Below are positions 1 to 64,000 of a DNA stretch of 64,000 nt, one piece after another. The position numbers and the translations under genes are program-made. Under the pieces are notes generated by a model, which did not search any database, had not been told where the DNA came from, and was given only the letters and a program-made list of their open reading frames with translations. This DNA is from Gemmobacter serpentinus (GTDB lineage: Bacteria > Pseudomonadota > Alphaproteobacteria > Rhodobacterales > Rhodobacteraceae), in contig NZ_WCHR01000020.1 in assembly GCF_008973825.1 (NCBI RefSeq), forward strand, positions 124,001 to 188,000, given 5' to 3'. Numbering within the stretch: position 1 is the first letter of the stretch; every line of letters starts with the position of its first letter.

Positions 1-98
1 GAATGGGGGCTGTCAAAGACCATAGGCACCGCCGCAACACGAGGGGCGCGGATTTCAAGCACGCCCTCAAGGGTCAGGTCGGTAATGGGATCAATCAT
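1..98 (-). CDS. N-formylglutamate amidohydrolase-like protein (N-terminus only)
   Basis: Only the first 32 codons lie in the window; the rest runs off the left edge. Read on the minus strand from ATG at 98, the peptide ends with VPMVFDSPH, which matches the N-terminal FDSPHSG metal-binding motif of N-formylglutamate amidohydrolases (HutG-like zinc enzymes that release formate or another acyl group from an N-acyl amino acid). The start overlaps the last codons of the upstream serine hydrolase by 8 bases (91-98), so the two are probably translationally coupled and belong to the same operon as the peptide transporter. The true substrate cannot be read from this fragment. Confidence 0.7.
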   Translation of the reverse strand, partial: MIDPITDLTLEGVLEIRAPRVAAVPMVFDSPH

Positions 99-1638
99 GG
101 CAGGTCTCCTGTGCGGGCAGGCGGGTGGCGGTGATGCCGGGCAGTTCCAGCCCGGCCGAGTTCACATTGACGCGCCGCGACAGCTGCAGGCCCTGATCGG
201 AAAATGTCAGCGTCAGCGTGTCGCGAAAGGCGGTTTCGACAAAGAGAAGGTCAAGCACCAGCGTCCCGGCACAGGGGGTCCAGGTGGCGCAGGCAGCGAG
301 TTGCAGCCCCTCTTCAGGTTCATAGGAATGGTGCAGCCGCGCGCCGGGCAGCGTTGAGCGGCTTTCAAGAAACGCGCGATATCCGGCTGGGATGCGATGC
401 GCGATCCCGGCGACCTGCAACGTCAGCGCAACGCCGCCCGGCACCGGATCCAGCCCGATCCGCTCAAGATGCTGGTCATTGGGGTCCACCTGCCATTGGC
501 CAAAGCGCCGGGCGATCGCCGCAGGCGCGGCCCCCGGACCACGCGGGCGGGTTGCCACCTGCAGGTCGGCCAGACGCGCCGCCAACCGCGCTTCCGCGCT
601 CGGAGTGCCTGCGCCAGCCCCAAGCGCCGGGCGCAACAGGTCATAGACCAGATCATGCATACGCGGGTCGCTATCCTCCATCCCGGCGGTAAAGGCCACC
701 ACGGCACGCTCGTTCGGCAGGGCGATGCAATACTGTCCAAAGAGGCCGTTGGCGGAAAAGCTGTCATGCGGGCCGCGCCACCACTGATAACCGTAACCCT
801 CGCGGATTTCGGCACCTGGCGCGTCGGGACCAAGGTAGTGATCGCCCGTGAAGGCCCCCATCACCACATCGCGCAATTGCAAACCGACCGCCGCCGTGGT
901 CCAGTCCCGCGGCAACAGTTGCCGCCCCCGCCATTCGCCGCCCTGCAAATGCAGGATACCCAGTTTCAGCATATCCCCGGTCGTGCAGCTCAGGCCATTG
1001 CCGCCGGTGTTCACCCCGTCCGGCCCCAGATCCCATGACATCGCCGTCGACATCTGCATCGGGCGAAAGATCCTCTCGTCCAGAAGGTCATGGATGCGCC
1101 GCCCGCTTGCACGCTGCACGATGGCCGACAGCATATAGCTGGATGCACTGTCATAGACGAAGACTTCGCCCGGCTCATAGGTCATGGGTTGACGCAAGAA
1201 ATCGGCCACCCAGCTGGTGGTGATGCGCCGCCATGAGCCCCCCGAGATCCCCTGCCCATGCCCGGAGGCCATCGTCAGAAGATCCCGCACCCGCATCCGC
1301 CCAAGACGGGCCAGTTCCTCGTGCGGGAGGTCTGGGGGCGGCAGCTCGGGAAAGAAGCCGATGACCCGATCCTCGACCGAGAGAAGCCCATCGGCCACCG
1401 CCAGGCCGACCGCCGCCGAGGTGAAGCTCTTGGTGACAGAATGCATCATATGGGGTCGTTGCGGCGCATAGGGGGCCCACCATGCATCGAGGATCAGGGC
1501 ATCCTCCTGCCAGACCAGCAAGCTATGTATCTCCAGCCCCTCGCGGGCGATGGCATCAAGCAGGTCCAGCAGGACAGAGGGATCGGTCCCGCGCAACGAT
1601 GGCGCGAGGCGGGGCAGGCCGTCAGTGTAAGGTGTCAT
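91..1638 (-). CDS. Beta-lactamase-fold serine hydrolase (class C/PBP family)
   Basis: A 515-residue serine hydrolase of the class C beta-lactamase/DD-peptidase superfamily. The SxxK motif is SVTK (S67, K70) and the second motif is Y162-D-S164. After the catalytic domain there is an extension of roughly 150 residues. No signal peptide is visible, so it probably acts in the cytoplasm on imported amides or esters and not as a resistance enzyme. I start it at ATG 1638, which overlaps the stop of the ABC ATPase as ATGA; an upstream extension to 1692 would lie inside that gene. It is the fifth gene of the binding protein-permease-permease-ATPase operon, which suggests it processes the imported compound. 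The substrate is unknown. Confidence 0.85.
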   Translation of the reverse strand: MTPYTDGLPRLAPSLRGTDPSVLLDLLDAIAREGLEIHSLLVWQEDALILDAWWAPYAPQRPHMMHSVTKSFTSAAVGLAVADGLLSVEDRVIGFFPELPPPDLPHEELARLGRMRVRDLLTMASGHGQGISGGSWRRITTSWVADFLRQPMTYEPGEVFVYDSASSYMLSAIVQRASGRRIHDLLDERIFRPMQMSTAMSWDLGPDGVNTGGNGLSCTTGDMLKLGILHLQGGEWRGRQLLPRDWTTAAVGLQLRDVVMGAFTGDHYLGPDAPGAEIREGYGYQWWRGPHDSFSANGLFGQYCIALPNERAVVAFTAGMEDSDPRMHDLVYDLLRPALGAGAGTPSAEARLAARLADLQVATRPRGPGAAPAAIARRFGQWQVDPNDQHLERIGLDPVPGGVALTLQVAGIAHRIPAGYRAFLESRSTLPGARLHHSYEPEEGLQLAACATWTPCAGTLVLDLLFVETAFRDTLTLTFSDQGLQLSRRVNVNSAGLELPGITATRLPAQETCHD

Positions 1639-3293
1639 CAGATTGGGGCTTTGTCCTGGGATGCATTTTCGCCCGCCGACGCAAAGCGCCAATTCAGCGA
1701 AACGCCGGTTTCAGTGCGCTCGAATGTCGGAATCGCCGACAGCAGCGCACGGGTGTAATCGGTGGTGGGGGCGTCAAAGATCGCGTCACGCGGTCCCTGC
1801 TCGACGATGCGCCCGTCGCGCATGACTACGACGCGATCGGCCATCTGCTCGACCACGCCTAGGTCGTGGCTGATGAACAGACAGGCAAAGCCATAGCGGC
1901 GTTGCAGGTCGCTCAGCAGGTCCAGCACGCGGGCGCGCACGGTCACATCAAGGGCCGAAACCGCTTCGTCCGCGATGATGAACTTCGGGTTGCGAATGAT
2001 CGCGCGGGCGATGGCGACGCGTTGACGCTGGCCGCCCGACAACTCATGCGGAAAGCGGTCCAGGAAGGCCGCGCCCAAGCCAACCTCCTCCAGCATGGCG
2101 GTGACACGCGCGGTCACTTCGCCGCGGTCCAGGCCGTCATGGCGCAGGGCTTCGCCAACCAGCTGGCGGATCGACATGCGCGGATCAAGCGAGCCGAAAG
2201 GGTCTTGGAACACCATCTGACAATTGTGGCGATAGGCGGCATTCCTCGCGACCGGCTGGCCTTGGTAAAGGATCTGCCCGCCGCTGGCCGGAACCAGCCC
2301 GGCAATCGCCCGACCAAGCGTCGTCTTGCCCGAGCCGGATGCCCCGACCACCGCCACCACCTCGCCGGGCCAGACCGCCAGATCGACCGGATGCAGCGCG
2401 CGCTTCAACGCCCCACGGCCCAGCAAGCCTCCCCGACCACGATAGTCGACGGTCAGCGCGCGCACCTCGATCATCGGCTGGGGCGCTGCGGCCAATTCCC
2501 GTGCCGGGCCGCGCAATGGCAGCGATTGCAGCAGATCGCGGGTATAGTCATGCGTCGGCGCAGAGATCACCCGATCGACCGGGCCTTCCTCGACCATATC
2601 GCCCTGACGCATCACGATGACCCTGTCGCAATAGCGCGCCACCATCGGCAGATCGTGGCTGATCAACAGCATGGCGGATTGATCCTGCCGCACCATCTCG
2701 ACCATCAATTCCATCACCTCGCGCTGCACCAGCGCATCAAGGGCGGTCGTCGGCTCATCGGCGATCAGCAATGCCGGTTTCAGCAGCATGGCCGAAGCCA
2801 GCATGATCCGCTGTCGCATCCCGCCGGAAAACTGATGCGGATGCGCCTTCAGCGCCTGTGCGGTATCGTCGATCCCCACCCGCTTCAGGATGGTGACCAT
2901 CTTGGCCAGCCGCTGGGTTCGGTTCAGCTTGGTATGCAGCTTCAGCGGCTCTTCGAGCTGGGCACCGATGGTCATCGACGGGTTCAGCGAGGTCATCGGT
3001 TCCTGAAACACCATACCGATCTGCGCCCCGCGCAGCTTGCGCAGCGCCGCCGGTGCCATGCCCGGCACCGAAACGCCGTTGAAGCGGATATCCCCTTCGC
3101 TGACCACGATACCCTGCGGCTGCAGGCCCATCAGACTGCGTGCCACCATGGTCTTGCCCGAGCCGCTTTCCCCGACAATGCCAAGGATCTCTCCGGGCTG
3201 AAGGGCAAAGGACACATCCCGCACGATGATGAATTCCGGGCGATGCGCCACACTGAGCGACAGGTTGTCGACTTCGATCAGGGGTCCGGTCAT
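1638..3293 (-). CDS. Peptide ABC transporter, fused double ATP-binding protein
   Basis: A 551-residue protein with two complete ABC ATPase domains in tandem, equivalent to DppD and DppF joined. Domain 1 has Walker A GESGSGKT (41-48), signature FSGGMRQR (155-162) and Walker B LLIADEP (175-181). Domain 2 has Walker A GASGSGKT (317-324), signature LSGGQRQR and Walker B FIIADEA. It powers import by the two permeases encoded just upstream (3 bases separate it from the second permease). Fused ATPases are common in this transporter family in alphaproteobacteria. A related fused ATPase is encoded at 16063-17697. Confidence 0.93.
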   Translation of the reverse strand: MTGPLIEVDNLSLSVAHRPEFIIVRDVSFALQPGEILGIVGESGSGKTMVARSLMGLQPQGIVVSEGDIRFNGVSVPGMAPAALRKLRGAQIGMVFQEPMTSLNPSMTIGAQLEEPLKLHTKLNRTQRLAKMVTILKRVGIDDTAQALKAHPHQFSGGMRQRIMLASAMLLKPALLIADEPTTALDALVQREVMELMVEMVRQDQSAMLLISHDLPMVARYCDRVIVMRQGDMVEEGPVDRVISAPTHDYTRDLLQSLPLRGPARELAAAPQPMIEVRALTVDYRGRGGLLGRGALKRALHPVDLAVWPGEVVAVVGASGSGKTTLGRAIAGLVPASGGQILYQGQPVARNAAYRHNCQMVFQDPFGSLDPRMSIRQLVGEALRHDGLDRGEVTARVTAMLEEVGLGAAFLDRFPHELSGGQRQRVAIARAIIRNPKFIIADEAVSALDVTVRARVLDLLSDLQRRYGFACLFISHDLGVVEQMADRVVVMRDGRIVEQGPRDAIFDAPTTDYTRALLSAIPTFERTETGVSLNWRFASAGENASQDKAPI

Positions 3294-3296
3294 GGG

Positions 3297-4112
3297 TCAC
3301 AGCCCTCGCATACGGGGATCGAGCCGGTCACGGATCGCATCGCCGAACAGATTGATGCCAAGCAGGGTCAGGGCGATGCACAGGCCCGGAAAGATCCCCA
3401 ACCAGGGCGCGGCGGACATATGCGGCCGGGCAGAGGCCAGCATATTGCCCCAGGTCGGTGCCGGTGGCGGCACCCCCAGCCCGAGGAACGAGAGCGCACT
3501 TTCTGTCAGCAGGACCGAACCGAACATGGTCGTCGCCAGCACGATCACGGGTGCCAGGCAATTGGGCAGCAGGTGGCGCAGCATCGTATAGGCTGCGGAA
3601 TTGCCCATGATCCGCGAGGCCTCGATGAACTCACGCTCGCGCAGCGACAGCACGGCACCGCGCACCACCCGCACCATGGCCGGTGTATAGGCCAGCCCCA
3701 AGGCAAGGATGATGCCGTATTTGTTGGCCCCGGTGATCGACAGCAGCGCCAGCGCCAGCAGCATAGAGGGAAAGGACAGCATGGCGTCATTCACCATCAT
3801 GATGGCGCGGTCCACCGCACCACGGGCATAGCCTGCAATCATGCCAAGGGTGACCCCGCCGCATACGGCAAAGCTGACGGTGATGAGGCTTATGCTGGTG
3901 CTGGTGCCTGCCGCGGCCATCAGGCGCGACAGGATATCGCGGCCGAACTCATCCGTGCCCAGCAGATTGGGCAGGCCGGGTGCCGCCAGCTTGTTGCGCA
4001 GATCGATGCGCAATGGGTCGAACGGGGTCCAGAACGTGCCGATCACGGCAGCAGACAGCACCAGTGCGATCAGGGTCAGGCCAATGATTTGATTTGGGCG
4101 CATAGGTCTCAT
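3297..4112 (-). CDS. Peptide ABC transporter permease, DppC type
   Basis: A 271-residue inner-membrane permease of the DppC/OppC family. It has an N-terminal transmembrane helix, a short periplasmic stretch containing the LLGTDEFGRDILSR motif typical of the family, and a binding-protein-dependent transport domain with the EAA-like loop around EFIEASRIMGNS. The start ATG at 4112 overlaps the stop of the DppB-type gene (ATGA); a second ATG nine bases downstream is possible. It pairs with the permease at 4109-5053. Confidence 0.93.
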   Translation of the reverse strand: MRPMRPNQIIGLTLIALVLSAAVIGTFWTPFDPLRIDLRNKLAAPGLPNLLGTDEFGRDILSRLMAAAGTSTSISLITVSFAVCGGVTLGMIAGYARGAVDRAIMMVNDAMLSFPSMLLALALLSITGANKYGIILALGLAYTPAMVRVVRGAVLSLREREFIEASRIMGNSAAYTMLRHLLPNCLAPVIVLATTMFGSVLLTESALSFLGLGVPPPAPTWGNMLASARPHMSAAPWLGIFPGLCIALTLLGINLFGDAIRDRLDPRMRGL

Positions 4113-5053
4113 TGCGCGGTCACCCGCGGATCGAAGATGGGATAAAGCAGATCGACGATCAGATTGACCACCATGTAGATGACGGCAACGAACAGCAGAC
4201 AGCCCTGGATGACCGGATAGTCGCGGGCATAAATCGCATCGACAATCAGGCGGCCCAGCCCGGGCATGGTGAAGACGGTTTCGACCACCGCAACGCCCCC
4301 CAGCAGATTGCCAAGGATCAGCCCGATCAGCGTCCAGGTCGGGCCGAAGGCGTTGCGCGCGACATGTTTTGTCATGATCGCCGCCTCGCTCAGCCCCTTG
4401 GCGCGGGCATGGGTCACATAGTCCAGCCGCAGCACATCCAGTGTCGAGGCCCGCGCCATGCGGACGATGATACCGACCTCATGCAGCACCAGCGTCAGCA
4501 CCGGCATGATGAGATAGATCAGCCCGGCCTTGGTGTCGGATGTGATCGCGACATAGCCGATCACCGGCAACCAGCCGAGCTTCAGTCCGAAGGTCAGCAG
4601 GATCATCAACCCCAGCCAGAAGGTCGGGATCGACACCAGCAGCGTGGACATGGCGATGATGCCAAGATCCAGGGCCCCGTTCTGTCTCCGGGCCGCCAGC
4701 ATCCCCAGCGGCACGGCGATCAGCGTGGCAATTGCGACCGCAATCAGCACCATCCAGGCCGAAGTGGCGAAACGACGCAATACCAGATCCAGCACCGGCT
4801 CGTTGCTGGCAATCGAATTGCCAAGATCACCCGTCAGGGCCTTGCCCAGCCAGATGAGGAACTGGACCGGAACGGGCCGGTCCAGCCCCATCGCCTGCCG
4901 CGCCGCCTCAAGCGCCGCCGTATCGGCGAGATCGCCCATGATCAGACTGGCCGGATCGCCGGGGATCAGCCGGATCAGGCCGAAAACAGCGATCGACACC
5001 AGCAACAGGGTCGGGATTGTCGACAAAAGTCGCGTGAGGGCAAAGCGCAGCAT
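4109..5053 (-). CDS. Peptide ABC transporter permease, DppB type
   Basis: A 314-residue DppB/OppB-family permease. It begins with the family-typical MLRFALTRLLSTIPTLLLV helix, followed by a LIRLIPGDPA motif, and has a cytoplasmic coupling loop near DYVTHARAKGLSEA. It forms a heterodimer with the DppC-type permease whose start overlaps its stop. It lies 23 bases after the binding-protein gene, in one operon. The plus-strand operon at 14.3 kb encodes a close relative. Confidence 0.93.
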   Translation of the reverse strand: MLRFALTRLLSTIPTLLLVSIAVFGLIRLIPGDPASLIMGDLADTAALEAARQAMGLDRPVPVQFLIWLGKALTGDLGNSIASNEPVLDLVLRRFATSAWMVLIAVAIATLIAVPLGMLAARRQNGALDLGIIAMSTLLVSIPTFWLGLMILLTFGLKLGWLPVIGYVAITSDTKAGLIYLIMPVLTLVLHEVGIIVRMARASTLDVLRLDYVTHARAKGLSEAAIMTKHVARNAFGPTWTLIGLILGNLLGGVAVVETVFTMPGLGRLIVDAIYARDYPVIQGCLLFVAVIYMVVNLIVDLLYPIFDPRVTAQ

Positions 5054-5076
5054 GGCGGGTCCTGATGGTCAGCAGA

Positions 5077-6624
5077 TCACGAGCGCGACACGCCCCAAAG
5101 GCGCACGATCCCTTGCAGCGTGCGATAGCCTTCGATGCCGGGACGGGCGGCGCTGACATCCAGGCTGTTGGTCAGCATGACCAAGGGCAGCTCCGCAAGG
5201 AAACGCTGATGCAAGGTGTCGAACAGCGCCTGACGTTTGGCAGGGTCGGCCTCGGCCGTCACTTGGGCGACAAGGGCGGTGACCTCGTCATTGTCCCAGA
5301 TGGCGTTGGCATTCTCGGCCTTGGAGCCCGTAACAGCCTGGAAGGCCAGCGCGGGATCAGCCCGGTTCGAATAGTTGAACGCCATCACCTGATAGTTGCC
5401 GCTATTGAAGCGGTCGAGCTGGGTTGCCCAGTCCAGCACCTCGATCTCGGCATTGATTCCGACGGCCTGCAGCATCGCCTGGGCGATCATCGCGGTGTCG
5501 AAATTGATCGCCGAACGCCGGTTGGTCAGGATCGTGATCTTCTCGCCCTTGTAACCGGCTTCGGCCAGCAGCGCAGGAACCGCGGCCGGGTCATAGCTGT
5601 AGCCCTGCTTTTGCACATCGCCATGGTAGCTCGATTTGGACGCCACCAGCGAGTTGTTCGGCGTGGTCAGGCCGCCCATGATCGCGTCCACCAGACCGGG
5701 CATGTCGAGCGCCGCAACAAATGCCTTGCGCAGCGCGAGGTTCGACATCAGCGGATCGTCGGTCTGGAACAGCATGGTCACGATGCCGCCATGCGGCTCG
5801 GCCGTGATGGCCAGACCCTTTTCGTCGCGCAACTTGGCACCTTCGGTCGGCGAGATATAGGGCAGGATATCCAACGCACCGCTTTCCAGACCGGCGATCG
5901 CCGTCGAGATGTCCGGCACCACCAGAAAGTTGACCTCGTCGACCAAGGCCTCCTTGCGGCCGCCGAACCCGTCCGGCGCATCGCCATGCGGCACATAGCC
6001 GGCGTATTTGATCAACTGGATGCTCTCGCCCCGCTTCCACGCACCAAAGGCGAAAGGCCCGGTGCCGATCGGTGATTTCCAACTGCCATCCGCATTATAG
6101 GACGCCTGCGCAACAATCCCCATGCCGCCACATTGGGTCTGCGCCATAAGCGGCAGCAGCAGCGCGTTGGGTGTTTCCAGCGTCAGTGTCACGGTGCGGG
6201 CATCGGGTGCCGCAATTTCGGTGATCTTCGCACCACGCGATCCATCAAAGAAATTGCGGCAGGGGAAGTTCTCATCCCCAAGCATCTTTTCGAGGCTCCA
6301 CTTCACGGCATCCGCGGTCAGCGGTTCGCCATTGTGAAAGGTCACCCCGTCGCGCAGCGTGAAGGCATAGCGCGTGCCATCCTCGGAGACGGTCCAGCTT
6401 TCGGCCAGCGCGGGCACGATACGGCCACCATCGCCCTGGGTCACCAGACCCTCGACCACGTTCATCATCACCGAGTCGGAACCTGCGTCGCGATTCACGC
6501 CCGGCTGGTTGCTGCGGATATCGGCATTGAGCTGCACCTTCAGCGGCTCGGCCAGAGCCAGACCGGGCCAGAGCGCCAATGCAAAAGGCAGGATATGGGC
6601 TGTCAGGCGGGTTGCGGAGCTCAT
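5077..6624 (-). CDS. Peptide ABC transporter substrate-binding protein, family 5
   Basis: A 515-residue periplasmic solute-binding protein of the DppA/OppA family 5. The N-terminus has a Sec signal peptide (hydrophobic stretch HILPFALALWPGLALA, cleavage probably after ALA). Family landmarks are VEGLVTQGDGGRIVPALAES and YTFTL-like DGTRYAFTLRDG. I choose the second ATG (6624) because AGGG lies six bases before it, while the ATG at 6630 abuts that sequence. It is the first gene of the operon and is divergent from the Lrp-type regulator. Its ligand is unknown; the downstream hydrolases suggest an N-acylated amino acid or peptide. Confidence 0.92.
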   Translation of the reverse strand: MSSATRLTAHILPFALALWPGLALAEPLKVQLNADIRSNQPGVNRDAGSDSVMMNVVEGLVTQGDGGRIVPALAESWTVSEDGTRYAFTLRDGVTFHNGEPLTADAVKWSLEKMLGDENFPCRNFFDGSRGAKITEIAAPDARTVTLTLETPNALLLPLMAQTQCGGMGIVAQASYNADGSWKSPIGTGPFAFGAWKRGESIQLIKYAGYVPHGDAPDGFGGRKEALVDEVNFLVVPDISTAIAGLESGALDILPYISPTEGAKLRDEKGLAITAEPHGGIVTMLFQTDDPLMSNLALRKAFVAALDMPGLVDAIMGGLTTPNNSLVASKSSYHGDVQKQGYSYDPAAVPALLAEAGYKGEKITILTNRRSAINFDTAMIAQAMLQAVGINAEIEVLDWATQLDRFNSGNYQVMAFNYSNRADPALAFQAVTGSKAENANAIWDNDEVTALVAQVTAEADPAKRQALFDTLHQRFLAELPLVMLTNSLDVSAARPGIEGYRTLQGIVRLWGVSRS

Positions 6625-6673
6625 TTTCATCCCTGTTGTTTTATTTCAGTATAAAAGCCAAATCATTTGGCGT

Positions 6674-6700
6674 ATTATGTGTCAACTATGAATCCATAAT
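6674..6700. promoter_or_regulatory. Inverted repeat in the divergent promoter region, candidate Lrp operator
   Basis: The 79-base gap between the binding-protein gene and the Lrp-type gene holds the inverted repeat ATTATG (6674-6679), 15 bases, CATAAT (6695-6700). It lies in AT-rich sequence just before the regulator start. Lrp/AsnC regulators usually bind such spaced inverted repeats and often autoregulate, so this is a plausible operator for both divergent units. Binding is inferred. Confidence 0.45.
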
Positions 6701-6703
6701 GAC

Positions 6704-7198
6704 ATGAAAAACATGGCAAGCATTTCTCCGTCAGATCAATCGGCTCCGGTGCCTCTGGATGCCGTGGATGAGCGGATTCTGGCGGCGGTGCGACGCAATG
6801 GCCGCCTGACCAAGCAGGCACTGGCGGCCGAGGTCGGGCTGTCTGCAACCCCTGTCTGGGTGCGGCTGCGCCGGCTGGAGGCCGCCGGGGTCATCACCGG
6901 CTATCATGCAAGAATCGCCCCCGGACGGTTGCGCCCCATGGTGCGGGTCCTGGTCGAGCTGACTTTGGCCAGCCACCGCCACAGCGACTTCCTCCGCTTC
7001 GAGACCGCCATCGCCGGACTGCCCGAGGTCGTCGGCTGTCAGGCTGTCGGCGGCGGTGTCGATTACTTCATGACCACCGAAACCCCCGATATCGACAGCT
7101 ATCAAAGGCTGATGGACCGCATTCTTGGCATGGAGATCGGCGTGCAGCGCTATTTCACCTACATCGTCACCCGGCAGGTCAAAGCCGGGACGGACTAA
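6704..7198 (+). CDS. Lrp/AsnC-family transcriptional regulator
   Basis: A 164-residue regulator with the standard two-part Lrp plan. An N-terminal helix-turn-helix runs over about residues 17-70 (DERILAAVRRNGRLTKQALA, then LSATPVWVRLRRLEAAGVI). The C-terminal alpha/beta RAM ligand domain includes VVGCQAVGGGVDYFM. Such proteins sense amino acids. It is divergent from the peptide transporter operon and precedes the aldehyde dehydrogenase and aminotransferase, so it probably controls both. No good ribosome site precedes ATG 6704; ATG 6713 is an alternative. Confidence 0.9.
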   Translation: MKNMASISPSDQSAPVPLDAVDERILAAVRRNGRLTKQALAAEVGLSATPVWVRLRRLEAAGVITGYHARIAPGRLRPMVRVLVELTLASHRHSDFLRFETAIAGLPEVVGCQAVGGGVDYFMTTETPDIDSYQRLMDRILGMEIGVQRYFTYIVTRQVKAGTD

Positions 7199-7311
7199 GG
7201 ATGATGCGCATTTCAGTCCCGGCGGACCATCATCCCCGGCGTTTTGGACCAACCAAGCCCGCGCAAAGCGGCATGGTGTCAGGGCCAAAATCATCGCAGG
7301 ATTTCGCTCTC

Positions 7312-8808
7312 ATGTCGCAGCCCCGGCATCTGCCGCACCCTTCACATCATTCGGCACTCGACCGGCTGCAAGATCGCGGCCTGTTGCGGGGCCTTGCCTA
7401 TATCGACGGGCGCTGGACAGCCGGCGCGCGCGACACCGCTGTGTTGGACCCTGCCAGCGGTGCCCAAGTGGCGCGGGTGACCGCACTTTCGGCACAGCAG
7501 GCGAGCGCGGCCATCGATGCCGCCAACGCGGCTTTTCCCGCATGGGCGGCACGATTGCCCGCCAATCGCGGTGCGCTGCTGGCCCATTGGGCCGACTTGA
7601 TGCTGCGGCACACCGAGGATCTGGCGCTTATCATGGTGCTGGAACAGGGCAAGCCAATGGCCGAGGCGCGCGGAGAGATCGTCTATGCCGCGGGCTTTCT
7701 GCGCTGGTATGCCGCCGAGGGCGAGCGGATGAACACCGAAAGCGTCACCTCGCATCTGCCGGGTGCCGAAATGGTCGTGCGGCGCGAACCTCTGGGGGTG
7801 GCCGCGCTGGTGACACCATGGAACTTCCCTTCGGCGATGATCACGCGCAAGGCCGCCGCCGCACTGGCTGCGGGCTGCACCGTGACCGTCCACCCCTCGC
7901 CCGAAACGCCGCTCTCTGCACTGGCCCTGGCCGAACTGGCGGAGCGCGCAGGTCTGCCCGCGGGGGTTTTCAACGTGGTGACCGGCGCATCGATCGAACT
8001 GGTCGGCGCGTTCACGCGTGATCCGCGTGTGGCAGCACTCAGCTTTACCGGCTCGACCGCCGTTGGCACGCAGATCGCGCAGGCCTGTGCCGGCACCATG
8101 AAACGGCTGGTGATGGAACTGGGGGGCCACGCCCCGCTGATCGTGTTTGACGATGCCGACCTCGACCACGCTGTCCGCATCGCGATGGATGCCAAATTCG
8201 CCACCTCGGGGCAGGATTGTCTGGCGGCCAACCGCATCTTCGTACAGCGCGCTGTCTATGACGCATTCTGCCAGCGCATGGCGGTGGCGGTGGCGGCCTT
8301 GCGGTCTGGCCCCGGACTGGAACCTGAAACCGAGATCGGCCCGCTGATCCATGATCGCGCGGCGGCCCGTGTCATGGCGCAGATCGCGGACGCGCGATCC
8401 AAGGGCGCAAAGGTGCTGGCGGGTGGCACTGTGTCGCCGTTGGGGGCCGCGTATGTCCCCCCGACCCTTCTGGCCGATGTCCCGGATGGCGCGCGGATCC
8501 TGCAGGAAGAAACCTTCGGACCAGTTGCCGCGGTGCTGCCATTCGACACCGAAGCCGAGGTGATCGCCCGCGCCAATGCAACGGATTACGGGCTGGTTGC
8601 CTATGTCGTCACCCGCGACGGTGCCCGGCAATGGCGCATGGGACGTGCGCTGAATTTCGGCATGATCGCCATCAACCGGGTCAAGATTACCGGCGGGCCG
8701 GTTCCGTTCGGGGGCTGGAAAATGTCTGGCCTCGGCCGCGAGGGAGCCCGTCACGGGCTTGAGTCTTTTACTGAACTAAAATACGTCTGCATCGACACGG
8801 CTGCTTAG
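7312..8808 (+). CDS. NAD(P)-dependent aldehyde dehydrogenase, succinate-semialdehyde type
   Basis: A 498-residue aldehyde dehydrogenase most like GabD-type semialdehyde dehydrogenases. The catalytic residues are present: C303 in SGQDCLAANR and general base E269 in MELGGHAP. The N169-containing VTPWNFP motif is intact. The cofactor-binding lysine that normally follows in the V-x-K-P element is replaced: the sequence reads VTVHPS, with H194 in its place. I start at ATG 7312, preceded by AGGA; starts at 7201 or 7273 give a non-homologous extension. It is followed 18 bases later by an aminotransferase, forming an amine-to-acid pair in which it oxidises the aldehyde product. Confidence 0.9.
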   Translation: MSQPRHLPHPSHHSALDRLQDRGLLRGLAYIDGRWTAGARDTAVLDPASGAQVARVTALSAQQASAAIDAANAAFPAWAARLPANRGALLAHWADLMLRHTEDLALIMVLEQGKPMAEARGEIVYAAGFLRWYAAEGERMNTESVTSHLPGAEMVVRREPLGVAALVTPWNFPSAMITRKAAAALAAGCTVTVHPSPETPLSALALAELAERAGLPAGVFNVVTGASIELVGAFTRDPRVAALSFTGSTAVGTQIAQACAGTMKRLVMELGGHAPLIVFDDADLDHAVRIAMDAKFATSGQDCLAANRIFVQRAVYDAFCQRMAVAVAALRSGPGLEPETEIGPLIHDRAAARVMAQIADARSKGAKVLAGGTVSPLGAAYVPPTLLADVPDGARILQEETFGPVAAVLPFDTEAEVIARANATDYGLVAYVVTRDGARQWRMGRALNFGMIAINRVKITGGPVPFGGWKMSGLGREGARHGLESFTELKYVCIDTAA

Positions 8809-8826
8809 CTGCCGGGAAAGGATCAC

Positions 8827-10200
8827 ATGTCGGATCGTGACAATCAGCTGAATGCCTGGGACCGGGATCACTTCTTCCATCCCTCGACCCATATGGGCGC
8901 GCATTCCCGGGGCGAGACCCCGATCCGCACCATCGCCGGCGGCGAGGGTGTCTATATTACCGACACCAACGGCAAGCGCAGCCTTGATGCCTTTGCCGGG
9001 CTCTATTGCGTCAATGTCGGCTATGGTCGGCAAGAAATCGCGGAGGCCATCGCGGAACAGGCGCGCAACCTGGCCTATTATCACGCCTATGTCGGGCATG
9101 GCACCGAAGCCTCGGTCACGCTGGCGCGCATGATCGTCGAGCGCGCGCCCAAGCACATGAGCCGGGTCTATTTCGGCCTCTCGGGGTCCGACGCGAACGA
9201 AACCAATATCAAGCTGGTCTGGTATTACAACAACACGCTTGGCCGTCCCGAGAAGAAGAAGATCATTTCGCGCTGGCGCGGGTATCATGGCTCGGGCGTG
9301 ATGACGGGCAGCATGACTGGCCTAGAGGCATTCCAGAAGGCGTTCGACCTGCCGCGCGCGCCGATCCTGCACACCGAGGCCCCCTATTACTTCCGCCGCG
9401 AAGACCGCAGCATGAGCGAGGAGCAATTCTCGGCCCATTGCGCGGCGAAGCTGGAAGACCTGATCCTGGCCGAAGGACCGGATACTGTTGCCGCCTTCAT
9501 CGGCGAGCCGATCCTGGGGACCGGCGGTATCGTGCCGCCGCCAAAGGGCTATTGGGCCGCGATTCAAGCGGTGCTGAAGAAATACGACATCCTGCTGATC
9601 GCCGATGAGGTGGTGACGGGCTTTGGCCGGCTGGGGACCATGTTCGGATCTGACCATTACGGGATGGAACCCGATCTGATCACCATCGCCAAAGGCCTGA
9701 CCTCGGCCTATCTGCCCCTGTCGGGCTCCATCGTCAGCCAGCGGATGTGGGATGTGCTTGTGCAGGGCTCTGATGCGATGGGTCCCATCGGCCATGGCTG
9801 GACCTATTCCGCCCACCCGGTCTGCGCTGCGGCCGGCGTGGCCAATCTCAAGCTGATCGACCAGCTGGATCTGGTCACCAACGCCCGTGAGACGGGGGCC
9901 TATTTCCAGGCGGCGCTTCGCGATGCGCTTGCCCATCACCGCAATGTCGGCGAAGTGCGCGGCGAGGGCCTGATGGCAGCCGTCGAATTGGTCGAAGACA
10001 GGGACGACCGCCGATTCTTTGATGCCGGGCGCAAAGTCGGCCCGCAAATCTATGCGGCGATGGCGGAAAAGGGCGTTCTGTCGCGCGCCATGCCGCAGGG
10101 CGATATCCTTGGCTTTGCGCCACCGCTCTGCCTGACCCGCGCCGAGGCCGATATCATCGTCTCCGCAATGGCGGGGGCGGTGAAATCGGTGCTGGGCTAG
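8827..10200 (+). CDS. PLP-dependent class III aminotransferase (omega-amine:pyruvate type)
   Basis: A 457-residue fold-type I class III aminotransferase. It resembles the putrescine/omega-amino-acid:pyruvate group (SpuC-like). The PLP lysine is K289 in DLITIAKGLTSAY, the cofactor-pyridine aspartate is D260 in IADEVVTGFGR, and the phosphate-binding SGSDANE motif is at 119-125. AAAGGA precedes the ATG. The upstream aldehyde dehydrogenase would oxidise the aldehyde formed, a standard pairing for catabolism of a terminal amine or beta/gamma-amino acid. The exact amine cannot be inferred from sequence. Confidence 0.92.
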   Translation: MSDRDNQLNAWDRDHFFHPSTHMGAHSRGETPIRTIAGGEGVYITDTNGKRSLDAFAGLYCVNVGYGRQEIAEAIAEQARNLAYYHAYVGHGTEASVTLARMIVERAPKHMSRVYFGLSGSDANETNIKLVWYYNNTLGRPEKKKIISRWRGYHGSGVMTGSMTGLEAFQKAFDLPRAPILHTEAPYYFRREDRSMSEEQFSAHCAAKLEDLILAEGPDTVAAFIGEPILGTGGIVPPPKGYWAAIQAVLKKYDILLIADEVVTGFGRLGTMFGSDHYGMEPDLITIAKGLTSAYLPLSGSIVSQRMWDVLVQGSDAMGPIGHGWTYSAHPVCAAAGVANLKLIDQLDLVTNARETGAYFQAALRDALAHHRNVGEVRGEGLMAAVELVEDRDDRRFFDAGRKVGPQIYAAMAEKGVLSRAMPQGDILGFAPPLCLTRAEADIIVSAMAGAVKSVLG

Positions 10201-10210
10201 GGCCCACCCC

Positions 10211-10233
10211 GCGCGACCCGACAAGGGTCGCGC
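10211..10233 (+). terminator. Hairpin after the aminotransferase gene
   Basis: Perfect 9-base stem GCGCGACCC / GGGTCGCGC with loop GACAA, 10 bases after the aminotransferase stop. There is no T-run, so it may attenuate or protect the transcript instead of ending it; the next gene begins 26 bases later. Confidence 0.5.
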
Positions 10234-10259
10234 GTCTTCCGCTTGCGAAAGGATCTGCC

Positions 10260-11219
10260 GTGGCCCGCCTGACCGTCACGCTTGCGACCCGGGACTGGGA
10301 TCATCTGACACCGTTGCTTCTGGGTGATGTGATCTCTGACCGGCTGGATCTTCGGATCACCCGGCTGGACAGCCTGTTACCCGCCGTGCGCGACCCTGAT
10401 CCGTTTGATGCGGTCGAAACCTCGCTGTCACGCTATGTGGCGCTGCGCGTGGCGGGCGAGGATCGGATCATCGGAATCCCGCATTTCATCATGCGCGGCT
10501 TTCGTCATCGCTGTGTGCTTGTGGCCCGGAACAGCCCCCTGACCTGCCTGTCACAGCTGAAGGGGGCCCGGATCGGTCTGACCGGCTGGCATGACACCGG
10601 CAATATCTGGACCCGTGCGGCCCTTTCCGACGCGGGCGTCGGCATCGAGGATGCCCGCTGGTTCGCAGGGCGGCTGACGGCCGATCACCCGATCACGGAC
10701 CGTTTGCGCGGCTACGGGCGCCCGGGCCGGATCGAACCTTGCCCGGACGAGGTGCCGATGCTGGATCTGCTGGCCAGCGGCGCGCTGGATGCGATCTGCA
10801 CGCCTTTCATGCCAGCGGGCAGCTTTGGCCCCGATGCGGCGTTGCGGCCCCTGCTGCCCGATGTGGTGGCGGCAGAGTCCGCGTGGTTTGCCCGGTCCGG
10901 CTATATCCCCGGGCATCACATGATCAGCATCCGCCGCGAGGTCGCGCAGCGTGAACCCTGGATCGCGGCAGAGATCAGCCGGCTGCTGGATCAATCCCGC
11001 GCGGTCTGGCGGGCCAAGCGGCGCAAATATGCCGAGACCAGCCCCTGGCTGCTGGATGAGTTGCTGCGGGCCGCGCGCGCCATCCCGGACGGCACCGAGG
11101 CCAGTGGTGCAGCGGCGAACCAGGCCATGCTGGCTGCATTCTGCGACGCTCTGGCGGAACAACAGATTTTGCCCGCGCGCCCCGACCCAGCGTCGCTGTT
11201 CGACCTGCATCCCCAGTAA
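10260..11219 (+). CDS. 4,5-dihydroxyphthalate decarboxylase-like protein
   Basis: A 319-residue protein with a GTG start preceded by GAAAGGA. It resembles the 4,5-dihydroxyphthalate decarboxylase family, which has a type 2 periplasmic-binding-protein fold. Supporting stretches are GIPHFIMRGFRHRCVLV (near 75), LKGARIGLTGWHDTGNIWTR (near 100) and LASGALDAICTPFMP (near 170), ending with a helical PWLLDELL segment. No signal peptide is visible, so it is probably cytoplasmic and either a decarboxylase or a ligand-binding protein. It lies between the aminotransferase and an aldolase in one direction. Family placement is fairly sure; substrate is not. Confidence 0.75.
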   Translation: MARLTVTLATRDWDHLTPLLLGDVISDRLDLRITRLDSLLPAVRDPDPFDAVETSLSRYVALRVAGEDRIIGIPHFIMRGFRHRCVLVARNSPLTCLSQLKGARIGLTGWHDTGNIWTRAALSDAGVGIEDARWFAGRLTADHPITDRLRGYGRPGRIEPCPDEVPMLDLLASGALDAICTPFMPAGSFGPDAALRPLLPDVVAAESAWFARSGYIPGHHMISIRREVAQREPWIAAEISRLLDQSRAVWRAKRRKYAETSPWLLDELLRAARAIPDGTEASGAAANQAMLAAFCDALAEQQILPARPDPASLFDLHPQ

Positions 11220-11257
11220 CTCCGATCCCAAACCACACCAACTCCCGCGAGGTTTTC

Positions 11258-11998
11258 ATGGACTGCGCCTTCTGGATGAGCACCCCCAACCTTGACCTGC
11301 TCGAGATGGTTGCCGGACAGGGGTTCCGCACCCTCGTCTGTGACATCGAACATAATGCCTTCGCCCCCGAGCGGCGCGAGGCACTGGTGGTCGCCGCCAA
11401 GGCGATGGGGCTGGCGGTCTATTTCAAGATCGAAGGGCCAGAGCCTGTCCATGTTCAGCGCGCCGCCGATCTGGGCATCGATGGCGTCATCATTCCCCAT
11501 GTCGGCCGCTTGGCAGAGACGGCTACGACACTCGCCACCGCAAAATACCCGCCGCTGGGCACGCGCAGCTATGCGGGCGGGCGCTCGACCGGGTTTTCGG
11601 CCCTGGATGCAGATTTCTTCCAACGCTCGAACCGCAATTTCCGTTGCCTGCCCATGATCGAAACCGCCGAGGCGTTTGAGGATGTGGAAGCGATTTTGGC
11701 GCATCATTGTGTCGATGGCATCTTCATCGGTCCCTTCGATCTGGCGCTGACCCGTGGCCGGGCCGGCTATGCTTTCACCGAGGCCGACCGCGCAGATATT
11801 GACCAGCTGGTGGCAGCCGCCAAGAGGGCTGGCAAGCCCTGGTGGATGCCAGCCTGGCGCGCAGCAGAGCAGAGTTTTGCCCTGGATCATGGGGCGGAAA
11901 TGGCTGTGGTCAGCGGCGAGCATGGCGTGATGGCGCGCGGATTGGCGCAGGCCATTGCCGCGCTGCCGCCCGGTGTCACGCTGGCAGGCAAGACCTGA
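11258..11998 (+). CDS. HpcH/HpaI-family class II aldolase
   Basis: A 246-residue TIM-barrel aldolase of the HpcH/HpaI family. These metal-dependent enzymes cleave 2-keto-4-hydroxy acids to pyruvate (or a homologue) and an aldehyde. Landmarks are DIEHNAF near residue 24, GIDGVIIPHVGR near 75, the metal-ligand motif PMIETAEAFEDVEAI and GIFIGPFDLAL. Family members usually show PMIET followed by a D in the GPxDL motif, both present. GAGG lies five bases before ATG 11258. Last gene of the Lrp-led plus-strand group. Confidence 0.87.
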   Translation: MDCAFWMSTPNLDLLEMVAGQGFRTLVCDIEHNAFAPERREALVVAAKAMGLAVYFKIEGPEPVHVQRAADLGIDGVIIPHVGRLAETATTLATAKYPPLGTRSYAGGRSTGFSALDADFFQRSNRNFRCLPMIETAEAFEDVEAILAHHCVDGIFIGPFDLALTRGRAGYAFTEADRADIDQLVAAAKRAGKPWWMPAWRAAEQSFALDHGAEMAVVSGEHGVMARGLAQAIAALPPGVTLAGKT

Positions 11999-12057
11999 GG
12001 CCCCGGAAATGCGTGCAGCCGGCCCCATCCCGCCTTCGCCAACGACGCGCCATCTGG

Positions 12058-12075
12058 GACAGCCTGAGGGCTGTC
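12058..12075. terminator. Short hairpin between convergent genes
   Basis: A 7-base perfect stem GACAGCC / GGCTGTC with loop TGAG, placed between the convergent aldolase and GntR-type genes. There is no T-run; it could be a weak bidirectional terminator. Confidence 0.4.
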
Positions 12076-12091
12076 ATCGGCGGCTGGCGGG

Positions 12092-12991
12092 CTAGCTGTC
12101 GGCAGCGTTGCGCAGATGCTGGCGCAACAGGGCCGCAGCCCAGTCGATCTTGCCGGCTTCGATCGCATCAAGAATGGCAATATGTTCGTTGCAGGATTAC
12201 TGCAATCGATCCGGGCCAAGCACCTGATAATAGACCGTTTCCTGCATCCGGCGCAGATTGTTCTGGCGCTGGATCGCCTCATGGAGAAAGCGGTTGCCGG
12301 ACCATGAGGCGATGGTTTCGTGAAAATTGGCGTTGACGCGGAACCATTCGTCACTTCCGACCGAGTTCGGCGGCGCCTCTCGCACCAGTTCATGTGCGCG
12401 GCGGATCTGGCGGATCTGTTCAGGATCGGCGGAGAACCCCGGCGTCTGCAGGGCCGCGCATTCGACGATGATGCGGAATTCGTAGCTGGCCGCGTAATCG
12501 GCGTCGGTCTCCAGCGAATCCACGAACCGCCAGCCATGACCCGGCAAACGCCGTGCCAAGCCCTCGGCGGCAAAGCGCATCAACAGCTTGCGGATCAGCC
12601 CGCGCGATTCCCCATAGCGTGGAAGCAATTCGGCTTCCGACACCTCTTGCGGCAAAAGCCCCGCCGCACGGTCGCGCATGATCTGCTGATACAGGGCTTC
12701 GGCGGGCGAGCTGGGCAACAGATCCGTAATCGATTCACCCGTGATGTCACGCGCGACCGCCATGCCGCGCCCCCCCGCTGGCGTCACGACCCCCTTTTCG
12801 GCCAACAGATCCAGCGCCGCGGCGACCGGCGAGCGTGACACACCAAAGCTGCGGGCCAGATCGGTGGTCGACAGCCGGGTGCCCGGGCTCAGCCCAAGGT
12901 CGCGGATCCGTTGCAGAATGCGCCGCGCGACCTCGATCTGAAGGTCACTGGGCAGGTCGTCCTGATCGTCAGTCCGGGCGTCTGGGGTCAA
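12092..12991 (-). pseudogene. Tandem-winged-helix GntR/FCD regulator interrupted by in-frame TAA
   Basis: Translation from TTG 12991 (SD AGGAG seven bases upstream) gives a GntR-type winged helix, a second winged-helix-like segment and an FCD ligand domain. It is parallel to the intact protein at 27393-28325. The frame is broken by TAA at 12197-12199 after GPDRLQ. Beyond it the same frame continues SCNEHIAILDAIEAGK to a second stop at 12092. The lost part corresponds to the last FCD helices, ARDHLAIL...VRHL in the intact paralogue. It carries two of the histidines (EH of EHIAIL and H of RQHL) normally used for metal/ligand binding. It may be a pseudogene, a truncated regulator with altered sensing, or a sequencing error. 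An ATG at 13066 is possible but lacks an SD. The gene diverges from the C45 peptidase operon. Confidence 0.75.
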
Positions 12992-13134
12992 TGCAATGCT
13001 CCTGTGCGGATTGGAACAAATTGCATTCTGCAAGGGCGTAAAATCAACAGATTTCTCAAATGGCAAAATTTTCGCTTTTCATATGATCAAAATTCAATAA
13101 CCTGTGAGAAAGAATACAACAGGGAATCTCGAAG
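12992..13134. promoter_or_regulatory. AT-rich divergent promoter region
   Basis: The 143 bases between the interrupted GntR gene and the C45 peptidase gene are distinctly AT-rich (especially 13040-13125) against GC-rich surroundings, as expected of a divergent promoter. The stretch around 13073-13100 contains the imperfect palindrome TTTTCATATGATCAAAA. I cannot assign -35 and -10 boxes with confidence. Confidence 0.45.
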
Positions 13135-14295
13135 ATGACAGAGGTCACCGCCTTTCCGCTGATCGAGGTCCGCGGGGCGCCGAAAGCGCGTGGCGAAAGC
13201 TATGGTGAGCAGGCGCGCGAGCGCGTCCGCCTTTCTGCAGGGCATTATGAAGCGCAGCTGGGCCGACTGGGCTATGACCGCACAGAGGTGGCGCGGCTGG
13301 TGCAGACCTTCTTGCCGCGCATCCGCGATTGGGCACCGGATCTGGTCGAGGAGATGGAAGGCATCGCCCGCGGGGCCGCCGTGGACCTGACCACCGTGGT
13401 GCTGGTCAATGCCCGCACCGAGGTGCTGCAACTGGCCCGGCGCGAGAAGAACCTGCCCGAAGACGAGCCCGATGGTTGCACCGGCGCGGTGATCCTGCCC
13501 GAAGCCACCCGCGAGGGGCGGCTGCTCCATGGCCAGAACTGGGACTGGAAATCGGAATGCACCGACACTTCGGTCGTGCTGAAGATCGAGCGCGAAGACG
13601 GCCCTTCGATCCTGACATTTACCGAGGCCGGCGGCCTGGCGCGCAGCGGCTTCAACTCGATCGGCACCACCATCACCGCCAATTATCTGGAATGCGAACG
13701 CGACTACCGCGAGATCGGCATCCCCCTGCCCTTCATCCGCCGCCGCGCGCTTGAAGCGGCATCCTATGCGATGTCGCTGCGGGTGGTGGCGATCACACCG
13801 AAATCCGGGTCGAACAACATGATGCTCTCGACCGCCGAGGGACACGCCGTCGACCTGGAATGTGCCCCAGACGAGGCGTTCACCCTGTTCCCCAGGAACG
13901 ACATGATCGTCCATGCCAATCATTGGCAAAGCCAGGTGGCGCTGAGCAAGCTGCGCGAGACGGGCTTGGCGCAGGTGCCCGACAGCCTCTATCGGGATCA
14001 CCGGGTCGAAAAGCGGCTGATGGCGCGGCATGGCGATATCACGATGGATGACCTGAAGGCGGCGCTGTTCGACCGTTTCGGGGCACCTTTGGCGGTCTGT
14101 CGCGCGCCCCTGACCCGAGAGGGTGTCGACAACCTCTCGGCCACGGTTGCCATGATCCTCTGCGATCCGGCGCTTGGGGTGATGGAAGTGGCACCGCTGC
14201 CAGCCGTTCAGCGCAACTTCACCCGCTACGAACTGGCGATGGACCCCGAGATGCAGGCAAGATTTGCCAATGGCCGTCTGGCGGAGGCGGGCTGA
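13135..14295 (+). CDS. C45-family peptidase / acyl-CoA:6-APA acyltransferase-like Ntn hydrolase
   Basis: A 386-residue member of the C45 family, named after fungal isopenicillin-N acyltransferase. These Ntn hydrolases self-cleave before a nucleophilic cysteine. Here the processing site is DG-C115-T in EPDGCTGAVIL, followed by the family-typical LLHGQNWDW segment and later the NSIGTTITANYL region. It may hydrolyse or transfer an N-acyl group of a small peptide or acyl-amino acid. It has no signal peptide. Its stop overlaps the start of the permease gene (TGATG), so it heads an operon with a peptide ABC transporter that could import its substrate. Substrate is not predictable. Confidence 0.87.
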   Translation: MTEVTAFPLIEVRGAPKARGESYGEQARERVRLSAGHYEAQLGRLGYDRTEVARLVQTFLPRIRDWAPDLVEEMEGIARGAAVDLTTVVLVNARTEVLQLARREKNLPEDEPDGCTGAVILPEATREGRLLHGQNWDWKSECTDTSVVLKIEREDGPSILTFTEAGGLARSGFNSIGTTITANYLECERDYREIGIPLPFIRRRALEAASYAMSLRVVAITPKSGSNNMMLSTAEGHAVDLECAPDEAFTLFPRNDMIVHANHWQSQVALSKLRETGLAQVPDSLYRDHRVEKRLMARHGDITMDDLKAALFDRFGAPLAVCRAPLTREGVDNLSATVAMILCDPALGVMEVAPLPAVQRNFTRYELAMDPEMQARFANGRLAEAG

Positions 14296-15236
14296 TGCTG
14301 CGCTTCCTGCTCACGCGGATTCTGAGCGCGATCCCGACGATGTTGATCGTCACCATGGCGATCTTCGCATTGATGCGGATCATTCCGGGCGATCCGGCGG
14401 CCCTGATGCTGGGGGATATGGCCCAGCCCGGCCAGCTTGAGGAACTGCGCGCGCGCATGGGGCTGGACAAACCGCTGCCGGTGCAATTCGCCACATGGTT
14501 GGGGAATGTGCTGACCGGCGACTTCGGCAAGTCCACCGCCACCGGCGAAGCGGTGCTGCCATTGATCTTCGAGCGATTTTCGGTCTCGGCCACGGTGGTG
14601 CTGGTGGCGGTGTTGTTCGCATCACTGATCGCGGTCCCGGCCGGGATGATCGCGGCATGGCGGCAAAACCGTCTGAGCGATGTGATGATCGTCGGCACCG
14701 CGACCCTGTTCCTGTCGATCCCCAGCTTCTGGCTGGGATTGATGCTGCTGACAATCTTCGGGCTCTGGCTCGGATGGTTGCCGGTGGTGGGCTATGTGTC
14801 GGTCGCAGACAATCTGGGGGACGGATTGCTTTACCTCATCATGCCAGTGATGACGCTGGTGATGGTCGAGGCGGGTGCCATCACCCGCATGGCGCGTGCC
14901 AGCACGATCGAGGTGGCGCGGCTGGAATACATCACCCATGCCCGCGCCAAGGGCCTGTCCGAACGTGCGGTGATGTGGCGGCACGCCTTTCGCAACGCCT
15001 TCGCGCCGACCTGGACCCTGATCGGGCTGATCCTTGGCAGCCTGCTCGCGAATATCGCGGTCACCGAAACCGTCTTCACCATCCCCGGACTTGGCCGGAT
15101 GCTGATCGACGGGATTTTTGCGCGCGACTATCCGGTGGTGCAGGGCTGTATGCTGTTCATCGCATTCCTTTATGTCGCGGTGAACCTGCTGGTTGACCTG
15201 ATCTATCCGCTGCTTGATCCGCGGGTGACGGCATGA
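14295..15236 (+). CDS. Peptide ABC transporter permease, DppB type (second system)
   Basis: A 313-residue DppB/OppB-family inner-membrane permease, clearly related to the one at 4109-5053. It starts MLRFLLTRILSAIPTMLIV, has RIIPGDPAALMLGD near 30 and the coupling loop EYITHARAKGLSERA near 210. GGAGG lies seven bases before its ATG, and the start overlaps the C45 peptidase stop. It pairs with the next gene, whose start overlaps its stop as ATGA. Confidence 0.93.
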   Translation: MLRFLLTRILSAIPTMLIVTMAIFALMRIIPGDPAALMLGDMAQPGQLEELRARMGLDKPLPVQFATWLGNVLTGDFGKSTATGEAVLPLIFERFSVSATVVLVAVLFASLIAVPAGMIAAWRQNRLSDVMIVGTATLFLSIPSFWLGLMLLTIFGLWLGWLPVVGYVSVADNLGDGLLYLIMPVMTLVMVEAGAITRMARASTIEVARLEYITHARAKGLSERAVMWRHAFRNAFAPTWTLIGLILGSLLANIAVTETVFTIPGLGRMLIDGIFARDYPVVQGCMLFIAFLYVAVNLLVDLIYPLLDPRVTA

Positions 15237-16066
15237 GCGTGCTTGGCCTGAAAATGCCCGCCCTGCGGCTGAACGGACTGCTGGGGGCGCTGATCCTTGG
15301 CAGCGTGGTGCTGATCGCGATCTTCGGTCCGCTGCTGGTCTCGGGCGATCCGATGGCGCTGGATTTCGCCGCAAGGCTCAAGGGACCGATGTCCGGGCAT
15401 CCGCTCGGCGGCGACGAGTTTGGCCGCGATGTGATGCTGAGGCTGATCCATGGCGCGCGCACCAGCATCTGGATCGCGTTTTTCACCACCTGTTTTGCGG
15501 TGGCTGGTGGCTTGGCCATCGGCATTCTGGCGGGCTTTCTGCGCGGCTGGGTCGATCGGGTCCTGATGATGTTCAACGATGCTCTGCTGGCCTTTCCGGG
15601 CCTGTTGCTGGCGCTTGGGTTCATGGCGGTCTTTGGGGCCAGCCGGCAAGGGATCATCATCGCCCTGGGTCTGGCCTATATGCCCGTGGTGGTGCGGGTT
15701 GTGCGCGGCACGGTGCTTTCGCTGCGCGAGCGCGAATTCGTCGAAGCCTCACGCGTGATGGGCAATTCCGAACTGACCACGATGTTTCGCCATATCCTGC
15801 CCAACTGCCTGGCGCCGGTGACAGTGCTTGCGACCACGATGTTCGGCTGGGTGATCCTGGCGGAAAGCGCGCTCAGCTTCCTCGGGCTTGGCGTGCCGCC
15901 ACCAGAACCCAGCTGGGGCAACATGCTGTCGACCGCAAGGCCCTATGCCGGGCAGGCACCGCATCTGATCTTTCTGCCGGGACTTTGCATCTCTGTGACG
16001 CTGCTCGGGGTGAACATGTTTGGCGATGCGGTCCGCGACTGGCTTGACCCCAAGATGCAAGGATGA
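15233..16066 (+). CDS. Peptide ABC transporter permease, DppC type (second system)
   Basis: A 277-residue DppC/OppC-family permease. It has an N-terminal membrane helix (LLGALILGSVVLIAIFGPLL), the family-typical HPLGGDEFGRDVMLRL segment near 60 and the coupling loop EFVEASRVMGNSE near 165. It is paired with the preceding DppB-type gene and overlaps the following ATPase gene. Confidence 0.93.
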   Translation: MSVLGLKMPALRLNGLLGALILGSVVLIAIFGPLLVSGDPMALDFAARLKGPMSGHPLGGDEFGRDVMLRLIHGARTSIWIAFFTTCFAVAGGLAIGILAGFLRGWVDRVLMMFNDALLAFPGLLLALGFMAVFGASRQGIIIALGLAYMPVVVRVVRGTVLSLREREFVEASRVMGNSELTTMFRHILPNCLAPVTVLATTMFGWVILAESALSFLGLGVPPPEPSWGNMLSTARPYAGQAPHLIFLPGLCISVTLLGVNMFGDAVRDWLDPKMQG

Positions 16067-17697
16067 TGCCGATGAATGCGCAGCCCCCGCTGCTTTCAGT
16101 GCGCAACCTGACGGTGCGCCCGGGTCGGACCCTGCCGCCGGTGGTGCGCGACCTGTCCTTTGACATTGCCCCGGGCGAGATGCTGGCTCTTGTTGGCGAA
16201 AGCGGGTCGGGCAAGACCATGGCCGCGCGCTCGGTGTTGCGCCTGCTGCCTGCGCCGTTGATGCCGGTCGAGGGCAGTTCGATCCGCCTGAAAGGCAGCG
16301 AACTGCTGACGCTGTCGGACCACGAGATGTGCAAGGTGCGCGGCGCGCGCATCGGCATGGTGTTTCAGGAGCCGATGGTTTCGCTGAACCCCGCCATGCA
16401 GATCGGCAAACAGATGGCCGAGGCATTGCGTCTGCATCACCGCCTGTCGGATGCAGAGATCCGCGACCGCAGCCTTGCGATGCTGGAACGCATCCGTATC
16501 AAGGACCCTGCCAAATGCCTGGCGGCCTGGCCGCACGAATTTTCGGGCGGGATGCGGCAGCGGATCATGCTGGCCTCGGTCATGCTGCTGAAGCCCGAAT
16601 TGCTGATCGCGGATGAACCGACCACGGCACTGGATACGCTGGTGCAACGCGATGTGCTGGATCTGATGGTCGAACTGACCCAAGAGCAGGGCACCGGCGT
16701 TCTGCTGATCAGTCATGATCTCGGCATGGTGGCGAAATACGCCCCTAGCGTCGTGGTCATGCAGTCAGGTATCGCGGTGGAACAGGGCCGCAGCGCCAAA
16801 GTGCTAACGGCCCCGGCGCATCCCTATACCAAAAGCCTGATCGATGCGCTGCCACGCCGCGCCGAAGGTGGCAGCCGCGACACCACCGCGCGCCCGGCGC
16901 TGATCGAAGTGCAGGGGGTCGTCATCGATTACCCGGGGCGCGAGCGGTTCTTGCGCCGCGACCCGCCCAAACGCGCCGTCCATGGCGTCGATCTGACCAT
17001 CGGCAGCGGCGAGACGCTGGCGCTTGTCGGGGCTTCTGGCTCCGGCAAGACCACCATCGGGCGCGCCATTGTCGGGCTTGTGCGGCCCAGTGCCGGGGCC
17101 ATCCGCTATCAGGGCCACGACCTGCTGCAAGCGGGGCCGGAAACCGCGCGGTTGCGCGCGCGGATGCAGATCGTTTTCCAAGACCCCTACTCTTCGCTCG
17201 ATCCACGCCAACGCATCGAAAAAGTGGTGGCCGAACCGCTGCTGCTGGACAAGGCGATGACTGCGGCCGACCGCCGCGATCGCGTGCGCGCGGTGTTCGA
17301 AGAGGTCGGGCTTCCATGGGCCCTGGCCGATCGCCTGCCACATCAGCTTTCGGGCGGGCAACGCCAGCGCGTGGCCATTGCCCGCGCCATCGTGCGCAAC
17401 CCGGCCTTTGTGGTGGCGGATGAGCCGGTCTCGGCGCTGGATATGACAGTGCAAAAGCAGATCCTGCGGCTGATCCGGGCCTTGCAGGACAAGCACGGCT
17501 TCGCCTGTCTTTTCGTGTCGCATGATCTTGGCGCGGTCGAACAGGTCGCCGACCGCGTCGCGGTGATGGAAAACGGGCTTATCGTCGAAATGGGGACACG
17601 GGACGAGATCTTTGACACCCCCCAGCACGACTATACGCGGCGGCTGCTGGATGCGGCGATGCTGATCGACCGCAGCTTCGGCGCGGTCATGGCCTAG
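16063..17697 (+). CDS. Peptide ABC transporter, fused double ATP-binding protein (second system)
   Basis: A 544-residue fused ATPase with two ABC domains. Domain 1 carries Walker A GESGSGKT near residue 46, signature FSGGMRQR and LLIADEPTTALD. Domain 2 carries GASGSGKT near 324, LSGGQRQR and VVADEPVSALD. The annotated ATG overlaps the permease stop; a third in-frame ATG at 16072 sits eight bases after AAGGA and may be the real start. It energises the permease pair encoded before it. It is related to, but clearly diverged from, the fused ATPase at 1638-3293. Confidence 0.93.
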   Translation: MMPMNAQPPLLSVRNLTVRPGRTLPPVVRDLSFDIAPGEMLALVGESGSGKTMAARSVLRLLPAPLMPVEGSSIRLKGSELLTLSDHEMCKVRGARIGMVFQEPMVSLNPAMQIGKQMAEALRLHHRLSDAEIRDRSLAMLERIRIKDPAKCLAAWPHEFSGGMRQRIMLASVMLLKPELLIADEPTTALDTLVQRDVLDLMVELTQEQGTGVLLISHDLGMVAKYAPSVVVMQSGIAVEQGRSAKVLTAPAHPYTKSLIDALPRRAEGGSRDTTARPALIEVQGVVIDYPGRERFLRRDPPKRAVHGVDLTIGSGETLALVGASGSGKTTIGRAIVGLVRPSAGAIRYQGHDLLQAGPETARLRARMQIVFQDPYSSLDPRQRIEKVVAEPLLLDKAMTAADRRDRVRAVFEEVGLPWALADRLPHQLSGGQRQRVAIARAIVRNPAFVVADEPVSALDMTVQKQILRLIRALQDKHGFACLFVSHDLGAVEQVADRVAVMENGLIVEMGTRDEIFDTPQHDYTRRLLDAAMLIDRSFGAVMA

Positions 17698-17708
17698 GGG
17701 ACCCGGCA

Positions 17709-18572
17709 ATGCGCAATGTTCAAGGTCACGGCAAATCCCTCAGCTATTACGATTTCGGCCATACCACCGTCTATGCCGCGCGCCGCGACCCGCGCTGCAG
17801 CTACTGTGCCTATATCCCCGCCGATTATGACGAGGATGGCGACAAGGACTATCCTCTGGTGGTGCTGATCCACGGCACCGCGCGCGGCATGACCCGGTAT
17901 CGTGACAGCTTTGCGGCCTTTGCCGAAGCGCATGGTGTCATCGTGCTGGCACCGCTGTTTCCGGTGAACCTGTGCTTTCCCGGAGACCTTTCGAGCTACA
18001 AGTTCCTGCGCCATGGCGGGGTGGATTACGATCTGATCCTGCTCGACATGATCGAGGAAATGCGCGAGAAATATAGCATCCCCGACCGGCGCGTCATGAT
18101 GTATGGCTTTTCGGGCGGCGGGCATTTCACGCACCGCTTTCTCTATCTGCACCCCGAACGGCTTTTGGCAGCCTCGGTCGGCGCGCCGGGCATGGTGACG
18201 CTGCTTGACCAAAGCCGCGATTTCTGGGTCGGCGTGCGTGACTTCCAGGATCGTTTCGGCAAGGCACTTGACCTTGACGCCATCCGCCAGGTGCCGGTGC
18301 AACTGATCGTCGGCGCGGAGGATCGCGAGACATGGGAAATCACCATCCAACCCGATGATCCGCTGTGGATGCCCGACGCTAATATCGCGGGCATCGACCG
18401 CAACGACCGGCTGCTCAGCCTGAAGGCGAGCCTTGCCAGCCATGGCATCGCCGTGCGCCACGACATCATCCCCGGCACCGCGCATAACGACACGCCCATG
18501 CTGGGGACGGTGCAAGAGTTTTTCACGACTGTGCTGGACGCGAACCGCCGCGGCCTGCGCAGACCGACATAA
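17709..18572 (+). CDS. Alpha/beta hydrolase, copy A of a duplicated pair
   Basis: A 287-residue alpha/beta hydrolase. The nucleophile is S135 in GFSGGGHF, an oxyanion-type LIHGT lies near 53, and a C-terminal histidine sits in PGTAHND. It resembles LpqC/PHB-depolymerase-like esterases. It is about 80% identical by eye to the protein at 26545-27384 over the first 140 residues, so the two are recent paralogues. It lies between the ATPase and binding-protein genes of the second peptide transporter, implying it acts on the imported compound or its product. No signal peptide is visible. Confidence 0.85.
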   Translation: MRNVQGHGKSLSYYDFGHTTVYAARRDPRCSYCAYIPADYDEDGDKDYPLVVLIHGTARGMTRYRDSFAAFAEAHGVIVLAPLFPVNLCFPGDLSSYKFLRHGGVDYDLILLDMIEEMREKYSIPDRRVMMYGFSGGGHFTHRFLYLHPERLLAASVGAPGMVTLLDQSRDFWVGVRDFQDRFGKALDLDAIRQVPVQLIVGAEDRETWEITIQPDDPLWMPDANIAGIDRNDRLLSLKASLASHGIAVRHDIIPGTAHNDTPMLGTVQEFFTTVLDANRRGLRRPT

Positions 18573-18601
18573 CAGCGGACACCAAACAACAGGGAAACAC
18601 C

Positions 18602-20158
18602 ATGAACTGGAAATCCGTCATCCTTGCCGCCGGGCTTGCCACATTCGGCGTCGGCGCTGTCCTGGCGCAACAGACCGGGGGCACCTTGACCATCCGGCTG
18701 AACTCGGACATCCGCGCCACCGATGGCCTGAACCGCGATGGCAATACCGATATGGTCATGCACCATATCTTTGAAACCCTGGTCGCCTATAAGGACGATC
18801 TGACGATCGGACCGCTGCTGGCCGAAAGCTGGACGCTGTCGGATGATGGCCGCACCTATACGTTCACGCTGCGCGAAGGGGCGAGGTTCCACAATGGTGC
18901 GCCGGTCACCGCACAGGATGTGATCTGGAACTGGGACCGCCGCGTCGCCGCCGGCAGCGACTGGTTCTGCAATCCGTATTTCGACGGCACGCAGGGGCTG
19001 AAGGTTGAATCGATCACCGCAACCGATGATCGCACCGTGGTCTTCACCATCAATGAACCGAATGCCCTGTTCCTTGCACAATTGGCCAATATCCAGTGCA
19101 ATGGCTGGGTCGCGCATCCCGACAGCATGTCGGCTGATGGCACCTGGAACACTGAGGCGCCGATCGGGTCGGGGCCCTTCCGCATGGGCGAGTGGAAACG
19201 CGGCCAGTATTTGCAACTGGAGCGCTTTGCAGATTACGTCCCGCTCAAGACCCCGATGTCGGGCTATGCCGGGGATCGCACAGCCTATGTCGATGCCGTC
19301 CGCTTCCTGACCGTTCCCGATACCGCCGCAGCTGAATCCGCACTTTATGCCGGGCAGATCGACGTGCTGCCCGATCTCGAACCCGCCAATATCGGCGAGG
19401 CCGAAAAGAATGGCGCGGCCATCGTCACCGGCGACGGTCTCGGTTTTCAGGTGCTTCTGGTGCAGACCGACGATCCGCTGCTGTCGGATGTGCGGATGCG
19501 CAAGGCGATCATTCAGGCCATCGACTTTGAACAGATCGCCAAGCTGCGCTCAAGCGGACTGTCCAGCTTCAACCCCTCGATGGTGCCCAATGCCTCGACC
19601 TTCTTTGACGAGAGCTTCCTGAACTGGCCGCGCTATGATGTGGCGGCCGCCAAGGCCCTTCTGGCCGAAGCCGGATACAAGAACCAGCCGATCACCATCC
19701 AGACCAATACCCGTTATCAGAACATGTATGAGGTCGCGGTCGTGGCGCAGGCTATGCTGCAGGCCGCAGGCATCAATGCCCAGCTTGAGGTGCTGGACTG
19801 GGCCACGCAGCTCGACAACTATTCCAACGGCAAGTTCCAGCTGCAATCCTTCAGCTACTCGCCGCGACTGGACCCGTCGCTGCTTTATGGCGTGTTCCTT
19901 GGCGACAAGGCCACGGATGCCTCGGCCCAGTGGGAAAACCCGGCCGCGATGGATCTCTATATCCGTTCGACCAAGGAAGCCGATCCGCAAGCACGCCAGA
20001 ACCTGTTCCGGGAGCTGCATGGCCTGCTGGTCGAAGATCTTGCCGTCATGGGGCTGATGTATGTGCCGCTGGTCGATGCGGTCAGCAAATCGGTCAACGG
20101 CTATACCGTCTGGCCCGGCGGGCGCACCCGGGCATGGGGCGTGTCCAAGGTCAACTGA
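18602..20158 (+). CDS. Peptide ABC transporter substrate-binding protein, family 5 (second system)
   Basis: A 518-residue periplasmic binding protein of the DppA/OppA family 5. The signal peptide is VILAAGLATFGVGAVLAQ with likely cleavage after VLA. Family landmarks are FETLVAYKDDLTIGPLLAES and YTFTLREGARFHNG. AGGGA precedes ATG 18602. Unusually the binding protein is last in this operon, after C45 peptidase, permeases, ATPase and alpha/beta hydrolase; in the first system (6624) it comes first. A strong terminator follows at 20255. Confidence 0.92.
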   Translation: MNWKSVILAAGLATFGVGAVLAQQTGGTLTIRLNSDIRATDGLNRDGNTDMVMHHIFETLVAYKDDLTIGPLLAESWTLSDDGRTYTFTLREGARFHNGAPVTAQDVIWNWDRRVAAGSDWFCNPYFDGTQGLKVESITATDDRTVVFTINEPNALFLAQLANIQCNGWVAHPDSMSADGTWNTEAPIGSGPFRMGEWKRGQYLQLERFADYVPLKTPMSGYAGDRTAYVDAVRFLTVPDTAAAESALYAGQIDVLPDLEPANIGEAEKNGAAIVTGDGLGFQVLLVQTDDPLLSDVRMRKAIIQAIDFEQIAKLRSSGLSSFNPSMVPNASTFFDESFLNWPRYDVAAAKALLAEAGYKNQPITIQTNTRYQNMYEVAVVAQAMLQAAGINAQLEVLDWATQLDNYSNGKFQLQSFSYSPRLDPSLLYGVFLGDKATDASAQWENPAAMDLYIRSTKEADPQARQNLFRELHGLLVEDLAVMGLMYVPLVDAVSKSVNGYTVWPGGRTRAWGVSKVN

Positions 20159-20254
20159 GGCACGGCGCGCGGGGGGCCGCAGCCTCCCGCCCAAAACGGG
20201 CATGGCGGGTCAATGCGCCAAAGCCCTGAGCATCGACGCTTGTCCCGAAAATGG

Positions 20255-20287
20255 AAATGGCACCGGAATGGTTCCGGTGCCATTTTT
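20255..20287. terminator. Strong bidirectional terminator
   Basis: A perfect 14-base stem, AAATGGCACCGGAA (20255-20268) and TTCCGGTGCCATTT (20272-20285), with loop TGG, followed by further Ts. It lies between the convergent binding-protein gene and the gamma-glutamyltransferase gene and can serve both. Confidence 0.85.
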
Positions 20288-20301
20288 CGATGTTCGAACG
20301 A

Positions 20302-21999
20302 TCAGGCCTGTTTAGGCTTGTCCGGGCGCGATTCCGGGGCGCGATCGGGCCAGAAGCGGATGCCCGGCCGCGCCGGACCACCGGCAAGGGCCGCAACCGT
20401 GCCATCGGCACGCCAGCAGGCGGCACCCTCCATCGCGCCCGCATGGCCAAAGGCAATGGCGTTCATGCCGCCGCCGATATGGGGCATCACCCGCACATCA
20501 TGGCCCATCGCCTGCAGCGCGGCCAATTGGCCTGCATGGCCTTGCTCAATCTCGATCTCTGCGCCCTGGGTCCAAAGGCGCGGGGCTTCGACCGCCGCCT
20601 GCAGGGGCATCCGGTGATCGATCAGATTGACAATGGCCTGCAGCGCCGAGGGGAAGATGCGCAGCCCCCCGGGCAGCCCAAGTGCCCAGACCGGCTGATC
20701 GTCGCGCAGCACGATCATCGGTGCCATCGATGTCGGCACCCGCTTGCCCGGCTGCACCGAAAGGGCCTTGCCGGGATGCGGATCAAAGTTCGACATGTAG
20801 TTGTTTGGGATGATCCCGGTGCCCGGAACGATGTAGCGCGCGCCGAACAAGCCGTTGATCGTATGGGTTGCGGTGACGATATTGCCGTCCCGATCTGCAA
20901 TGGTGACATGGGTTGTATCACGGCTTTCGCGTCCGGCGGCGGGGGCGATGCGCAGCCCCGCCTGCGGCCGGATCTGGGCACGGCACGCTTCGGCATGGGC
21001 TTGAGACATCAACCGCTCCACCGGCACATCGATAAAGGCCGGATCCCCGGAATGGGCGCGGCGGTCGGCAAAGGCGATGCGGATCACCTCGGCCAGCAGA
21101 TGCAGGCTTTCGGGCGTGCCGAAGCCCATGGCCGCAACATCGAACCCCGCCAGCATGTTCAACATCTGCGGGATATGCACCCCCGACGAGGCAGGTGGCG
21201 GCGGCCCGACGATCTGATAGCCGCGATACTGCCCGACCAGCGGTGCCCGCTCCAGTGCCGCATAGCTGCGCAGATCCTCCAGCGTCAGCCAGCCCGAACC
21301 CGCTCCTTTCGCCATGCTGGCGACCAGCGCCGCCCCAAGCGCGCCCCCATGAAGCGCCGCCGCCCCCTCGGTCTGGATCAGGCGCAGGCTTTCGGCGTAA
21401 TCGCCCATGACCAGCCGTGCCCCTGCCGCGATTGCCGTTCCACCCGGCAGAAACAGCGCAGAAGCTGCGCGATCCTGCCCCAGATCGGCAGCATTTTCGG
21501 CAATCGCACCGGCCAGATAGGGCGTGACCTGAAAGCCGCGCGCGGCGTAGCGGATCGCGGGTTCAACCACATCGGCCCAAGGCAATATCCCAAAACGCCT
21601 GTGCATCTGCGCCCAGCCAGCAAGGTTGCCCGGCACCGCAACCGCCGAAGGGCCGACCAGATTGCGCCGATCCAGCGCATCCATGTAAGCAGGTCCTTCA
21701 TCCGCGACGGGGGTGTAGATCTCGGGATGCATCCCGGCCGCAGCCTGCGCCAAGCCGTCAAAGACGATCGAGCGGCCATCCGCCATTCGTATATGCGACA
21801 GCCCCCCGCCCGCGATGCCGACCATCATCGGCTCCACCACCGTCAGCGCCAGCAGGGCGGCCACCGCCGCATCTATGGCATTGCCACCCGCCGCCAGCAT
21901 CTCGGCACCGGCGGCTGTCCCCAGCGGGTGGTTGGTCACGACCATGCCCCCTGCACCATGGGCTGAGGTCTTTTCACAGGTGAAGGGCAGGGTCGTCAC
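20302..21999 (-). CDS. ggt: Gamma-glutamyltransferase family protein
   Basis: An Ntn hydrolase of the gamma-glutamyltransferase family, about 565 residues. N-terminal landmarks are GGMVVTNHPLGTAAGAEML and GGNAIDAAVAALLALTVVEP. The autoprocessing and catalytic threonine lies in DTTHVTIADRDGN, followed by the small-subunit motif (PTSMAPMIV, GLPGG). I prefer GTG 21999, eight bases after GGAG; ATG 22029 is an alternative. No clear signal peptide, so probably cytoplasmic, as in soil bacteria that use GGT or related acylases catabolically. The related cephalosporin/glutaryl acylases share the fold, so the acyl donor may not be glutathione. It starts a minus-strand unit convergent with the second peptide transporter. 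Confidence 0.9.
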   Translation of the reverse strand: MTTLPFTCEKTSAHGAGGMVVTNHPLGTAAGAEMLAAGGNAIDAAVAALLALTVVEPMMVGIAGGGLSHIRMADGRSIVFDGLAQAAAGMHPEIYTPVADEGPAYMDALDRRNLVGPSAVAVPGNLAGWAQMHRRFGILPWADVVEPAIRYAARGFQVTPYLAGAIAENAADLGQDRAASALFLPGGTAIAAGARLVMGDYAESLRLIQTEGAAALHGGALGAALVASMAKGAGSGWLTLEDLRSYAALERAPLVGQYRGYQIVGPPPPASSGVHIPQMLNMLAGFDVAAMGFGTPESLHLLAEVIRIAFADRRAHSGDPAFIDVPVERLMSQAHAEACRAQIRPQAGLRIAPAAGRESRDTTHVTIADRDGNIVTATHTINGLFGARYIVPGTGIIPNNYMSNFDPHPGKALSVQPGKRVPTSMAPMIVLRDDQPVWALGLPGGLRIFPSALQAIVNLIDHRMPLQAAVEAPRLWTQGAEIEIEQGHAGQLAALQAMGHDVRVMPHIGGGMNAIAFGHAGAMEGAACWRADGTVAALAGGPARPGIRFWPDRAPESRPDKPKQA

Positions 22000-22082
22000 G
22001 GCTTGGGCTCCGGTTGCGGGACATTGCAATTCTTCAGCGCGCAGGATCGGCGCACCGCCGTAAAGGAATCAGCAGCCGGGGA

Positions 22083-22757
22083 TCAACCCGCGGCCAGCTT
22101 GGCCAGGACCTTGGCACTCGCCCCCGAAAGATCCCCGAGTTTGACACCATCGGTGCGCAGGCTGGCCTCACGCACTTTACCCCGGGTCTGGGTCGCGATG
22201 GCCTTTTCGGCCTCGGCGCGCACGTCTTCGGGTGGCAGTACGAGCACGCCGCTTTCATCGGCCAGCACCGCCCAACCCGGCATCACCGCCGTATTGCCGA
22301 CGCTGACCGGAACGTTGATCGCGCCGCCCAGATCATAGATCCGGGTCGTGATCGGCGACATGCCAAGGCACCACATCGGAAAGTCCGAGGTCACGATTTC
22401 CTCAAGATCCGTGCAGGGCCCGTCCACCACGGCCCCCGCAGCCCCCGCGGCCTTGGCAGCCACGGTCACTCCGCCGCCCCAGCAGGCGTGCCGATCATCA
22501 TGCAGCCGATCAACGATGATGAAATCGCCCGGACGGATCATGCCCATCAGGTGGTGCAGCAGCGTCGAATCCGGCCCCGGAATCGCAATGGTGACGGCGG
22601 TGCCGACCACCCGGCGACGCGGGATCAGCGGCTGGATGGAACGGTGCAGGAAGCCGAAATGACGCCAATGACCCAGCGTCGCCGTTTCGACTTGGGCCAG
22701 CAGGTCCAACGTGTCTTGCGGGATCTGCGGCGGCATCGGATTGATCGTATAATTCAT
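22083..22757 (-). CDS. RraA-family protein (HMG/CHA aldolase-like)
   Basis: A 224-residue RraA-like protein. The family includes 4-hydroxy-4-methyl-2-oxoglutarate/4-carboxy-4-hydroxy-2-oxoadipate aldolases and RNase E regulators. Characteristic features are RRRVVGTAVTIAIPG near 48, the GDFIIVDR segment and the WGGGVTVAAKAAGAAGAVVDG loop near 95-115, and ADESGVLVLP near 187. A ribosome site (GGAGG) precedes ATG 22757. It probably lyses a carboxylated 2-keto acid. It sits with a 2-hydroxyacid dehydrogenase-like gene, suggesting pyruvate/glyoxylate chemistry, but substrate is not proven. Confidence 0.85.
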   Translation of the reverse strand: MNYTINPMPPQIPQDTLDLLAQVETATLGHWRHFGFLHRSIQPLIPRRRVVGTAVTIAIPGPDSTLLHHLMGMIRPGDFIIVDRLHDDRHACWGGGVTVAAKAAGAAGAVVDGPCTDLEEIVTSDFPMWCLGMSPITTRIYDLGGAINVPVSVGNTAVMPGWAVLADESGVLVLPPEDVRAEAEKAIATQTRGKVREASLRTDGVKLGDLSGASAKVLAKLAAG

Positions 22758-22778
22758 GACGTCCTCCTTGGTCGCGTC

Positions 22779-23711
22779 TCAATAGCCGCGCGCGACATCG
22801 GCCAGATCGGGCACGCTGCCGGTCTGATCAAACAGGCGCAGGTTGCGCGCGATGATCTTGCTGCCGGTCGGGGCGTCGATCATCGAGGCAACATGCGGCG
22901 TGATGGTGATCTTCGGATGGCTCCAGAACGGGTGATCCACCGGCAGCGGCTCGATATGGAACACATCCAGTGTGGCGTGCGAGACCTGGCCAGATTCCAG
23001 CGCCGCCAGCAGATCGCTATCCACCAGATGCGGCCCGCGTGCTGCATTGATGATGCTGGCACCGCGCTGCAATTGATTGAAGACATTGGCATCCAGAATG
23101 CCGCGCGTGCTGTCGGTCAGCGGCAGCAGACAGACCAGGACCTCGGTCCCGGCCAGAAAATCCGGCAGGCCCGCCATGCCCGCATAGGTGGTGATCCCCC
23201 CGATCTCCTTGGGGGAGCGCGACCACCCGACCGTCTGGAACCCGATCTGCGCCAGAAGCTGGGCCGAGGCAGCCCCGAGATTGCCAAGCCCCATCACGCC
23301 AACCCGCCGCTCGGGCGCGGGCGGAACAACGATTGCATCCCATTTCGAGGCGGCCTGATTGGCCTGCATCTGGGGCAGGTTACGGTGCATTCGCAGCGTG
23401 TGCAGCGCGACATATTCCTTCATCAGCTGGGTCAGGTCGGTGCCGACGGTGCGGATCACCGGCACATGGCGCGGCACTTCGGTATCGAGCAACACATGAT
23501 CGATCCCCGCGCCAATCGATACGATTGCCTTCAGGTTCGGGAACCGCGCCAGATCGCCTACGCGCGGACGCCAGACCACCGCATAAGTGACCGATGCGGG
23601 ATCCTCGATCTGGTCAAAGGCACGGATGTCCCAATCCGGCATAAGGTCGCCCAGCATCTGGCACCAGTTCTGCGTGCTGCTGGCCGCGGGCAGATAAACG
23701 GCAATCGTCAT
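22779..23711 (-). CDS. ghrA: D-2-hydroxyacid dehydrogenase, glyoxylate/hydroxypyruvate reductase A type
   Basis: A 310-residue NAD(P)H-dependent reductase of the GhrA group. The nucleotide-binding motif is GVMGLGNLGAASAQLL near 172, with SRSPK next to it suggesting NADPH preference. The catalytic triad is visible: R in INAARGPH, E in FHIEPLP, H in TPHVAS. It reduces glyoxylate or hydroxypyruvate to the 2-hydroxy acid. AAGGA precedes ATG. It is 21 bases upstream of the RraA-like gene in the same unit and divergent from a LysR regulator at 23871. Confidence 0.88.
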   Translation of the reverse strand: MTIAVYLPAASSTQNWCQMLGDLMPDWDIRAFDQIEDPASVTYAVVWRPRVGDLARFPNLKAIVSIGAGIDHVLLDTEVPRHVPVIRTVGTDLTQLMKEYVALHTLRMHRNLPQMQANQAASKWDAIVVPPAPERRVGVMGLGNLGAASAQLLAQIGFQTVGWSRSPKEIGGITTYAGMAGLPDFLAGTEVLVCLLPLTDSTRGILDANVFNQLQRGASIINAARGPHLVDSDLLAALESGQVSHATLDVFHIEPLPVDHPFWSHPKITITPHVASMIDAPTGSKIIARNLRLFDQTGSVPDLADVARGY

Positions 23712-23870
23712 GGCTCGTCCTTGTCGCTCATCCCCTTGGCACCATCATGCGCCGCAGGGGTCCGCAAGCATATCAAGCCTGCGGTCATGGCAGGTCAAAG
23801 CAAAAAATCTGGTCCCAGCCATAGAAAAAATTTATGAAGAGCACCGAGCGGTGTTAACGGGGCGGCTGGC

Positions 23871-24788
23871 GTGAATCTCAAACAACTGGAAGCGTTCTAC
23901 TGGCTAACAAAACTAGAGAACTTTCAGAAGGTTGCGGATCATGTCGGCCTGACGCAGCCGGCCATTTCGGCGCGCATCTCGGGGCTTGAGGACAGCATTG
24001 GCGCGCCACTTCTCGATCGGCAAGCCAGCAATTTCACGCTGACCGATCAAGGACAGGTGGTGGCGGAATTCGCCGAAAACTTCCTCAATCTCGCCGAGCA
24101 GCTGGCCACCCGGATGAAGGACAGCCAGAAGCGTCGCCTGACCATCGGGCTGGTCGGGATGGTCACGCTAAGCTGGGGGGTCACGCTGCGCCGCAAGCTC
24201 GCGGCCGAACGCCCGGACGAGCTGGTCGATTTCATCTCCGGCGGCAATGCCGATCTCAATCCGCTGATCCGCTCGGGGGCCATAGATCTTGCCTTTGTCA
24301 CCGGCGAAGCCGGTCTGCCACAGGTCGGCGGCAGCTTTTCGGTGCAGTATCATGTGGGCTGGGTGGCGCGCCCCGATGTGGTCGGCACACTGACCCGCCC
24401 GCTGACCCCCGGCGAATTGCGCGAATTGCCGCTGGTGCTTTATCCGCGCAGCTCGCCGCTATATGCGCCGGTCGCCGAGATGATCGGAGAGACCCGCCGC
24501 CGCCCCAAGGCGCGCCATATGGCGAATTCTCTGGGCATGATCAGCGATATGGTGCGCGCCGGATATGGCGTTGCCGCGATGCCCCTTGCGGCGGTCGAAC
24601 GCGAATTGGCCAATGGCCTGCTGGTCGAGGTGCCGGCAACCGTGCAACTGGCCCCGATGGATGTGCGCTGTGTCCATCTCAACAAGGCGCGCCGGGCGCA
24701 GGCCGAAGCGGCGCTTGCCCTTGCGCGTCTCGCAGCCGAGGAATGGTGCCGCGCCCATCCGCGCTACATGCGCTTTTCAGAAGGCTGA
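23871..24788 (+). CDS. LysR-family transcriptional regulator
   Basis: A 305-residue LysR regulator with a GTG start. It has an N-terminal winged helix (MNLKQLEAFYWLTKLENFQK, then LTQPAISARISGLEDSIGAPLLDR) and a periplasmic-binding-like effector domain (residues ~90-295, including LTIGLVGMVTLSWG). It is divergent from the ghrA-rraA-ggt group with 159 bases between, the usual LysR arrangement, so it probably controls that group. The 23712-23870 gap contains an AT-rich stretch near 23800-23840. Confidence 0.9.
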   Translation: MNLKQLEAFYWLTKLENFQKVADHVGLTQPAISARISGLEDSIGAPLLDRQASNFTLTDQGQVVAEFAENFLNLAEQLATRMKDSQKRRLTIGLVGMVTLSWGVTLRRKLAAERPDELVDFISGGNADLNPLIRSGAIDLAFVTGEAGLPQVGGSFSVQYHVGWVARPDVVGTLTRPLTPGELRELPLVLYPRSSPLYAPVAEMIGETRRRPKARHMANSLGMISDMVRAGYGVAAMPLAAVERELANGLLVEVPATVQLAPMDVRCVHLNKARRAQAEAALALARLAAEEWCRAHPRYMRFSEG

Positions 24789-24972
24789 CCGGCCAATACC
24801 TGCAGGGCATGGGATCGGCTGCCGCAAGCGCGGGGCAGCGTGGGACAGAACCCGTCAATTTCCTCGGCAGTCGCCCCCGAGCGAAAGCAGATCTGCCATC
24901 CACGCCGATATCAGATGCCCGGCGATGCCCGTTGGATGCCCTCCCTGCCCCGGCAGCACCGGCATGAAGGTG

Positions 24973-25638
24973 TCAGACGCGGGCCGATGCGAGGGTGCCC
25001 AGGTCTGCCGCCATCAGCCCGGCGATACGATAGCTGTCGCCAGCACCGCTGTCGAACAACCCGGTCATGATATTGTTGCGCTCGGATGCGGGCTTGTTCT
25101 GGTTCAGCCGCCGTGCGCCTTCCAGACGCTCCACCGTCAGGCGAAAGCCACGGATATGCGGCAACAGACGGGTGACCCGCGCCATGTCAGCCTCGGCCAG
25201 CGACCAGGGGTTGCCCTGACGCTCCATCACCGCGGCGGTGCGCGCCAGCACCGCCAGCTTGCCCGCCTCATCATCGATCGGCGTCAGTCTGCCCCTGAGC
25301 TGACAGGCGATATAATTCCAGGTTGGCAACTCTGCCGATTCCAGAAACATGCGGGGCGATACATAGCATTGCGGTCCCATGAAAAGCGCCAGACCCGGCA
25401 TCCCATCCTGCAATGTTGCCGCCTGCGGGTTCCGGTTTGCCATATGCCCCAGCAGGCACATTTCATTCGGGCCGTCGCTTTCAAACAGAAACGGCGTTGC
25501 CGTTGCCGCCAGCCCTGCAGAATCGCAGGTCACCAACTGGCCAAACGGCTCTGCGATGATCTGCGCACGGATCTGCGCCTCTGTCGCACCGAAATGCGGC
25601 GGCACATGCATCGCGATCAGGGGATCACGGGTTTCCAT
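24973..25638 (-). CDS. FMN-binding negative transcriptional regulator, PaiB family
   Basis: A 221-residue FMN-binding split-barrel protein resembling PaiB. It has MHVPPHFGATEAQIRAQI at the N-terminus, a flavin-fold segment LLGHMANRNPQ, and the GPQCYVSPRMF and LPTWNYIACQLRGRL motifs that define the family. The start ATG 25638 has AGAGG five bases upstream; the further-upstream ATG at 25674 lacks one. Role is likely redox/FMN-linked regulation or detoxification; "negative regulator" is a family label. It is divergent from the HSL-type hydrolase. Confidence 0.85.
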   Translation of the reverse strand: METRDPLIAMHVPPHFGATEAQIRAQIIAEPFGQLVTCDSAGLAATATPFLFESDGPNEMCLLGHMANRNPQAATLQDGMPGLALFMGPQCYVSPRMFLESAELPTWNYIACQLRGRLTPIDDEAGKLAVLARTAAVMERQGNPWSLAEADMARVTRLLPHIRGFRLTVERLEGARRLNQNKPASERNNIMTGLFDSGAGDSYRIAGLMAADLGTLASARV

Positions 25639-25693
25639 TGCATCCTCTTGAATATTTGCATTATAGTCTTTCATAATTCAATTGAGGCCAATC

Positions 25694-26506
25694 ATGCAAC
25701 TGGATCCCGATATCGGAAGAATGCTGGAGCGGGCGCGAACCGCGACCGGGAAAGGCGTGGGTGGGGCGGGCCTGCGTCCGGTGGCAATCTATTTCCACGG
25801 CGGCGGGTTTGTGCTGGGCGATGCCGATGCCTATGACAACCAATCCCGGCAACTGGCGCAGCAATCGGGTGTCGACATCCTGTTCGTCGACTATCGCCGC
25901 GCCCCCGAGGCCAGGTTTCCCTGTGCCGTGGCTGACGCCCAGGCCGCGCTAGGCTGGTTGCGCGAAAACGCCGGGGCGCTCGGGCTGGATAAGGGCCGGA
26001 TCGCCCTTTGTGGCGACAGTGCCGGCGCCAATCTGGCAATCAGCGCCGCGCTGGCCGCTGGCCGTGCTGGCCAGCCGGTTGCGGCCACCGTTCTGCTCTA
26101 TCCGGTGACGGATTTCCGCCCCTTTACCCCCGAGGGCGGGCCGGACTACCCCTCGGTTGCGGCCTATGGCGACGGCTTCTTTCTCGACACCACGCTGATG
26201 CGACATTTCGGCCAGCTTTATCTGCGCACCCCGCAGGACGCGCTTGATCCGCTGGCATCGCCGTTGCTGGCCCCGGATCTTGGACTGATGCCGCCACATG
26301 TGGTCATCACCGCCGGTCACGATCCGTTGCGCGATCAGGGCCACGCCTTCCATCTTGCCGCAAAGGCCGCAGGGGCCGCATCGGATTATATCTGCCAGAC
26401 GGGCATGATCCACAACTTCATGGGACAGGGCGGGGTGTCGCCGGGGGCGGCCGCAGCCTTTGGCGAAGTGGCCACGGAACTTGGGCGCCGGCTGGGAGCC
26501 CGCTAG
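25694..26506 (+). CDS. HSL-family alpha/beta hydrolase with short N-terminus
   Basis: A 270-residue hydrolase of the hormone-sensitive-lipase (fold-3) family. It has the HGGG oxyanion motif at 35-38 and nucleophile S109 in GDSAG. The acid and histidine lie in the C-terminal part (GHDPLRDQ and MIHNFMGQ). Family members usually have about 70-80 residues before HGGG; here there are only 34. The usual start (MQLDPDIGRMLERA) runs directly into LRPVAIYFHGGG, so a block of ~40 residues appears to be missing. It could be a natural short form or an internal deletion. GAGG lies six bases before ATG 25694. Confidence 0.83.
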   Translation: MQLDPDIGRMLERARTATGKGVGGAGLRPVAIYFHGGGFVLGDADAYDNQSRQLAQQSGVDILFVDYRRAPEARFPCAVADAQAALGWLRENAGALGLDKGRIALCGDSAGANLAISAALAAGRAGQPVAATVLLYPVTDFRPFTPEGGPDYPSVAAYGDGFFLDTTLMRHFGQLYLRTPQDALDPLASPLLAPDLGLMPPHVVITAGHDPLRDQGHAFHLAAKAAGAASDYICQTGMIHNFMGQGGVSPGAAAAFGEVATELGRRLGAR

Positions 26507-26544
26507 GATTTTTCGCCCCGGAGGGGGCTGCAAGGAGCGAAGAA

Positions 26545-27384
26545 ATGCGCAATGTCGCCGGACATGGCAAGAACCTGACCTATTACGATTTCGGCCATAC
26601 CACGGTCTATGCCGCGCGCATGGACCAGCGATTCAGCTACTGCGCCTATGTCCCCTCAGATTACGATGAAGAAGGTGACAAGACCTATCCGCTGGCCGTG
26701 ATCGTGCATGGCACAGAGCGCGGGATGCAGAATTACCGCGACGCCTTTGCCGATTTTGCCGAGGCGCATGGCGTGATCGTGCTGGCCCCGCTGTTCCCGG
26801 TCAATATCTGCTATCCGGGCGATCTGTCATCCTACAAGACGATGCGCCAGGACGGCATCGACTATGACCTCATCATGATCGACATGATCGAGGAAATGCG
26901 CGAGAAATACCGCATCCCCGATCCGCGCGTCATGATGTATGGCTTTTCCGGCGGCGGGCATTTCACCCACCGTTTCTTCTATCTGCACCCTGAGCGGCTG
27001 CGCGCCGCCTCTATCGGGGCACCGGGCATCGTGACCTTGCTCGATTTCAACCATGACTGGTGGGTGGGGTTGCGCGATTTCGGCAAACACTTTGGCAAAG
27101 AGATCGATCTGGAGGCGATGCGACGCGTCCCGGTCCAGATGCTGGTGGGCGGAGACGACCTTGAAACCTGGGAAATCAGCATCGCCAAGGGTGATAGCTG
27201 GTGGATGGAAGGGGCCGATCTGCAAGGGGCAAACCGCAACGACCGGATGCGCAGCCTCAAGGCCAGCTATGAGGCACAGGGTATCTCGGTGCGGCATGAC
27301 ATCGTGCCGGGGGTTGCGCATGATGACCGCACTATGCTGCATAAGGTGAAGGACTTCTTTGCCCATGCCTTGATGCAGGAGTAA
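26545..27384 (+). CDS. Alpha/beta hydrolase, copy B of a duplicated pair
   Basis: A 279-residue alpha/beta hydrolase with nucleophile S135 in GFSGGGHF and a C-terminal histidine in PGVAHDD. It is nearly collinear with the protein at 17709-18572, with about 80% identity by eye over the first 140 residues. A near-ideal ribosome site, AAGGAG, lies seven bases before ATG. The gene is followed at once by an intact tandem-winged-helix GntR/FCD regulator; copy A has a broken homologue of that regulator near its operon. Confidence 0.87.
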   Translation: MRNVAGHGKNLTYYDFGHTTVYAARMDQRFSYCAYVPSDYDEEGDKTYPLAVIVHGTERGMQNYRDAFADFAEAHGVIVLAPLFPVNICYPGDLSSYKTMRQDGIDYDLIMIDMIEEMREKYRIPDPRVMMYGFSGGGHFTHRFFYLHPERLRAASIGAPGIVTLLDFNHDWWVGLRDFGKHFGKEIDLEAMRRVPVQMLVGGDDLETWEISIAKGDSWWMEGADLQGANRNDRMRSLKASYEAQGISVRHDIVPGVAHDDRTMLHKVKDFFAHALMQE

Positions 27385-27392
27385 ACCGCGCA

Positions 27393-28325
27393 ATGTCAGC
27401 CCCCGCCAGCCCGCTTGAGGCACCTGCACAAGATGCCGAAACAGCGGGGCTGAGCGCGCTGCAGATCGAGGTGGCGCACAAGCTGATCGGCCTGATCCGC
27501 GCCGGCCGCTGGAGTGTGGGTGAGCGGATTTCCGATGCGGGCCTCGCGCGGGAATTCGCCATCTCGCGCACACCCGTGCGACAGGTGCTGCAATATCTCG
27601 TGGCGCGCGGTTTTCTTGCGCAGCACGCGCGCGGATTTACCCTCGCCCGTGCCATCGAGGATTTCGATGTCGCCGAAGACCTGTTCCCCCCGTCGGGCGG
27701 CGAGCAGCTTTATCGTCAGGTATTGCAGGCCCGCGCAAGTGGCCGCATCGGGGCCGAGACCACCGAGGCCGAATTGCTCGAATTGCTGGACGCGCCCCGC
27801 AGCGCGATCCGCCGCACGCTGACACGGCTCTCCTCCGAGGGGCTGGCCGAGCGGCGCGAGGGGCACGGCTGGCGCTTCACCGAATGTCTCGACAACACGC
27901 AATCGGTGAACGAAAGCTACGCCTTCCGCGCGATCATCGAATGCGGGGCGATTCAGGAAGATACGTTTCGGCCTGATCCCGCCGAACTTGCCGCGCTCGA
28001 GGCCGAACAGCGCATCTTGCTGGGCGTGGCGCTGGAAGATCTGCAAGGCAGCGCGTGGTTCGAGGCCAATGCCCGCTTTCACGAAACGCTGGTCAGTTGG
28101 TCGCAAAACCGCTTTCTGGTGCGGGCGATCCAGTTGCAAAACAATCTGCGGCGCATGACCGAATATACGGAATTCACCGCGCTGACCGAAACAGGATTGC
28201 GCCGCGCGGCGCGCGACCATCTGGCGATCCTGCAGGCGGTTCGGCTGGGGGATCGCAAGCTGGCGGCGGCCCTGCTGGTGCGCCACCTCAGCCGGGTCAA
28301 GACCGAACCCGATCTGCTGGACTGA
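27393..28325 (+). CDS. GntR/FCD regulator with two winged-helix segments
   Basis: A 310-residue regulator. First winged helix is residues ~25-87 (RISDAGLAREFAISRTPVRQVL); a second winged-helix-like segment is ~104-162 (ELLELLDAPRSAIRRTLTRL then EGHGWRF). The FCD ligand domain is ~175-305, with metal/ligand motifs ARFHETL, ARDHLAIL and VRHL. Usual FCD proteins are ~220-250 residues with one winged helix, so the extra domain is unusual. The same plan is seen in the interrupted gene at 12092. It follows the hydrolase by eight bases. Confidence 0.85.
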   Translation: MSAPASPLEAPAQDAETAGLSALQIEVAHKLIGLIRAGRWSVGERISDAGLAREFAISRTPVRQVLQYLVARGFLAQHARGFTLARAIEDFDVAEDLFPPSGGEQLYRQVLQARASGRIGAETTEAELLELLDAPRSAIRRTLTRLSSEGLAERREGHGWRFTECLDNTQSVNESYAFRAIIECGAIQEDTFRPDPAELAALEAEQRILLGVALEDLQGSAWFEANARFHETLVSWSQNRFLVRAIQLQNNLRRMTEYTEFTALTETGLRRAARDHLAILQAVRLGDRKLAAALLVRHLSRVKTEPDLLD

Positions 28326-28329
28326 GCCC

Positions 28330-29244
28330 ATGACGCCAGAGCCGATGCCCGGGCCGATGCCTAGGCCTATGAACGGGCGGCAATTCTGTCGCGACCTGAC
28401 GCTGGCGCGCAAGGAGCCGCTGATCGGCATGGGCCAGGCGGCGGCGCGCTATATCTTGCTGCGCTGGCCGCGCGGTGCGTGGCGCGTGCCACGCGCGCAA
28501 TCGCGCGATATGCCACCCGCGCTTTCAGACGCGATCCGCACCGCCACGGCGCATGGTGCCCATGTCGCATTGGTCGAGGGGGACGATATCGCCTTGTCGG
28601 CCGGCGGCCGCATCCGCAGCGCGTGCAGCGCGCAAGAGGCAGCCCGATTGCTGCCCGGGCTTGCCCTTGGCGCTGAACTGGACGGTCAACCCGACCCGCG
28701 CCAGATCATCTTGTGCTGCACAGATGGCCGGCAGGATCCCTGCTGCGCGCGGTATGGCCATGCCACGTTTCGCGCGCTCCGCGCCGCCGCAGACCCCACC
28801 CGTTTTCGCATCCTGCAATCAACCCATCTGGGCGGTTGTCGCTTTGCCGCCTCGCTGGTGCATCTGCCATCTCGCCATCGCTATGGCCATCTGACCCCCG
28901 AACAGGTGCCGGAATTTCTGGCGGCCCTGGGGGCAGACCAGCCCTATCTGCCAGCCTGGCGCGGCAATCCAGAACTGTCCGCGCCCGCGCAGGTGGCCGA
29001 ACATGCCGCGCTGACCTGGGCCGCGCGGCAAGGCCAGATAGCCAGCCAGGTTGCCTTTGAACAGGCCCCGGCCCCGCCGGACGGGGCCACCCGCACAGAG
29101 GCGATTGTCACCATTGCCGGCACCCGGCTGCAGATCATGCTGGAACTGGTCGATCTTGCAGTCAACACGCGCTGTATCACCCTGCGTGATCCGCAGCCCG
29201 CCCGCGTGCGGCGCTGGCGCGCGGCCGCGCTGGCACAGCTTTGA
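28330..29244 (+). CDS. Sucrase/ferredoxin-like protein
   Basis: A 304-residue protein of the sucrase/ferredoxin-like family (thioredoxin-fold [2Fe-2S]-type). The diagnostic elements are the CTDGRQDPCCARYG block and the STHLGGCRFAASLVHLP block; most members read GGHRFA where this one has GGCRFA. Role is unknown; a redox or iron-sulfur function is family inference. It starts four bases after the GntR/FCD stop and is likely cotranscribed. Confidence 0.8.
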   Translation: MTPEPMPGPMPRPMNGRQFCRDLTLARKEPLIGMGQAAARYILLRWPRGAWRVPRAQSRDMPPALSDAIRTATAHGAHVALVEGDDIALSAGGRIRSACSAQEAARLLPGLALGAELDGQPDPRQIILCCTDGRQDPCCARYGHATFRALRAAADPTRFRILQSTHLGGCRFAASLVHLPSRHRYGHLTPEQVPEFLAALGADQPYLPAWRGNPELSAPAQVAEHAALTWAARQGQIASQVAFEQAPAPPDGATRTEAIVTIAGTRLQIMLELVDLAVNTRCITLRDPQPARVRRWRAAALAQL

Positions 29245-29316
29245 TCCGTAGGCTGGTATCGCGGCAGGCGGTCACGCAGGAGAGTACACCGGGTGCCTGC
29301 CCTGTGCGCCATCCGG

Positions 29317-29346
29317 CGGCCTGATTGCCCTAACGGGGTATCAGGC
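29317..29346. terminator. Hairpin between convergent genes
   Basis: An 8-base perfect outer stem GGCCTGAT (29317-29324) / ATCAGGCC (29339-29346) with an inner CCC/GGG pairing. It sits in the 238-base gap between the convergent sucrase/ferredoxin-like and GST genes. No T-run. The rest of this gap shows nothing I can support. Confidence 0.45.
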
Positions 29347-29482
29347 CCCAGGGTTGGCTTCCGATCTTTATCCCCAGATCAGGGGAGCAGGTATCGGCCA
29401 TCGCCAGCACCCGCCTTGCAGAGCGGCGGCAATGGACCCGCCCCCTGATGGCCAAACCGGGTCAGGTCACCCCGCTGCGGCA

Positions 29483-30079
29483 TCAGGACAGCGCATCGCG
29501 AACAAAGTGTCGATATCCCCCGTACTCTGCCAAAAGCCCGGCATAGCGGGCAAGGTTCGCAAAGCCGGTGCCCGCTTCTTGTAGCAGGAAAAAGCGATAC
29601 ACCGCGGGGGCCGCGGTGATGTCGGCCAGCGACAGCCGATCCCCCGCGATGAAGCTGTGCCCGGCCAGCCAGCGATCCAGCGCAGCAAAGGCCGCGATCA
29701 CCGCCGGAAGGTCGGTATCCTCGGTCTTGCCGGCGGCACGCGCCTTGCGCAGCCGCGTCAGCGGCGGCGTCAACGACAGCGAGGCCCAGTCCATCCAGCC
29801 ATCGACCCGGCTGCGCAGCCCTGGCTCGGCAGGCCAGAGCGGGGTCGGAAAGCGCGATGCAAGATGGCGCAACACGGCGTTGGATTCCCAGACCACCATT
29901 TCCCCATCCTGCACCACCGGCACCTTGCCGAAGGGGTTCAGTGCCAGAAACTCCGGCGTATTGGTGGCGGCAAAGCCACGCCCCGTCGGCACCAGACGGT
30001 AGTCCTGACCAAGTTCCTGAAGCAGCCAGAATACCTTGGCACTGTTCGACGAATTGGTGCGCCCGTAGACCGTCAACAT
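29483..30079 (-). CDS. Glutathione S-transferase
   Basis: A 198-residue cytosolic GST-fold protein. The thioredoxin-like N-domain has the G-site serine region GRTNSSNSAK, NPFGKVPVVQDG, and the gamma-glutamyl-binding ES motif in VVWESNAVLRHLA. The helical C-domain carries LSLADITAAPAV. It is the last gene of the apparent aapJQMP-PrpD-PrpD-PrpD-GST operon (only 3 bases from the previous gene), which hints at processing of a thiol or a glutathione conjugate. Substrate unknown. Confidence 0.87.
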   Translation of the reverse strand: MLTVYGRTNSSNSAKVFWLLQELGQDYRLVPTGRGFAATNTPEFLALNPFGKVPVVQDGEMVVWESNAVLRHLASRFPTPLWPAEPGLRSRVDGWMDWASLSLTPPLTRLRKARAAGKTEDTDLPAVIAAFAALDRWLAGHSFIAGDRLSLADITAAPAVYRFFLLQEAGTGFANLARYAGLLAEYGGYRHFVRDALS

Positions 30080-30082
30080 CGT

Positions 30083-31444
30083 TTACGCCCCCTTGCCGGA
30101 CAGCCGCGCCAATAGCGGGCCAAGCGGGCTATCAGCTTGCAGCGCAAGGAAATCCGCATAGACCCCCGCCGCAGCCGCGCCCAGTTGCGCACCGGCGCAA
30201 TCGGTGAACTTGGCGCCCAGTTCGGCATCCGACATCGGGTTCAACGGCCCACGCCCGAAATTGGTCGAGGCGCTGGCACTGAATTCGCGCCCGTCTTTCA
30301 TCACCACCCGAACCTCGCCCAGATAGGCATTCGCCTCGTGATGGCCAGAGGCGGTGACATGCGGCAAGAGCGCAGCCAGATCGACCGTCATGAACCGCGC
30401 ATCGTCGAAATCGGCCAGCCGGATCTGCCCGGTGGTCAAGGCTTTGGCGGTCAGGAACTGCACGCTGAATTTGGCATCCAGACCCGAGCGCGGCGCAGGC
30501 CGGTTGGTATGCGCCAGACGACGGTCATGGGTGCGGGTCTCGATCCGGGCGATCTGATCGGCGGGGAGCAGACCCTCGCGCGCGACGATCCGCAGCGCCG
30601 CGTCAATGGCCGAATGCGCGCTGCCGCAGCAGGGGTGCTGCTTGATCGCGATGCCGGGGGTCAGCACCTCCAAGGGGCCGTCCCAGCCCGACAGGATCGC
30701 ATCGGCATCATAGGTGCCCGCCCCGTTGAACAGGTTGAAAAAGCCGTAATTATGTTCGAACGCATCGGGGTTGGCCGTCATGCCGCGCTGCGAGACCATC
30801 GCGGCCATGATGCCATTATGCGCGGCCTGCCCGACATGCAGCGGCTTGACCGGAGTGCCGAAATTCGATTTCAGCCCCGAGCCCATCGACACCGCCACCG
30901 CCAATGCCGTGGTCATCTGATCCTCGGTCAGATCCAGCATCCGCCCTGCCGCTGCGGTGGCACCAAACACGCCCAAAGTTGCGGTAGGATGCCAGCCCTT
31001 CTCATAGTGATGCGGCAGGAGCCCGCGTGCCAGCCGGGTTTCCACCTCGACGCCGGTGATCCAGGCCTCCAGCGCCTTGCCTGCGGTGGCCCCATAGGCT
31101 TCGGCCAGCCCCAGAACCACCGGCACCACCGGCGCAGACGGATGGCCGCCCATCGTGGTCGAGCAGTCGTCGAAATCCAGCGCATGGGCCGCCGTGCCAT
31201 TCACCAGAGCCGCATGAAGCACCGAGGCCCGGCTTCCGCCACGCCCCCAAAGGGTCACCTGTCCGGGGGCCGCGCCAATCTCAAGCGTGGCCTCCAATGC
31301 GTCTAGATAGGGTGCATCGGCACCCGCCAGCGCCACCCCGACGGTATCGGCGAATGCGCGGCGACCGATATGCACCGCCTCGGCGGGAACCGTGTCAAGG
31401 TTGATCGCCAGAGCTCGGCGGGAAAGTTCGCGTGCAAAACTCAT
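30083..31444 (-). CDS. MmgE/PrpD-family protein (copy 1)
   Basis: A 453-residue MmgE/PrpD-fold protein. Landmarks: NGTAAHALDFDDCSTTMGGHPS near 80-100 and EKGWHPTATLGVFGATAAAG near 150. This family includes 2-methylcitrate dehydratase, cis-aconitate decarboxylase and iminodisuccinate epimerase, acting on di- or tricarboxylates. AAGGA precedes ATG 31444; the upstream ATG 31477 falls inside the neighbouring gene. It is the last of three consecutive paralogues downstream of aapJQMP. Confidence 0.88.
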   Translation of the reverse strand: MSFARELSRRALAINLDTVPAEAVHIGRRAFADTVGVALAGADAPYLDALEATLEIGAAPGQVTLWGRGGSRASVLHAALVNGTAAHALDFDDCSTTMGGHPSAPVVPVVLGLAEAYGATAGKALEAWITGVEVETRLARGLLPHHYEKGWHPTATLGVFGATAAAGRMLDLTEDQMTTALAVAVSMGSGLKSNFGTPVKPLHVGQAAHNGIMAAMVSQRGMTANPDAFEHNYGFFNLFNGAGTYDADAILSGWDGPLEVLTPGIAIKQHPCCGSAHSAIDAALRIVAREGLLPADQIARIETRTHDRRLAHTNRPAPRSGLDAKFSVQFLTAKALTTGQIRLADFDDARFMTVDLAALLPHVTASGHHEANAYLGEVRVVMKDGREFSASASTNFGRGPLNPMSDAELGAKFTDCAGAQLGAAAAGVYADFLALQADSPLGPLLARLSGKGA

Positions 31445-31457
31445 GTCAGGGTTTCCT

Positions 31458-32813
31458 TCAGCGGGTCGCGGCGGCAATGGCGGCGGTCAGATCGGCGGCA
31501 TGGGGCAATTGCTCCAGCCGCATCAACAGGGCGAAGACGTCGGCTGCCCCCGCTTCGGTCAGGCAGGCGCGGGCGCAATCGGCAAACTTCGCTTCCAGCA
31601 TCTCCTGTGGCAGCGGGGTTTCGGGGCCACGGCCCAGGGGTGCCGCCACAGATTGCCGCAACACCGAGCCATCTTGCAGCGTCACCACCACCTCGGCCCC
31701 ATAATCATTGGCGTCGTCATCATGCGGCTCCATCTGGATCAGGCCCATGATACGAGTCACCTCGGGGTCATGCAGGGCACCATCCTCGAAATGCTCCAGC
31801 AGCACAGCCCCGTTCACCAGACCACGCGCCACCGCATAAGGCAGCGAGAATTTGGCATTCAGCGCAGAGGTCGCGGCATTGCGCACATGCGGCAGCAGGC
31901 GGCGAGGATGCATCCGCACCATCACTTCGGCCACGGCGACACTGTCGGGCAAGGCTTCGCCCTGCATCTGGATCGCAGCGTCAATCGCGCCATGCACGCT
32001 GTAGACGCAGGGATATTTCTTGATCGAAATACCCGGTGCCAGCAGATCCAGCGGCGCGGCCCAATCCTTCAGCATCCGGGCGGTGTCATAATTGCCGGCC
32101 CCGTTGAACACCTCCAGAAAACCCTGCGGATGTTCCAGCGCCACGGGCGATCCGTTCACCCCCTTTTCGGCCATCAAGGCCGCGAACAGCCCGTTGCGGG
32201 CGGCGATCCCCGCATGCATCGGTTTGGTCGCTGTGCCGAAGTTCGCCTTAATCCCCGCAGCCAGCGAAGCCGAGATCGAGATCGCATTGGCGATCTGGTC
32301 CTCGTTCAGTTTCATAAGGACTGCGGCTGCCACAGCGGCACCGAAAATCCCGAGCGTGGCGGTGGGATGCCAGCCCTTTTCGTAATGTTGAAAGTTGACA
32401 CCACGGGCAAATCGCGTCGCCGCCTCGACCCCGATGATATAGGCATCCGTCAGGTCCTTGCCGCTGGCCCCCCGCGCCTCGGCCAGCGCCAGAAGGCCGG
32501 GGATGATGATGACGGTGGGATGACCGGAGAGCGATTTGGAGGTGTCGTCATAGTCCAGCGCATGGCCGGCGGTGCCGTTGACAAAAGCCGCATCCAGCAT
32601 CCCCAGTCGGGTCTTGCGGCCGAGCACCAGACAGGGGCCGGCCCCATACAGATCGGGCATCAGCACCGCATCGGTCGTGTCGGTGGGTGCCCCCAGCAGG
32701 GTGCAGCCGATCATATCGGCAATGGCGTTGCGGGCCCATTTCACCGCTTCGGGATCGAAGCTTGCGGGATCAAGGGCGGCCACCCGCTTGGCGAGTTCGC
32801 GTGACAGGGACAT
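31458..32813 (-). CDS. MmgE/PrpD-family protein (copy 2)
   Basis: A 451-residue MmgE/PrpD-fold protein. Landmarks: NGTAGHALDYDDTSKSLSGHPT and HYEKGWHPTATLGIFGAAVA. It has strong similarity to its neighbours in the core motifs but differs elsewhere, so the three look like separate enzymes, not simple duplicates. AAAGG precedes ATG 32813. The next copy ends 13 bases downstream, within one operon. Substrate may be a polycarboxylate related to the transported amino acid. Confidence 0.88.
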   Translation of the reverse strand: MSLSRELAKRVAALDPASFDPEAVKWARNAIADMIGCTLLGAPTDTTDAVLMPDLYGAGPCLVLGRKTRLGMLDAAFVNGTAGHALDYDDTSKSLSGHPTVIIIPGLLALAEARGASGKDLTDAYIIGVEAATRFARGVNFQHYEKGWHPTATLGIFGAAVAAAVLMKLNEDQIANAISISASLAAGIKANFGTATKPMHAGIAARNGLFAALMAEKGVNGSPVALEHPQGFLEVFNGAGNYDTARMLKDWAAPLDLLAPGISIKKYPCVYSVHGAIDAAIQMQGEALPDSVAVAEVMVRMHPRRLLPHVRNAATSALNAKFSLPYAVARGLVNGAVLLEHFEDGALHDPEVTRIMGLIQMEPHDDDANDYGAEVVVTLQDGSVLRQSVAAPLGRGPETPLPQEMLEAKFADCARACLTEAGAADVFALLMRLEQLPHAADLTAAIAAATR

Positions 32814-32817
32814 CGGA

Positions 32818-34197
32818 TTACCTTTCGTTTGCCGCAAGGGGAAGGCTGCGTTGTGGTCCAGGCTGCATCAGCGCCGTCAGCTGCCGGAGGGAGGGTTGAT
32901 CGGCCAGGGTTGCCAGCCGGTCATACAACGCGGCTGCCACCGCAGCGGGTAGCGCCCGCCGGGTGCAATCGGTGAACTTGGCGCGAAACTGCGGCTCGGT
33001 CATCGGGTTTGCAGGGCCGCGCCCCATCGCGACGCTGGCACCGGCGGAAAGGCGGCGGCCATCGTTCAGGGTCACAGTGACCCGTCCGAAAGAGAGGTCA
33101 TCGCCCTCATGCGCCGTCAGGCCGACGCGGGCCGAAAGTGTCTGGGTTGCCGCATCCGACAGCAGCGGTTGCTCAAAATCCGCAAAGCCGACAGTGCCCG
33201 AGATCAACGCGCGGGCCGTCAGATACTGGGTGGAGAACTTCGCATCCAGCCCGTCACGCGGCTGCGGGCGGTCAATGTTCTTCAGCCGCCTTGGGTGCAG
33301 CGCCACCTCGACCGCCTCAATCGTGCTGGTGCCGATCTGGGATTGCAGCTCGGCGCCGGCGTCAATGGCGCAATGGATGAAGGCACAGCAGGGATATTGC
33401 TTGATCGCGATCCCCGGCGACAACAGCGCAAAATCCTGCCCCCACCCCTCCAGCGCCGGGGCGATATCTGCCGGGACGCTGCCGTTAAAGGCAGCCATGA
33501 AGCCGAACTTGTGCTCCAATACGGCGGGATTGGCGGTGAAACCCGCCTCTGCCAGCAAGGCCGCCTGCAATCCGTTGCGATTGGCTTGCCCGGCGTGCAG
33601 CGGTTTGGTCATCGTCCCGGAATTGGCCCGCAGCCCGGCTGCGGACGAGGCCGCGATGCCGATCGCCACCGCCATACGCTCTGCCGAAAGCCCGAGCAGC
33701 CGCCCACAGGCGACCGCCGCGCCCAGCACGCCAAAGGTTACTGTCGGATGCCAACCGCGGTCGGCATGGGCGGGGTTCGACAGGCGGGCAATGCGGATCT
33801 CGGTCTCTATCCCTGCGATATAGGCGGTCAGCAGATCCGCACCGCTGACATCCAGACGGTCACCAAGCGCCAGAAGGGCGGGCACGATGGAAACGGACGG
33901 ATGGCCGTCCATCTCAAGGTTGCAATCGTCGAAATCCAGCGCATGAGCGGCGACGCCATTGATCTGGGCGGCGTCCAGTTCGTGCAGCCGCCCGGCCTGA
34001 CCCAGCAGGGCAGAACTCCCGGCGGCGGCAGGCAGAACCGAGGCGAGACGGCGCACCACATCTTCATTGGCACCCGCAATGCCGCAGGCGATGGTATCGG
34101 CAAGGGCATGACACGCCCAGTGGCATACCGCCGGGCTGAGGTCGTGAAAAGACAGGCCTGCGGCGCGGGCCGCAAGCTCGGACGTCAAGGACGGCAC
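32818..34197 (-). CDS. MmgE/PrpD-family protein (copy 3)
   Basis: A 459-residue MmgE/PrpD-fold protein beginning with GTG at 34197, eight bases after AGGAG. Landmarks: NGVAAHALDFDDCNLEMDGHPS and RGWHPTVTFGVLGAAVACG. It is the first of the three, 48 bases after the transporter ATPase gene. The tandem of three PrpD-fold genes is unusual. Reaction type (dehydratase, decarboxylase, epimerase) cannot be decided from sequence alone. Confidence 0.88.
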   Translation of the reverse strand: MPSLTSELAARAAGLSFHDLSPAVCHWACHALADTIACGIAGANEDVVRRLASVLPAAAGSSALLGQAGRLHELDAAQINGVAAHALDFDDCNLEMDGHPSVSIVPALLALGDRLDVSGADLLTAYIAGIETEIRIARLSNPAHADRGWHPTVTFGVLGAAVACGRLLGLSAERMAVAIGIAASSAAGLRANSGTMTKPLHAGQANRNGLQAALLAEAGFTANPAVLEHKFGFMAAFNGSVPADIAPALEGWGQDFALLSPGIAIKQYPCCAFIHCAIDAGAELQSQIGTSTIEAVEVALHPRRLKNIDRPQPRDGLDAKFSTQYLTARALISGTVGFADFEQPLLSDAATQTLSARVGLTAHEGDDLSFGRVTVTLNDGRRLSAGASVAMGRGPANPMTEPQFRAKFTDCTRRALPAAVAAALYDRLATLADQPSLRQLTALMQPGPQRSLPLAANER

Positions 34198-34245
34198 GAG
34201 GGAAACTCCTGTTAGGGAATCCGGCCCAGTCTGGGCCGGATCGGA

Positions 34246-35013
<768 letters not shown>

Positions 35014-35034
35014 GATATTCTCCGGTATGTGCTG

Positions 35035-36141
35035 TCAGATCCGGCCCGAGGCGATCCACTTCTCGACCTGGCGCGCATAGAGCGACAGCGCATAGCCGAA
35101 GAAGAGGTAAACCAGCGCGACGAACAGATAGGCTTCGATGTAGAAGCTGCGCCAAAGGGGATCCTGCATCACCGCCGTGGTTGCGGTCAGGATGTCGAAA
35201 AGGCCGATGATGATGACGAACGAGGTGTTCTTCATCGCAGCGATGATGTGATTGGTGATCGCGGGCAGACAGATCCGCAACGCTTGCGGCAGGATGATCC
35301 TGCGGGTGGTCTGCCAATAGCTGAGGCTGATCGAGGCTGCGGCCTCATACTGGCCGCGCGGAATGGCCTGAAGCCCGCCCCGGATCACCTCGGCCTGATA
35401 GCAGGCGAAGAAGATCGCGATGCCGATGGTGATGCGCAACAGCTTGTTCACCTCGACCCCGGCGGGCAGGAACAGCGGAAACACGTTGACGGCCACGAAC
35501 AAGATGGTGATGAGCGGCACGCCACGCAGCGCCTCGATGAACACAACCGATACGCTGCGCGCCACCGGCAAAGGCGCACGCCGCCCCAAAGCCAGCAGCA
35601 CCGCAATCGGCATCCCGATCAGCACAGTGCCGGTGAACAGCAGCATGGTCAGCGGCAGGCCGCCCCATTCCGATGTCGGCACATAGCGCAGACCGAAAAC
35701 ACCGCCGAACATCAGGACGCCAATGGCGGATGTCGCCACGATCCACAGCGGCACCAGCAGGCGCAGGTTCCAGAAGCGCGGGCTGAGCGAGACGACGATC
35801 GTGACAAGATAGATCACCATCATCAGCACAAGCCGCCAATGCTCGGCATAGGGATATAGCCCGAACAGCATGGGCCGGTGCTTTTCGACGATCACCGCCC
35901 AGCAGGCCCCGGTAGCAGCCCGGCAGGTATCGGGGTCAGCGGTGTAGAACACCGCGTTGATGACGCCCCAATCCAGCACGAACCAGCAGAACCGGATCAG
36001 CACGGCAGCCACGATGACCGTCAGCAGGCTTTGCCAGACCGAGCTGAAAAGGTTGCTTTTCAGCCAGACCAGAGCGGGGATCTTGGCGTCAGGGTTATAG
36101 GCGGCGGGTTTGGCGACAGGGTGTTGGGAAACCGAGGTCAT
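35035..36141 (-). CDS. aapM: General L-amino-acid ABC transporter permease AapM
   Basis: A 368-residue inner-membrane permease of the AapM/BztC family, with an EAA-type loop (EALRGVPLITILF at 215-230) and an ABC-membrane domain near the C-terminus (EVIRGGLQAIPRGQYEAAASI). I choose ATG 36141 (after AAGGA); the ATG at 36168 overlaps the previous gene. It forms the pore with AapQ, five bases upstream. Confidence 0.93.
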   Translation of the reverse strand: MTSVSQHPVAKPAAYNPDAKIPALVWLKSNLFSSVWQSLLTVIVAAVLIRFCWFVLDWGVINAVFYTADPDTCRAATGACWAVIVEKHRPMLFGLYPYAEHWRLVLMMVIYLVTIVVSLSPRFWNLRLLVPLWIVATSAIGVLMFGGVFGLRYVPTSEWGGLPLTMLLFTGTVLIGMPIAVLLALGRRAPLPVARSVSVVFIEALRGVPLITILFVAVNVFPLFLPAGVEVNKLLRITIGIAIFFACYQAEVIRGGLQAIPRGQYEAAASISLSYWQTTRRIILPQALRICLPAITNHIIAAMKNTSFVIIIGLFDILTATTAVMQDPLWRSFYIEAYLFVALVYLFFGYALSLYARQVEKWIASGRI

Positions 36142-36145
36142 GATC

Positions 36146-37342
36146 TTACCGTTCCTTGATCGCCACAAGGCGGTTGTAGAAGTTCATCAGAAGCGAGGTC
36201 ACGATACTGATGATCAGATAGACCATCATCATCACCGCAATCGCCTCGACGGCCTGCCCGGTCTGGTTCATCACCGTGTTGCCGATGTTCACAAGATCCG
36301 GGTAGCCGATGACGACCGCGATCGAGCTGTTCTTGACCAGGCTGACATACTGGCTGGTCAGCGGCGGCACGATTACCCGCAGCGCCTGTGGCAGCACGAC
36401 ATAGCGCATGACAAAACGGGGGCGCAGCGCGATGGAACGGGCTGCCTCAATCTGGCCGCGCGGGGTGGCCTGAATGCCGGCGCGGACGATTTCGGCGATA
36501 AACCCCGAAGAATAAAGCGCGATCCCTGCCATCAGCGCCACGAATTCCGGGCTGATCGTGGCCCCGCCGACAAAGTTGAACCCTTGGCGTTCGGGAAAGC
36601 TGATGTCATGCGGCGCACCGAACCCCAGCCAGACCATTGCAGGCGGCCCGAAAACCAGCGCGACACAGGGCCAGAGCATGTCGATATACCGGCCGGTCGC
36701 CTCGCGGTGCCGCTTGGCCATATGGCAGGCGACGATGGCGAGAACGATCCCGGCGATCAACGCCGCAAACATCCAGACATGCGCAGGGTCGGTGGCGGGC
36801 AGCGCGAAGGTCAGCCCTCGGTTGGACAGGAACCCAAGCCCCCAAAGCTCGACCGCCTGACGCGGCGCGGGCAGGTTGCGGATCACCGCCCCCCAAAAGA
36901 TCACCTGAAGGATGACGGGAATATTCCGCACGATCTCGACATAGGCGATGGCGATGCGTTGCAGCAGCCAGTTGTTCGACACCCGTGCGATGCCGATCGA
37001 AAAGCCGATCACCGTGGCGACAGCGATCCCCGCCGCAGAAACGGTCAGCGTGTTCATCAACCCGACCATCAGCGCGCGGCCATAGGTATCGCGCGAGGAA
37101 TAGTTGATCAGCGTCTCGCCGATCTCGAATTGCGACACTTGATCCAGAAAGCCAAAGCCGGTGGCGATGTTCTGGCGGCTCAGGTTCTCGATGACGTTCT
37201 GGTAAAGGTAAAGGCCCAGCAGGGCCACACCGACCGCCAATGCGACCTGATAGATCAGCGTGCGAAAACTCTCGCTGTAAAGGATGTCTGTCAGGCTGCG
37301 TGCGGATCGTTTCCCGCTCCGGTCCTGGTTGGTATCAATCAT
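36146..37342 (-). CDS. aapQ: General L-amino-acid ABC transporter permease AapQ
   Basis: A 398-residue permease of the AapQ/BztB family. It has a long loop between the N-terminal helices and the core transport domain, as is usual for this family, with IVRNIPVILQVIFWG near 155 and EIVRAGIQATPRGQIEAARS near 310. Start at ATG 37342 (MIDTNQDRSG), six bases after GGGGA; the longer frame to 37591 has no homology. Follows the binding-protein gene after 97 bases that contain a stable hairpin. Confidence 0.93.
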   Translation of the reverse strand: MIDTNQDRSGKRSARSLTDILYSESFRTLIYQVALAVGVALLGLYLYQNVIENLSRQNIATGFGFLDQVSQFEIGETLINYSSRDTYGRALMVGLMNTLTVSAAGIAVATVIGFSIGIARVSNNWLLQRIAIAYVEIVRNIPVILQVIFWGAVIRNLPAPRQAVELWGLGFLSNRGLTFALPATDPAHVWMFAALIAGIVLAIVACHMAKRHREATGRYIDMLWPCVALVFGPPAMVWLGFGAPHDISFPERQGFNFVGGATISPEFVALMAGIALYSSGFIAEIVRAGIQATPRGQIEAARSIALRPRFVMRYVVLPQALRVIVPPLTSQYVSLVKNSSIAVVIGYPDLVNIGNTVMNQTGQAVEAIAVMMMVYLIISIVTSLLMNFYNRLVAIKER

Positions 37343-37382
37343 CTGTCGTCCCCGAAGATGGGCCCGGTGCCGGGCAAGCATG

Positions 37383-37415
37383 TCCCTCACCCCCGGGCAA
37401 GCCGGGCGCGAGGGA
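37383..37415 (-). other. Intercistronic hairpin between aapJ and aapQ
   Basis: Imperfect stem-loop in the 97-base gap: outer arms TCCCTC (37383-37388) and GAGGGA (37410-37415), inner arms CCCGG (37392-37396) and CCGGG (37402-37406). Hairpins at this place in ABC operons often protect the binding-protein message and give it higher expression than the permeases; that role is inference. Confidence 0.5.
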
Positions 37416-37439
37416 GACGGGATAAGCGGGCCAGCGACG

Positions 37440-38480
37440 TTACTGCATCGGGAAGCCGTAAAGCAGTCCGCCTTCGGACCACAGCGTGTTCTGGTCGCGG
37501 TCCAACGCCACCGGCGTCTCGGGACCGAAATGACGCATGTAGATGTCTTCGTAGTTTCCGACCTGCTTGACGATATTGTAGACCCAAGCATTGTCGACGC
37601 CCAGCTTGGTGCCGTTATCGCCGATCACGCCCAGCAAGGCCTGGATGTCGGGGTCGGCCGAGGCTTTCATCTCGTCGACATTGGCCTGCGTCACGCCCAG
37701 TTCTTCGGCGTTGAAGGTCGCATAGGTGACCCATTTCACAAGATCATACCACGGATCGTCGCCCTGGCGCACGGCCATTGCCAGCGGCTCCTTGGAGTAG
37801 ATGCCCGGCAGCAGCATATGGTCGGCGGGGTTTTCGGTGTCAAACGCGGCAACACCCGGCAGGGCGGCCTTGTCTTTGGTCAGCGCATCGCAGCGCCCGG
37901 TGACATAGGCATCCACCAGTTGCTTGTTGTTCTCGATCACCACCGGGGTATAGGTCATCCCCGCGGCCGCAAAAATCTGCGCGACGTTCCGCTCGGTGGT
38001 CGAGCCGGGTGCCATGCAGATCACCGCCCCGTCCAGATCCGACACCTTTGCGATACCGTCGGCCTTGCGCACGAGAAAGCCGGTGCCCGTGTAAAAGATC
38101 GGCGGCGCGAAGTTCAGACCCAAGGCCGTATCGCGGCTGAGCGTGGCCGTCACATTGCGGGCCAGCACATCCACCTCGCCCGACTGGATCGCGGGAAAAC
38201 GCTGCTGCGACGAAAGCGCGACAAAGCGGACCTTGGACGCATCACCGAACACTGCCGCGGCGATGGCGCGGCAGAAGTCAACCTCGAAGCCGCTCCATTT
38301 GCCCTGGCTGTCGGGGGCCGCAAAGCCATGACGGGCCGGATGGACACCGCAAAGCAACTCGCCCCGCGCCTTGACGGCAGCCAGCGTATCGCCCGCACCG
38401 GCCTGCGCCACCGACCCGACCGCAACACCCAGCATGAGGCCTGCCACGGCGGAAAGTCCGGCAACCTTTGTCTTGATCAT
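37440..38480 (-). CDS. aapJ: Amino-acid ABC transporter periplasmic binding protein AapJ
   Basis: A 346-residue family-3 solute-binding protein. Signal peptide VAGLSAVAGLMLGVAVGSVA, probable cleavage after AQA. AapJ/BztA landmarks are VKARGELLCGVHP, GFEVDFCRAIAAAVFGD and SRDTALGLNFAP, with a C-terminal NYEDIYMRHFG. It captures polar L-amino acids (glutamate/glutamine/aspartate type). AGAGGGA precedes ATG. It is the first gene of the operon and divergent from metC-like 38608; the 127-base gap holds the operator-like repeats at 38541-38578. Confidence 0.94.
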   Translation of the reverse strand: MIKTKVAGLSAVAGLMLGVAVGSVAQAGAGDTLAAVKARGELLCGVHPARHGFAAPDSQGKWSGFEVDFCRAIAAAVFGDASKVRFVALSSQQRFPAIQSGEVDVLARNVTATLSRDTALGLNFAPPIFYTGTGFLVRKADGIAKVSDLDGAVICMAPGSTTERNVAQIFAAAGMTYTPVVIENNKQLVDAYVTGRCDALTKDKAALPGVAAFDTENPADHMLLPGIYSKEPLAMAVRQGDDPWYDLVKWVTYATFNAEELGVTQANVDEMKASADPDIQALLGVIGDNGTKLGVDNAWVYNIVKQVGNYEDIYMRHFGPETPVALDRDQNTLWSEGGLLYGFPMQ

Positions 38481-38540
38481 GTCATTCCCTCTCTGTTGCG
38501 GGGCGGCTCATGGCTTTTCGCTATGCGTGATTGATGCCCC

Positions 38541-38578
38541 TTGCATCACTGTATACATATGTTTTATGCAGTATGCAA
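38541..38578. promoter_or_regulatory. Palindromes in the aapJ/metC-like divergent promoter
   Basis: The gap between aapJ and the cystathionine beta-lyase-like gene contains the palindrome TGTATACA (38550-38557) inside a wider inverted pair TTGCAT (38541-38546) and ATGCAA (38573-38578). GTATAC-centred palindromes are typical binding sites for GntR/FCD regulators. The same TGTATACA also occurs in front of the downstream GntR gene (39839-39846), suggesting that GntR regulates both operons. Seen directly: the repeats; regulation is inferred. Confidence 0.5.
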
Positions 38579-38607
38579 CAGGGAACTCCTCGCCAAAGGA
38601 AGCCAAC

Positions 38608-39774
38608 ATGAACAGTGAACATCTGCGCTATGACACGATCCTGACCCATGCAGGCCGCGCCCCCGCGCAGCATTCCGGCGCGGTCAACACTCCGGTCTAT
38701 CGGGCATCGACCATCTTGTTCCCCGATCTGGCTGCGCTGGAAGCAAAGGAGGGCACAAAGCTGCGCTATGGCCGCCGGGGCACCCCCACCACCCATGCGC
38801 TGGAAGATGCGATCTGCGCACTGGAAATGGCTGACAAGGCGTTGGTCACCCCCTCGGGCGTCAATGCGATCAGTGTCGTCCTGATGGCCTTTGCCGAACC
38901 CGGCGCACATTTCCTGATGACGGACAGCGCCTATGGCCCGGCCCGCAAGTTCTGCGAGCTGATGCTCAGGAAATTCGGCGTCGAAACGACCTATTATGAT
39001 CCCGCCATCGGTGCCGAGATCGAGAGCCTGATTCGGCCGGAAACCAAGCTGATCTGGATGGAATCGCCCGGCTCGCAGACCTTCGAAGTGCAGGACGTCA
39101 CCGCAATCTGCACAGTCGCGCAGCGCCGTGCCATCCCAACCGCGATCGACAACACCTGGAGTGGCGGTTATTTCTGCCAACCTCTGACGCAAGGGGTTGA
39201 TATTTCGGTGCAAGCGGGCACCAAATATATCTCCGGCCATTCCGATTTGATGCTTGGCAGCATTGCGTGCAGGGACGCGCAATATGACCGGCTGCGCGAC
39301 ACCTATCTGCGCTTTGGCGTCTGTGTCGGTGGCGATGATGCCTTCCTTGCCATGCGCGGTTTGCGGACAATGGCCGTGCGGATGGCGCACCATCACACCA
39401 GTGGCCTGAAGGTCGCCAATTGGTTGCTGCAACAGGAAGAAGTGCTGCGCGTGATGCATCCCGGGCTGCCGGGCGATCCAGGGCATGACCTGTGGAAACA
39501 GCATTTCTCCGGCGCGTCGGGCCTGTTCGGTTTTGTGATGCGTTCGGTTGACCGCGCGGCGCTTGGCCGGATGTTCGACGGGCTGACCCTGTTTGGGATG
39601 GGATCAAGCTGGGGTGGGTTTGAAAGCCTGCTGGTGCCCTCGAACCCGTCCGTCTATCGCAGCGCCACCACCTGGACGCCAGGCGGGCAAACCGTGCGTA
39701 TCCATGTCGGCCTGGAAGACCCCGATGACCTCATCGCCGAATTGCGGCGCGGCTTTGACCGCCTGAGAGAATAA
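38608..39774 (+). CDS. metC: Cystathionine beta-lyase-like PLP enzyme
   Basis: A 388-residue PLP enzyme of the Cys/Met-metabolism family, closest in motifs to cystathionine beta-lyase. The PLP lysine is K206 in AGTKYISGHSD; RYGRRGTPTTHALE is the typical N-terminal block and IDNTWSGGYF precedes the cofactor site. It cleaves C-S (or similar beta) bonds of an amino acid conjugate. AAAGGA precedes ATG 38608; an upstream frame back to 38371 is inside aapJ. It is divergent from an amino-acid importer plus three PrpD-type enzymes, so its substrate may be the imported conjugate and not methionine-pathway cystathionine. Confidence 0.87.
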   Translation: MNSEHLRYDTILTHAGRAPAQHSGAVNTPVYRASTILFPDLAALEAKEGTKLRYGRRGTPTTHALEDAICALEMADKALVTPSGVNAISVVLMAFAEPGAHFLMTDSAYGPARKFCELMLRKFGVETTYYDPAIGAEIESLIRPETKLIWMESPGSQTFEVQDVTAICTVAQRRAIPTAIDNTWSGGYFCQPLTQGVDISVQAGTKYISGHSDLMLGSIACRDAQYDRLRDTYLRFGVCVGGDDAFLAMRGLRTMAVRMAHHHTSGLKVANWLLQQEEVLRVMHPGLPGDPGHDLWKQHFSGASGLFGFVMRSVDRAALGRMFDGLTLFGMGSSWGGFESLLVPSNPSVYRSATTWTPGGQTVRIHVGLEDPDDLIAELRRGFDRLRE

Positions 39775-39837
39775 GCTTCCCCAAGCCAAGCATCCCATGG
39801 AAGAACCTTCCACCCTCTGGCGCCGAACAGGGAACAT

Positions 39838-39854
39838 TTGTATACAGGATACAA
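39838..39854. promoter_or_regulatory. Candidate autoregulatory GntR operator
   Basis: Perfect inverted repeat TTGTAT (39838-39843), five bases, ATACAA (39849-39854) between the metC-like gene and the GntR gene, about 60-75 bases before the regulator start. It contains TGTATACA, the same core as at 38550. This matches the usual shape of FCD-type operators. Function is inferred. Confidence 0.5.
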
Positions 39855-39914
39855 TTGAATGCTCCGTGTTGTTCTGGTGCGGCCAGAAGTTCCGTGAAAG
39901 GCTTAGCCATCGTT

Positions 39915-40571
39915 ATGAAGCAAGAGACCGAGGCGACGATGATCCGGCGCAACCCGCTGGATCATCTTATGGAATTGATTGAAGCTGGTGAATTGCGTCC
40001 GGGCAGCCGCCTCACCGAGACTGAACTGGCCCAACGCCTCGGCATCAGCCGCACCCCCGTGCGTGAAGCGCTGCATCGCCTTCATGCCATGGGCCTGGCC
40101 GAACATGGTCCGCAGCGCGGGCTGATTATCGCCCATCTGAGCTACGACCAGCTGCGTCAGCTTTTTGCCGTGCGCGAAGGACTGGAGGGCATGGCGACCC
40201 GGCTTGCCGCAGAACATGCCTCAAGATCAGAGGTCAATCTGCTGCGCGATATGGTGATGGCGGACCGCGCATTGGAAGATCCGGTCAAACTGCTGGAGCG
40301 CAACAAAGTTCTGCACCGCCAGATCGCCCATGCCTCGCATAACAAGTTCATGATCGACGCGCTGAACAATCTGCGGGTGCATCTCAGCCTGCTGCCGGGC
40401 ACGACCTATATGGAAGCCGGCAGGCTGGAGGCAGCGCAGCGCGAGCATGAAGAGATCGTGGCGGCGATTGCCGAAGGCGATGGCGACCGTGCGGAGCGGG
40501 CGGCCCGCAAACACATTCTGGCGGGCTTCCAGATCCGCCTGCGGATGATGGCAGAAGCCGACAAGAGCTGA
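39915..40571 (+). CDS. GntR-family regulator with FCD domain
   Basis: A 218-residue standard-length FCD regulator. Winged helix: LRPGSRLTETELAQRLGISRTPVREALHRL. FCD metal/ligand residues are visible in NKVLHRQIAHASHN, REHEEIVAAI and ARKHI. Start choice is uncertain: ATG 39915 or ATG 39939 (five bases after GAGG); a TTG frame extends to 39855 but overlaps the operator. It probably controls the metC-like gene and the divergent aap operon through TGTATACA sites. Confidence 0.87.
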   Translation: MKQETEATMIRRNPLDHLMELIEAGELRPGSRLTETELAQRLGISRTPVREALHRLHAMGLAEHGPQRGLIIAHLSYDQLRQLFAVREGLEGMATRLAAEHASRSEVNLLRDMVMADRALEDPVKLLERNKVLHRQIAHASHNKFMIDALNNLRVHLSLLPGTTYMEAGRLEAAQREHEEIVAAIAEGDGDRAERAARKHILAGFQIRLRMMAEADKS

Positions 40572-40581
40572 GGCTCACTGA

Positions 40582-40606
40582 CAAGGGTGCCGTTGGCACC
40601 ACCTTG
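40582..40606. terminator. Hairpin after the GntR gene
   Basis: GGTGCC / GGCACC stem (40586-40591, 40595-40600) with loop GTT, flanked by CAAG and CTTG arms with a bulge. It lies just after the GntR stop in the 207-base gap before the convergent APC permease gene; the rest of that gap shows nothing clear. Confidence 0.45.
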
Positions 40607-40778
40607 GAGTGGCCCCGCCCCAAAGGTACGGTTGTTGCCTGTCTGCTGTTCTCGGCCTTGGCCCGGCCAACCGTCCAATTGAGACCGCAGTCGTGGCATG
40701 ACGGGACGCCGGGCGGAGCGACATGCAATTGATGCTTGCAGGCCCACCGGTCACGACGCGCCTGCAAGACAGCCCCCC

Positions 40779-42221
40779 TCATTCCAGACGGTTTTCCCCC
40801 ATCCGGGCGAAGGCTGCCGGATCGCGCGCCCTCAGCCGGGCAGCCATCAGCCAACCCGCCAGTGCCACCAGCGGCACCAGACTGGGCAGGATCACCCCGA
40901 GGGCCGCGCCCGCCGTGCCGGTCAGGTCACCGAAGTGCAGGAAGATATAAACGAACAGCGCCGCCATGATCAGCGCCGACAGGCCGGGCAGGACAAGCGT
41001 GGTCACGGGCGATCCATCGCCACGGCCCCGGAAGAAGACAATCACCGCGACCGAGGTGACCGTCATCATCCCCAGAACGCCCAGCGTGCCGATCTGCGCA
41101 ATCCAGGTGAACATGTTCAGCACCGGATCAAGCTTCAGCCCGGCAAAGATCGCCAGAACCAGCAGCGCGCCCGCTGTCTGCACCAGCGATCCGACATGCG
41201 GGCTTTGATGCACATCATGGGTGCGCCCAAAGGCGCCGGGCAGCAGCCCCTCGCGCCCGGCGACATAGGAATAGCGCGCGATGTAATTGTGAAAGGCCGA
41301 AAGGGCGGCAAACAGGCTGGTGACCAGCAACAGCCCCGCCACCATCGGCACCGGACCGCCGACATAGGTATCGGCCAGAATGAAGAACAACGCAGAAGGA
41401 TCGGGCAGCCCTGCCAGCATCGGCACAAGCTCGGCCGCACCGATGCCCACGATCATCAGCCAGGTGGTGAAGACATAGAAGACCCCAATCATCAGGACCG
41501 ACAGATAGGTCGCGCGCGGGATGGTGCGGGCCGGATCGCGGGCCTCTTCGGCATAGATCGTGGTCGCCTCGAACCCGATGAAAGAGCCAAGGCAGAACAG
41601 CACCGCCACCGTCAGCGAACCGGAATTGATCGCGGCAAAGTCGAAAAGATTGAAGCCAAGCCCCTGCGCACCGCCCTTGCCGATGATCGCCAGATCCACG
41701 ATCAGCACGATCAAATACTCGGCGATCACCAGAATGGTCAGCACCTTGGCCGAGAGATCAACCTGACGGTAGCCCAGCAAGCCCACCAGCAGGATCGCCA
41801 CCAGCGAATAGACCCACCATGGCGCGGTCAGCCCCATTTCGCCAAAGACCCCGGCCGAGATGCCACCCAGCAGGCCGATCAGCCCGAACTGCATGGCATT
41901 ATAGGCCAGCACCGCCACCATCGCGACCGCGCCCCCGGCCTGACCACCAAGGCCGCGGGCGGTATAGGCGTAAAAGGCACCCGCATTCTTCACATGCCGC
42001 GCCATCGCGACATAGCCTGCCGAAAAGGCCAGCATCAGCAACGTGACCCCGATGAAGGTGGCCGGGATCCCCGTGCCATTGCCCAGCAGAAAGGCGATGG
42101 GCATGGCCCCCGCTACCCCGGTCAGGGGCGCCGCCGCCGAGATCACCATGAAGGTGACTGCCATCAGCCCCAGTGAATTCTTGCGCAGCTGGTTCGCCCC
42201 AGCCCCCGCGATATCCGTCAT
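40779..42221 (-). CDS. APC-family amino-acid/amine permease
   Basis: A 480-residue APC-superfamily permease with about 12 predicted membrane helices. Its first helix region reads SLGLMAVTFMVISAAAPLTGVAG, and the conserved helix after it contains GNGTGIPATFI. Start ATG 42221 (MTDIAGAG) has GGAG eight bases upstream; the frame to 42284 lacks one. Last gene of the nicX-like operon, 69 bases after the flavin reductase. It presumably imports an amino acid or amine that feeds the GS-like ligase. Ion coupling and substrate are unknown. Confidence 0.9.
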   Translation of the reverse strand: MTDIAGAGANQLRKNSLGLMAVTFMVISAAAPLTGVAGAMPIAFLLGNGTGIPATFIGVTLLMLAFSAGYVAMARHVKNAGAFYAYTARGLGGQAGGAVAMVAVLAYNAMQFGLIGLLGGISAGVFGEMGLTAPWWVYSLVAILLVGLLGYRQVDLSAKVLTILVIAEYLIVLIVDLAIIGKGGAQGLGFNLFDFAAINSGSLTVAVLFCLGSFIGFEATTIYAEEARDPARTIPRATYLSVLMIGVFYVFTTWLMIVGIGAAELVPMLAGLPDPSALFFILADTYVGGPVPMVAGLLLVTSLFAALSAFHNYIARYSYVAGREGLLPGAFGRTHDVHQSPHVGSLVQTAGALLVLAIFAGLKLDPVLNMFTWIAQIGTLGVLGMMTVTSVAVIVFFRGRGDGSPVTTLVLPGLSALIMAALFVYIFLHFGDLTGTAGAALGVILPSLVPLVALAGWLMAARLRARDPAAFARMGENRLE

Positions 42222-42290
42222 GTTCCGTCTCCCTGTTCCGGGGCCCTGCGGTCTTGTCGCCGCCTGGGTCACCCAAGATGTCACGCGTGG

Positions 42291-42800
42291 TTAGTTTTCC
42301 TTTGGCAGATGCACCGCGCGGCGATAGGCGCGCTGGCCGTAAAGCAACGCCGCCGGATCTTCGGAAAGTGTGATCCCGACCACCCGCCCGACGATGATGT
42401 GATGGGTTTCCCACAGCAGGGCGGTGGCCAGACGGCATTCAAACACCGCTGTCGCCCCGGTGATCTGCGGCTGGCCCAGCGGACCGGGTGTCCAGCCCGC
42501 CCGGTCAAAGCGGTTGTCATGACCGTCGCCGCCGCGCCCGGCAAAAAGGTTCGCCATCGCCTCTTGCCCCTCATGCAGCAGGTTGGCGCAGAAGCTGCGG
42601 TTTTTCAGGATTGCGCCCGCGGCGGGCGAAAGGTGGTGGATGCAGGCCAGAAGCGAGGGTTGATCGCCATCCGCCGAAACCGAGGTCAGCGAGGAAATCG
42701 TGACCCCGAAACGCCCCGCAGGCCCATCGGTGGTCGCCACCGCGACAAAGGTTGCGGCACGGCTCATGCCTTCGAGGAAACGGGCGCGCAGATCCTCCAT
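42291..42800 (-). CDS. Flavin reductase (HpaC-like) of a two-component monooxygenase
   Basis: A 169-residue NAD(P)H:flavin oxidoreductase of the flavin-reductase-like domain family. Motifs: GRFGVTISSLTSVSADGDQPSLLACIHH and SFCANLLHEGQEAMAN, with the C-terminal WETHHIIVGRV. Such proteins deliver reduced flavin to a partner monooxygenase; here the candidate partner is the dehydrogenase-fold protein at 46112. Start ATG 42800 is five bases after the GS-like stop; the larger frame to 43100 lies inside that gene. Confidence 0.87.
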   Translation of the reverse strand: MEDLRARFLEGMSRAATFVAVATTDGPAGRFGVTISSLTSVSADGDQPSLLACIHHLSPAAGAILKNRSFCANLLHEGQEAMANLFAGRGGDGHDNRFDRAGWTPGPLGQPQITGATAVFECRLATALLWETHHIIVGRVVGITLSEDPAALLYGQRAYRRAVHLPKEN

Positions 42801-42805
42801 CCCCG

Positions 42806-44146
42806 TCAGCCCAGATCGAAATACCGCTCCAGCTCCACATCGGGAACCTTGCGGCAAAATTCGTGATACTGGCCTTCGCGAGTCGCGCTGAAGGCCTCGA
42901 CAAAGCGGGGGCCAAGCCAGTCCCTGGCGAAATCCGATCCGCGCAGCCGCGCGATCGCCTCGGGCATGGAGCGGGCAAAATCGCGGCCGGGCTCTTGCGC
43001 ATAGCCGGACCCGATCACCTCCGGGTCGGGCTCTACCTGTTCGATTACCCCGGCCACACCTGCAGCGATGGTCGCCGCAGCCGAGAGATAGGGATTGCAA
43101 TCCGCGCCCGGCAGACGGTTTTCCACCCGCAGACTGCCCGGATCGTGACCGACCAGCCGGAAACAGGTGGTCCGGTTCTCATAGCCCCAGGTCAGGCCCG
43201 GCGGCGCGAAAGTGCCCGGCGCAAACCGGCGGTAGCTGTTTACCGTCGGCTGGAACAGCAGCGTCATGTCCCCGATATACTTCTGCAAGCCTCCAAGGAA
43301 ATGGCGGAAGGTCTGGCTAACGCCGTTCTTTGCCCCCTCCTCCCAGAAGAGCGGTGCCCTGGCCTTGTCCAGCAGGCTGATATGCAGATGGATCGACTGG
43401 CTGTCGGCCTGTTCGCTCCAGCGCGGCATGAAGGTGACCGACTTGCCCTGCCGCAGCGCCAGCGCCCGCAGGAAATTCTTGAGCAGCACCAGCTGGTCGG
43501 CAGGCTCCAGCCCGGTGCCCGCACCGATACAGGCCTCCATGAACCCCGCACCGATTTCCTCATGCATCTTCGCAAGATCAATCTTCAACGGCTCGCAGAT
43601 CGCAGCCAGCGCCTCATACCATTCGGTCTGCACCACTTGATAAAGGATTAGATCGTGACTTGCGTGCTGGGTCGCGGGCTTAAGGTTGCGATAGCCCTTG
43701 GCGCGGGCGCTTTCGGGTGTCTCGTCAAACAGGGTATATTCCAGCTCCATCCCGTATTTCGGCACCAGACCCGCCGCCTCGGCGCGGGCCAGCACCGATT
43801 TGAGGATGGAGCGCGGGCAGATCTTCGCCGAGGCCCCGGTGAAATTCGACAGCACCAGCAGGTCATGGCCAGGTTTCGACCATGGCAGGCGGCGGATCGT
43901 CGCGGGGTCAAGCTCCAGCGGATCGTCGTGAAAATCGCCCTTGTCATCATTGACGCCAGGGATGGTCTGGAAGGCATCGGTCGGGTCCAGCGCCAGTTGC
44001 GCGGGGGACATGCCCATGCCGTTCCGGGCGATCCCCTTCAGACTGCTGGCAGAGACCATCTGCCCGCGCAAAAGCCCGTTGGTATCGGTCATTGCCACCG
44101 TGGCAAAACGGCTGGCGGGATCCGCCAGAAATTCGTCAAGCGTCAT
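42806..44146 (-). CDS. Glutamine synthetase-like ligase (gamma-glutamyl-amine ligase candidate)
   Basis: A 446-residue member of the glutamine synthetase superfamily, resembling GlnT/PuuA-type sequences. Core features: KYGMELEYTLFDE, HEEIGAGFMEACIGAGTGL, HLHISLL, FAPPGLTWGYENRTTCFRLVG and VENRLPGADCNPYLS. Members ligate glutamate to ammonia, polyamines, or other amines; such ligases open several amine-degradation routes (for example aniline and isopropylamine). The first ATG overlaps the TetR stop (ATGA). In this operon a role in activating an imported amine is more likely than ammonia assimilation, but this is inference. Confidence 0.88.
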   Translation of the reverse strand: MTLDEFLADPASRFATVAMTDTNGLLRGQMVSASSLKGIARNGMGMSPAQLALDPTDAFQTIPGVNDDKGDFHDDPLELDPATIRRLPWSKPGHDLLVLSNFTGASAKICPRSILKSVLARAEAAGLVPKYGMELEYTLFDETPESARAKGYRNLKPATQHASHDLILYQVVQTEWYEALAAICEPLKIDLAKMHEEIGAGFMEACIGAGTGLEPADQLVLLKNFLRALALRQGKSVTFMPRWSEQADSQSIHLHISLLDKARAPLFWEEGAKNGVSQTFRHFLGGLQKYIGDMTLLFQPTVNSYRRFAPGTFAPPGLTWGYENRTTCFRLVGHDPGSLRVENRLPGADCNPYLSAAATIAAGVAGVIEQVEPDPEVIGSGYAQEPGRDFARSMPEAIARLRGSDFARDWLGPRFVEAFSATREGQYHEFCRKVPDVELERYFDLG

Positions 44147-44829
44147 GCATCACCTGTTGAAGCGGGGGGCGGAAGCCTTGTCAGCTTCTCGAGTTGTGTC
44201 AGATCGTCGGCAGGCCGGGTGGAGTAGGCGCGCAGGAACACCCGCAACCCGTTATGGATGAACCGCGCCAGATCGGCGCGCGGCGGCACGAGGTCCGGCT
44301 TGTAAAGCGCATGGGTGCGCGGGGCGGAAAGGATCAGCCCCCAAAGGTCTTCGGCCGCCAGCTCCGCATCCTGAAACTCCAGCCTGCCCGCCGCGCGGCA
44401 ACTGTCGAGATAGGTCATGATCCCCTGCAACAGACGATCCGGCCCGGCCTCCTGATAATAACGGCCGATCTCGGGGAAGCGGCCGACCTCGCCGATGATC
44501 AGCCGGGCCAGTGCCAGCATATCGGGGCGCATCACCGTATCGGCGTAATCCCATGCGAAAAGGTAGAGATCCTGCACCATGCCCTCATCCGAGGGGTGCT
44601 GGAACACATCCAGCATCTCGTTGCGAAAGCCCCGCATCATCGCGGAGAACAGGGCCTCCTTGCTTTCGAAATACTGATAGAGCGTCGGCTTGGTGATCCC
44701 GGCCTCGGCGGCGATGGCATCCATCCCCGCGCCGGAATAGCCCGATTGCGCAAAGACCGTCATCGCCGCCTCAAGGATGCGATGCTCGCGTTCGATCCGG
44801 TTCTGTTCGCGGCGCGAGATCTGCGTCAT
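44143..44829 (-). CDS. TetR-family transcriptional regulator
   Basis: A 228-residue TetR regulator. N-terminal HTH: RILEAAMTVFAQSGYSGAGMDAIAAEAGITKPTLYQYFESKEALF. The C-terminal ligand-binding domain is all-helical. It is embedded inside the seven-gene operon (stop/start overlaps on both sides), which suggests feedback control of the operon, perhaps through the repeats in front of the nicX-like gene. Confidence 0.92.
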   Translation of the reverse strand: MTQISRREQNRIEREHRILEAAMTVFAQSGYSGAGMDAIAAEAGITKPTLYQYFESKEALFSAMMRGFRNEMLDVFQHPSDEGMVQDLYLFAWDYADTVMRPDMLALARLIIGEVGRFPEIGRYYQEAGPDRLLQGIMTYLDSCRAAGRLEFQDAELAAEDLWGLILSAPRTHALYKPDLVPPRADLARFIHNGLRVFLRAYSTRPADDLTQLEKLTRLPPPASTGDA

Positions 44830-46112
44830 GGCAGGCGCCGCAGGAAATCGGCCAGATGGCGGTTATAGGTCTCGGGGCGTTCCAGATTGCACAGGTGTCC
44901 GGCACCCGCGATTTCCTCGAACCGCACATCGGGGCGCGGCGACAGATCCCAGATCCGGCCCGCCACACTGCGAATTTCGGCAGGGGGGGCAAGGCGGTCA
45001 TGCGCGCCGGTCATCAGCAGCACCGGCATGGTCAGGCGCGCGAAATCGAACCGTTCCAGCGGGTTGGTAAAGCAGGTCAGCGCATCGCGATAGGTCGCGC
45101 TCGGGATCGCGGCCATGGAATCGAACAATTGCTGGCGCACCTCCGGGCTGGCATCCGGCCCGGCCAGAACCTTGACCACCGCCGGCGCGAAATCACGCGG
45201 GGTCTGGCCCGCATCCAACGGCACCTCGCGCGACAGGCGAAAGGCCTCACGCTCCTCCGGGCCCGCCTCGGACATGCCGGTGCAGCCGCCTGACAGGACC
45301 AGCCCGTCCAGAAGGTCGGGATGGCGCATCGCGAAAGATGTGGCGATCCAGCTTCCGTACGACAGACCGACCAGCACCAGCCGCCTGGCCCCGAGCACCT
45401 GCATGACACGCAGGATATCGTCGCAATAATCATCGACGGTGGATTGCTGCGGGCCAAAACCGCTGCCGCCATAGCCGCGCAGATCCAGCGCGGCGGCCTG
45501 CATATGCTGACCCGCAACAGGCACCTGACCCGCCCAGTTGCCGCGATTGCCACCGATACCATGCAGGAACAGGCAGAGCCGGTCGCCCTGCCCTGCAGTC
45601 GTCAGCGCAAGCCGTGGCAAGGCATCGATGCTGCGCTCTTCCAACTGCGGCAGCGATGCCACCTGAAGGGGTTCGGGACGCGCGATCGGCAGCAGATCGG
45701 GGCAGGCCAGCGCCGCGATCCCCACCTCGAACACCGCGCGGGTTCCCTCTCGGATCTGGTCGATCCGGGCAGCCCTTGCCGAAATCTCTGCATTCCAACT
45801 GATGGCGCTGCCGCCACCCTCAGCGGGGCTGACCGTCACCCTTGCATCATAATCCGTGACACCGGCGATCCCCTCGAGATGGGTGTAACCGAGCGAACGG
45901 TCGCTGTCGGAATACCATGTCAGCCGTTCGCGATAGATCGTATCCTCGCCCTGCACCGTGAAGGCGCGGATCAGCCCGCCCTGTTCATCGCGCTCAGCCG
46001 CAATTCCTGTCATCAGCGGATGCCAGAGGCCGCAGAACGCGCGCAGCACCGCCCAGACCGCATCCGGCGCGGCGGGGGAATGGCCCAGCACCTGAACACG
46101 GTCGCGCAGCAT
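44826..46112 (-). CDS. SRPBCC domain fused to an alpha/beta hydrolase
   Basis: A 428-residue protein in two parts. Residues ~1-140 resemble the SRPBCC/polyketide-cyclase ligand-binding fold (VQVLGHSPAAPDAVWAVLRAF, then TYHL-like GYTHLEGIAGVTDYDARVTV). Residues ~166-428 are an alpha/beta hydrolase with oxyanion FLHGIGGNRG, nucleophile S251 in VGLSYGSW, acid D372 in GAHDRL and H406 in GAGHLCNLE. The fusion is unusual. In the known 2,5-dihydroxypyridine pathway an alpha/beta hydrolase (NicD) follows NicX, so this may hydrolyse the ring-cleavage product. Start ATG overlaps the previous stop by one base. Confidence 0.85.
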   Translation of the reverse strand: MLRDRVQVLGHSPAAPDAVWAVLRAFCGLWHPLMTGIAAERDEQGGLIRAFTVQGEDTIYRERLTWYSDSDRSLGYTHLEGIAGVTDYDARVTVSPAEGGGSAISWNAEISARAARIDQIREGTRAVFEVGIAALACPDLLPIARPEPLQVASLPQLEERSIDALPRLALTTAGQGDRLCLFLHGIGGNRGNWAGQVPVAGQHMQAAALDLRGYGGSGFGPQQSTVDDYCDDILRVMQVLGARRLVLVGLSYGSWIATSFAMRHPDLLDGLVLSGGCTGMSEAGPEEREAFRLSREVPLDAGQTPRDFAPAVVKVLAGPDASPEVRQQLFDSMAAIPSATYRDALTCFTNPLERFDFARLTMPVLLMTGAHDRLAPPAEIRSVAGRIWDLSPRPDVRFEEIAGAGHLCNLERPETYNRHLADFLRRLP

Positions 46113-47419
46113 CAGCGCACCCCCTTGATCGTGCCACCCTCACCCCGCCAGAGCGAGGTGCGCGCGCCGCCTTCATCGCCGGGGGCAGTGTCCAGCTCGT
46201 CAAGATCATAGAGGGCAAGGACGCCGATATAGTCCTCCATGATTTCTGAAGTATAGGGCAGCATCAGCGCCCCGCAGCGGCTGTCGCGATACATCCGCTC
46301 CAGCGGCAGGCTTTTCAGCATCGACTGCCCGCCACAGGTGCGGATCGCCAGCGCGGCGATCTCCTGCACGCCCTCCATCACGTTATACTGTGCGGCATAC
46401 ATGCGCAGCACCTCGCCCTTGGTCGGAAAGCCCTTGGCCTCGCCAAAGGCCTGCCACCAGAGGGCGCGCATATTGGCAAGACGGGCATACATCTTGCTGA
46501 CCGCCACCCGCTTGGTGGCAAACATCCGACGGTCAATCGGCGGCTGGCCGGGGATACGCCCCTGCAGATAGGCCACCGTAAAGTCAAACGCCCCCTGCGC
46601 CACGCCCATATAGGTGGGCGACAGGGTGGCCATCATATGCGGCCAGTTCGCCAGCGTCTTGCCGAAGATCCCCTTGGGCATCAGCAGATCGTCGCGGGTG
46701 ACAAAGACATCCTTCAGGATCAGATCGCGCGAGTTGGTGCCGCGCATCCCCAGCGGATCCCATTCGCCCTTGACCGTCAGGCCCGGATTGTCCTTGTGGA
46801 CCACGAAGATCATCGTGTCTTCATGCCGGGGCTCGATACCCTCGAAGGCTTCGGTGCAAACGATGGTGTAGTAATCGCAATACCCTGCAAGGCTCGCGAA
46901 TTTCTTGAACCCGTTGATCTTCCAGCCGCCCTCGACCGCGCGGCACTGGGTCTGGTTGGGCTTCGATGTCCAGTTTTGCCCGCCCTCGGAAATTGGCTGC
47001 GAATAGATCGCGCGCTCGGCAATCGCGCGGCGGAACTGCCTTTCGCGCAAGGGGGCAAATTCGGCGCGTTCGGTATCGGTCAGGTTCGGCATCTCGAACA
47101 TGAACCGCGACCAGGCCATGGACGAATTGTGCATGTTGAAGGTCAGCGCGGTGGCACCGCAGAACTTGCCGATCTCGGCCCCGACCATGGCATATTCGCC
47201 CATGGAAAAGCCCATGCCACCATATTCCACCGGGATGCACAGGGTCAGAAAGCCCTCATCCGCCAGATCCTTGTAATTTTCGACCGGGAACGAGGCATCG
47301 TCGTCCACACCCTTGGCCCGTTCGGCAAAGCGCGGCCCCAGATCGTTCACCCGGCGCAGGATCTGCTGCACCTCGGGGCGGATGCGGGACAGGTCGTAAT
47401 AGTCGGCAATATCACTCAT
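46112..47419 (-). CDS. Acyl-CoA-dehydrogenase-fold protein, probable flavin monooxygenase
   Basis: A 435-residue protein of the acyl-CoA dehydrogenase superfamily. N-domain FPVENYKDLADEGFLTLCIP and middle domain WDPLGMRGTNSRDLIL are typical. The position that carries the catalytic glutamate in MCAD-type enzymes (xYEGTxEI) reads LPYTSEI, with P388 where E is expected, next to the ERMYRDSR helix. This favours a flavin-dependent monooxygenase of the same fold over a true dehydrogenase, particularly with a flavin reductase in the operon. Some dehydrogenases place the base elsewhere, so this is inference. It lies 25 bases after the nicX-like gene. Confidence 0.83.
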   Translation of the reverse strand: MSDIADYYDLSRIRPEVQQILRRVNDLGPRFAERAKGVDDDASFPVENYKDLADEGFLTLCIPVEYGGMGFSMGEYAMVGAEIGKFCGATALTFNMHNSSMAWSRFMFEMPNLTDTERAEFAPLRERQFRRAIAERAIYSQPISEGGQNWTSKPNQTQCRAVEGGWKINGFKKFASLAGYCDYYTIVCTEAFEGIEPRHEDTMIFVVHKDNPGLTVKGEWDPLGMRGTNSRDLILKDVFVTRDDLLMPKGIFGKTLANWPHMMATLSPTYMGVAQGAFDFTVAYLQGRIPGQPPIDRRMFATKRVAVSKMYARLANMRALWWQAFGEAKGFPTKGEVLRMYAAQYNVMEGVQEIAALAIRTCGGQSMLKSLPLERMYRDSRCGALMLPYTSEIMEDYIGVLALYDLDELDTAPGDEGGARTSLWRGEGGTIKGVR

Positions 47420-47444
47420 CTCGGTCTCTCTTCGCGGAAAGATT

Positions 47445-48497
47445 TCAGAGGGCCAGATCGCCCTGCAACACGCCGTCCTTCACGACGACACGGCCATCCA
47501 GCGCGATGGTGCAATTGCGCATCGGCAGGTCGAAATGGCCAAGGGTGTAGCGCCCGGCATATTGGTTGGCGCCGGTGGACCACAGGAACGACCCCGCCAG
47601 AGCCCGGAATTCGACCGCCTGCATGTCGCGCTTGTCATACATCGCCGCGCTGACCCATTTCGCACCAGGGTTCATCCCCCAGCCGACATGGCTCATCCCG
47701 TAGGCGTTGCGGTCGTTCCACGCCTCCATATATTCGCGGAAATGCAGCGCATCGATGCCGTCGCCCTTGATGGCGGTGACAAAGTCATCCTCGACCGTGA
47801 AGTCGATCTGGCTGGTCAGATAGGTCTTGAACGTCAGGTTCATGTCACCGACGCCCATGACGATCCGGCCATTCACCGCGTTCTTGCCGGGGAAGGCCAG
47901 ACACAGGCCCCCCGGCCAATGTGCGACCGCACCCGGTGTGGTGCCAAAACCTGCCGTGCCCCCGCAGGGCGCGCCGCGCAGATCGACGGTCAGATCGGTG
48001 CCCAAGCCCGAGGTGACGCGCATCTGGGATGCCTCGCGCAGCATCTGGATGCCAGCCTGCACCTTCGGGCCAAGCTCGGCCCGGGGTTCGGTCCGTTCCA
48101 GAATCTCGGGATGTTCATTGGTGATGACCAGAAGCCTTGCCTTGCCGGCCTCTTCGATCTCGGGCCATTCCGGGGCGTGGATCATGCCTTCGACCGTGCA
48201 ATCAACGATCACCTCGACCCGCTTCAACGCCTCGATCACCGCGCGGTTCTGCTGCACCGCCCATGAGGTTCCGGTGGATTTCACTGGCACCGGGGCGCTT
48301 TGCGGCGGAGTCGGCATCTGGATGACAAAGAAGGACGCGCCCAGATCATGCGCCGCAAGTTCGGCCAGATGCACCAGCACTGGCCGCGACTGGGTCTCGG
48401 ACAGGATTGCGATCTCCGTGCCCTTGCCGATGCCATTCAGGGCAAAAACCCGCCTGAAGCTGGAAAGCCATGTGCCCTCCACCCGTTCCTGGAGCAT
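47445..48497 (-). CDS. 2,5-dihydroxypyridine 5,6-dioxygenase-like (NicX family) protein
   Basis: A 350-residue protein, the same length as NicX-type dioxygenases, which belong to a family related to M29 aminopeptidases. H270 in SHVGWGMNP and the H321-x-D323 pair in TLGHFDLP fall where a 2-His-1-carboxylate Fe(II) centre is expected. NicX cleaves the 5,6 bond of 2,5-dihydroxypyridine to N-formylmaleamate. GGAGGGGCGG precedes ATG. It is the first gene of the operon, after a promoter-like TTGACA/TAATTC pair. Other members are annotated as aminopeptidases or other ring dioxygenases, so the exact substrate is unproved. No maleamate amidase or maleate isomerase gene is seen in the window. Confidence 0.78.
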   Translation of the reverse strand: MLQERVEGTWLSSFRRVFALNGIGKGTEIAILSETQSRPVLVHLAELAAHDLGASFFVIQMPTPPQSAPVPVKSTGTSWAVQQNRAVIEALKRVEVIVDCTVEGMIHAPEWPEIEEAGKARLLVITNEHPEILERTEPRAELGPKVQAGIQMLREASQMRVTSGLGTDLTVDLRGAPCGGTAGFGTTPGAVAHWPGGLCLAFPGKNAVNGRIVMGVGDMNLTFKTYLTSQIDFTVEDDFVTAIKGDGIDALHFREYMEAWNDRNAYGMSHVGWGMNPGAKWVSAAMYDKRDMQAVEFRALAGSFLWSTGANQYAGRYTLGHFDLPMRNCTIALDGRVVVKDGVLQGDLAL

Positions 48498-48520
48498 CCG
48501 CCCCTCCGCTGTTGAATGCG

Positions 48521-48538
48521 ATTCGCGCTTTGGCGAAT
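48521..48538. promoter_or_regulatory. Leader inverted repeat, possible TetR operator
   Basis: The inverted repeat ATTCGC (48521-48526), six bases, GCGAAT (48533-48538) sits in the leader between the probable promoter and the nicX-like start. It is a candidate site for the operon-encoded TetR regulator. Binding is not demonstrable from sequence. Confidence 0.4.
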
Positions 48539-48557
48539 TTCTTTACTTATGAGTTAA

Positions 48558-48585
48558 GAATTATGGTCCTGCGACATTCTGTCAA
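48558..48585 (-). promoter_or_regulatory. Promoter of the NicX-like operon
   Basis: On the minus strand a -35 box TTGACA (48585-48580) is separated by 16 bases from TAATTC (48563-48558), a fair match to a sigma-70-type promoter. It lies about 60 bases before the nicX-like start. Just downstream, around 48542-48557, the semi-symmetric TTAACTCATAAGTAA could serve as an operator over the start of transcription. Confidence 0.5.
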
Positions 48586-49225
48586 CAGCGAAGGTGTTGA
48601 CACGCATCCCGGGTGCAGCCGGTCTCACCCTGGTTGCGCTGCCTGATTGCCATCTTGCCCGCGAAGCAAGGGGCGAAGGCCTTTCTGCAGGAAACCTCGC
48701 CCGTGCGGCTTTGGCGGGTCGTGGAAGTGATGCCCGCCGTTCGGCGTGGGACATCGGTCCGGCAGGCAGGTTCAGAACCGTGCCGGTCCCGGCGGCAGCC
48801 GACCGCCCAAGATGGAGATATGGTGATCGTATTCTCATGCAGGCAGATGCAGGGCGCGAGGTGCACTGGATCTCATTGCCGGTGCCAACCCGCAGATCAC
48901 AGCCACGCCGGATTTGTTCATATGTCGCGTCGCAGCCGGGCTCGGCAGGATCGTGTCACCGGAGGCACTTGCCCCGCGCGCATATGCACCGGGGACAATC
49001 CTGCGGCGAGAACAGCCCGCATCAACGGCAAACATCGCGGACCGGCCCGACAGGGCGATGCGGGCCGCAGCATCACCCACAGAATGCGCGCGGCCCAGGC
49101 AGGTGCCGGGTGCTGGCCGCGTGGCAATCTGATCGCTTTACAAGCGCGGCATCGGGGCGTCGTAGCTTGATCCAAACCACGACGCCCCGCAGTGCCACAG
49201 GCGCCTTGAATGCGGAACAAATCTC
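48586..49225. other. 640-base stretch without a recognisable gene
   Basis: No frame in this stretch gives a protein I recognise, and the open frames on both strands (for example 48594-49283 plus and 48918-49220 minus) have codon use and composition like shadow frames, low in hydrophobic residues and rich in R, P and A. It may be eroded coding DNA or long untranslated sequence. The one clear structure is a perfect 11-base inverted repeat, CGGGGCGTCGT (49153-49163) and ACGACGCCCCG (49179-49189), 37 bases after the end of the lyase gene. Confidence 0.5.
49153..49189 (-). terminator. Terminator-like hairpin after the Tct operon
   Basis: Perfect 11-base stem with a 15-base loop, starting 37 bases after the end of the lyase gene at 49226. 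There is no T-run, so a factor-independent role is unsure, but it is in the right place for the end of the tctDECBA operon. Confidence 0.5.
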
Positions 49226-50122
49226 CTATTCAGCCAGCTTGCTGGTGGCGATCTGCCGATCGAGATCTTCATATCCGAAGTAATTGATCGTCTCGTAAAG
49301 CTCTGCCCGGGTCAGCATCTCGGGCAGCATTGCCGAGGTCGCATCCGTTTCGGCCAAAGACGCATATAGGCCCTCCTGCGCCTTTGCCGCGCAGCGCAGG
49401 GCGCTGACAGGCCAGATCACCATGGCGTAGCCCATCGCTTCGAACTCCGCTGCCGTGAAGACAGGCGTGCGGCCAAATTCGGTCATATTGGCCAAAAGCG
49501 GCACCGCCGGAAAGGCCGCAGCAAAGGCGCGGAACATGTCGGCATCCGTCAGGGCCTCGGGGAAAATTGCATCCGCCCCCGCCTCCAGATACAGCCGCGC
49601 CCGGGCAATCGCACCCTCCAGACCTTCACTGGCGGCAGCATCGGTGCGGGCGACAATCACCATATCGCGCCGCGCGCGCGCAGCAGAGGCCACCTTCGCC
49701 GCCATTTCTTGCGGGGTGGCCAGGCGTTTATCCGACAGATGGCCACATTTCTTGGGCAGGATCTGGTCTTCCAGATGCACGGCTGCGGCGCCTGCGGCTT
49801 CGAACCGGCGCACCATGTGCATCACATTCAGCGCCTCGCCATAGCCGGTATCCCCATCGACCAGCACCGGCAGGCCCGAGGCACCCGCCACCTGCCGGAT
49901 GAAAAAGGCCACATCATCGACGGTGATGATGCCCAGATCCGGCAACCCCATCGAGGCGCTCATGGCGGCACCCGACAGATAGAGCGCCTCGAACCCGGCG
50001 CGCCGCGCTTGCAATGCCGCAAGCCCGTTATGGGCACCCGGCATCCGCAACACACCGCCCTGCGCCAGCCGGGCGCGCAATGCCCGGCCTGCATTCTCAA
50101 GGGGTGGGGTGATATAGGTCAT
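49226..50122 (-). CDS. Isocitrate lyase/PEP mutase-family lyase (methylisocitrate-lyase-like)
   Basis: A 298-residue TIM-barrel C-C lyase of the isocitrate lyase/PEP mutase superfamily. The catalytic cysteine is in LPKKCGHLSDKRL; VDGDTGYGEALNVMHMV provides metal ligands and IVARTDA a further active-site block. Relatives include 2-methylisocitrate lyase (PrpB), dimethylmalate lyase and oxaloacetate decarboxylase. The start ATG 50122 overlaps the TctA stop (ATGA); the frame to 50365 lies within tctA. Translational coupling to a tricarboxylate transporter indicates it cleaves the imported acid. Confidence 0.87.
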   Translation of the reverse strand: MTYITPPLENAGRALRARLAQGGVLRMPGAHNGLAALQARRAGFEALYLSGAAMSASMGLPDLGIITVDDVAFFIRQVAGASGLPVLVDGDTGYGEALNVMHMVRRFEAAGAAAVHLEDQILPKKCGHLSDKRLATPQEMAAKVASAARARRDMVIVARTDAAASEGLEGAIARARLYLEAGADAIFPEALTDADMFRAFAAAFPAVPLLANMTEFGRTPVFTAAEFEAMGYAMVIWPVSALRCAAKAQEGLYASLAETDATSAMLPEMLTRAELYETINYFGYEDLDRQIATSKLAE

Positions 50123-51657
50123 TCCCGATCCTCCCGATATTGCTGCAAGTGCAGCGCCTTCAACCTGCGCCGGGCCAGCAGTTGCGGGATCACCAGCATG
50201 GCGATGGCCGCCCCCCACAGCACAATGGCGATCCAACTGGACCACAGGATCTGCACATCGCCCGCCGAGAGCGACAAGGCGCGGCGCAGGTTCTGTTCCA
50301 GGATCTTGCCCAGCACAAAGCCCAGCACCAACGGGGCCATCGGCACATGCATCCGCCGCAACCAATAGGCGATGACCCCGATCACCGTCATCAGCACCAG
50401 ATCGAAACTTGCCGATTTGCCGGAATAGACACCGACCGCGCTGACCACCACGATGAACGGGACCAGCACCCAGGCCGGCACCGACAGCATCCGCGCAAAG
50501 ACACCGACCAGCGGGATGTTCATCGCCAGCAGCATCACATTGCCGATGAACAGCGAGGCGATCAGGCCCCAGACCAGTTCGGGCTGCGCGGTGAACAGCA
50601 CCGGCCCGGGGGTGATGTTGTAAAGCGTCAGCACGCCCAGCATGATCGCGGTGGTGCCGGAACTGGGGATGCCAAGCGTCAGCATCGGGATGAAGTTGGA
50701 ATTCGAGGCCGAATTGTTGGCAGCCTCCACGCTCGCCAATCCGCGCAGGTCGCCATTACCAAAGCGGTTGCCTTTGGGATCGGTGCGCTCCACCACGCGC
50801 TTTTCGGTGGAATAGGCCAATGCCGAGCCCACCGTGCCCCCCGCCCCCGGCAGCAGACCGATGAAGAACCCGATGACCGAGCCCCGCAGGGTGGCCGCCG
50901 TGGTCAGTTTCACCTCGGCCCAGTTGAACAGGCTGCGGCCCATGCGTTCGACTTTGGTGGGGATGCCCTCCTTGTGGCTTTCGTAAAGCAGCATCAGTTC
51001 GGAAATCGCGAAAAGCCCGATGACGATGGTGGCGAACTGAATCCCGTCGATCAGGTTCGGCATGTCGAAGGTATAACGGTATACGCCGGAATTGGGGTCG
51101 ATCCCAACGACGGACAGCGCCAGACCGATGCCCACAGCCAGCAGGGCCTTGACCGGCTCATCCGCAAGAAGGCCCGTCAGGCAGGCAAAGGCAAAGACCA
51201 TCAGGCCCACATATTCCACCGGGCCAAAGGCCAGCGCCCATTTCGACAGGATCGGCGCGGCCACGACGATCCCCACCGTGGCCAGCATGGACCCTACAAA
51301 GGAAGTCCAGGCCGATAGCGACAGCGCGATCCCGGCCTTGCCCTGCCGCGACAGGGGGTAGCCCTCCAGCGCGGTCATCACCGCCGAGGCCTCGCCTGGA
51401 ACATTGATCAGGATCGCGCTGATCCGCCCGCCATATTCGGACCCGATATAGATCGCCGCCATCAGGATCATCGATGATTCAGGCGGCAGGCCAAGGGCAA
51501 AGACCACCGGCACCAGCATGGCTACCGCATTCACCGGGCCAAGGCCGGGCAACACCCCCACCATGGTGCCGACCACCGCACCAAGGGCCGCCAGAGCCAG
51601 ATTGGTCGGGGTCATCGCGACGGCAAAGCCCGTCATCAAGAAGGCCAAAGTATCCAT
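50119..51657 (-). CDS. tctA: Tripartite tricarboxylate transporter, large membrane subunit
   Basis: A 512-residue TctA-family protein with about 11-12 membrane helices. Conserved elements: LGAVVGTMVGVLPGLGPVNAVAML near 25 and GLLPGAGGTVGSALAYSTEKR, with GNGDLRGLASVEAANNS following. It forms the transport channel with TctB. Overlaps tctB by a base (TAATG). Confidence 0.94.
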   Translation of the reverse strand: MDTLAFLMTGFAVAMTPTNLALAALGAVVGTMVGVLPGLGPVNAVAMLVPVVFALGLPPESSMILMAAIYIGSEYGGRISAILINVPGEASAVMTALEGYPLSRQGKAGIALSLSAWTSFVGSMLATVGIVVAAPILSKWALAFGPVEYVGLMVFAFACLTGLLADEPVKALLAVGIGLALSVVGIDPNSGVYRYTFDMPNLIDGIQFATIVIGLFAISELMLLYESHKEGIPTKVERMGRSLFNWAEVKLTTAATLRGSVIGFFIGLLPGAGGTVGSALAYSTEKRVVERTDPKGNRFGNGDLRGLASVEAANNSASNSNFIPMLTLGIPSSGTTAIMLGVLTLYNITPGPVLFTAQPELVWGLIASLFIGNVMLLAMNIPLVGVFARMLSVPAWVLVPFIVVVSAVGVYSGKSASFDLVLMTVIGVIAYWLRRMHVPMAPLVLGFVLGKILEQNLRRALSLSAGDVQILWSSWIAIVLWGAAIAMLVIPQLLARRRLKALHLQQYREDRE

Positions 51658-52097
51658 TACAGCAGATCCCCCAGCAGCCCGGTGGGCAACACCACATCCA
51701 GCGCGTGGTCGAACAGCAGAAAGGCACCGACCGACAGCACCGCCGCGCTGATCGTGGCCTGTGCCCAGGTCGCGCCAAAGATCCGTGCCACCACCAGCGA
51801 CATCGCTGCCGTCGAAATCACGAACCCCAGCGTCGTAAAGACCATGGCATAGACAAGCAGCGTCGCCGCAATGGCCAGGACGCCAAGATTGACGCCCGGC
51901 GCATTGCCTTCGACCGCGCCACCGCCCCGGATCAGCAGCAGGGTCCCGCAGATCCCGATCAAGACGGCGGTGATCATCGGAAAGGCGCGCGGCCCCACGG
52001 GTTCATAGGCGAAGGGCGCCACAAGACCCCAACCGAATGCGGCCAGGGCAAGGGCCATGAGCAATGCCAGGCCCCCAAGCGTTCTGTTATTGCTCAT
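51657..52097 (-). CDS. tctB: Tripartite tricarboxylate transporter, small membrane subunit
   Basis: A 146-residue TctB-like membrane protein with about four helices (for example GGLALLMALALAAFGWGLVAPF at the N-terminus). GPRAFPMITAVLIG is a family-typical early motif. It lies between tctC (9 bases) and tctA. Confidence 0.88.
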   Translation of the reverse strand: MSNNRTLGGLALLMALALAAFGWGLVAPFAYEPVGPRAFPMITAVLIGICGTLLLIRGGGAVEGNAPGVNLGVLAIAATLLVYAMVFTTLGFVISTAAMSLVVARIFGATWAQATISAAVLSVGAFLLFDHALDVVLPTGLLGDLL

Positions 52098-52106
52098 GGC
52101 TTGTCC

Positions 52107-53096
52107 TCAGTTCGCGACCAGACCGAAACTGTCGGCAAGTTCGCGATAGGTGGCCACCCGGGCATCGACAAAGCCGTCAAGCTCGGCACCCACCATTGGC
52201 AGCGGCAGCAGGTTGCGCTGTTCCAGCAGGGCGGCATAACCCGGTGCGGCCATCGCGGTGGCGAAAGCGTCGCTCCACCACTGGTAATCGGCATCGGACA
52301 CATCGGGCCCGACATAGAAGCCCCGGACGATGGGCCATTCGATGTCAAAGCCCTGTTCCTTTGCCGTCGGGATTTCGGCCAGCTTTCCGGCCAAACGATC
52401 GGCAGAATAGATCGCCAGCAGTTTCAGCGGTGCGCCACCGTCAATCGCGGCCTGGCTGTCGCCGACATCATTCATGCAGACCTGCACATGCCCGCCCTGC
52501 AGCGCCGTCGCGCAATCGCCGCCGCCCTCGAAGGCGACAAAGCGCATCGCCTTGTGATCGACCCCGGCGGCGCGGGCCGTCAGTGCCGCCTTCATCCAGT
52601 CCTGGCTGCCGATGGTGCCACCTGCCCCCAGAATGACCGAAGCGGGATCAGCCTTGATTGCCGCCATCAGATCGGCCAGCGAGCCAAACGGGCTATCGGC
52701 AGGAACAACCACCGCGCCGTAATCTGTGCCGATCGACGCAACCCACCGCACGTCATCTGCCGTATAGGCCCCGAACTTGCCCTGCGAGAGATTCAGCAGC
52801 GAGCCGGCGGAGAAGGCCACAATGGTGCCCGGCTCGGCCCGACGCTGGCCCACGACGGTGTTGAATGCGACGGCGCCGATCCCACCCGGCATGTAGGACA
52901 CGCGCAGCGGATCCGCCAAAAGGCCGGCATCCTTCAGCGCCGCCTGTGCCAGCTTGCAGGTGATGTCAAACCCACCGCCGGGCTGCGCCGGGGCAATGCA
53001 TTCGGGGCTCGCCGGTTCAGCCGCCGCCGCCAATGTGCCCGCCGCAACCGCAATACCGACAAGCGCGGCGCTGCGACCGATGCTCAGAATGTTCAT
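52107..53096 (-). CDS. tctC: Tripartite tricarboxylate transporter substrate-binding protein
   Basis: A 329-residue periplasmic TctC-like protein. Signal peptide SAALVGIAVAAGTLAAAAEP; the mature part starts with the family-typical CIAPAQPGGGFDITCKLAQ. PGGIGAVAFNTVVGQ and GGTIGSQDWMKAAL match the ligand loop. It binds a di- or tricarboxylate for TctAB. GGGAGG precedes the ATG. Confidence 0.93.
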   Translation of the reverse strand: MNILSIGRSAALVGIAVAAGTLAAAAEPASPECIAPAQPGGGFDITCKLAQAALKDAGLLADPLRVSYMPGGIGAVAFNTVVGQRRAEPGTIVAFSAGSLLNLSQGKFGAYTADDVRWVASIGTDYGAVVVPADSPFGSLADLMAAIKADPASVILGAGGTIGSQDWMKAALTARAAGVDHKAMRFVAFEGGGDCATALQGGHVQVCMNDVGDSQAAIDGGAPLKLLAIYSADRLAGKLAEIPTAKEQGFDIEWPIVRGFYVGPDVSDADYQWWSDAFATAMAAPGYAALLEQRNLLPLPMVGAELDGFVDARVATYRELADSFGLVAN

Positions 53097-53172
53097 GGTT
53101 CCCTCCCAAGGAATATGTCTGGGCCTCCCTGCCCGTTCGACACCTTAGAAAATCCAACCTTTCATCCAGCTT

Positions 53173-54609
53173 TCAGTCTGACAGGTTTTTCGCAGAGGGG
53201 GACGCGGAAGACAGACGGATCGTCGCCGCAAGCCCGCCAGTCGGGCGGTTGCGTAGATCCAGGGTGCCGCCCTGCCCGCGGATGATGGACAGCACGATGG
53301 AAAGGCCCAGTCCGGTGCTGTCGTCACCGCTGCGCGCCAGGCGGAACCGTTCCCCCGCGATGCGCAGCGCCTCGGGGTCCATCCCGGGCCCCTCATCGGT
53401 GACCTCGATCACGATCTGCTCCTCCGCGCGTCTTGCCGCCAGCAGCACCCGCCCGCCCATGGGCGATGCAGCCAGCGCATTGGCGGCAAGGTTGCTGACC
53501 GCCTCGAACAACAGTGGCTCGGTCGCGGCCGTCATAAGCGGCATCTCGGACACATCCACCTCCAGCATGATGCGCCGCTTGCGGGCCGGCGGAAGATGCA
53601 GCAGCGCGACTTCGCGCAGAAGATCTGCCGCATCGACCCCCACGCCGTCGGCGGCCAGCATCGCCCCGTTGCGCGCCCGCGCCAACGCTAGAAGCTGCGC
53701 GGTCATGCGTGACGTCCGGTCGATCACCGGCAGCATCGCCGCGACGGCATCCCGTTGCGCATCGCGATCCGTCGCCCGAAGGGCATAATCGGCCTGTGTT
53801 CGCAGCACCGCAATCGGTGTTTTCAGCTGATGCGAGGCATCGTCGATGAAGCGGCGTTGCAGTTCAGCCTCGGCACGGCTGCGCTGCATCAGCCGGTTCA
53901 TTGCCCCGACGAGGGGCTGCACCTCGCGCGGCAGCTGGCTGCCGTCCAACTGGCGCAGATCATCGGGTTCGCGACGGTCAAGCCGTTCTTTCAACGCGAA
54001 AAGCGGCCGCAAGGCCATATGGACCCCAAGCGCCAGCAAGCCCCCCGCCACCAGCACCGCCAGCACATCGCGCCAGATGGCGCGACCGATCACATTGCGC
54101 AGGAATGCCTCACGCGAGCCGGTGGTTTCGGCCACCTCGATGATGATGTTCTGCGCCTTGGAGGCGCCATAAAGCGGCGCGTCAAGCGGGCGCATATAGG
54201 CCCCGATCCGCACTGTGCGGCCAAAATATTCTGCATCGTAGAAGATCATACGCCCATCGGGCAAAGGCGGCGGGGGCGGCAGCAGCGCATCGCCGATCTG
54301 CACCAGACGATCATCGGTCGAGACCCGGAAAAACACCTCGCCCCCGGCGGTCGCCTGAAAGGTTTCAAAAAGCGGATAAGGCAGCTCCACACCGACCCCG
54401 CCGCTTTCGGTCGAGATGTTCAGGTCGATGGCGCGGATCGCCCCCGAGAGCGAGCGGTCATAGGCGCTGTCGGCAAGATCGCGCAGGATCGATGCCGTCA
54501 GCCAAAGGCCGACCCCCATCAGGAAGGCCAATGTCGGGATGATCCAAAGCCCCAATGTCTGCCAAAGGGCACGGGCCGAGCGCGGGCGCTTGGCGGCACG
54601 CTCAGCCAT
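53173..54609 (-). CDS. tctE: Sensor histidine kinase TctE
   Basis: A 478-residue sensor kinase. Two membrane helices (about 17-45 and 185-205) flank a periplasmic sensor region. H-box DASHQLKTPIAVLRTQADYAL, N-box NLAANALAAS, G-boxes DEGPGMDP and GLGLSIVLSI are present. It overlaps the response-regulator gene by 8 bases. It presumably senses a carboxylate and controls the adjacent tctCBA genes. Confidence 0.93.
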   Translation of the reverse strand: MAERAAKRPRSARALWQTLGLWIIPTLAFLMGVGLWLTASILRDLADSAYDRSLSGAIRAIDLNISTESGGVGVELPYPLFETFQATAGGEVFFRVSTDDRLVQIGDALLPPPPPLPDGRMIFYDAEYFGRTVRIGAYMRPLDAPLYGASKAQNIIIEVAETTGSREAFLRNVIGRAIWRDVLAVLVAGGLLALGVHMALRPLFALKERLDRREPDDLRQLDGSQLPREVQPLVGAMNRLMQRSRAEAELQRRFIDDASHQLKTPIAVLRTQADYALRATDRDAQRDAVAAMLPVIDRTSRMTAQLLALARARNGAMLAADGVGVDAADLLREVALLHLPPARKRRIMLEVDVSEMPLMTAATEPLLFEAVSNLAANALAASPMGGRVLLAARRAEEQIVIEVTDEGPGMDPEALRIAGERFRLARSGDDSTGLGLSIVLSIIRGQGGTLDLRNRPTGGLAATIRLSSASPSAKNLSD

Positions 54610-55273
54610 CGCAGGCTTCCAGCAGATAGCCCAGGCCGCGCAGCGTCACGATCTGCACCTTGTCTTCGCCCAGCTTGCGGCGCAGACGATGGATGATCAC
54701 CTCGATCGCCTCAAGTTGCAGGTCACTGTCATGTCCCACCAGCCGATCAAGGATCTGCTGCTTTGACAGCGGATGCCCGGCGCGCCGGATCAGCGTGGCA
54801 AGCACTGCATGTTCGCGCGGCGACAGGGCCAGGGTTTCGGAAGCCAGGGTAAAACGCTGTGCAGCCTGGTCATAGACCAGTCCACCACAGGTATAGACCC
54901 CGCGCGCCCGGCCATGACTGCGCCGCACCAATGCGGCCAACCGCGCCTCGAGCTCCTCAACCGCGAAGGGCTTGGCCAGAAAGTCATCGGCCCCGGCATT
55001 GAGCAAAGCAACCCGACCGACCAGACTGTCGCGGGCCGTGACAATCAAGGCTGGAATGCCGTCTTCGGATTTGCGCAGCCGCGTCAGCAATGCCGCCCCA
55101 TCCAGCGACGGCAAGCCAAGGTCAATCACTACCGCGTCGAAATCATCTCCGGCAAGGCGGCGCTCGGCCATGAGCCCGTCATCTTCCCATTCGACCACGC
55201 AGCCGCGCTGTGCCAGAGACTGGCTCAGCCAGTTGGCCAGATCGACATCGTCTTCCACCAAAAGAATGCGCAT
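54602..55273 (-). CDS. tctD: Response regulator TctD
   Basis: A 223-residue OmpR/PhoB-type response regulator. Receiver domain starts at MRILLVEDDVDLANWL with phospho-acceptor in VIDLGLPSLDG and K in FLAKPF. The winged-helix effector domain contains LSPREHAVLATLIRR and IEVIIHRLRRKLG. I start at ATG 55273; ATG 55336 upstream gives an unrelated extension. First gene of the tctDECBA-lyase unit. Confidence 0.93.
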   Translation of the reverse strand: MRILLVEDDVDLANWLSQSLAQRGCVVEWEDDGLMAERRLAGDDFDAVVIDLGLPSLDGAALLTRLRKSEDGIPALIVTARDSLVGRVALLNAGADDFLAKPFAVEELEARLAALVRRSHGRARGVYTCGGLVYDQAAQRFTLASETLALSPREHAVLATLIRRAGHPLSKQQILDRLVGHDSDLQLEAIEVIIHRLRRKLGEDKVQIVTLRGLGYLLEACDG

Positions 55274-55411
55274 GGGCGACTTGTCCTCAGCGGCCATCTG
55301 ACCAGCCATTTGGCACGACCCGCCCCAAAGAACCAAGCTGCGCCTGCAACGGGAACGCGGTCATGCGGCCATTTTACCAGATCGCCCGCATCCATCGACG
55401 ACAGATGGCCG

Positions 55412-56281
55412 TCAATCTGTCACGCGGGTTTCCAGCAGCGCAACCGCCTTTGCGGACAGCTCTGCCACCGCAGCATTGCGGGTCGACCAGTTCGCTGGTG
55501 TGTCCGAAAGGTAGATCGCCACGAAGAACGGGGCGCGGCCGGGGGGCGTCAGCATTGCTACGATATTGCGGGTGTGATCGCGCCCCCCGCCGGAGCGGTC
55601 GGCAACCTGCCAGCCCGGCGGGACCGAGGGGCGCAGCAAGGTGCCGGTGACGCCGCCGATCGACATCCATTCGATCAGTTGCGCGCGCGAGGCGGGAGCA
55701 AGCGCGTCCCCTGTCAGCAATACCTGCCAGCTGGCCACCATGGCGGCGGGGCTGGTGGTGTCCCGCGGATCGCCGGGCAAGAACAGGTTCATCTCGGGCT
55801 CTTTGCGGTCCAGCCGGGTAACGCTGTCGCCGATCCCGCGCAGGAAGGCGGTCACCGCCTGCGTGCCGCCCATGCGGTCGATCAGCAGGTTGGCAGCGCC
55901 ATTGTCGCTTTGGTCGAGCGTGGCGAGACACAGACGGGCGATCGACAGGCTGCCGCCAAGATAGCGTGACGTGACAGGTGAATTGCGCGGAACCTGCGCC
56001 CCGATCCGCACGCTTTCTTCGAGGCTGATTTCGCCGCGATCAACGCCCTGCAGGATGCCGCCGCAGAGGACGGATTTGAACGTGCTGGCCATCAGGAACC
56101 GCTCGTCCTGCCGATGCCCCCAGCTCCAGCCGGTGGCGGTATCAAGGATCTGGATGCCGATCCTCGCCTCCAGATCGGTCTCCAGCCGGGTAATTGTGGC
56201 ACCGAGATCTGCCTCAGGCGTCTGCGCGTGTAGCGGTGCGGCGAGCAGCAGAAGGATGGCGGCGATAAGACGGAAAAACAT
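55412..56281 (-). CDS. Class A beta-lactamase, RSG variant
   Basis: A 289-residue periplasmic class A serine beta-lactamase. Signal peptide MFFRLIAAILLLLAAPLHA. Catalytic motifs: S66-T-F-K69, S125-D126-N127, E161 in RKEPEMN. The third motif is R229-S230-G231 where most enzymes have KTG or KSG; RTG/RSG occurs in the carbenicillinase-type subgroup. Start ATG 56281; the TTG at 56308 would put extra residues before the signal. It diverts no obvious neighbours; probably chromosomal and penicillin-hydrolysing, which is inference. Confidence 0.9.
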   Translation of the reverse strand: MFFRLIAAILLLLAAPLHAQTPEADLGATITRLETDLEARIGIQILDTATGWSWGHRQDERFLMASTFKSVLCGGILQGVDRGEISLEESVRIGAQVPRNSPVTSRYLGGSLSIARLCLATLDQSDNGAANLLIDRMGGTQAVTAFLRGIGDSVTRLDRKEPEMNLFLPGDPRDTTSPAAMVASWQVLLTGDALAPASRAQLIEWMSIGGVTGTLLRPSVPPGWQVADRSGGGRDHTRNIVAMLTPPGRAPFFVAIYLSDTPANWSTRNAAVAELSAKAVALLETRVTD

Positions 56282-56404
56282 GCGGTGGTTCGGTGATGTC
56301 TGCAACAAGATGGCGCAGGCTTAGCACAGGCCGCAAGTCATGTCCGCAATGCCGAACCCTAAGTTGGGTGCCGCACGGGCCGATGTCCTCAACGGATCCG
56401 CACT

Positions 56405-56950
56405 CTATGCCGCAACCTTCCAGGTCCTGGGGCTGACATAAAGAATGCTGCCATCGACACTGACCATCACGTCTCCATCCTGAATGTTGACCTGCAACCG
56501 CATTGAGCGACTGGCCTGCCCTGCGAGCCCGGCGGTGTCCTCTTGCGTCAGGTTGACCACCTGAAGATTGTCAAAGCGCGCAGAGCTGCCCTTGATCTTG
56601 TCCCACCAGATCTCGGCCTGTCTGCCCCCATAGGCATAGACCGTGACCTTTTGGGACTTGCTGCAGGATTGTCGAATGACCTTCTCGCTGGGCAGGCCCA
56701 GCGCCACCCAGAGTTCAAGCTCGCCGCTCAGGCTCTTTTGCCAGATATCCGGCTCATCTTCCGTCGACAGGCCCTTGGTCATTTCCAGCTGCGCCGCTGC
56801 ATTGAGCGCGAAAGCCAGCAGGCGCACCATCAGCCGTTCATCCGTTTCCGATGGGTGCTTGGCAACGGTCAACTTGTGGGTATCGTAATAGTGACGATCC
56901 ATGTCGGCCACGGACAGCTCGACTTTATGGATGGTGGCATTCTGCGCCAT
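56405..56950 (-). CDS. yaeQ: YaeQ family protein
   Basis: A 181-residue YaeQ-family protein. The sequence shows the family-typical ADMDRHYYDTHKLTVAKHPSET core, followed by RLLAFALNAAAQLEMTKGLSTEDEPDIWQKSLSGELELWVALG. YaeQ folds like a PD-(D/E)XK nuclease and was linked to Rfah suppression; its role is not settled. ATG 56950 is preceded by a GGGGG run; the upstream ATG at 56971 is alternative. Confidence 0.9.
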   Translation of the reverse strand: MAQNATIHKVELSVADMDRHYYDTHKLTVAKHPSETDERLMVRLLAFALNAAAQLEMTKGLSTEDEPDIWQKSLSGELELWVALGLPSEKVIRQSCSKSQKVTVYAYGGRQAEIWWDKIKGSSARFDNLQVVNLTQEDTAGLAGQASRSMRLQVNIQDGDVMVSVDGSILYVSPRTWKVAA

Positions 56951-57044
56951 GACGGACCCCCTGCAAGACAAGGCTACTTAGTGTGTTTGCCGCCAATATG
57001 TAAGCGCGAAGGTGCCGTCCCAATTGGGACGACACCGTTTCGCC

Positions 57045-57824
57045 CTATGCCACAGGCACCGTTCCGCCATCGATGATATGTTCGGTCCCGGTGATGGATG
57101 CGGCGCGGTCTGACGCCAGGAAGGCGATCAGGTCTGCAACCTCTTGCGGGGCGGCGGGGCGACCCAAGGGAATGCCGCCGAGCGATCGCATGATGACCGC
57201 AACCGCCTCGTCATAGGAAATCCCGGCTTCTTCGGCGATGCGCAGGGCCAGACCGTTGGCCCCCGGATTGGCGATCCAGCCCGGGGATACCCGCACCACG
57301 CGCACGCCCTTGGGCGAGACCTCTTTCGAGAGGCTCTTGCTATAGGTGTTGAGCGCGGCCTTCGCCGCAGCATAGCCGGTGGTCGCCTCGGGCAGCGGCA
57401 GCCGACCCTGGATCGAGGTGACATGGATGACAACGCCATGCCCTTGCGCGATCATGCCCGGGATCAGCGCACGATCCAGCCTGACGGCAGGAAAGAAGTT
57501 GAGGTTGAGTTCCTTCTCCCATTCCGCATCGGTCAGCGCGACAAAGCCGCCGGAGGGCGCGGAGGAACCGCCCAGCACATTCACCAGAATATCAAGCCCG
57601 CCAAGATCGCGATGCACTGCATCGACGACGGTCTGCACCCCCGCGACCGTGGTCAGATCCGCTTCAACGAAGCCCACAGCCGGGGCATCTGCGGGCCTCT
57701 TGCGCGCCGTGGTCAGCACATGGGCACCAAGTTCCCGGAACAGGGCAACCGTCGCAGCGCCAGCCCCAGAAGTGCCGCCGGTAATCAGGGTCCGGCGGCC
57801 CTGCAATGTCAGGAACGGGGTCAT
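57045..57824 (-). CDS. Short-chain dehydrogenase/reductase
   Basis: A 259-residue SDR oxidoreductase. Rossmann [15 protein letters not shown] at ~17, NVLGG near 83, catalytic S near VIHVTSIQG and the Y-x-x-x-K signature in [20 protein letters not shown]. It uses NAD(P)H on an unknown alcohol or ketone. Start overlaps the stop of the NTF2-like gene (ATGA), so the two are cotranscribed; LysR at 58289 is divergent and is their likely regulator. Confidence 0.92.
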
Positions 57825-58150
57825 ACGGTGATCTCCAACTCGGCGATCTTGTCTTGCTCCAGGACGAAGAAGAACCGCAAGTCGATCGGGCTACCTGGGA
57901 AATTGCCAACGGCATGGGCCGTCACCTGGGTCCTGCCGTTCTCGGTGCCGATGAAGAAGGGTGTCACCGTATAATCGTATTGCTGTTCTTCTGCGGCCAT
58001 CCAGTCGCGGATGGCATCGCGTCCCCGATGCGTCTTGCCCTTATCTTTCACGATACCACCTGCGGTGAAGGCAGACGCGACCGCCTCTGGGCTGCGGTCG
58101 CGGTCGGCGTCGAAGTAGGCTTTGATGCTATTCGGTAGAATGATCGCCAT
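57821..58150 (-). CDS. NTF2-like/SnoaL-fold protein
   Basis: A 109-residue protein of the NTF2-like fold, with [22 protein letters not shown], then [11 protein letters not shown] and [14 protein letters not shown]. Members are small enzymes or ligand-binding proteins. I start at ATG 58150, six bases after GGAG; ATG 58162 and the frame to 58192 are alternatives. It forms an operon with the SDR gene. Confidence 0.82.
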
Positions 58151-58288
58151 TTTGATCTCCATCCATGGTTTCTGCAGGCCCCGCTTTGGCATCGCCGCGG
58201 TGCGGGGTTGACGAGAGACAATCTAGATCTGGACGATTGGCGCGATAATTGGGATAAAGCAGCATGAGGAATGTCGATAATAAGGACA

Positions 58289-59185
58289 ATGACCCGGCCT
58301 CTCTTTTCTGATCTGGATGCCGTTCTCAGCGTGGCCCGGCTTGGCTCATTCCGGGCGGCGGCGCTTGATCTCGGCATGTCGACCACGGCACTCAGCAATG
58401 CCATCGCCAAGCTGGAACAGCGTCTGGGGGTTCGCCTGTTCAACCGCACGACGCGAAGCGTCGCGCTGAGCGATGCAGGGCGGGCCTTTGTCGACCGGGT
58501 CGGGCCCGCCATGACGGATATTCACGATGCGATGCGCGTCGTGCAATCGTTGCAGGACACACCTACCGGCACCTTGCGCATAAATGCTTTCGCCTCGGCT
58601 GCGCGCGAGGTGATGGCACCGCTCCTTATCCCCTTCCTGCGACGCTATCCGCAGGTGCAGATCGATCTGGTGACGGAAGGCAAGCTGGTCGATATCGTTG
58701 CGGGCGGGTTTGATCTGGGGTTGCGCCCCCTCGACCTGGTGCCCAGCGATATGATCGCCATCTCGCTGCGCCTGCCGCGTGGAAACGCCGTCGTCGCCGC
58801 GCCGGAGTTCCTTCAGCTCCATGGCTCCCCCACCGTGCCAACCGATCTTTACCGCTTCCGCTGCATCCGCGCGCGCCTGCCCAACAACGCCTTGTTCCGC
58901 TGGCGATTTGAGAAAGACGGGGTGCCGGTCCAGATCGATGTGCAGGGTGCCCTGACGCTTGATGAATCAAGCCTTGTTCGGATCGCGGTGCGGGAAGGCA
59001 TGGGGCTCGGCTATGTTCAAGAGGCGGATGTGCGCGAGGATATCGCCGCGGGTCGGCTGGTGCGGGTTCTCGAAGACTGGACCCCGTCCTTGGCACCGCT
59101 GGCGCTTTATTATCCGGGACGGAAGAACCCACCCGCCGCCTTCAGCGCCTTTATTGCTGCCGCGCGAGACTTCGCCGGCGCATGA
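58289..59185 (+). CDS. LysR-family transcriptional regulator
   Basis: A 298-residue LysR regulator of the SDR/NTF2 type group (begins [20 protein letters not shown], then [31 protein letters not shown]). Effector domain ~90-290. I prefer ATG 58289 (aligns with family starts); ATG 58271 is alternative. It is divergent from the NTF2-like and SDR genes, so likely regulates them. Confidence 0.9.
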
Positions 59186-59247
59186 AGGCGGCAATCCCGG
59201 TCCATCTTGCCAAAGCCAAGGTCACGACCTGACACGCCCGCCGAAGA

Positions 59248-60696
59248 TCAGCTCTGCATAGGTGCCGCCGCAAAATCCATGTCAAAGATGCGCCCACGGT
59301 TCAGGATGCCCCGTGGATCAAGCGCCGCTTTCAACAGACGCATCGTCGCGATCTGTTCCGGGCTGCGCGACAGGTGCAGCCAAGGCTTCTTGTCGACGCC
59401 AATTCCGTGCTCTGCCGAGACCGAGCCACCATATGCGGCAACCAGCTCCAGCAAGCGCGCCATCGCCGCCTCTTTCTGCGGTGTTTGGAACACATAATGC
59501 AGATTGCCGTCGCCCATATGGCCAAAGACATGGAAGGCGGTTTCGGGGTCGATCTGCCGCAGGGCCGCCTGACTGTCGCGCAGGAAATCGGCGATACGGA
59601 GCGTGGGCACGCTGATATCTCCACTGGCGACATGATCCAGGCTGCGCACGAAATCCGCGCAACCATCGCGCATATCCCACAGGGCCAGAAATTCGCGCGG
59701 GGATTGCGATACCACCGCATCCAGCGCCAGCCCCTCTTCGATCGCGGCCATCAGCGTGGTCATGAACACCTCTTCGGCCGCGGCGGCGCAGGCCTCGGCC
59801 TGAATCTCGGCCAGAACATAGACCGGGGCTTCGGTGCTGAGTGGCGGGGTGATCCCCAGATGCCTGGTCACGCCATGATAGGCACCCGGCAGCATGATCT
59901 CGAAGGCGGATAGCACGCCGCCCACCTCGGCGCGCAGCTGTTCCAGCAGGGCAAGCGCCGCCTCGACCGAAGGCAGGGCCAGAAAGGCGTTCGCCTCCAC
60001 CACCGGGCGCGGATGCAGCCGCAGCAGGGCGCGGGTCACGATGCCAAGTGTGCCCTCGCAGCCGATGAACAGCTGGTTCAGGTCATAGCCGCTATTGTCC
60101 TTGGCGATGTCCTTCAGCGCGCTCAGGATCGTGCCATCGGCCAACACGACCTCAAGCCCGGCCACCTGCGCGCGGAACATGCCATAGCGCAGCACCCGGA
60201 TGCCCCCGGCATTGGTGGCGATATTGCCGCCGATGGTCGCGGTGCCACGGGCGCCGATATCGACGCCGAACATCTGGCCGGCTTCAGTCGCGGCTTCCTG
60301 CACGCGCTGCAGCGGTGCCCCGGCCTCGGCCAGAACGGTGGTGGCACCGGGGCGGACTGGCTCCACCGAGGTCATCCGCTCCAATGACAGCACGGCCTCG
60401 CCCGCGCGGATGCGATGCGCGCCGGACAGGCCGGTGCGCCCGCCCTGCACGACCAGCGGCTGGTGAAAGGCATGGCAGGCCGCCATGGCGGCCGCCAGTT
60501 CTGCCGTTGACCCCGGGCGCAGGACAAAGGCGGGCCGGGCCGAGGCCCGGTCGCGCCGATCCTCCTGATACCGCGGATCGATGGCATCGCCAGTCAGCAG
60601 GGCCTGCGCAGGCACAACCTGCGCCAACCGGGCCAGCAAGGCTTCGAGTCGCTGATCCCCAACCATCTGATCCCCGAATCTCTGATCTTTGGTCAT
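59248..60696 (-). CDS. FAD-linked oxidase (D-lactate/2-hydroxyacid dehydrogenase type)
   Basis: A 482-residue VAO/PCMH-type flavoprotein, resembling GlcD and D-lactate dehydrogenases. The FAD-binding domain is marked by QPLVVQGGRTGLSGAHRI and GTATIGGNIATNAGGIRVLRYG. The C-terminal metal/substrate motifs are HVFGHMGDGNLHYVF and SAEHGIGVDKK. It oxidises a D-2-hydroxy acid to a keto acid. GGGGAGG precedes ATG. Divergent from the GntR/AcuI pair, which suggests joint regulation. Confidence 0.9.
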   Translation of the reverse strand: MTKDQRFGDQMVGDQRLEALLARLAQVVPAQALLTGDAIDPRYQEDRRDRASARPAFVLRPGSTAELAAAMAACHAFHQPLVVQGGRTGLSGAHRIRAGEAVLSLERMTSVEPVRPGATTVLAEAGAPLQRVQEAATEAGQMFGVDIGARGTATIGGNIATNAGGIRVLRYGMFRAQVAGLEVVLADGTILSALKDIAKDNSGYDLNQLFIGCEGTLGIVTRALLRLHPRPVVEANAFLALPSVEAALALLEQLRAEVGGVLSAFEIMLPGAYHGVTRHLGITPPLSTEAPVYVLAEIQAEACAAAAEEVFMTTLMAAIEEGLALDAVVSQSPREFLALWDMRDGCADFVRSLDHVASGDISVPTLRIADFLRDSQAALRQIDPETAFHVFGHMGDGNLHYVFQTPQKEAAMARLLELVAAYGGSVSAEHGIGVDKKPWLHLSRSPEQIATMRLLKAALDPRGILNRGRIFDMDFAAAPMQS

Positions 60697-60812
60697 GCGC
60701 CCCCTCCCCGGTTTGCCCCGAAAAGATGCGTCAGTTTATATATTTGTCAAACCTATTATTGTTTAAATATTCCAGCTATGCTCGCGTCGAATCCACGAAC
60801 GGGGAGATCGGC

Positions 60813-61583
60813 ATGGCACTGCAATATGACGAGATTGTCCGATCCGGCCTGTCGCGGCAGGTGGCCGATCTGATCCGGGCTGCCATTTTGGATGGCCGTC
60901 TGGCGGTCGATGAACGCCTGCCCAATGAAGAAGAGTTGGCACGACGCTTCGGCATCTCGCGCCCGACGGTGCGCGAGGCGCTGAAGGTTCTGGCGGCGCA
61001 AAATCTGATCCGGTCGCGGCGTGGGCCGACGGGGGGCAATTTCGTCATCCGCCCCGAGCCGGAGGGCGTGGCGCGCGCCATCACAGATGCCGCAACGCTG
61101 CTGGTCGGCGTTGGCAGCTTTGGCAGCGACGAGATCGTTCTGGCCCGGGTCGAGACCGAGAGCCTGTGTTGCAAACTGGCTGCCGCAAACCGCAGCGACG
61201 CGGATCTGGCCCGCATGGGCGAAGAGATCGCGCTGCAACGGCAAGACGGCCTGACGGATGAAGATTTCTGCGCCTCGGATGTGCGGTTTCATCGCGCGCT
61301 GGTGACCGCCACGGGCAATGGCCCGCTGCGCCTGATGATGTATGCCGTGATCGAGAGCTTCATTCCGATCACCAATATGCTGATCTATCGCGAGCACGAA
61401 CGCCGCCGCACCGCCGATAGCCATGAACGGATCATGATGGCGATTGCGGATCGCGAGGGTGACCGCGCGGCGGCACTGATGCGCAGCCATCTGGATGGCC
61501 TGCGCAGCGTTTTGGACACCGCATTGGAGCGGCGCGCCGCCGCTGCCTCTGCACGACATTCCGAGGGAGGAGATGACAGATGA
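60813..61583 (+). CDS. GntR-family regulator (FCD type)
   Basis: A 256-residue FCD-type regulator. Winged helix LAVDERLPNEEELARRFGISRPTVREALKVLAAQNLI; FCD ligand motifs include FCASDVRFHRALVTATGN, ADSHERIMMAI and MRSHLDGLR. ATG 60813 has GGGGAG six bases before it; the frame back to 60315 lies opposite the oxidase gene. The 116-base gap (60697-60812) is AT-rich and serves both divergent genes. Overlaps acuI (ATGA). Confidence 0.92.
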   Translation: MALQYDEIVRSGLSRQVADLIRAAILDGRLAVDERLPNEEELARRFGISRPTVREALKVLAAQNLIRSRRGPTGGNFVIRPEPEGVARAITDAATLLVGVGSFGSDEIVLARVETESLCCKLAAANRSDADLARMGEEIALQRQDGLTDEDFCASDVRFHRALVTATGNGPLRLMMYAVIESFIPITNMLIYREHERRRTADSHERIMMAIADREGDRAAALMRSHLDGLRSVLDTALERRAAAASARHSEGGDDR

Positions 61584-62575
61584 CCCAACCATTCCGCGCG
61601 ATGATGATCGTCGATCAGGATGGCAAGCCAAAGGCCGAATTTCGCGACCTGACGCTGGCCGACCTGCCCGATCATGAGGTGCTGGTCGAGATTTCGCATT
61701 CGACGCTGAACTACAAGGACGGGCTGGCCATCTCTGGCAAGGGCCGGATCGCCCGGCGTCTGCCGATGGTTGCGGGGATCGATCTGGCCGGGGTGGTGGT
61801 CGAAAGCCGTAGTTCTGCCTGGAAGGCCGGGGACCGGGTTCTGGTCAATGGCTGGGGCCTGTCGGAAACCGAATGGGGTGGCTATGCCCGCTTTCAGAGG
61901 CTGAAGCCCCAATGGCTGACCCGGCTGCCGGAAGGCTTTACCGCCGAGCAAGCGATGGCGGTGGGCACGGCTGGCTACACCGCCGCGCTTTGCGTCGATG
62001 CACTGGAAGACTGGGGCGTGATCCAGCCGGGCGGCGCAGAGGTCCTGGTGACCGGGGCCGCCGGTGGCGTGGGCTCCACCGCGATCAGCCTGCTGGCGCA
62101 GGGTGGCTACAAGGTGACCGCCGCCACCGGACGCCCCGAGACCCATGACTATCTGGCAAGCCTTGGCGCGACGGGGTTTGTCGACCGGGCGGCGCTGGCC
62201 GAAAAGGGCGGACCGCTGCAAAAGGAACGCTGGGGCGGTGCGGTGGATTCCGTGGGCTCCACCACGCTCGTCAATGCATTGGCCCAAACCGTCTATGGCG
62301 GCGCGGTCGCGGCTTGCGGTCTGGCCGGCGGTCTGGATCTGCCCGGCACGGTGATGCCGCATATCCTGCGCAGCGTGGCGCTGATCGGGGTCGACAGCGT
62401 GATGGCACCGCAAACCCGGCGGGATCGCGCATGGTCCACGCTGGCCGCGCGGCTGGACAAGGCGCATTTGGCAAGTATCGCCCGGGTCGAGCCGATGTCG
62501 GCCCTGCCGCAGCTTGCCGACGACATCATCGCGGGCAAGATCCGGGGGCGCGTCATCATCGATGTGACGGCCTGA
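61580..62575 (+). CDS. acuI: Acrylyl-CoA reductase-like medium-chain dehydrogenase/reductase
   Basis: A 331-residue zinc-free MDR oxidoreductase of the YhdH/AcuI type. N-terminal STLNYKDGLAISGKGRIARRLPMVAGIDLAG and GGYARFQRLKPQWLTRLPEG are family-typical; the NADPH-binding loop reads VLVTGAAGGVGSTAISLLA. AcuI reduces acrylyl-CoA to propionyl-CoA, important in DMSP and 3-hydroxypropionate metabolism. Overlaps GntR and is followed by a strong terminator. Confidence 0.87.
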   Translation: MTQPFRAMMIVDQDGKPKAEFRDLTLADLPDHEVLVEISHSTLNYKDGLAISGKGRIARRLPMVAGIDLAGVVVESRSSAWKAGDRVLVNGWGLSETEWGGYARFQRLKPQWLTRLPEGFTAEQAMAVGTAGYTAALCVDALEDWGVIQPGGAEVLVTGAAGGVGSTAISLLAQGGYKVTAATGRPETHDYLASLGATGFVDRAALAEKGGPLQKERWGGAVDSVGSTTLVNALAQTVYGGAVAACGLAGGLDLPGTVMPHILRSVALIGVDSVMAPQTRRDRAWSTLAARLDKAHLASIARVEPMSALPQLADDIIAGKIRGRVIIDVTA

Positions 62576-62604
62576 CAGCGGAATCTGACCGGGAAAAGCA
62601 AAAG

Positions 62605-62626
62605 GGCCGGAGAGACATCTCCGGCC
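62605..62626. terminator. Bidirectional terminator
   Basis: Perfect 9-base stem GGCCGGAGA (62605-62613) / TCTCCGGCC (62618-62626), loop GACA, A-rich on one side and followed by ATTCTTG on the other. Between the convergent AcuI and acyl-CoA ligase genes. Confidence 0.75.
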
Positions 62627-62646
62627 ATTCTTGATTGTCCCGCAGC

Positions 62647-64000
62647 CTAGGCCCCGGCGGCGACCTCTGTCGCGCGGGCGCGCAGGGTGAATTTCTGGAT
62701 CTTGCCGGTCGAGGTCTTGGGCAGATCAGCAAAGACCACCCGCGCGGGCAGTTTGTAGGACGCGATCAGCGTCCGGCAATGCGCGATCAGCTCCGCCTCA
62801 TCGGCCAGCCGATCCGGGTGCAATTCGACGAAGGCACAGGGACGCTCGCCCCATTTCGCATCGGGCATCGCCACCACCGCGCAAAGGGCCACCGCAGGGT
62901 GCTTGTAAAGCGCATCCTCCACCTCGATCGACGAGATATTCTCGCCCCCGGAAATGATGATGTCCTTGGAGCGATCCTTCAGCTGCACATAGCCATCGGG
63001 ATGCATGACCCCCAGATCACCGGAATGGAACCACCCGCCGGCAAAGGCCTCGGTCGTGGCCTTGGGGTTTTTCAGATAGCCCTTCATCACCACATTGCCG
63101 CGGAACATCACCTCGCCCAGCGTCTCACCATCGGCGGGCACCGGCTGCATGGTTTCGGGATCCAGAACGGCAAGATCGGACAGCGACAGATAGCGCACGC
63201 CCTGCCGGGCCTTGCGGGCGGCCTGTTCGGCAGCAGGCAGCGCGTCCCAATCGGTGTTCCATTCATTGACCACGGTCGGCCCATAGGTTTCGGTCAGCCC
63301 GTAAAGATGGTTCACCCGGAACCCTGCCGCCGCCATTGCCTGCAACACCGCCTCGGGCGGCGGGGCGGCGGCGGTGTTGAAGGTCACCTGCTGCGGGAAA
63401 ACGCGCTTTTCCGCATCCGGGGCGTTCAGCAGCGTCGACATGACGATGGGCGCGCCACAAAGATGGGTCACGCCATGTTCGGCGATGGCCGCATAGATCG
63501 CCCCCGCCCGCACCCAACGCAGACAGACATGCGTGCCGCCCTGCACCGCAATGGTCCAGCTGAAGCTCCAGCCATTGCAATGGAACATCGGCAGCGTCCA
63601 CAGATAGACCGGATGTTTGCCCATCTCGCCATGCAGGCTGTTGTTCAGCGCCATCAGCGCGGCGCCCCGGTGGTGGTAGACCACGCCCTTGGGATTGCCG
63701 GTGGTGCCGGACGTATAGTTTAGCGCGATGGCGTCCCATTCGTCGTCGGGCAGGACCGGATCAAATTGGGGATCACCGCTGGCCAGAAAGGCGTCGTAAT
63801 CCAGCGTGCCGATCCGCGCGCCTTTGGGGGGCACGCCGGTTTCCGGGTATTCGCTGTCATCATAATCAATGATCAGCGGCCTCACCTTGGCCTGCGCCAA
63901 CGCCTCGGCCATCACAGCGGAAAATTCGCGGTCCACGATCAACACGCGGGTTTCGGCATGATCCAGCTGAAAGGCGATGGTCGCGGCATCGGATCGGGTA
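62647..64000 (-). CDS. Acyl-CoA synthetase (C-terminal part; start beyond window)
   Basis: The frame stays open to the right edge; visible residues begin TRSDAATIAFQLDHAETRV, so about 90 N-terminal residues are missing. It is an AMP-forming acyl-CoA ligase: P-loop YTSGTTGNPKGVVYHH, PMFHCNGWSFSWT, VNHLYGLTETYGP, HSGDLGVMHPDGYVQLKDRSKDII, and the catalytic lysine in LPKTSTGKIQKF. Best match by motifs is the DmdB/medium-chain ligase group. Near AcuI, a link to acrylate/propionate or methylmercaptopropionate metabolism is possible but not proved. GTG 63943 is internal. Confidence 0.9.
   Translation of the reverse strand, partial: TRSDAATIAFQLDHAETRVLIVDREFSAVMAEALAQAKVRPLIIDYDDSEYPETGVPPKGARIGTLDYDAFLASGDPQFDPVLPDDEWDAIALNYTSGTTGNPKGVVYHHRGAALMALNNSLHGEMGKHPVYLWTLPMFHCNGWSFSWTIAVQGGTHVCLRWVRAGAIYAAIAEHGVTHLCGAPIVMSTLLNAPDAEKRVFPQQVTFNTAAAPPPEAVLQAMAAAGFRVNHLYGLTETYGPTVVNEWNTDWDALPAAEQAARKARQGVRYLSLSDLAVLDPETMQPVPADGETLGEVMFRGNVVMKGYLKNPKATTEAFAGGWFHSGDLGVMHPDGYVQLKDRSKDIIISGGENISSIEVEDALYKHPAVALCAVVAMPDAKWGERPCAFVELHPDRLADEAELIAHCRTLIASYKLPARVVFADLPKTSTGKIQKFTLRARATEVAAGA

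Follow-up and report, generated by a model that had tools for sequence, protein, structure and literature searches.

PuuA, GMAS, IpuC and TdnQ/AtdA1 are gamma-glutamyl amine ligases, which have the GS fold and lack the DGSS stretch and the loop Glu of GlnA. Among the ring-cleaving iron dioxygenases, NicX is the member that defines the subtype within its class, and the available portion of the published account names no substrate for it besides DHP (PMC7910607). According to the same portion, the Fe ligands of NicX are H265, S302, H318 and D320, plus R293, and its Glu177 contacts the oxygen of DHP and adjoins the DHP nitrogen (PMC7910607).

Here, we analysed a stretch of 64,000 nucleotides from Gemmobacter serpentinus (the window), in which the original prediction had seen seven tightly linked genes on one strand. 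All seven are indeed present on the minus strand, and neighbouring genes either overlap or are separated by no more than 69 bp. The first encodes a NicX-like non-heme Fe(II) dioxygenase (47445-48497, 350 aa) and is followed, after a gap of 25 bp, by the gene for an acyl-CoA-dehydrogenase-fold (ACAD-fold) protein with Pfam Acyl-CoA_dh domains (46112-47419, 435 aa), which overlaps by 1 bp with that for an SRPBCC and alpha/beta hydrolase fusion (44826-46112, 428 aa; Pfam Polyketide_cyc2 and Abhydrolase_1). Overlaps of 4 bp join the hydrolase gene to that of a TetR/AefR-like regulator (44143-44829, 228 aa; Pfam TetR_N and TetR_C_7), and the regulator gene to that of a GS-like ligase (42806-44146, 446 aa; Pfam Gln-synt_C, E=4.8e-80). 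A short-chain flavin reductase of the HpaC/TftC type (42291-42800, 169 aa; Pfam Flavin_Reduct) is encoded 5 bp further on, and the seventh gene, for an APC-family permease (40779-42221, 480 aa; Pfam AA_permease_2), lies beyond the largest gap, of 69 bp. The seven genes had been assigned to positions 42221-48497; they do exist, but 42221 is only the start codon of the APC gene, which extends to 40779, thus the permease falls outside that range.

The NicX-like protein has NicX (7cn3) as its sole sequence match in the PDB (phmmer E=4.5e-55), and Foldseek with the AlphaFold model (pLDDT 89.4) returned 7cn3 as the top match for the predicted fold, at a TM of 0.91 and with 31-32% identity in the structural alignment. 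The predicted iron ligands H270, S307, H321 and D323, together with R298, are kept in all 21 window-type sequences and have equivalents in 9/9 canonical or remote ones, and the equivalents of NicX H105 and H189 are kept in the window-type sequences as well. The position of Glu177, on the other hand, is occupied by T, V, I, G, A or S in 21/21 window-type sequences, in comparison to E in seven and Q in two of the nine canonical or remote sequences, and Glu308 of NicX is not kept in the window-type residue table either. Glu103 is invariant in the window-type proteins, where Glu103-Gly104 forms an insertion relative to NicX. In a midpoint-rooted tree, a 100/99 branch splits the 21 window-type rows from the nine canonical or remote ones, among which L166 has a long branch. 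By this tree and these residues, the window's enzyme stands apart from the canonical NicX clade and has a changed predicted substrate pocket. Several records name such proteins peptidase M29; a true M29 peptidase was rejected, as no Pfam M29 match occurs in the genome and the predicted fold resembles PepS and AmpT only remotely.

The ACAD-fold protein is predicted to be a reduced-flavin-dependent monooxygenase. Its PDB matches are mostly acyl-CoA dehydrogenases and also include nitrososynthases and one DszC-type enzyme; the best of them are 5gj7/5z8t, for which no paper was found. All model scores are far below cut-off (FadE16-type, 107 bits; acryloyl-CoA reductase, 103; the oxygenase HsaA, 70), and since dehydrogenase models and structures score as high as oxygenase ones or higher, the oxygenase role is one that we only infer. 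The IYEG stretch of the abm-like ACAD from the same genome is not kept in the operon protein, the alignment being gapped there. The top PDB matches of the flavin reductase are 3cb0 (4-hydroxyphenylacetate 3-monooxygenase) and 3k86 (chlorophenol-4-monooxygenase component 1); this reductase is the likely partner of the ACAD-fold protein. The hydrolase occupies the position held by NicD in nic clusters and shows, at motif positions, the candidate triad S251, D372 and H406. Its similarity to NicD-position hydrolases is weak (24-29% local identity) and it is closer to PcaD and esterases, PcaD also being its best NCBIfam model, below cut-off. Hydrolase-TetR fusions, with both proteins encoded by a single frame, occur in 12 distinct relatives.

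The GS-like protein is a predicted gamma-glutamyl-amide ligase. In an alignment it shares conserved carboxylate and Arg positions with GlnA of the same genome, while the DGSS stretch and the loop Glu of GlnA are absent from it and from 5/5 other paralogues aligned; in GS enzymes the former are catalytic residues, and the latter belong to the ammonium site of GlnA. In contrast to known gamma-glutamyl amine ligases, the operon GS scores far below the curated cut-offs and differs in a motif. None of the four NCBIfam GS models listed reaches its cut-off (e.g., GGputSyn, 168 bits against 650, and gln_synth_III, 169 against 469.6), and the motif DSQSxH is present in 6/6 operon GS proteins, while six of the seven other GS-family members compared have G-S-x-x-H. 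The match to methylamine ligase 9qur reaches 104 bits, in comparison to 192 for the best PDB match.

We assessed conservation of the gene set in loci picked by NicX similarity alone, namely the best 80 named loci of at least 576 relatives, of which 62 extend 8 kb or more past NicX on its downstream side and were used, the other 18 being excluded. Neighbours were counted by tblastn when found on the same strand, in order and within 9 kb, or anywhere in the locus for NicX below 62%. Where NicX was at least 75% identical (43 loci), the ACAD, hydrolase and TetR genes were each found in 43/43, GS in 39, flavin reductase in 36 and APC in 30; the first six genes were in order in 36/43 and all seven in 29/43. 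At 62-75% (11 loci) the counts were nine for ACAD, ten for the hydrolase, nine for TetR, five for GS, four for flavin reductase and zero for APC. In the eight loci below 62% we found ACAD in two, the hydrolase in three and flavin reductase in one, and TetR, GS or APC in none, counted anywhere in the locus. Members of the Rhodobacteraceae and Rhizobiales, as well as MAGs assigned to Gammaproteobacteria, keep the gene order, with varying flanks; hosts of the operon include Gemmobacter caeni and Mesorhizobium amorphae. The linkage of the seven genes thus exceeds chance, and the set stays linked in many bacteria of soil and water; the wider core consists of NicX and the hydrolase, often with ACAD, and the GS, flavin reductase and APC genes, which most distant neighbourhoods lack, can be replaced. 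The original prediction had staked its single-pathway reading on homologous neighbourhoods retaining the GS, NicX and flavin reductase genes, which stands for close relatives and breaks down for distant ones. TTT or TRAP transporter genes lie near the operon in several relatives that lack APC. Upstream in the window there is also a TTT transporter, with no close match to the TTT genes tested beside relatives (TctA 32%; TctC no match).

An aryl-CoA ligase gene is located just beyond the operon in 8/40 fully flanked close loci, on the same strand in seven, and the closest PDB entry to the copy tested is anthranilate-CoA ligase 4wv3. The orthologue in this genome (77%) lies elsewhere than the operon (at G000:C12), in a cluster of the ligase with a bifunctional monooxygenase/ene-reductase, an enoyl-CoA hydratase, an ACAD and RidA. 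The bifunctional protein passes NF006101 (1248.7 bits over 1078), thus this genome encodes, by sequence criteria, an aerobic cluster of the 2-aminobenzoyl-CoA type (or a salicylyl-CoA one). Scores over the NF006101 cut-off were found in 10/10 genera with NicX of at least 77% against 91/285 others (p=1.6e-5), in 13/18 with at least 69% against 88/277 (p=0.0012) and, among 121 relatives, in 9/10 against 25/111 (p=3.7e-5), all three values ignoring kinship and genome size. No such link was seen for the 69-72% type alone (3/8 against 98/287, p=1.0) or, in the same genome set, for the 41-54% type (3/7, p=0.69), and within the genus of the window it was not significant (3/3 against 3/8, p=0.18). As NF006101 is named salicylyl-CoA 5-hydroxylase, the link does not tell anthranilate and salicylate apart. 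In G104, the sole genome followed past the ligase, the operon and the CoA cluster are not adjacent. A gentisate 1,2-dioxygenase-like gene lies upstream on the same strand in 16/40 close loci, one of which also has the ligase; avoidance between the two modules in these 40 loci was not significant (p=0.11). The copy tested scored 555 bits to 3bu7, and a search of this genome, run without a positive control, gave no gentisate-dioxygenase match.

The conserved gene set and order support the earlier proposal that the ACAD-fold protein with its flavin reductase, the NicX-type enzyme, the hydrolase, the GS-like ligase and the APC permease form one catabolic unit. We infer the reactions, their order and the substrate, the GS step included, as follows. 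The compound would be taken up, in this genome by APC, and the GS-like ligase would gamma-glutamylate an amine nitrogen at some point in the route, not necessarily at its start as originally predicted. The ACAD-fold protein may hydroxylate the ring with reduced flavin supplied by the flavin reductase, after which NicX-type Fe(II)/O2 chemistry would split an N-CH=C(OH) bond and leave an N-formyl or N-acyl amide, to be hydrolysed by the alpha/beta-hydrolase domain as by NicD after NicX, with TetR presumably controlling the operon. Here, and in most of the close relatives, the product would most likely be an ortho-amino (or ortho-hydroxy) benzoate entering an aerobic 2-aminobenzoyl-CoA-type pathway whose genes lie away from the operon. 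We put forward tentatively, at a little under an even chance, that the seven genes make up one operon for the breakdown of an aromatic or heteroaromatic compound that contains nitrogen, with a product that mostly enters such a pathway. A more specific version is doubtful: the enzyme would open the N-ring of a benzo-fused compound rather than pyridine (e.g., 3-hydroxyindole or 3-hydroxyquinolone, with the same N-CH=C(OH) unit), yielding N-formylanthranilate and then anthranilate, the amine would bear a gamma-glutamyl tag, and the gentisate module beside related operons would be the anthranilate-to-gentisate branch that has no assigned genes so far.

If the substrate were instead a substituted single-ring pyridine (an aminopyridine or a hydroxypyridine carboxylate), NicX-type 5,6-cleavage and deformylation, known from the nic route, would give an acyclic product, never anthranilate, and the anthranilate link would reflect versatile genomes. 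Such a substrate would suit a protein whose only PDB sequence match and top fold match is NicX, the monooxygenase, NicX and hydrolase logic shared with canonical clusters, and the TTT/TRAP transporter genes and other CoA ligases that adjoin related loci. However, the loss of Glu177 in 21/21 window-type sequences, the lack of NicE/NicF among the seven genes, the anthranilate-type ligase in 8/40 close loci and the CoA-pathway marker in 10/10 genera speak against it, and we regard it as unlikely, if with an appreciable chance. The canonical 2,5-dihydroxypyridine/maleamate (nic) route agrees with the kept iron ligands and H105 and H189 equivalents, but is disfavoured because of the pocket residues (Glu177 and Glu308 not kept), the separate clade (100/99) and the missing partners, and is hardly credible. 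It is just as hard to believe that the genes are neighbours without a shared pathway, held by drift or co-regulation: this would account for replaceable GS, flavin reductase and APC in distant loci, but not for an order conserved across Rhodobacteraceae, Rhizobiales and gammaproteobacterial MAGs with varying flanks, nor for hydrolase-TetR fusions.

The same operon could also lead to a salicylate- or gentisate-like product, as the name of NF006101 and the gentisate 1,2-dioxygenase-like gene upstream in 16/40 close loci (555 bits to 3bu7) would suggest; yet the ligase is closest to anthranilate-CoA ligase, RidA in the cluster of this genome may rather suit an enamine, and no gentisate-dioxygenase match was obtained here (again without a positive control), which makes such a product improbable. 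With homarine or another N-methylpyridinium as substrate, cleavage and deformylation would free methylamine or an N-methylated amino acid, with the operon GS serving as a methylamine ligase. Mgd is reported in homarine catabolism in the accessible part of one source (PMC13390433), glutamate-synthase-like triplets lie near NicX genes in five loci (L046, L108, L115, L125 and L131), and by our own reasoning 5,6-cleavage would suit an N-methylglutamate product. Ruegeria pomeroyi DSS-3 draws homarine down, as stated in the part available of another source (PMC12817926), and this reading is weakened because a query that matched 37/295 genomes yielded no NicX-like protein in DSS-3 (G397) up to E=1e-10. 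G397 was recognised as DSS-3 by a megaplasmid gene that matched at 100% and at the gene's own coordinates. The GS-like protein also scores only 104 bits to 9qur against 192 to its best match, and none of the five glutamate-synthase matches obtained here is a clear MgsC; on these MgsC candidates an N-methylglutamate (NMG) pathway was likewise set aside for this genome. We consider the homarine reading very unlikely.

The proposed single operon, with a possible outlet mostly into 2-aminobenzoyl-CoA-type degradation, may finally be set beside the known systems. It resembles NicX of P. putida KT2440 (7cn3) and the nic cluster in fold, Fe ligands, His105/His189 equivalents and a nearby monooxygenase and alpha/beta hydrolase, which sit together with NicX in two nic clusters as they do here. 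It differs in having an ACAD-type instead of a NicC-type hydroxylase and an extra GS-like gene; moreover, the original prediction had found no maleamate amidase or maleate isomerase gene in the window, and none of the seven genes encodes a homologue of NicE or NicF, both of which are present in canonical nic clusters (by annotation, in L165 and L167). In Arthrobacter sp. Rue61a, unlike in the proposed route, the ring is cleaved by 1H-3-hydroxy-4-oxoquinaldine 2,4-dioxygenase, which is not known to be NicX-like. The pathway of that strain leads from quinaldine to anthranilate, according to the accessible part of its description (PMC3534580). With the iif/ind indole clusters the operon would share a two-component oxygenase and flavin reductase, a possible anthranilate product and, in Cupriavidus, a 2-aminobenzoyl-CoA lower pathway; however, there the cofactor-independent oxygenase IifA opens the ring, and a NicX-like or GS-like gene goes unmentioned in the available part of the 2018 review (PMC6221969). 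The same part calls the genes of the anthranilate-to-gentisate route unassigned (PMC6221969); the gentisate module found upstream in close loci supplies candidates for them. In the titles and abstract openings of open-licence literature we recognised no published description of this gene combination or of a matching indole or quinoline route. A distinct clade of wide occurrence, whose pocket has changed and whose partners are fixed, would broaden the chemistry of the NicX class, and the anthranilate-type link gives a short list of candidate substrates. Set against these systems, the operon looks like a previously undescribed ring-opening route for an N-containing aromatic compound, possibly via anthranilate.

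In the window (G000:C15:124001-188000, in a genome of 4.26 Mb) all seven genes are read from the minus strand; the NicX-like gene comes first, followed by those for the ACAD-fold protein, SRPBCC-hydrolase, TetR, GS-like protein, flavin reductase and APC. Their junctions, taken 5' to 3', are a 25 bp gap, a 1 bp overlap, two 4 bp overlaps, a 5 bp gap and a 69 bp gap, which bears out the tight same-strand linkage of the original prediction. The range given for the operon, 42221-48497, contains the other six genes, but 42221 is merely the start codon of the APC gene, which ends at 40779. Downstream, a GntR-type gene (39855-40571, plus strand) is convergent with APC. Upstream, a 728 bp stretch to which no gene was assigned separates the NicX-like gene from further genes on the same strand: at 49226-55336 stand a PEP-mutase/ICL-family gene, the tripartite tricarboxylate transporter genes TctA, TctB and TctC, and a sensor-regulator pair of the two-component type. 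The minus strand also carries a beta-lactamase-family protein (55412-56308) and three tandem MmgE/PrpD-family paralogues (30083-34197).

Conservation of the gene set was assessed in 295 genomes of the family, one per genus. NicX-like matches (E<=1e-20) were found in 37, and in 18 of these the protein was at least 69% identical to that of the window. The NicX, ACAD and hydrolase genes adjoin in all 18; 17 of these genomes also yielded TetR, and 12 the operon GS. A second sample comprised the best 80 of at least 576 NicX relatives, among which the nearest named ones, judged by the NicX-like protein, are Rhodobacteraceae; the 62 loci with at least 8 kb downstream were used and 18 excluded. At NicX identity of at least 75% (43 loci), the genes that kept both strand and order were ACAD, hydrolase and TetR in 43 each, GS in 39, flavin reductase in 36, APC in 30, the first six in 36 and all seven in 29; at any position in the locus, the reductase rose to 37, APC to 31 and the full set to 30. 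At 62-75% (11 loci, same strand, in order) we counted ACAD in 9, hydrolase in 10, TetR in 9, GS in 5, flavin reductase in 4 and APC in none. Below 62% (8 loci, any position) there were ACAD in 2, hydrolase in 3, flavin reductase in 1 and a different CoA ligase in 7, with TetR, GS and APC in none. The predicted co-occurrence of all seven genes holds in most close loci and is lost in distant ones. By these counts the wider core is NicX plus hydrolase, often with ACAD, to which the other three are added or from which they are lost. Several loci without APC have TctC/TctA or DctM genes near the operon, and the recorded plasmids of Aminobacter aminovorans and Ensifer adhaerens carry the same gene set in the same order, with the Aminobacter reductase annotated as a LysR-type protein. 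In a Pusillimonas MAG locus (L142:9902-11551), an FAD aromatic hydroxylase follows NicX and hydrolase, and no ACAD gene was found there. Separately, the NicX-type operons of L047/L118, L049/L130, L073 and L096 have close by a second GS-like gene with a cytochrome P450, and often a class I glutamine amidotransferase too.

The assignment of the first gene as NicX-like was upheld by structure prediction. NicX was its sole PDB match (phmmer, E<=0.001), and the predicted model (pLDDT 89.4, 23 sequences) had as its top match NicX itself (7cn3; TM 0.91, 31% identity), the next class being M29 aminopeptidases at TM 0.60 or less. Using the residue roles given in the excerpt of PMC7910607, we compared 21 window-type with 9 canonical or remote sequences. 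The Fe ligands H270, S307, H321 and D323, as well as R298, are present in all 30, and the His189 equivalent in 20/21 and 9/9, respectively. The His105 equivalent occurs in 21/21 against 2/9, Glu177 in 0/21 against 7/9, Glu308 in 0/21 against 8/9, and an inserted E103-G104 in 21/21 against 0/9 (GG in one). In the midpoint-rooted tree the two groups fall on opposite sides of a branch with support 100/99; a long branch, L166, is flagged by the program (treekit) as meeting the group of the window. By annotation, nic-type clusters in two records combine a monooxygenase, an Asp/Glu racemase, an alpha/beta hydrolase and an amidohydrolase with NicX. We conclude that the protein belongs to the same chemistry class as NicX and probably acts on another substrate. 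Window-type proteins are named peptidase M29 in public records (NZ_CP015007.1, NZ_CP083351.1 and others); Pfam M29 had no match in the window genome.

In the ACAD-fold protein the IYEG stretch of the ACAD from this genome's CoA cluster is absent, the alignment being gapped at that place. Acyl-CoA dehydrogenases make up most of its PDB matches; nitrososynthases and an enzyme of the DszC type also occur among them. The NCBIfam models that score best are dehydrogenases too, every one far under cut-off. As these matches favour dehydrogenases, an oxygenase role is one we infer, chiefly because of the reductase that partners the protein and whose nearest matches are HpaC- and TftC-type reductases. 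The hydrolase domain has GLSYG (S251), D372 and H406, and its best NCBIfam model, under cut-off, is PcaD. The GS-like protein keeps the conserved carboxylates and arginines of this genome's GlnA and passes none of the NCBIfam GS models; the DGSS stretch and loop glutamate of GlnA are absent from it and from all five other paralogues. A DSQSxH motif marks 6/6 operon GS proteins against 0/7 other GS compared.

Among named and plasmid loci, 54 have NicX of at least 75%, and the 40 of them with enough sequence on both sides were examined for flanking genes. An aryl-CoA ligase, c11, lies beyond the operon in 8 of the 40, on the same strand in 7; the L105 copy matches anthranilate-CoA ligase 4wv3 best (292.9 bits), followed by benzoate-CoA ligase (269.5). 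Its orthologue in the window genome (G000:C12:21282-22889, 77% identity) belongs to a cluster with genes for an SDR, MarR, enoyl-CoA hydratase, ACAD, cupin, a small unassigned protein, RidA and a 761-residue protein that passes NF006101 (1248.7 over 1078), a model named bifunctional salicylyl-CoA 5-hydroxylase/oxidoreductase. This protein joins a VioD-like half to an OYE half, which is also the make-up of 2-aminobenzoyl-CoA monooxygenase/reductase. The NF006101 cut-off was exceeded in 101/295 genera and 0/14 control genomes: in 10/10 genera with NicX of at least 77% against 91/285 others (p=1.6e-5) and in 13/18 at 69% or more against 88/277 (p=0.0012), p values that ignore phylogeny and genome size. 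The 69-72% type alone (3/8), the 41-54% type (3/7) and canonical or remote types (6/12) did not differ from background. In a partly overlapping set of 121 relatives, the marker occurred in 9/10 with a NicX match at E<=1e-100 against 25/111 (p=3.7e-5), and in other families of the class in 3/3 against 6/45 (p=0.005; 48 genomes, total inferred), again ignoring phylogeny and genome size; within the window's genus the difference was not significant (3/3 against 3/8, p=0.18). In G104, where the ligase adjoins the operon, the gene that passes NF006101 is ~310 kb away.

A gentisate 1,2-dioxygenase-like cupin lies upstream on the same strand in 16 of the 40 fully flanked loci (e.g., L093:6127-8178, L068). 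One of the 16 also has c11; avoidance between the two is not significant (p=0.11). In the 42 named close loci whose upstream flank spans 6 kb or more, we found the dioxygenase in 18, an FAH-like gene in 17, a second flavin reductase in 18, a GntR gene in 18 and a nitrilase-like gene in 11; the GntR gene is divergent to the others. The dioxygenase copy tested scored 555 bits to 3bu7, and a search of the window genome, run without a positive control, gave no match.

NicX cleaves 2,5-dihydroxypyridine between C5 and C6 (PMC7910607, excerpt). This site is an N-CH=C(OH) unit. By our own reasoning, 3-hydroxyindole and 3-hydroxy-4-quinolone share it, and their cleavage and deformylation would yield anthranilate or a close relative. 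Known routes lead from indole or quinaldine through anthranilate into a CoA pathway, whereas no genes are assigned to the branch from anthranilate to gentisate, according to excerpts of PMC6221969 and PMC3534580; the upstream module offers candidate genes for that branch. A scheme from a benzo-fused N-ring to anthranilate is a fitting hypothesis rather than a demonstration, and a monocyclic pyridine or another amine is a possible substrate. Homarine was also considered as a substrate: it is drawn down by R. pomeroyi (PMC12817926, excerpt), and a homarine pathway published in Nat Microbiol 2026 is cited in the excerpt of PMC13390433. No NicX-like match (E<=1e-10) was found in R. pomeroyi DSS-3 (G397, in which a megaplasmid gene was matched 100% at its own coordinates) or in four other genomes of its genus; the same query had matched 37/295 family genomes.

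Among relatives, 82 loci have both hydrolase and TetR, and 17 of them hold the two in a single uninterrupted frame. Five of these duplicate a contig already counted, which leaves 12 distinct loci (L043/L116, L044/L124, L045, L047/L118, L048/L127, L049/L130, L050, L117, L121, L123, L125 and L126), and the other 65 loci are counted with duplicates. Judged by these frames, SRPBCC, alpha/beta hydrolase and TetR form an enzyme-regulator fusion. In 10 loci (L031, L084-L091, L122) the frame that holds the flavin reductase exceeds 330 residues. In L087, the one checked with Pfam, a LysR-type effector domain follows the reductase; for the L031 copy the annotation reads LysR substrate-binding protein. 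A reductase with such an effector-binding domain may possibly be ligand-gated. p-Hydroxyphenylacetate hydroxylase has a ligand-gated reductase, which the long-frame flavin reductases bring to mind.
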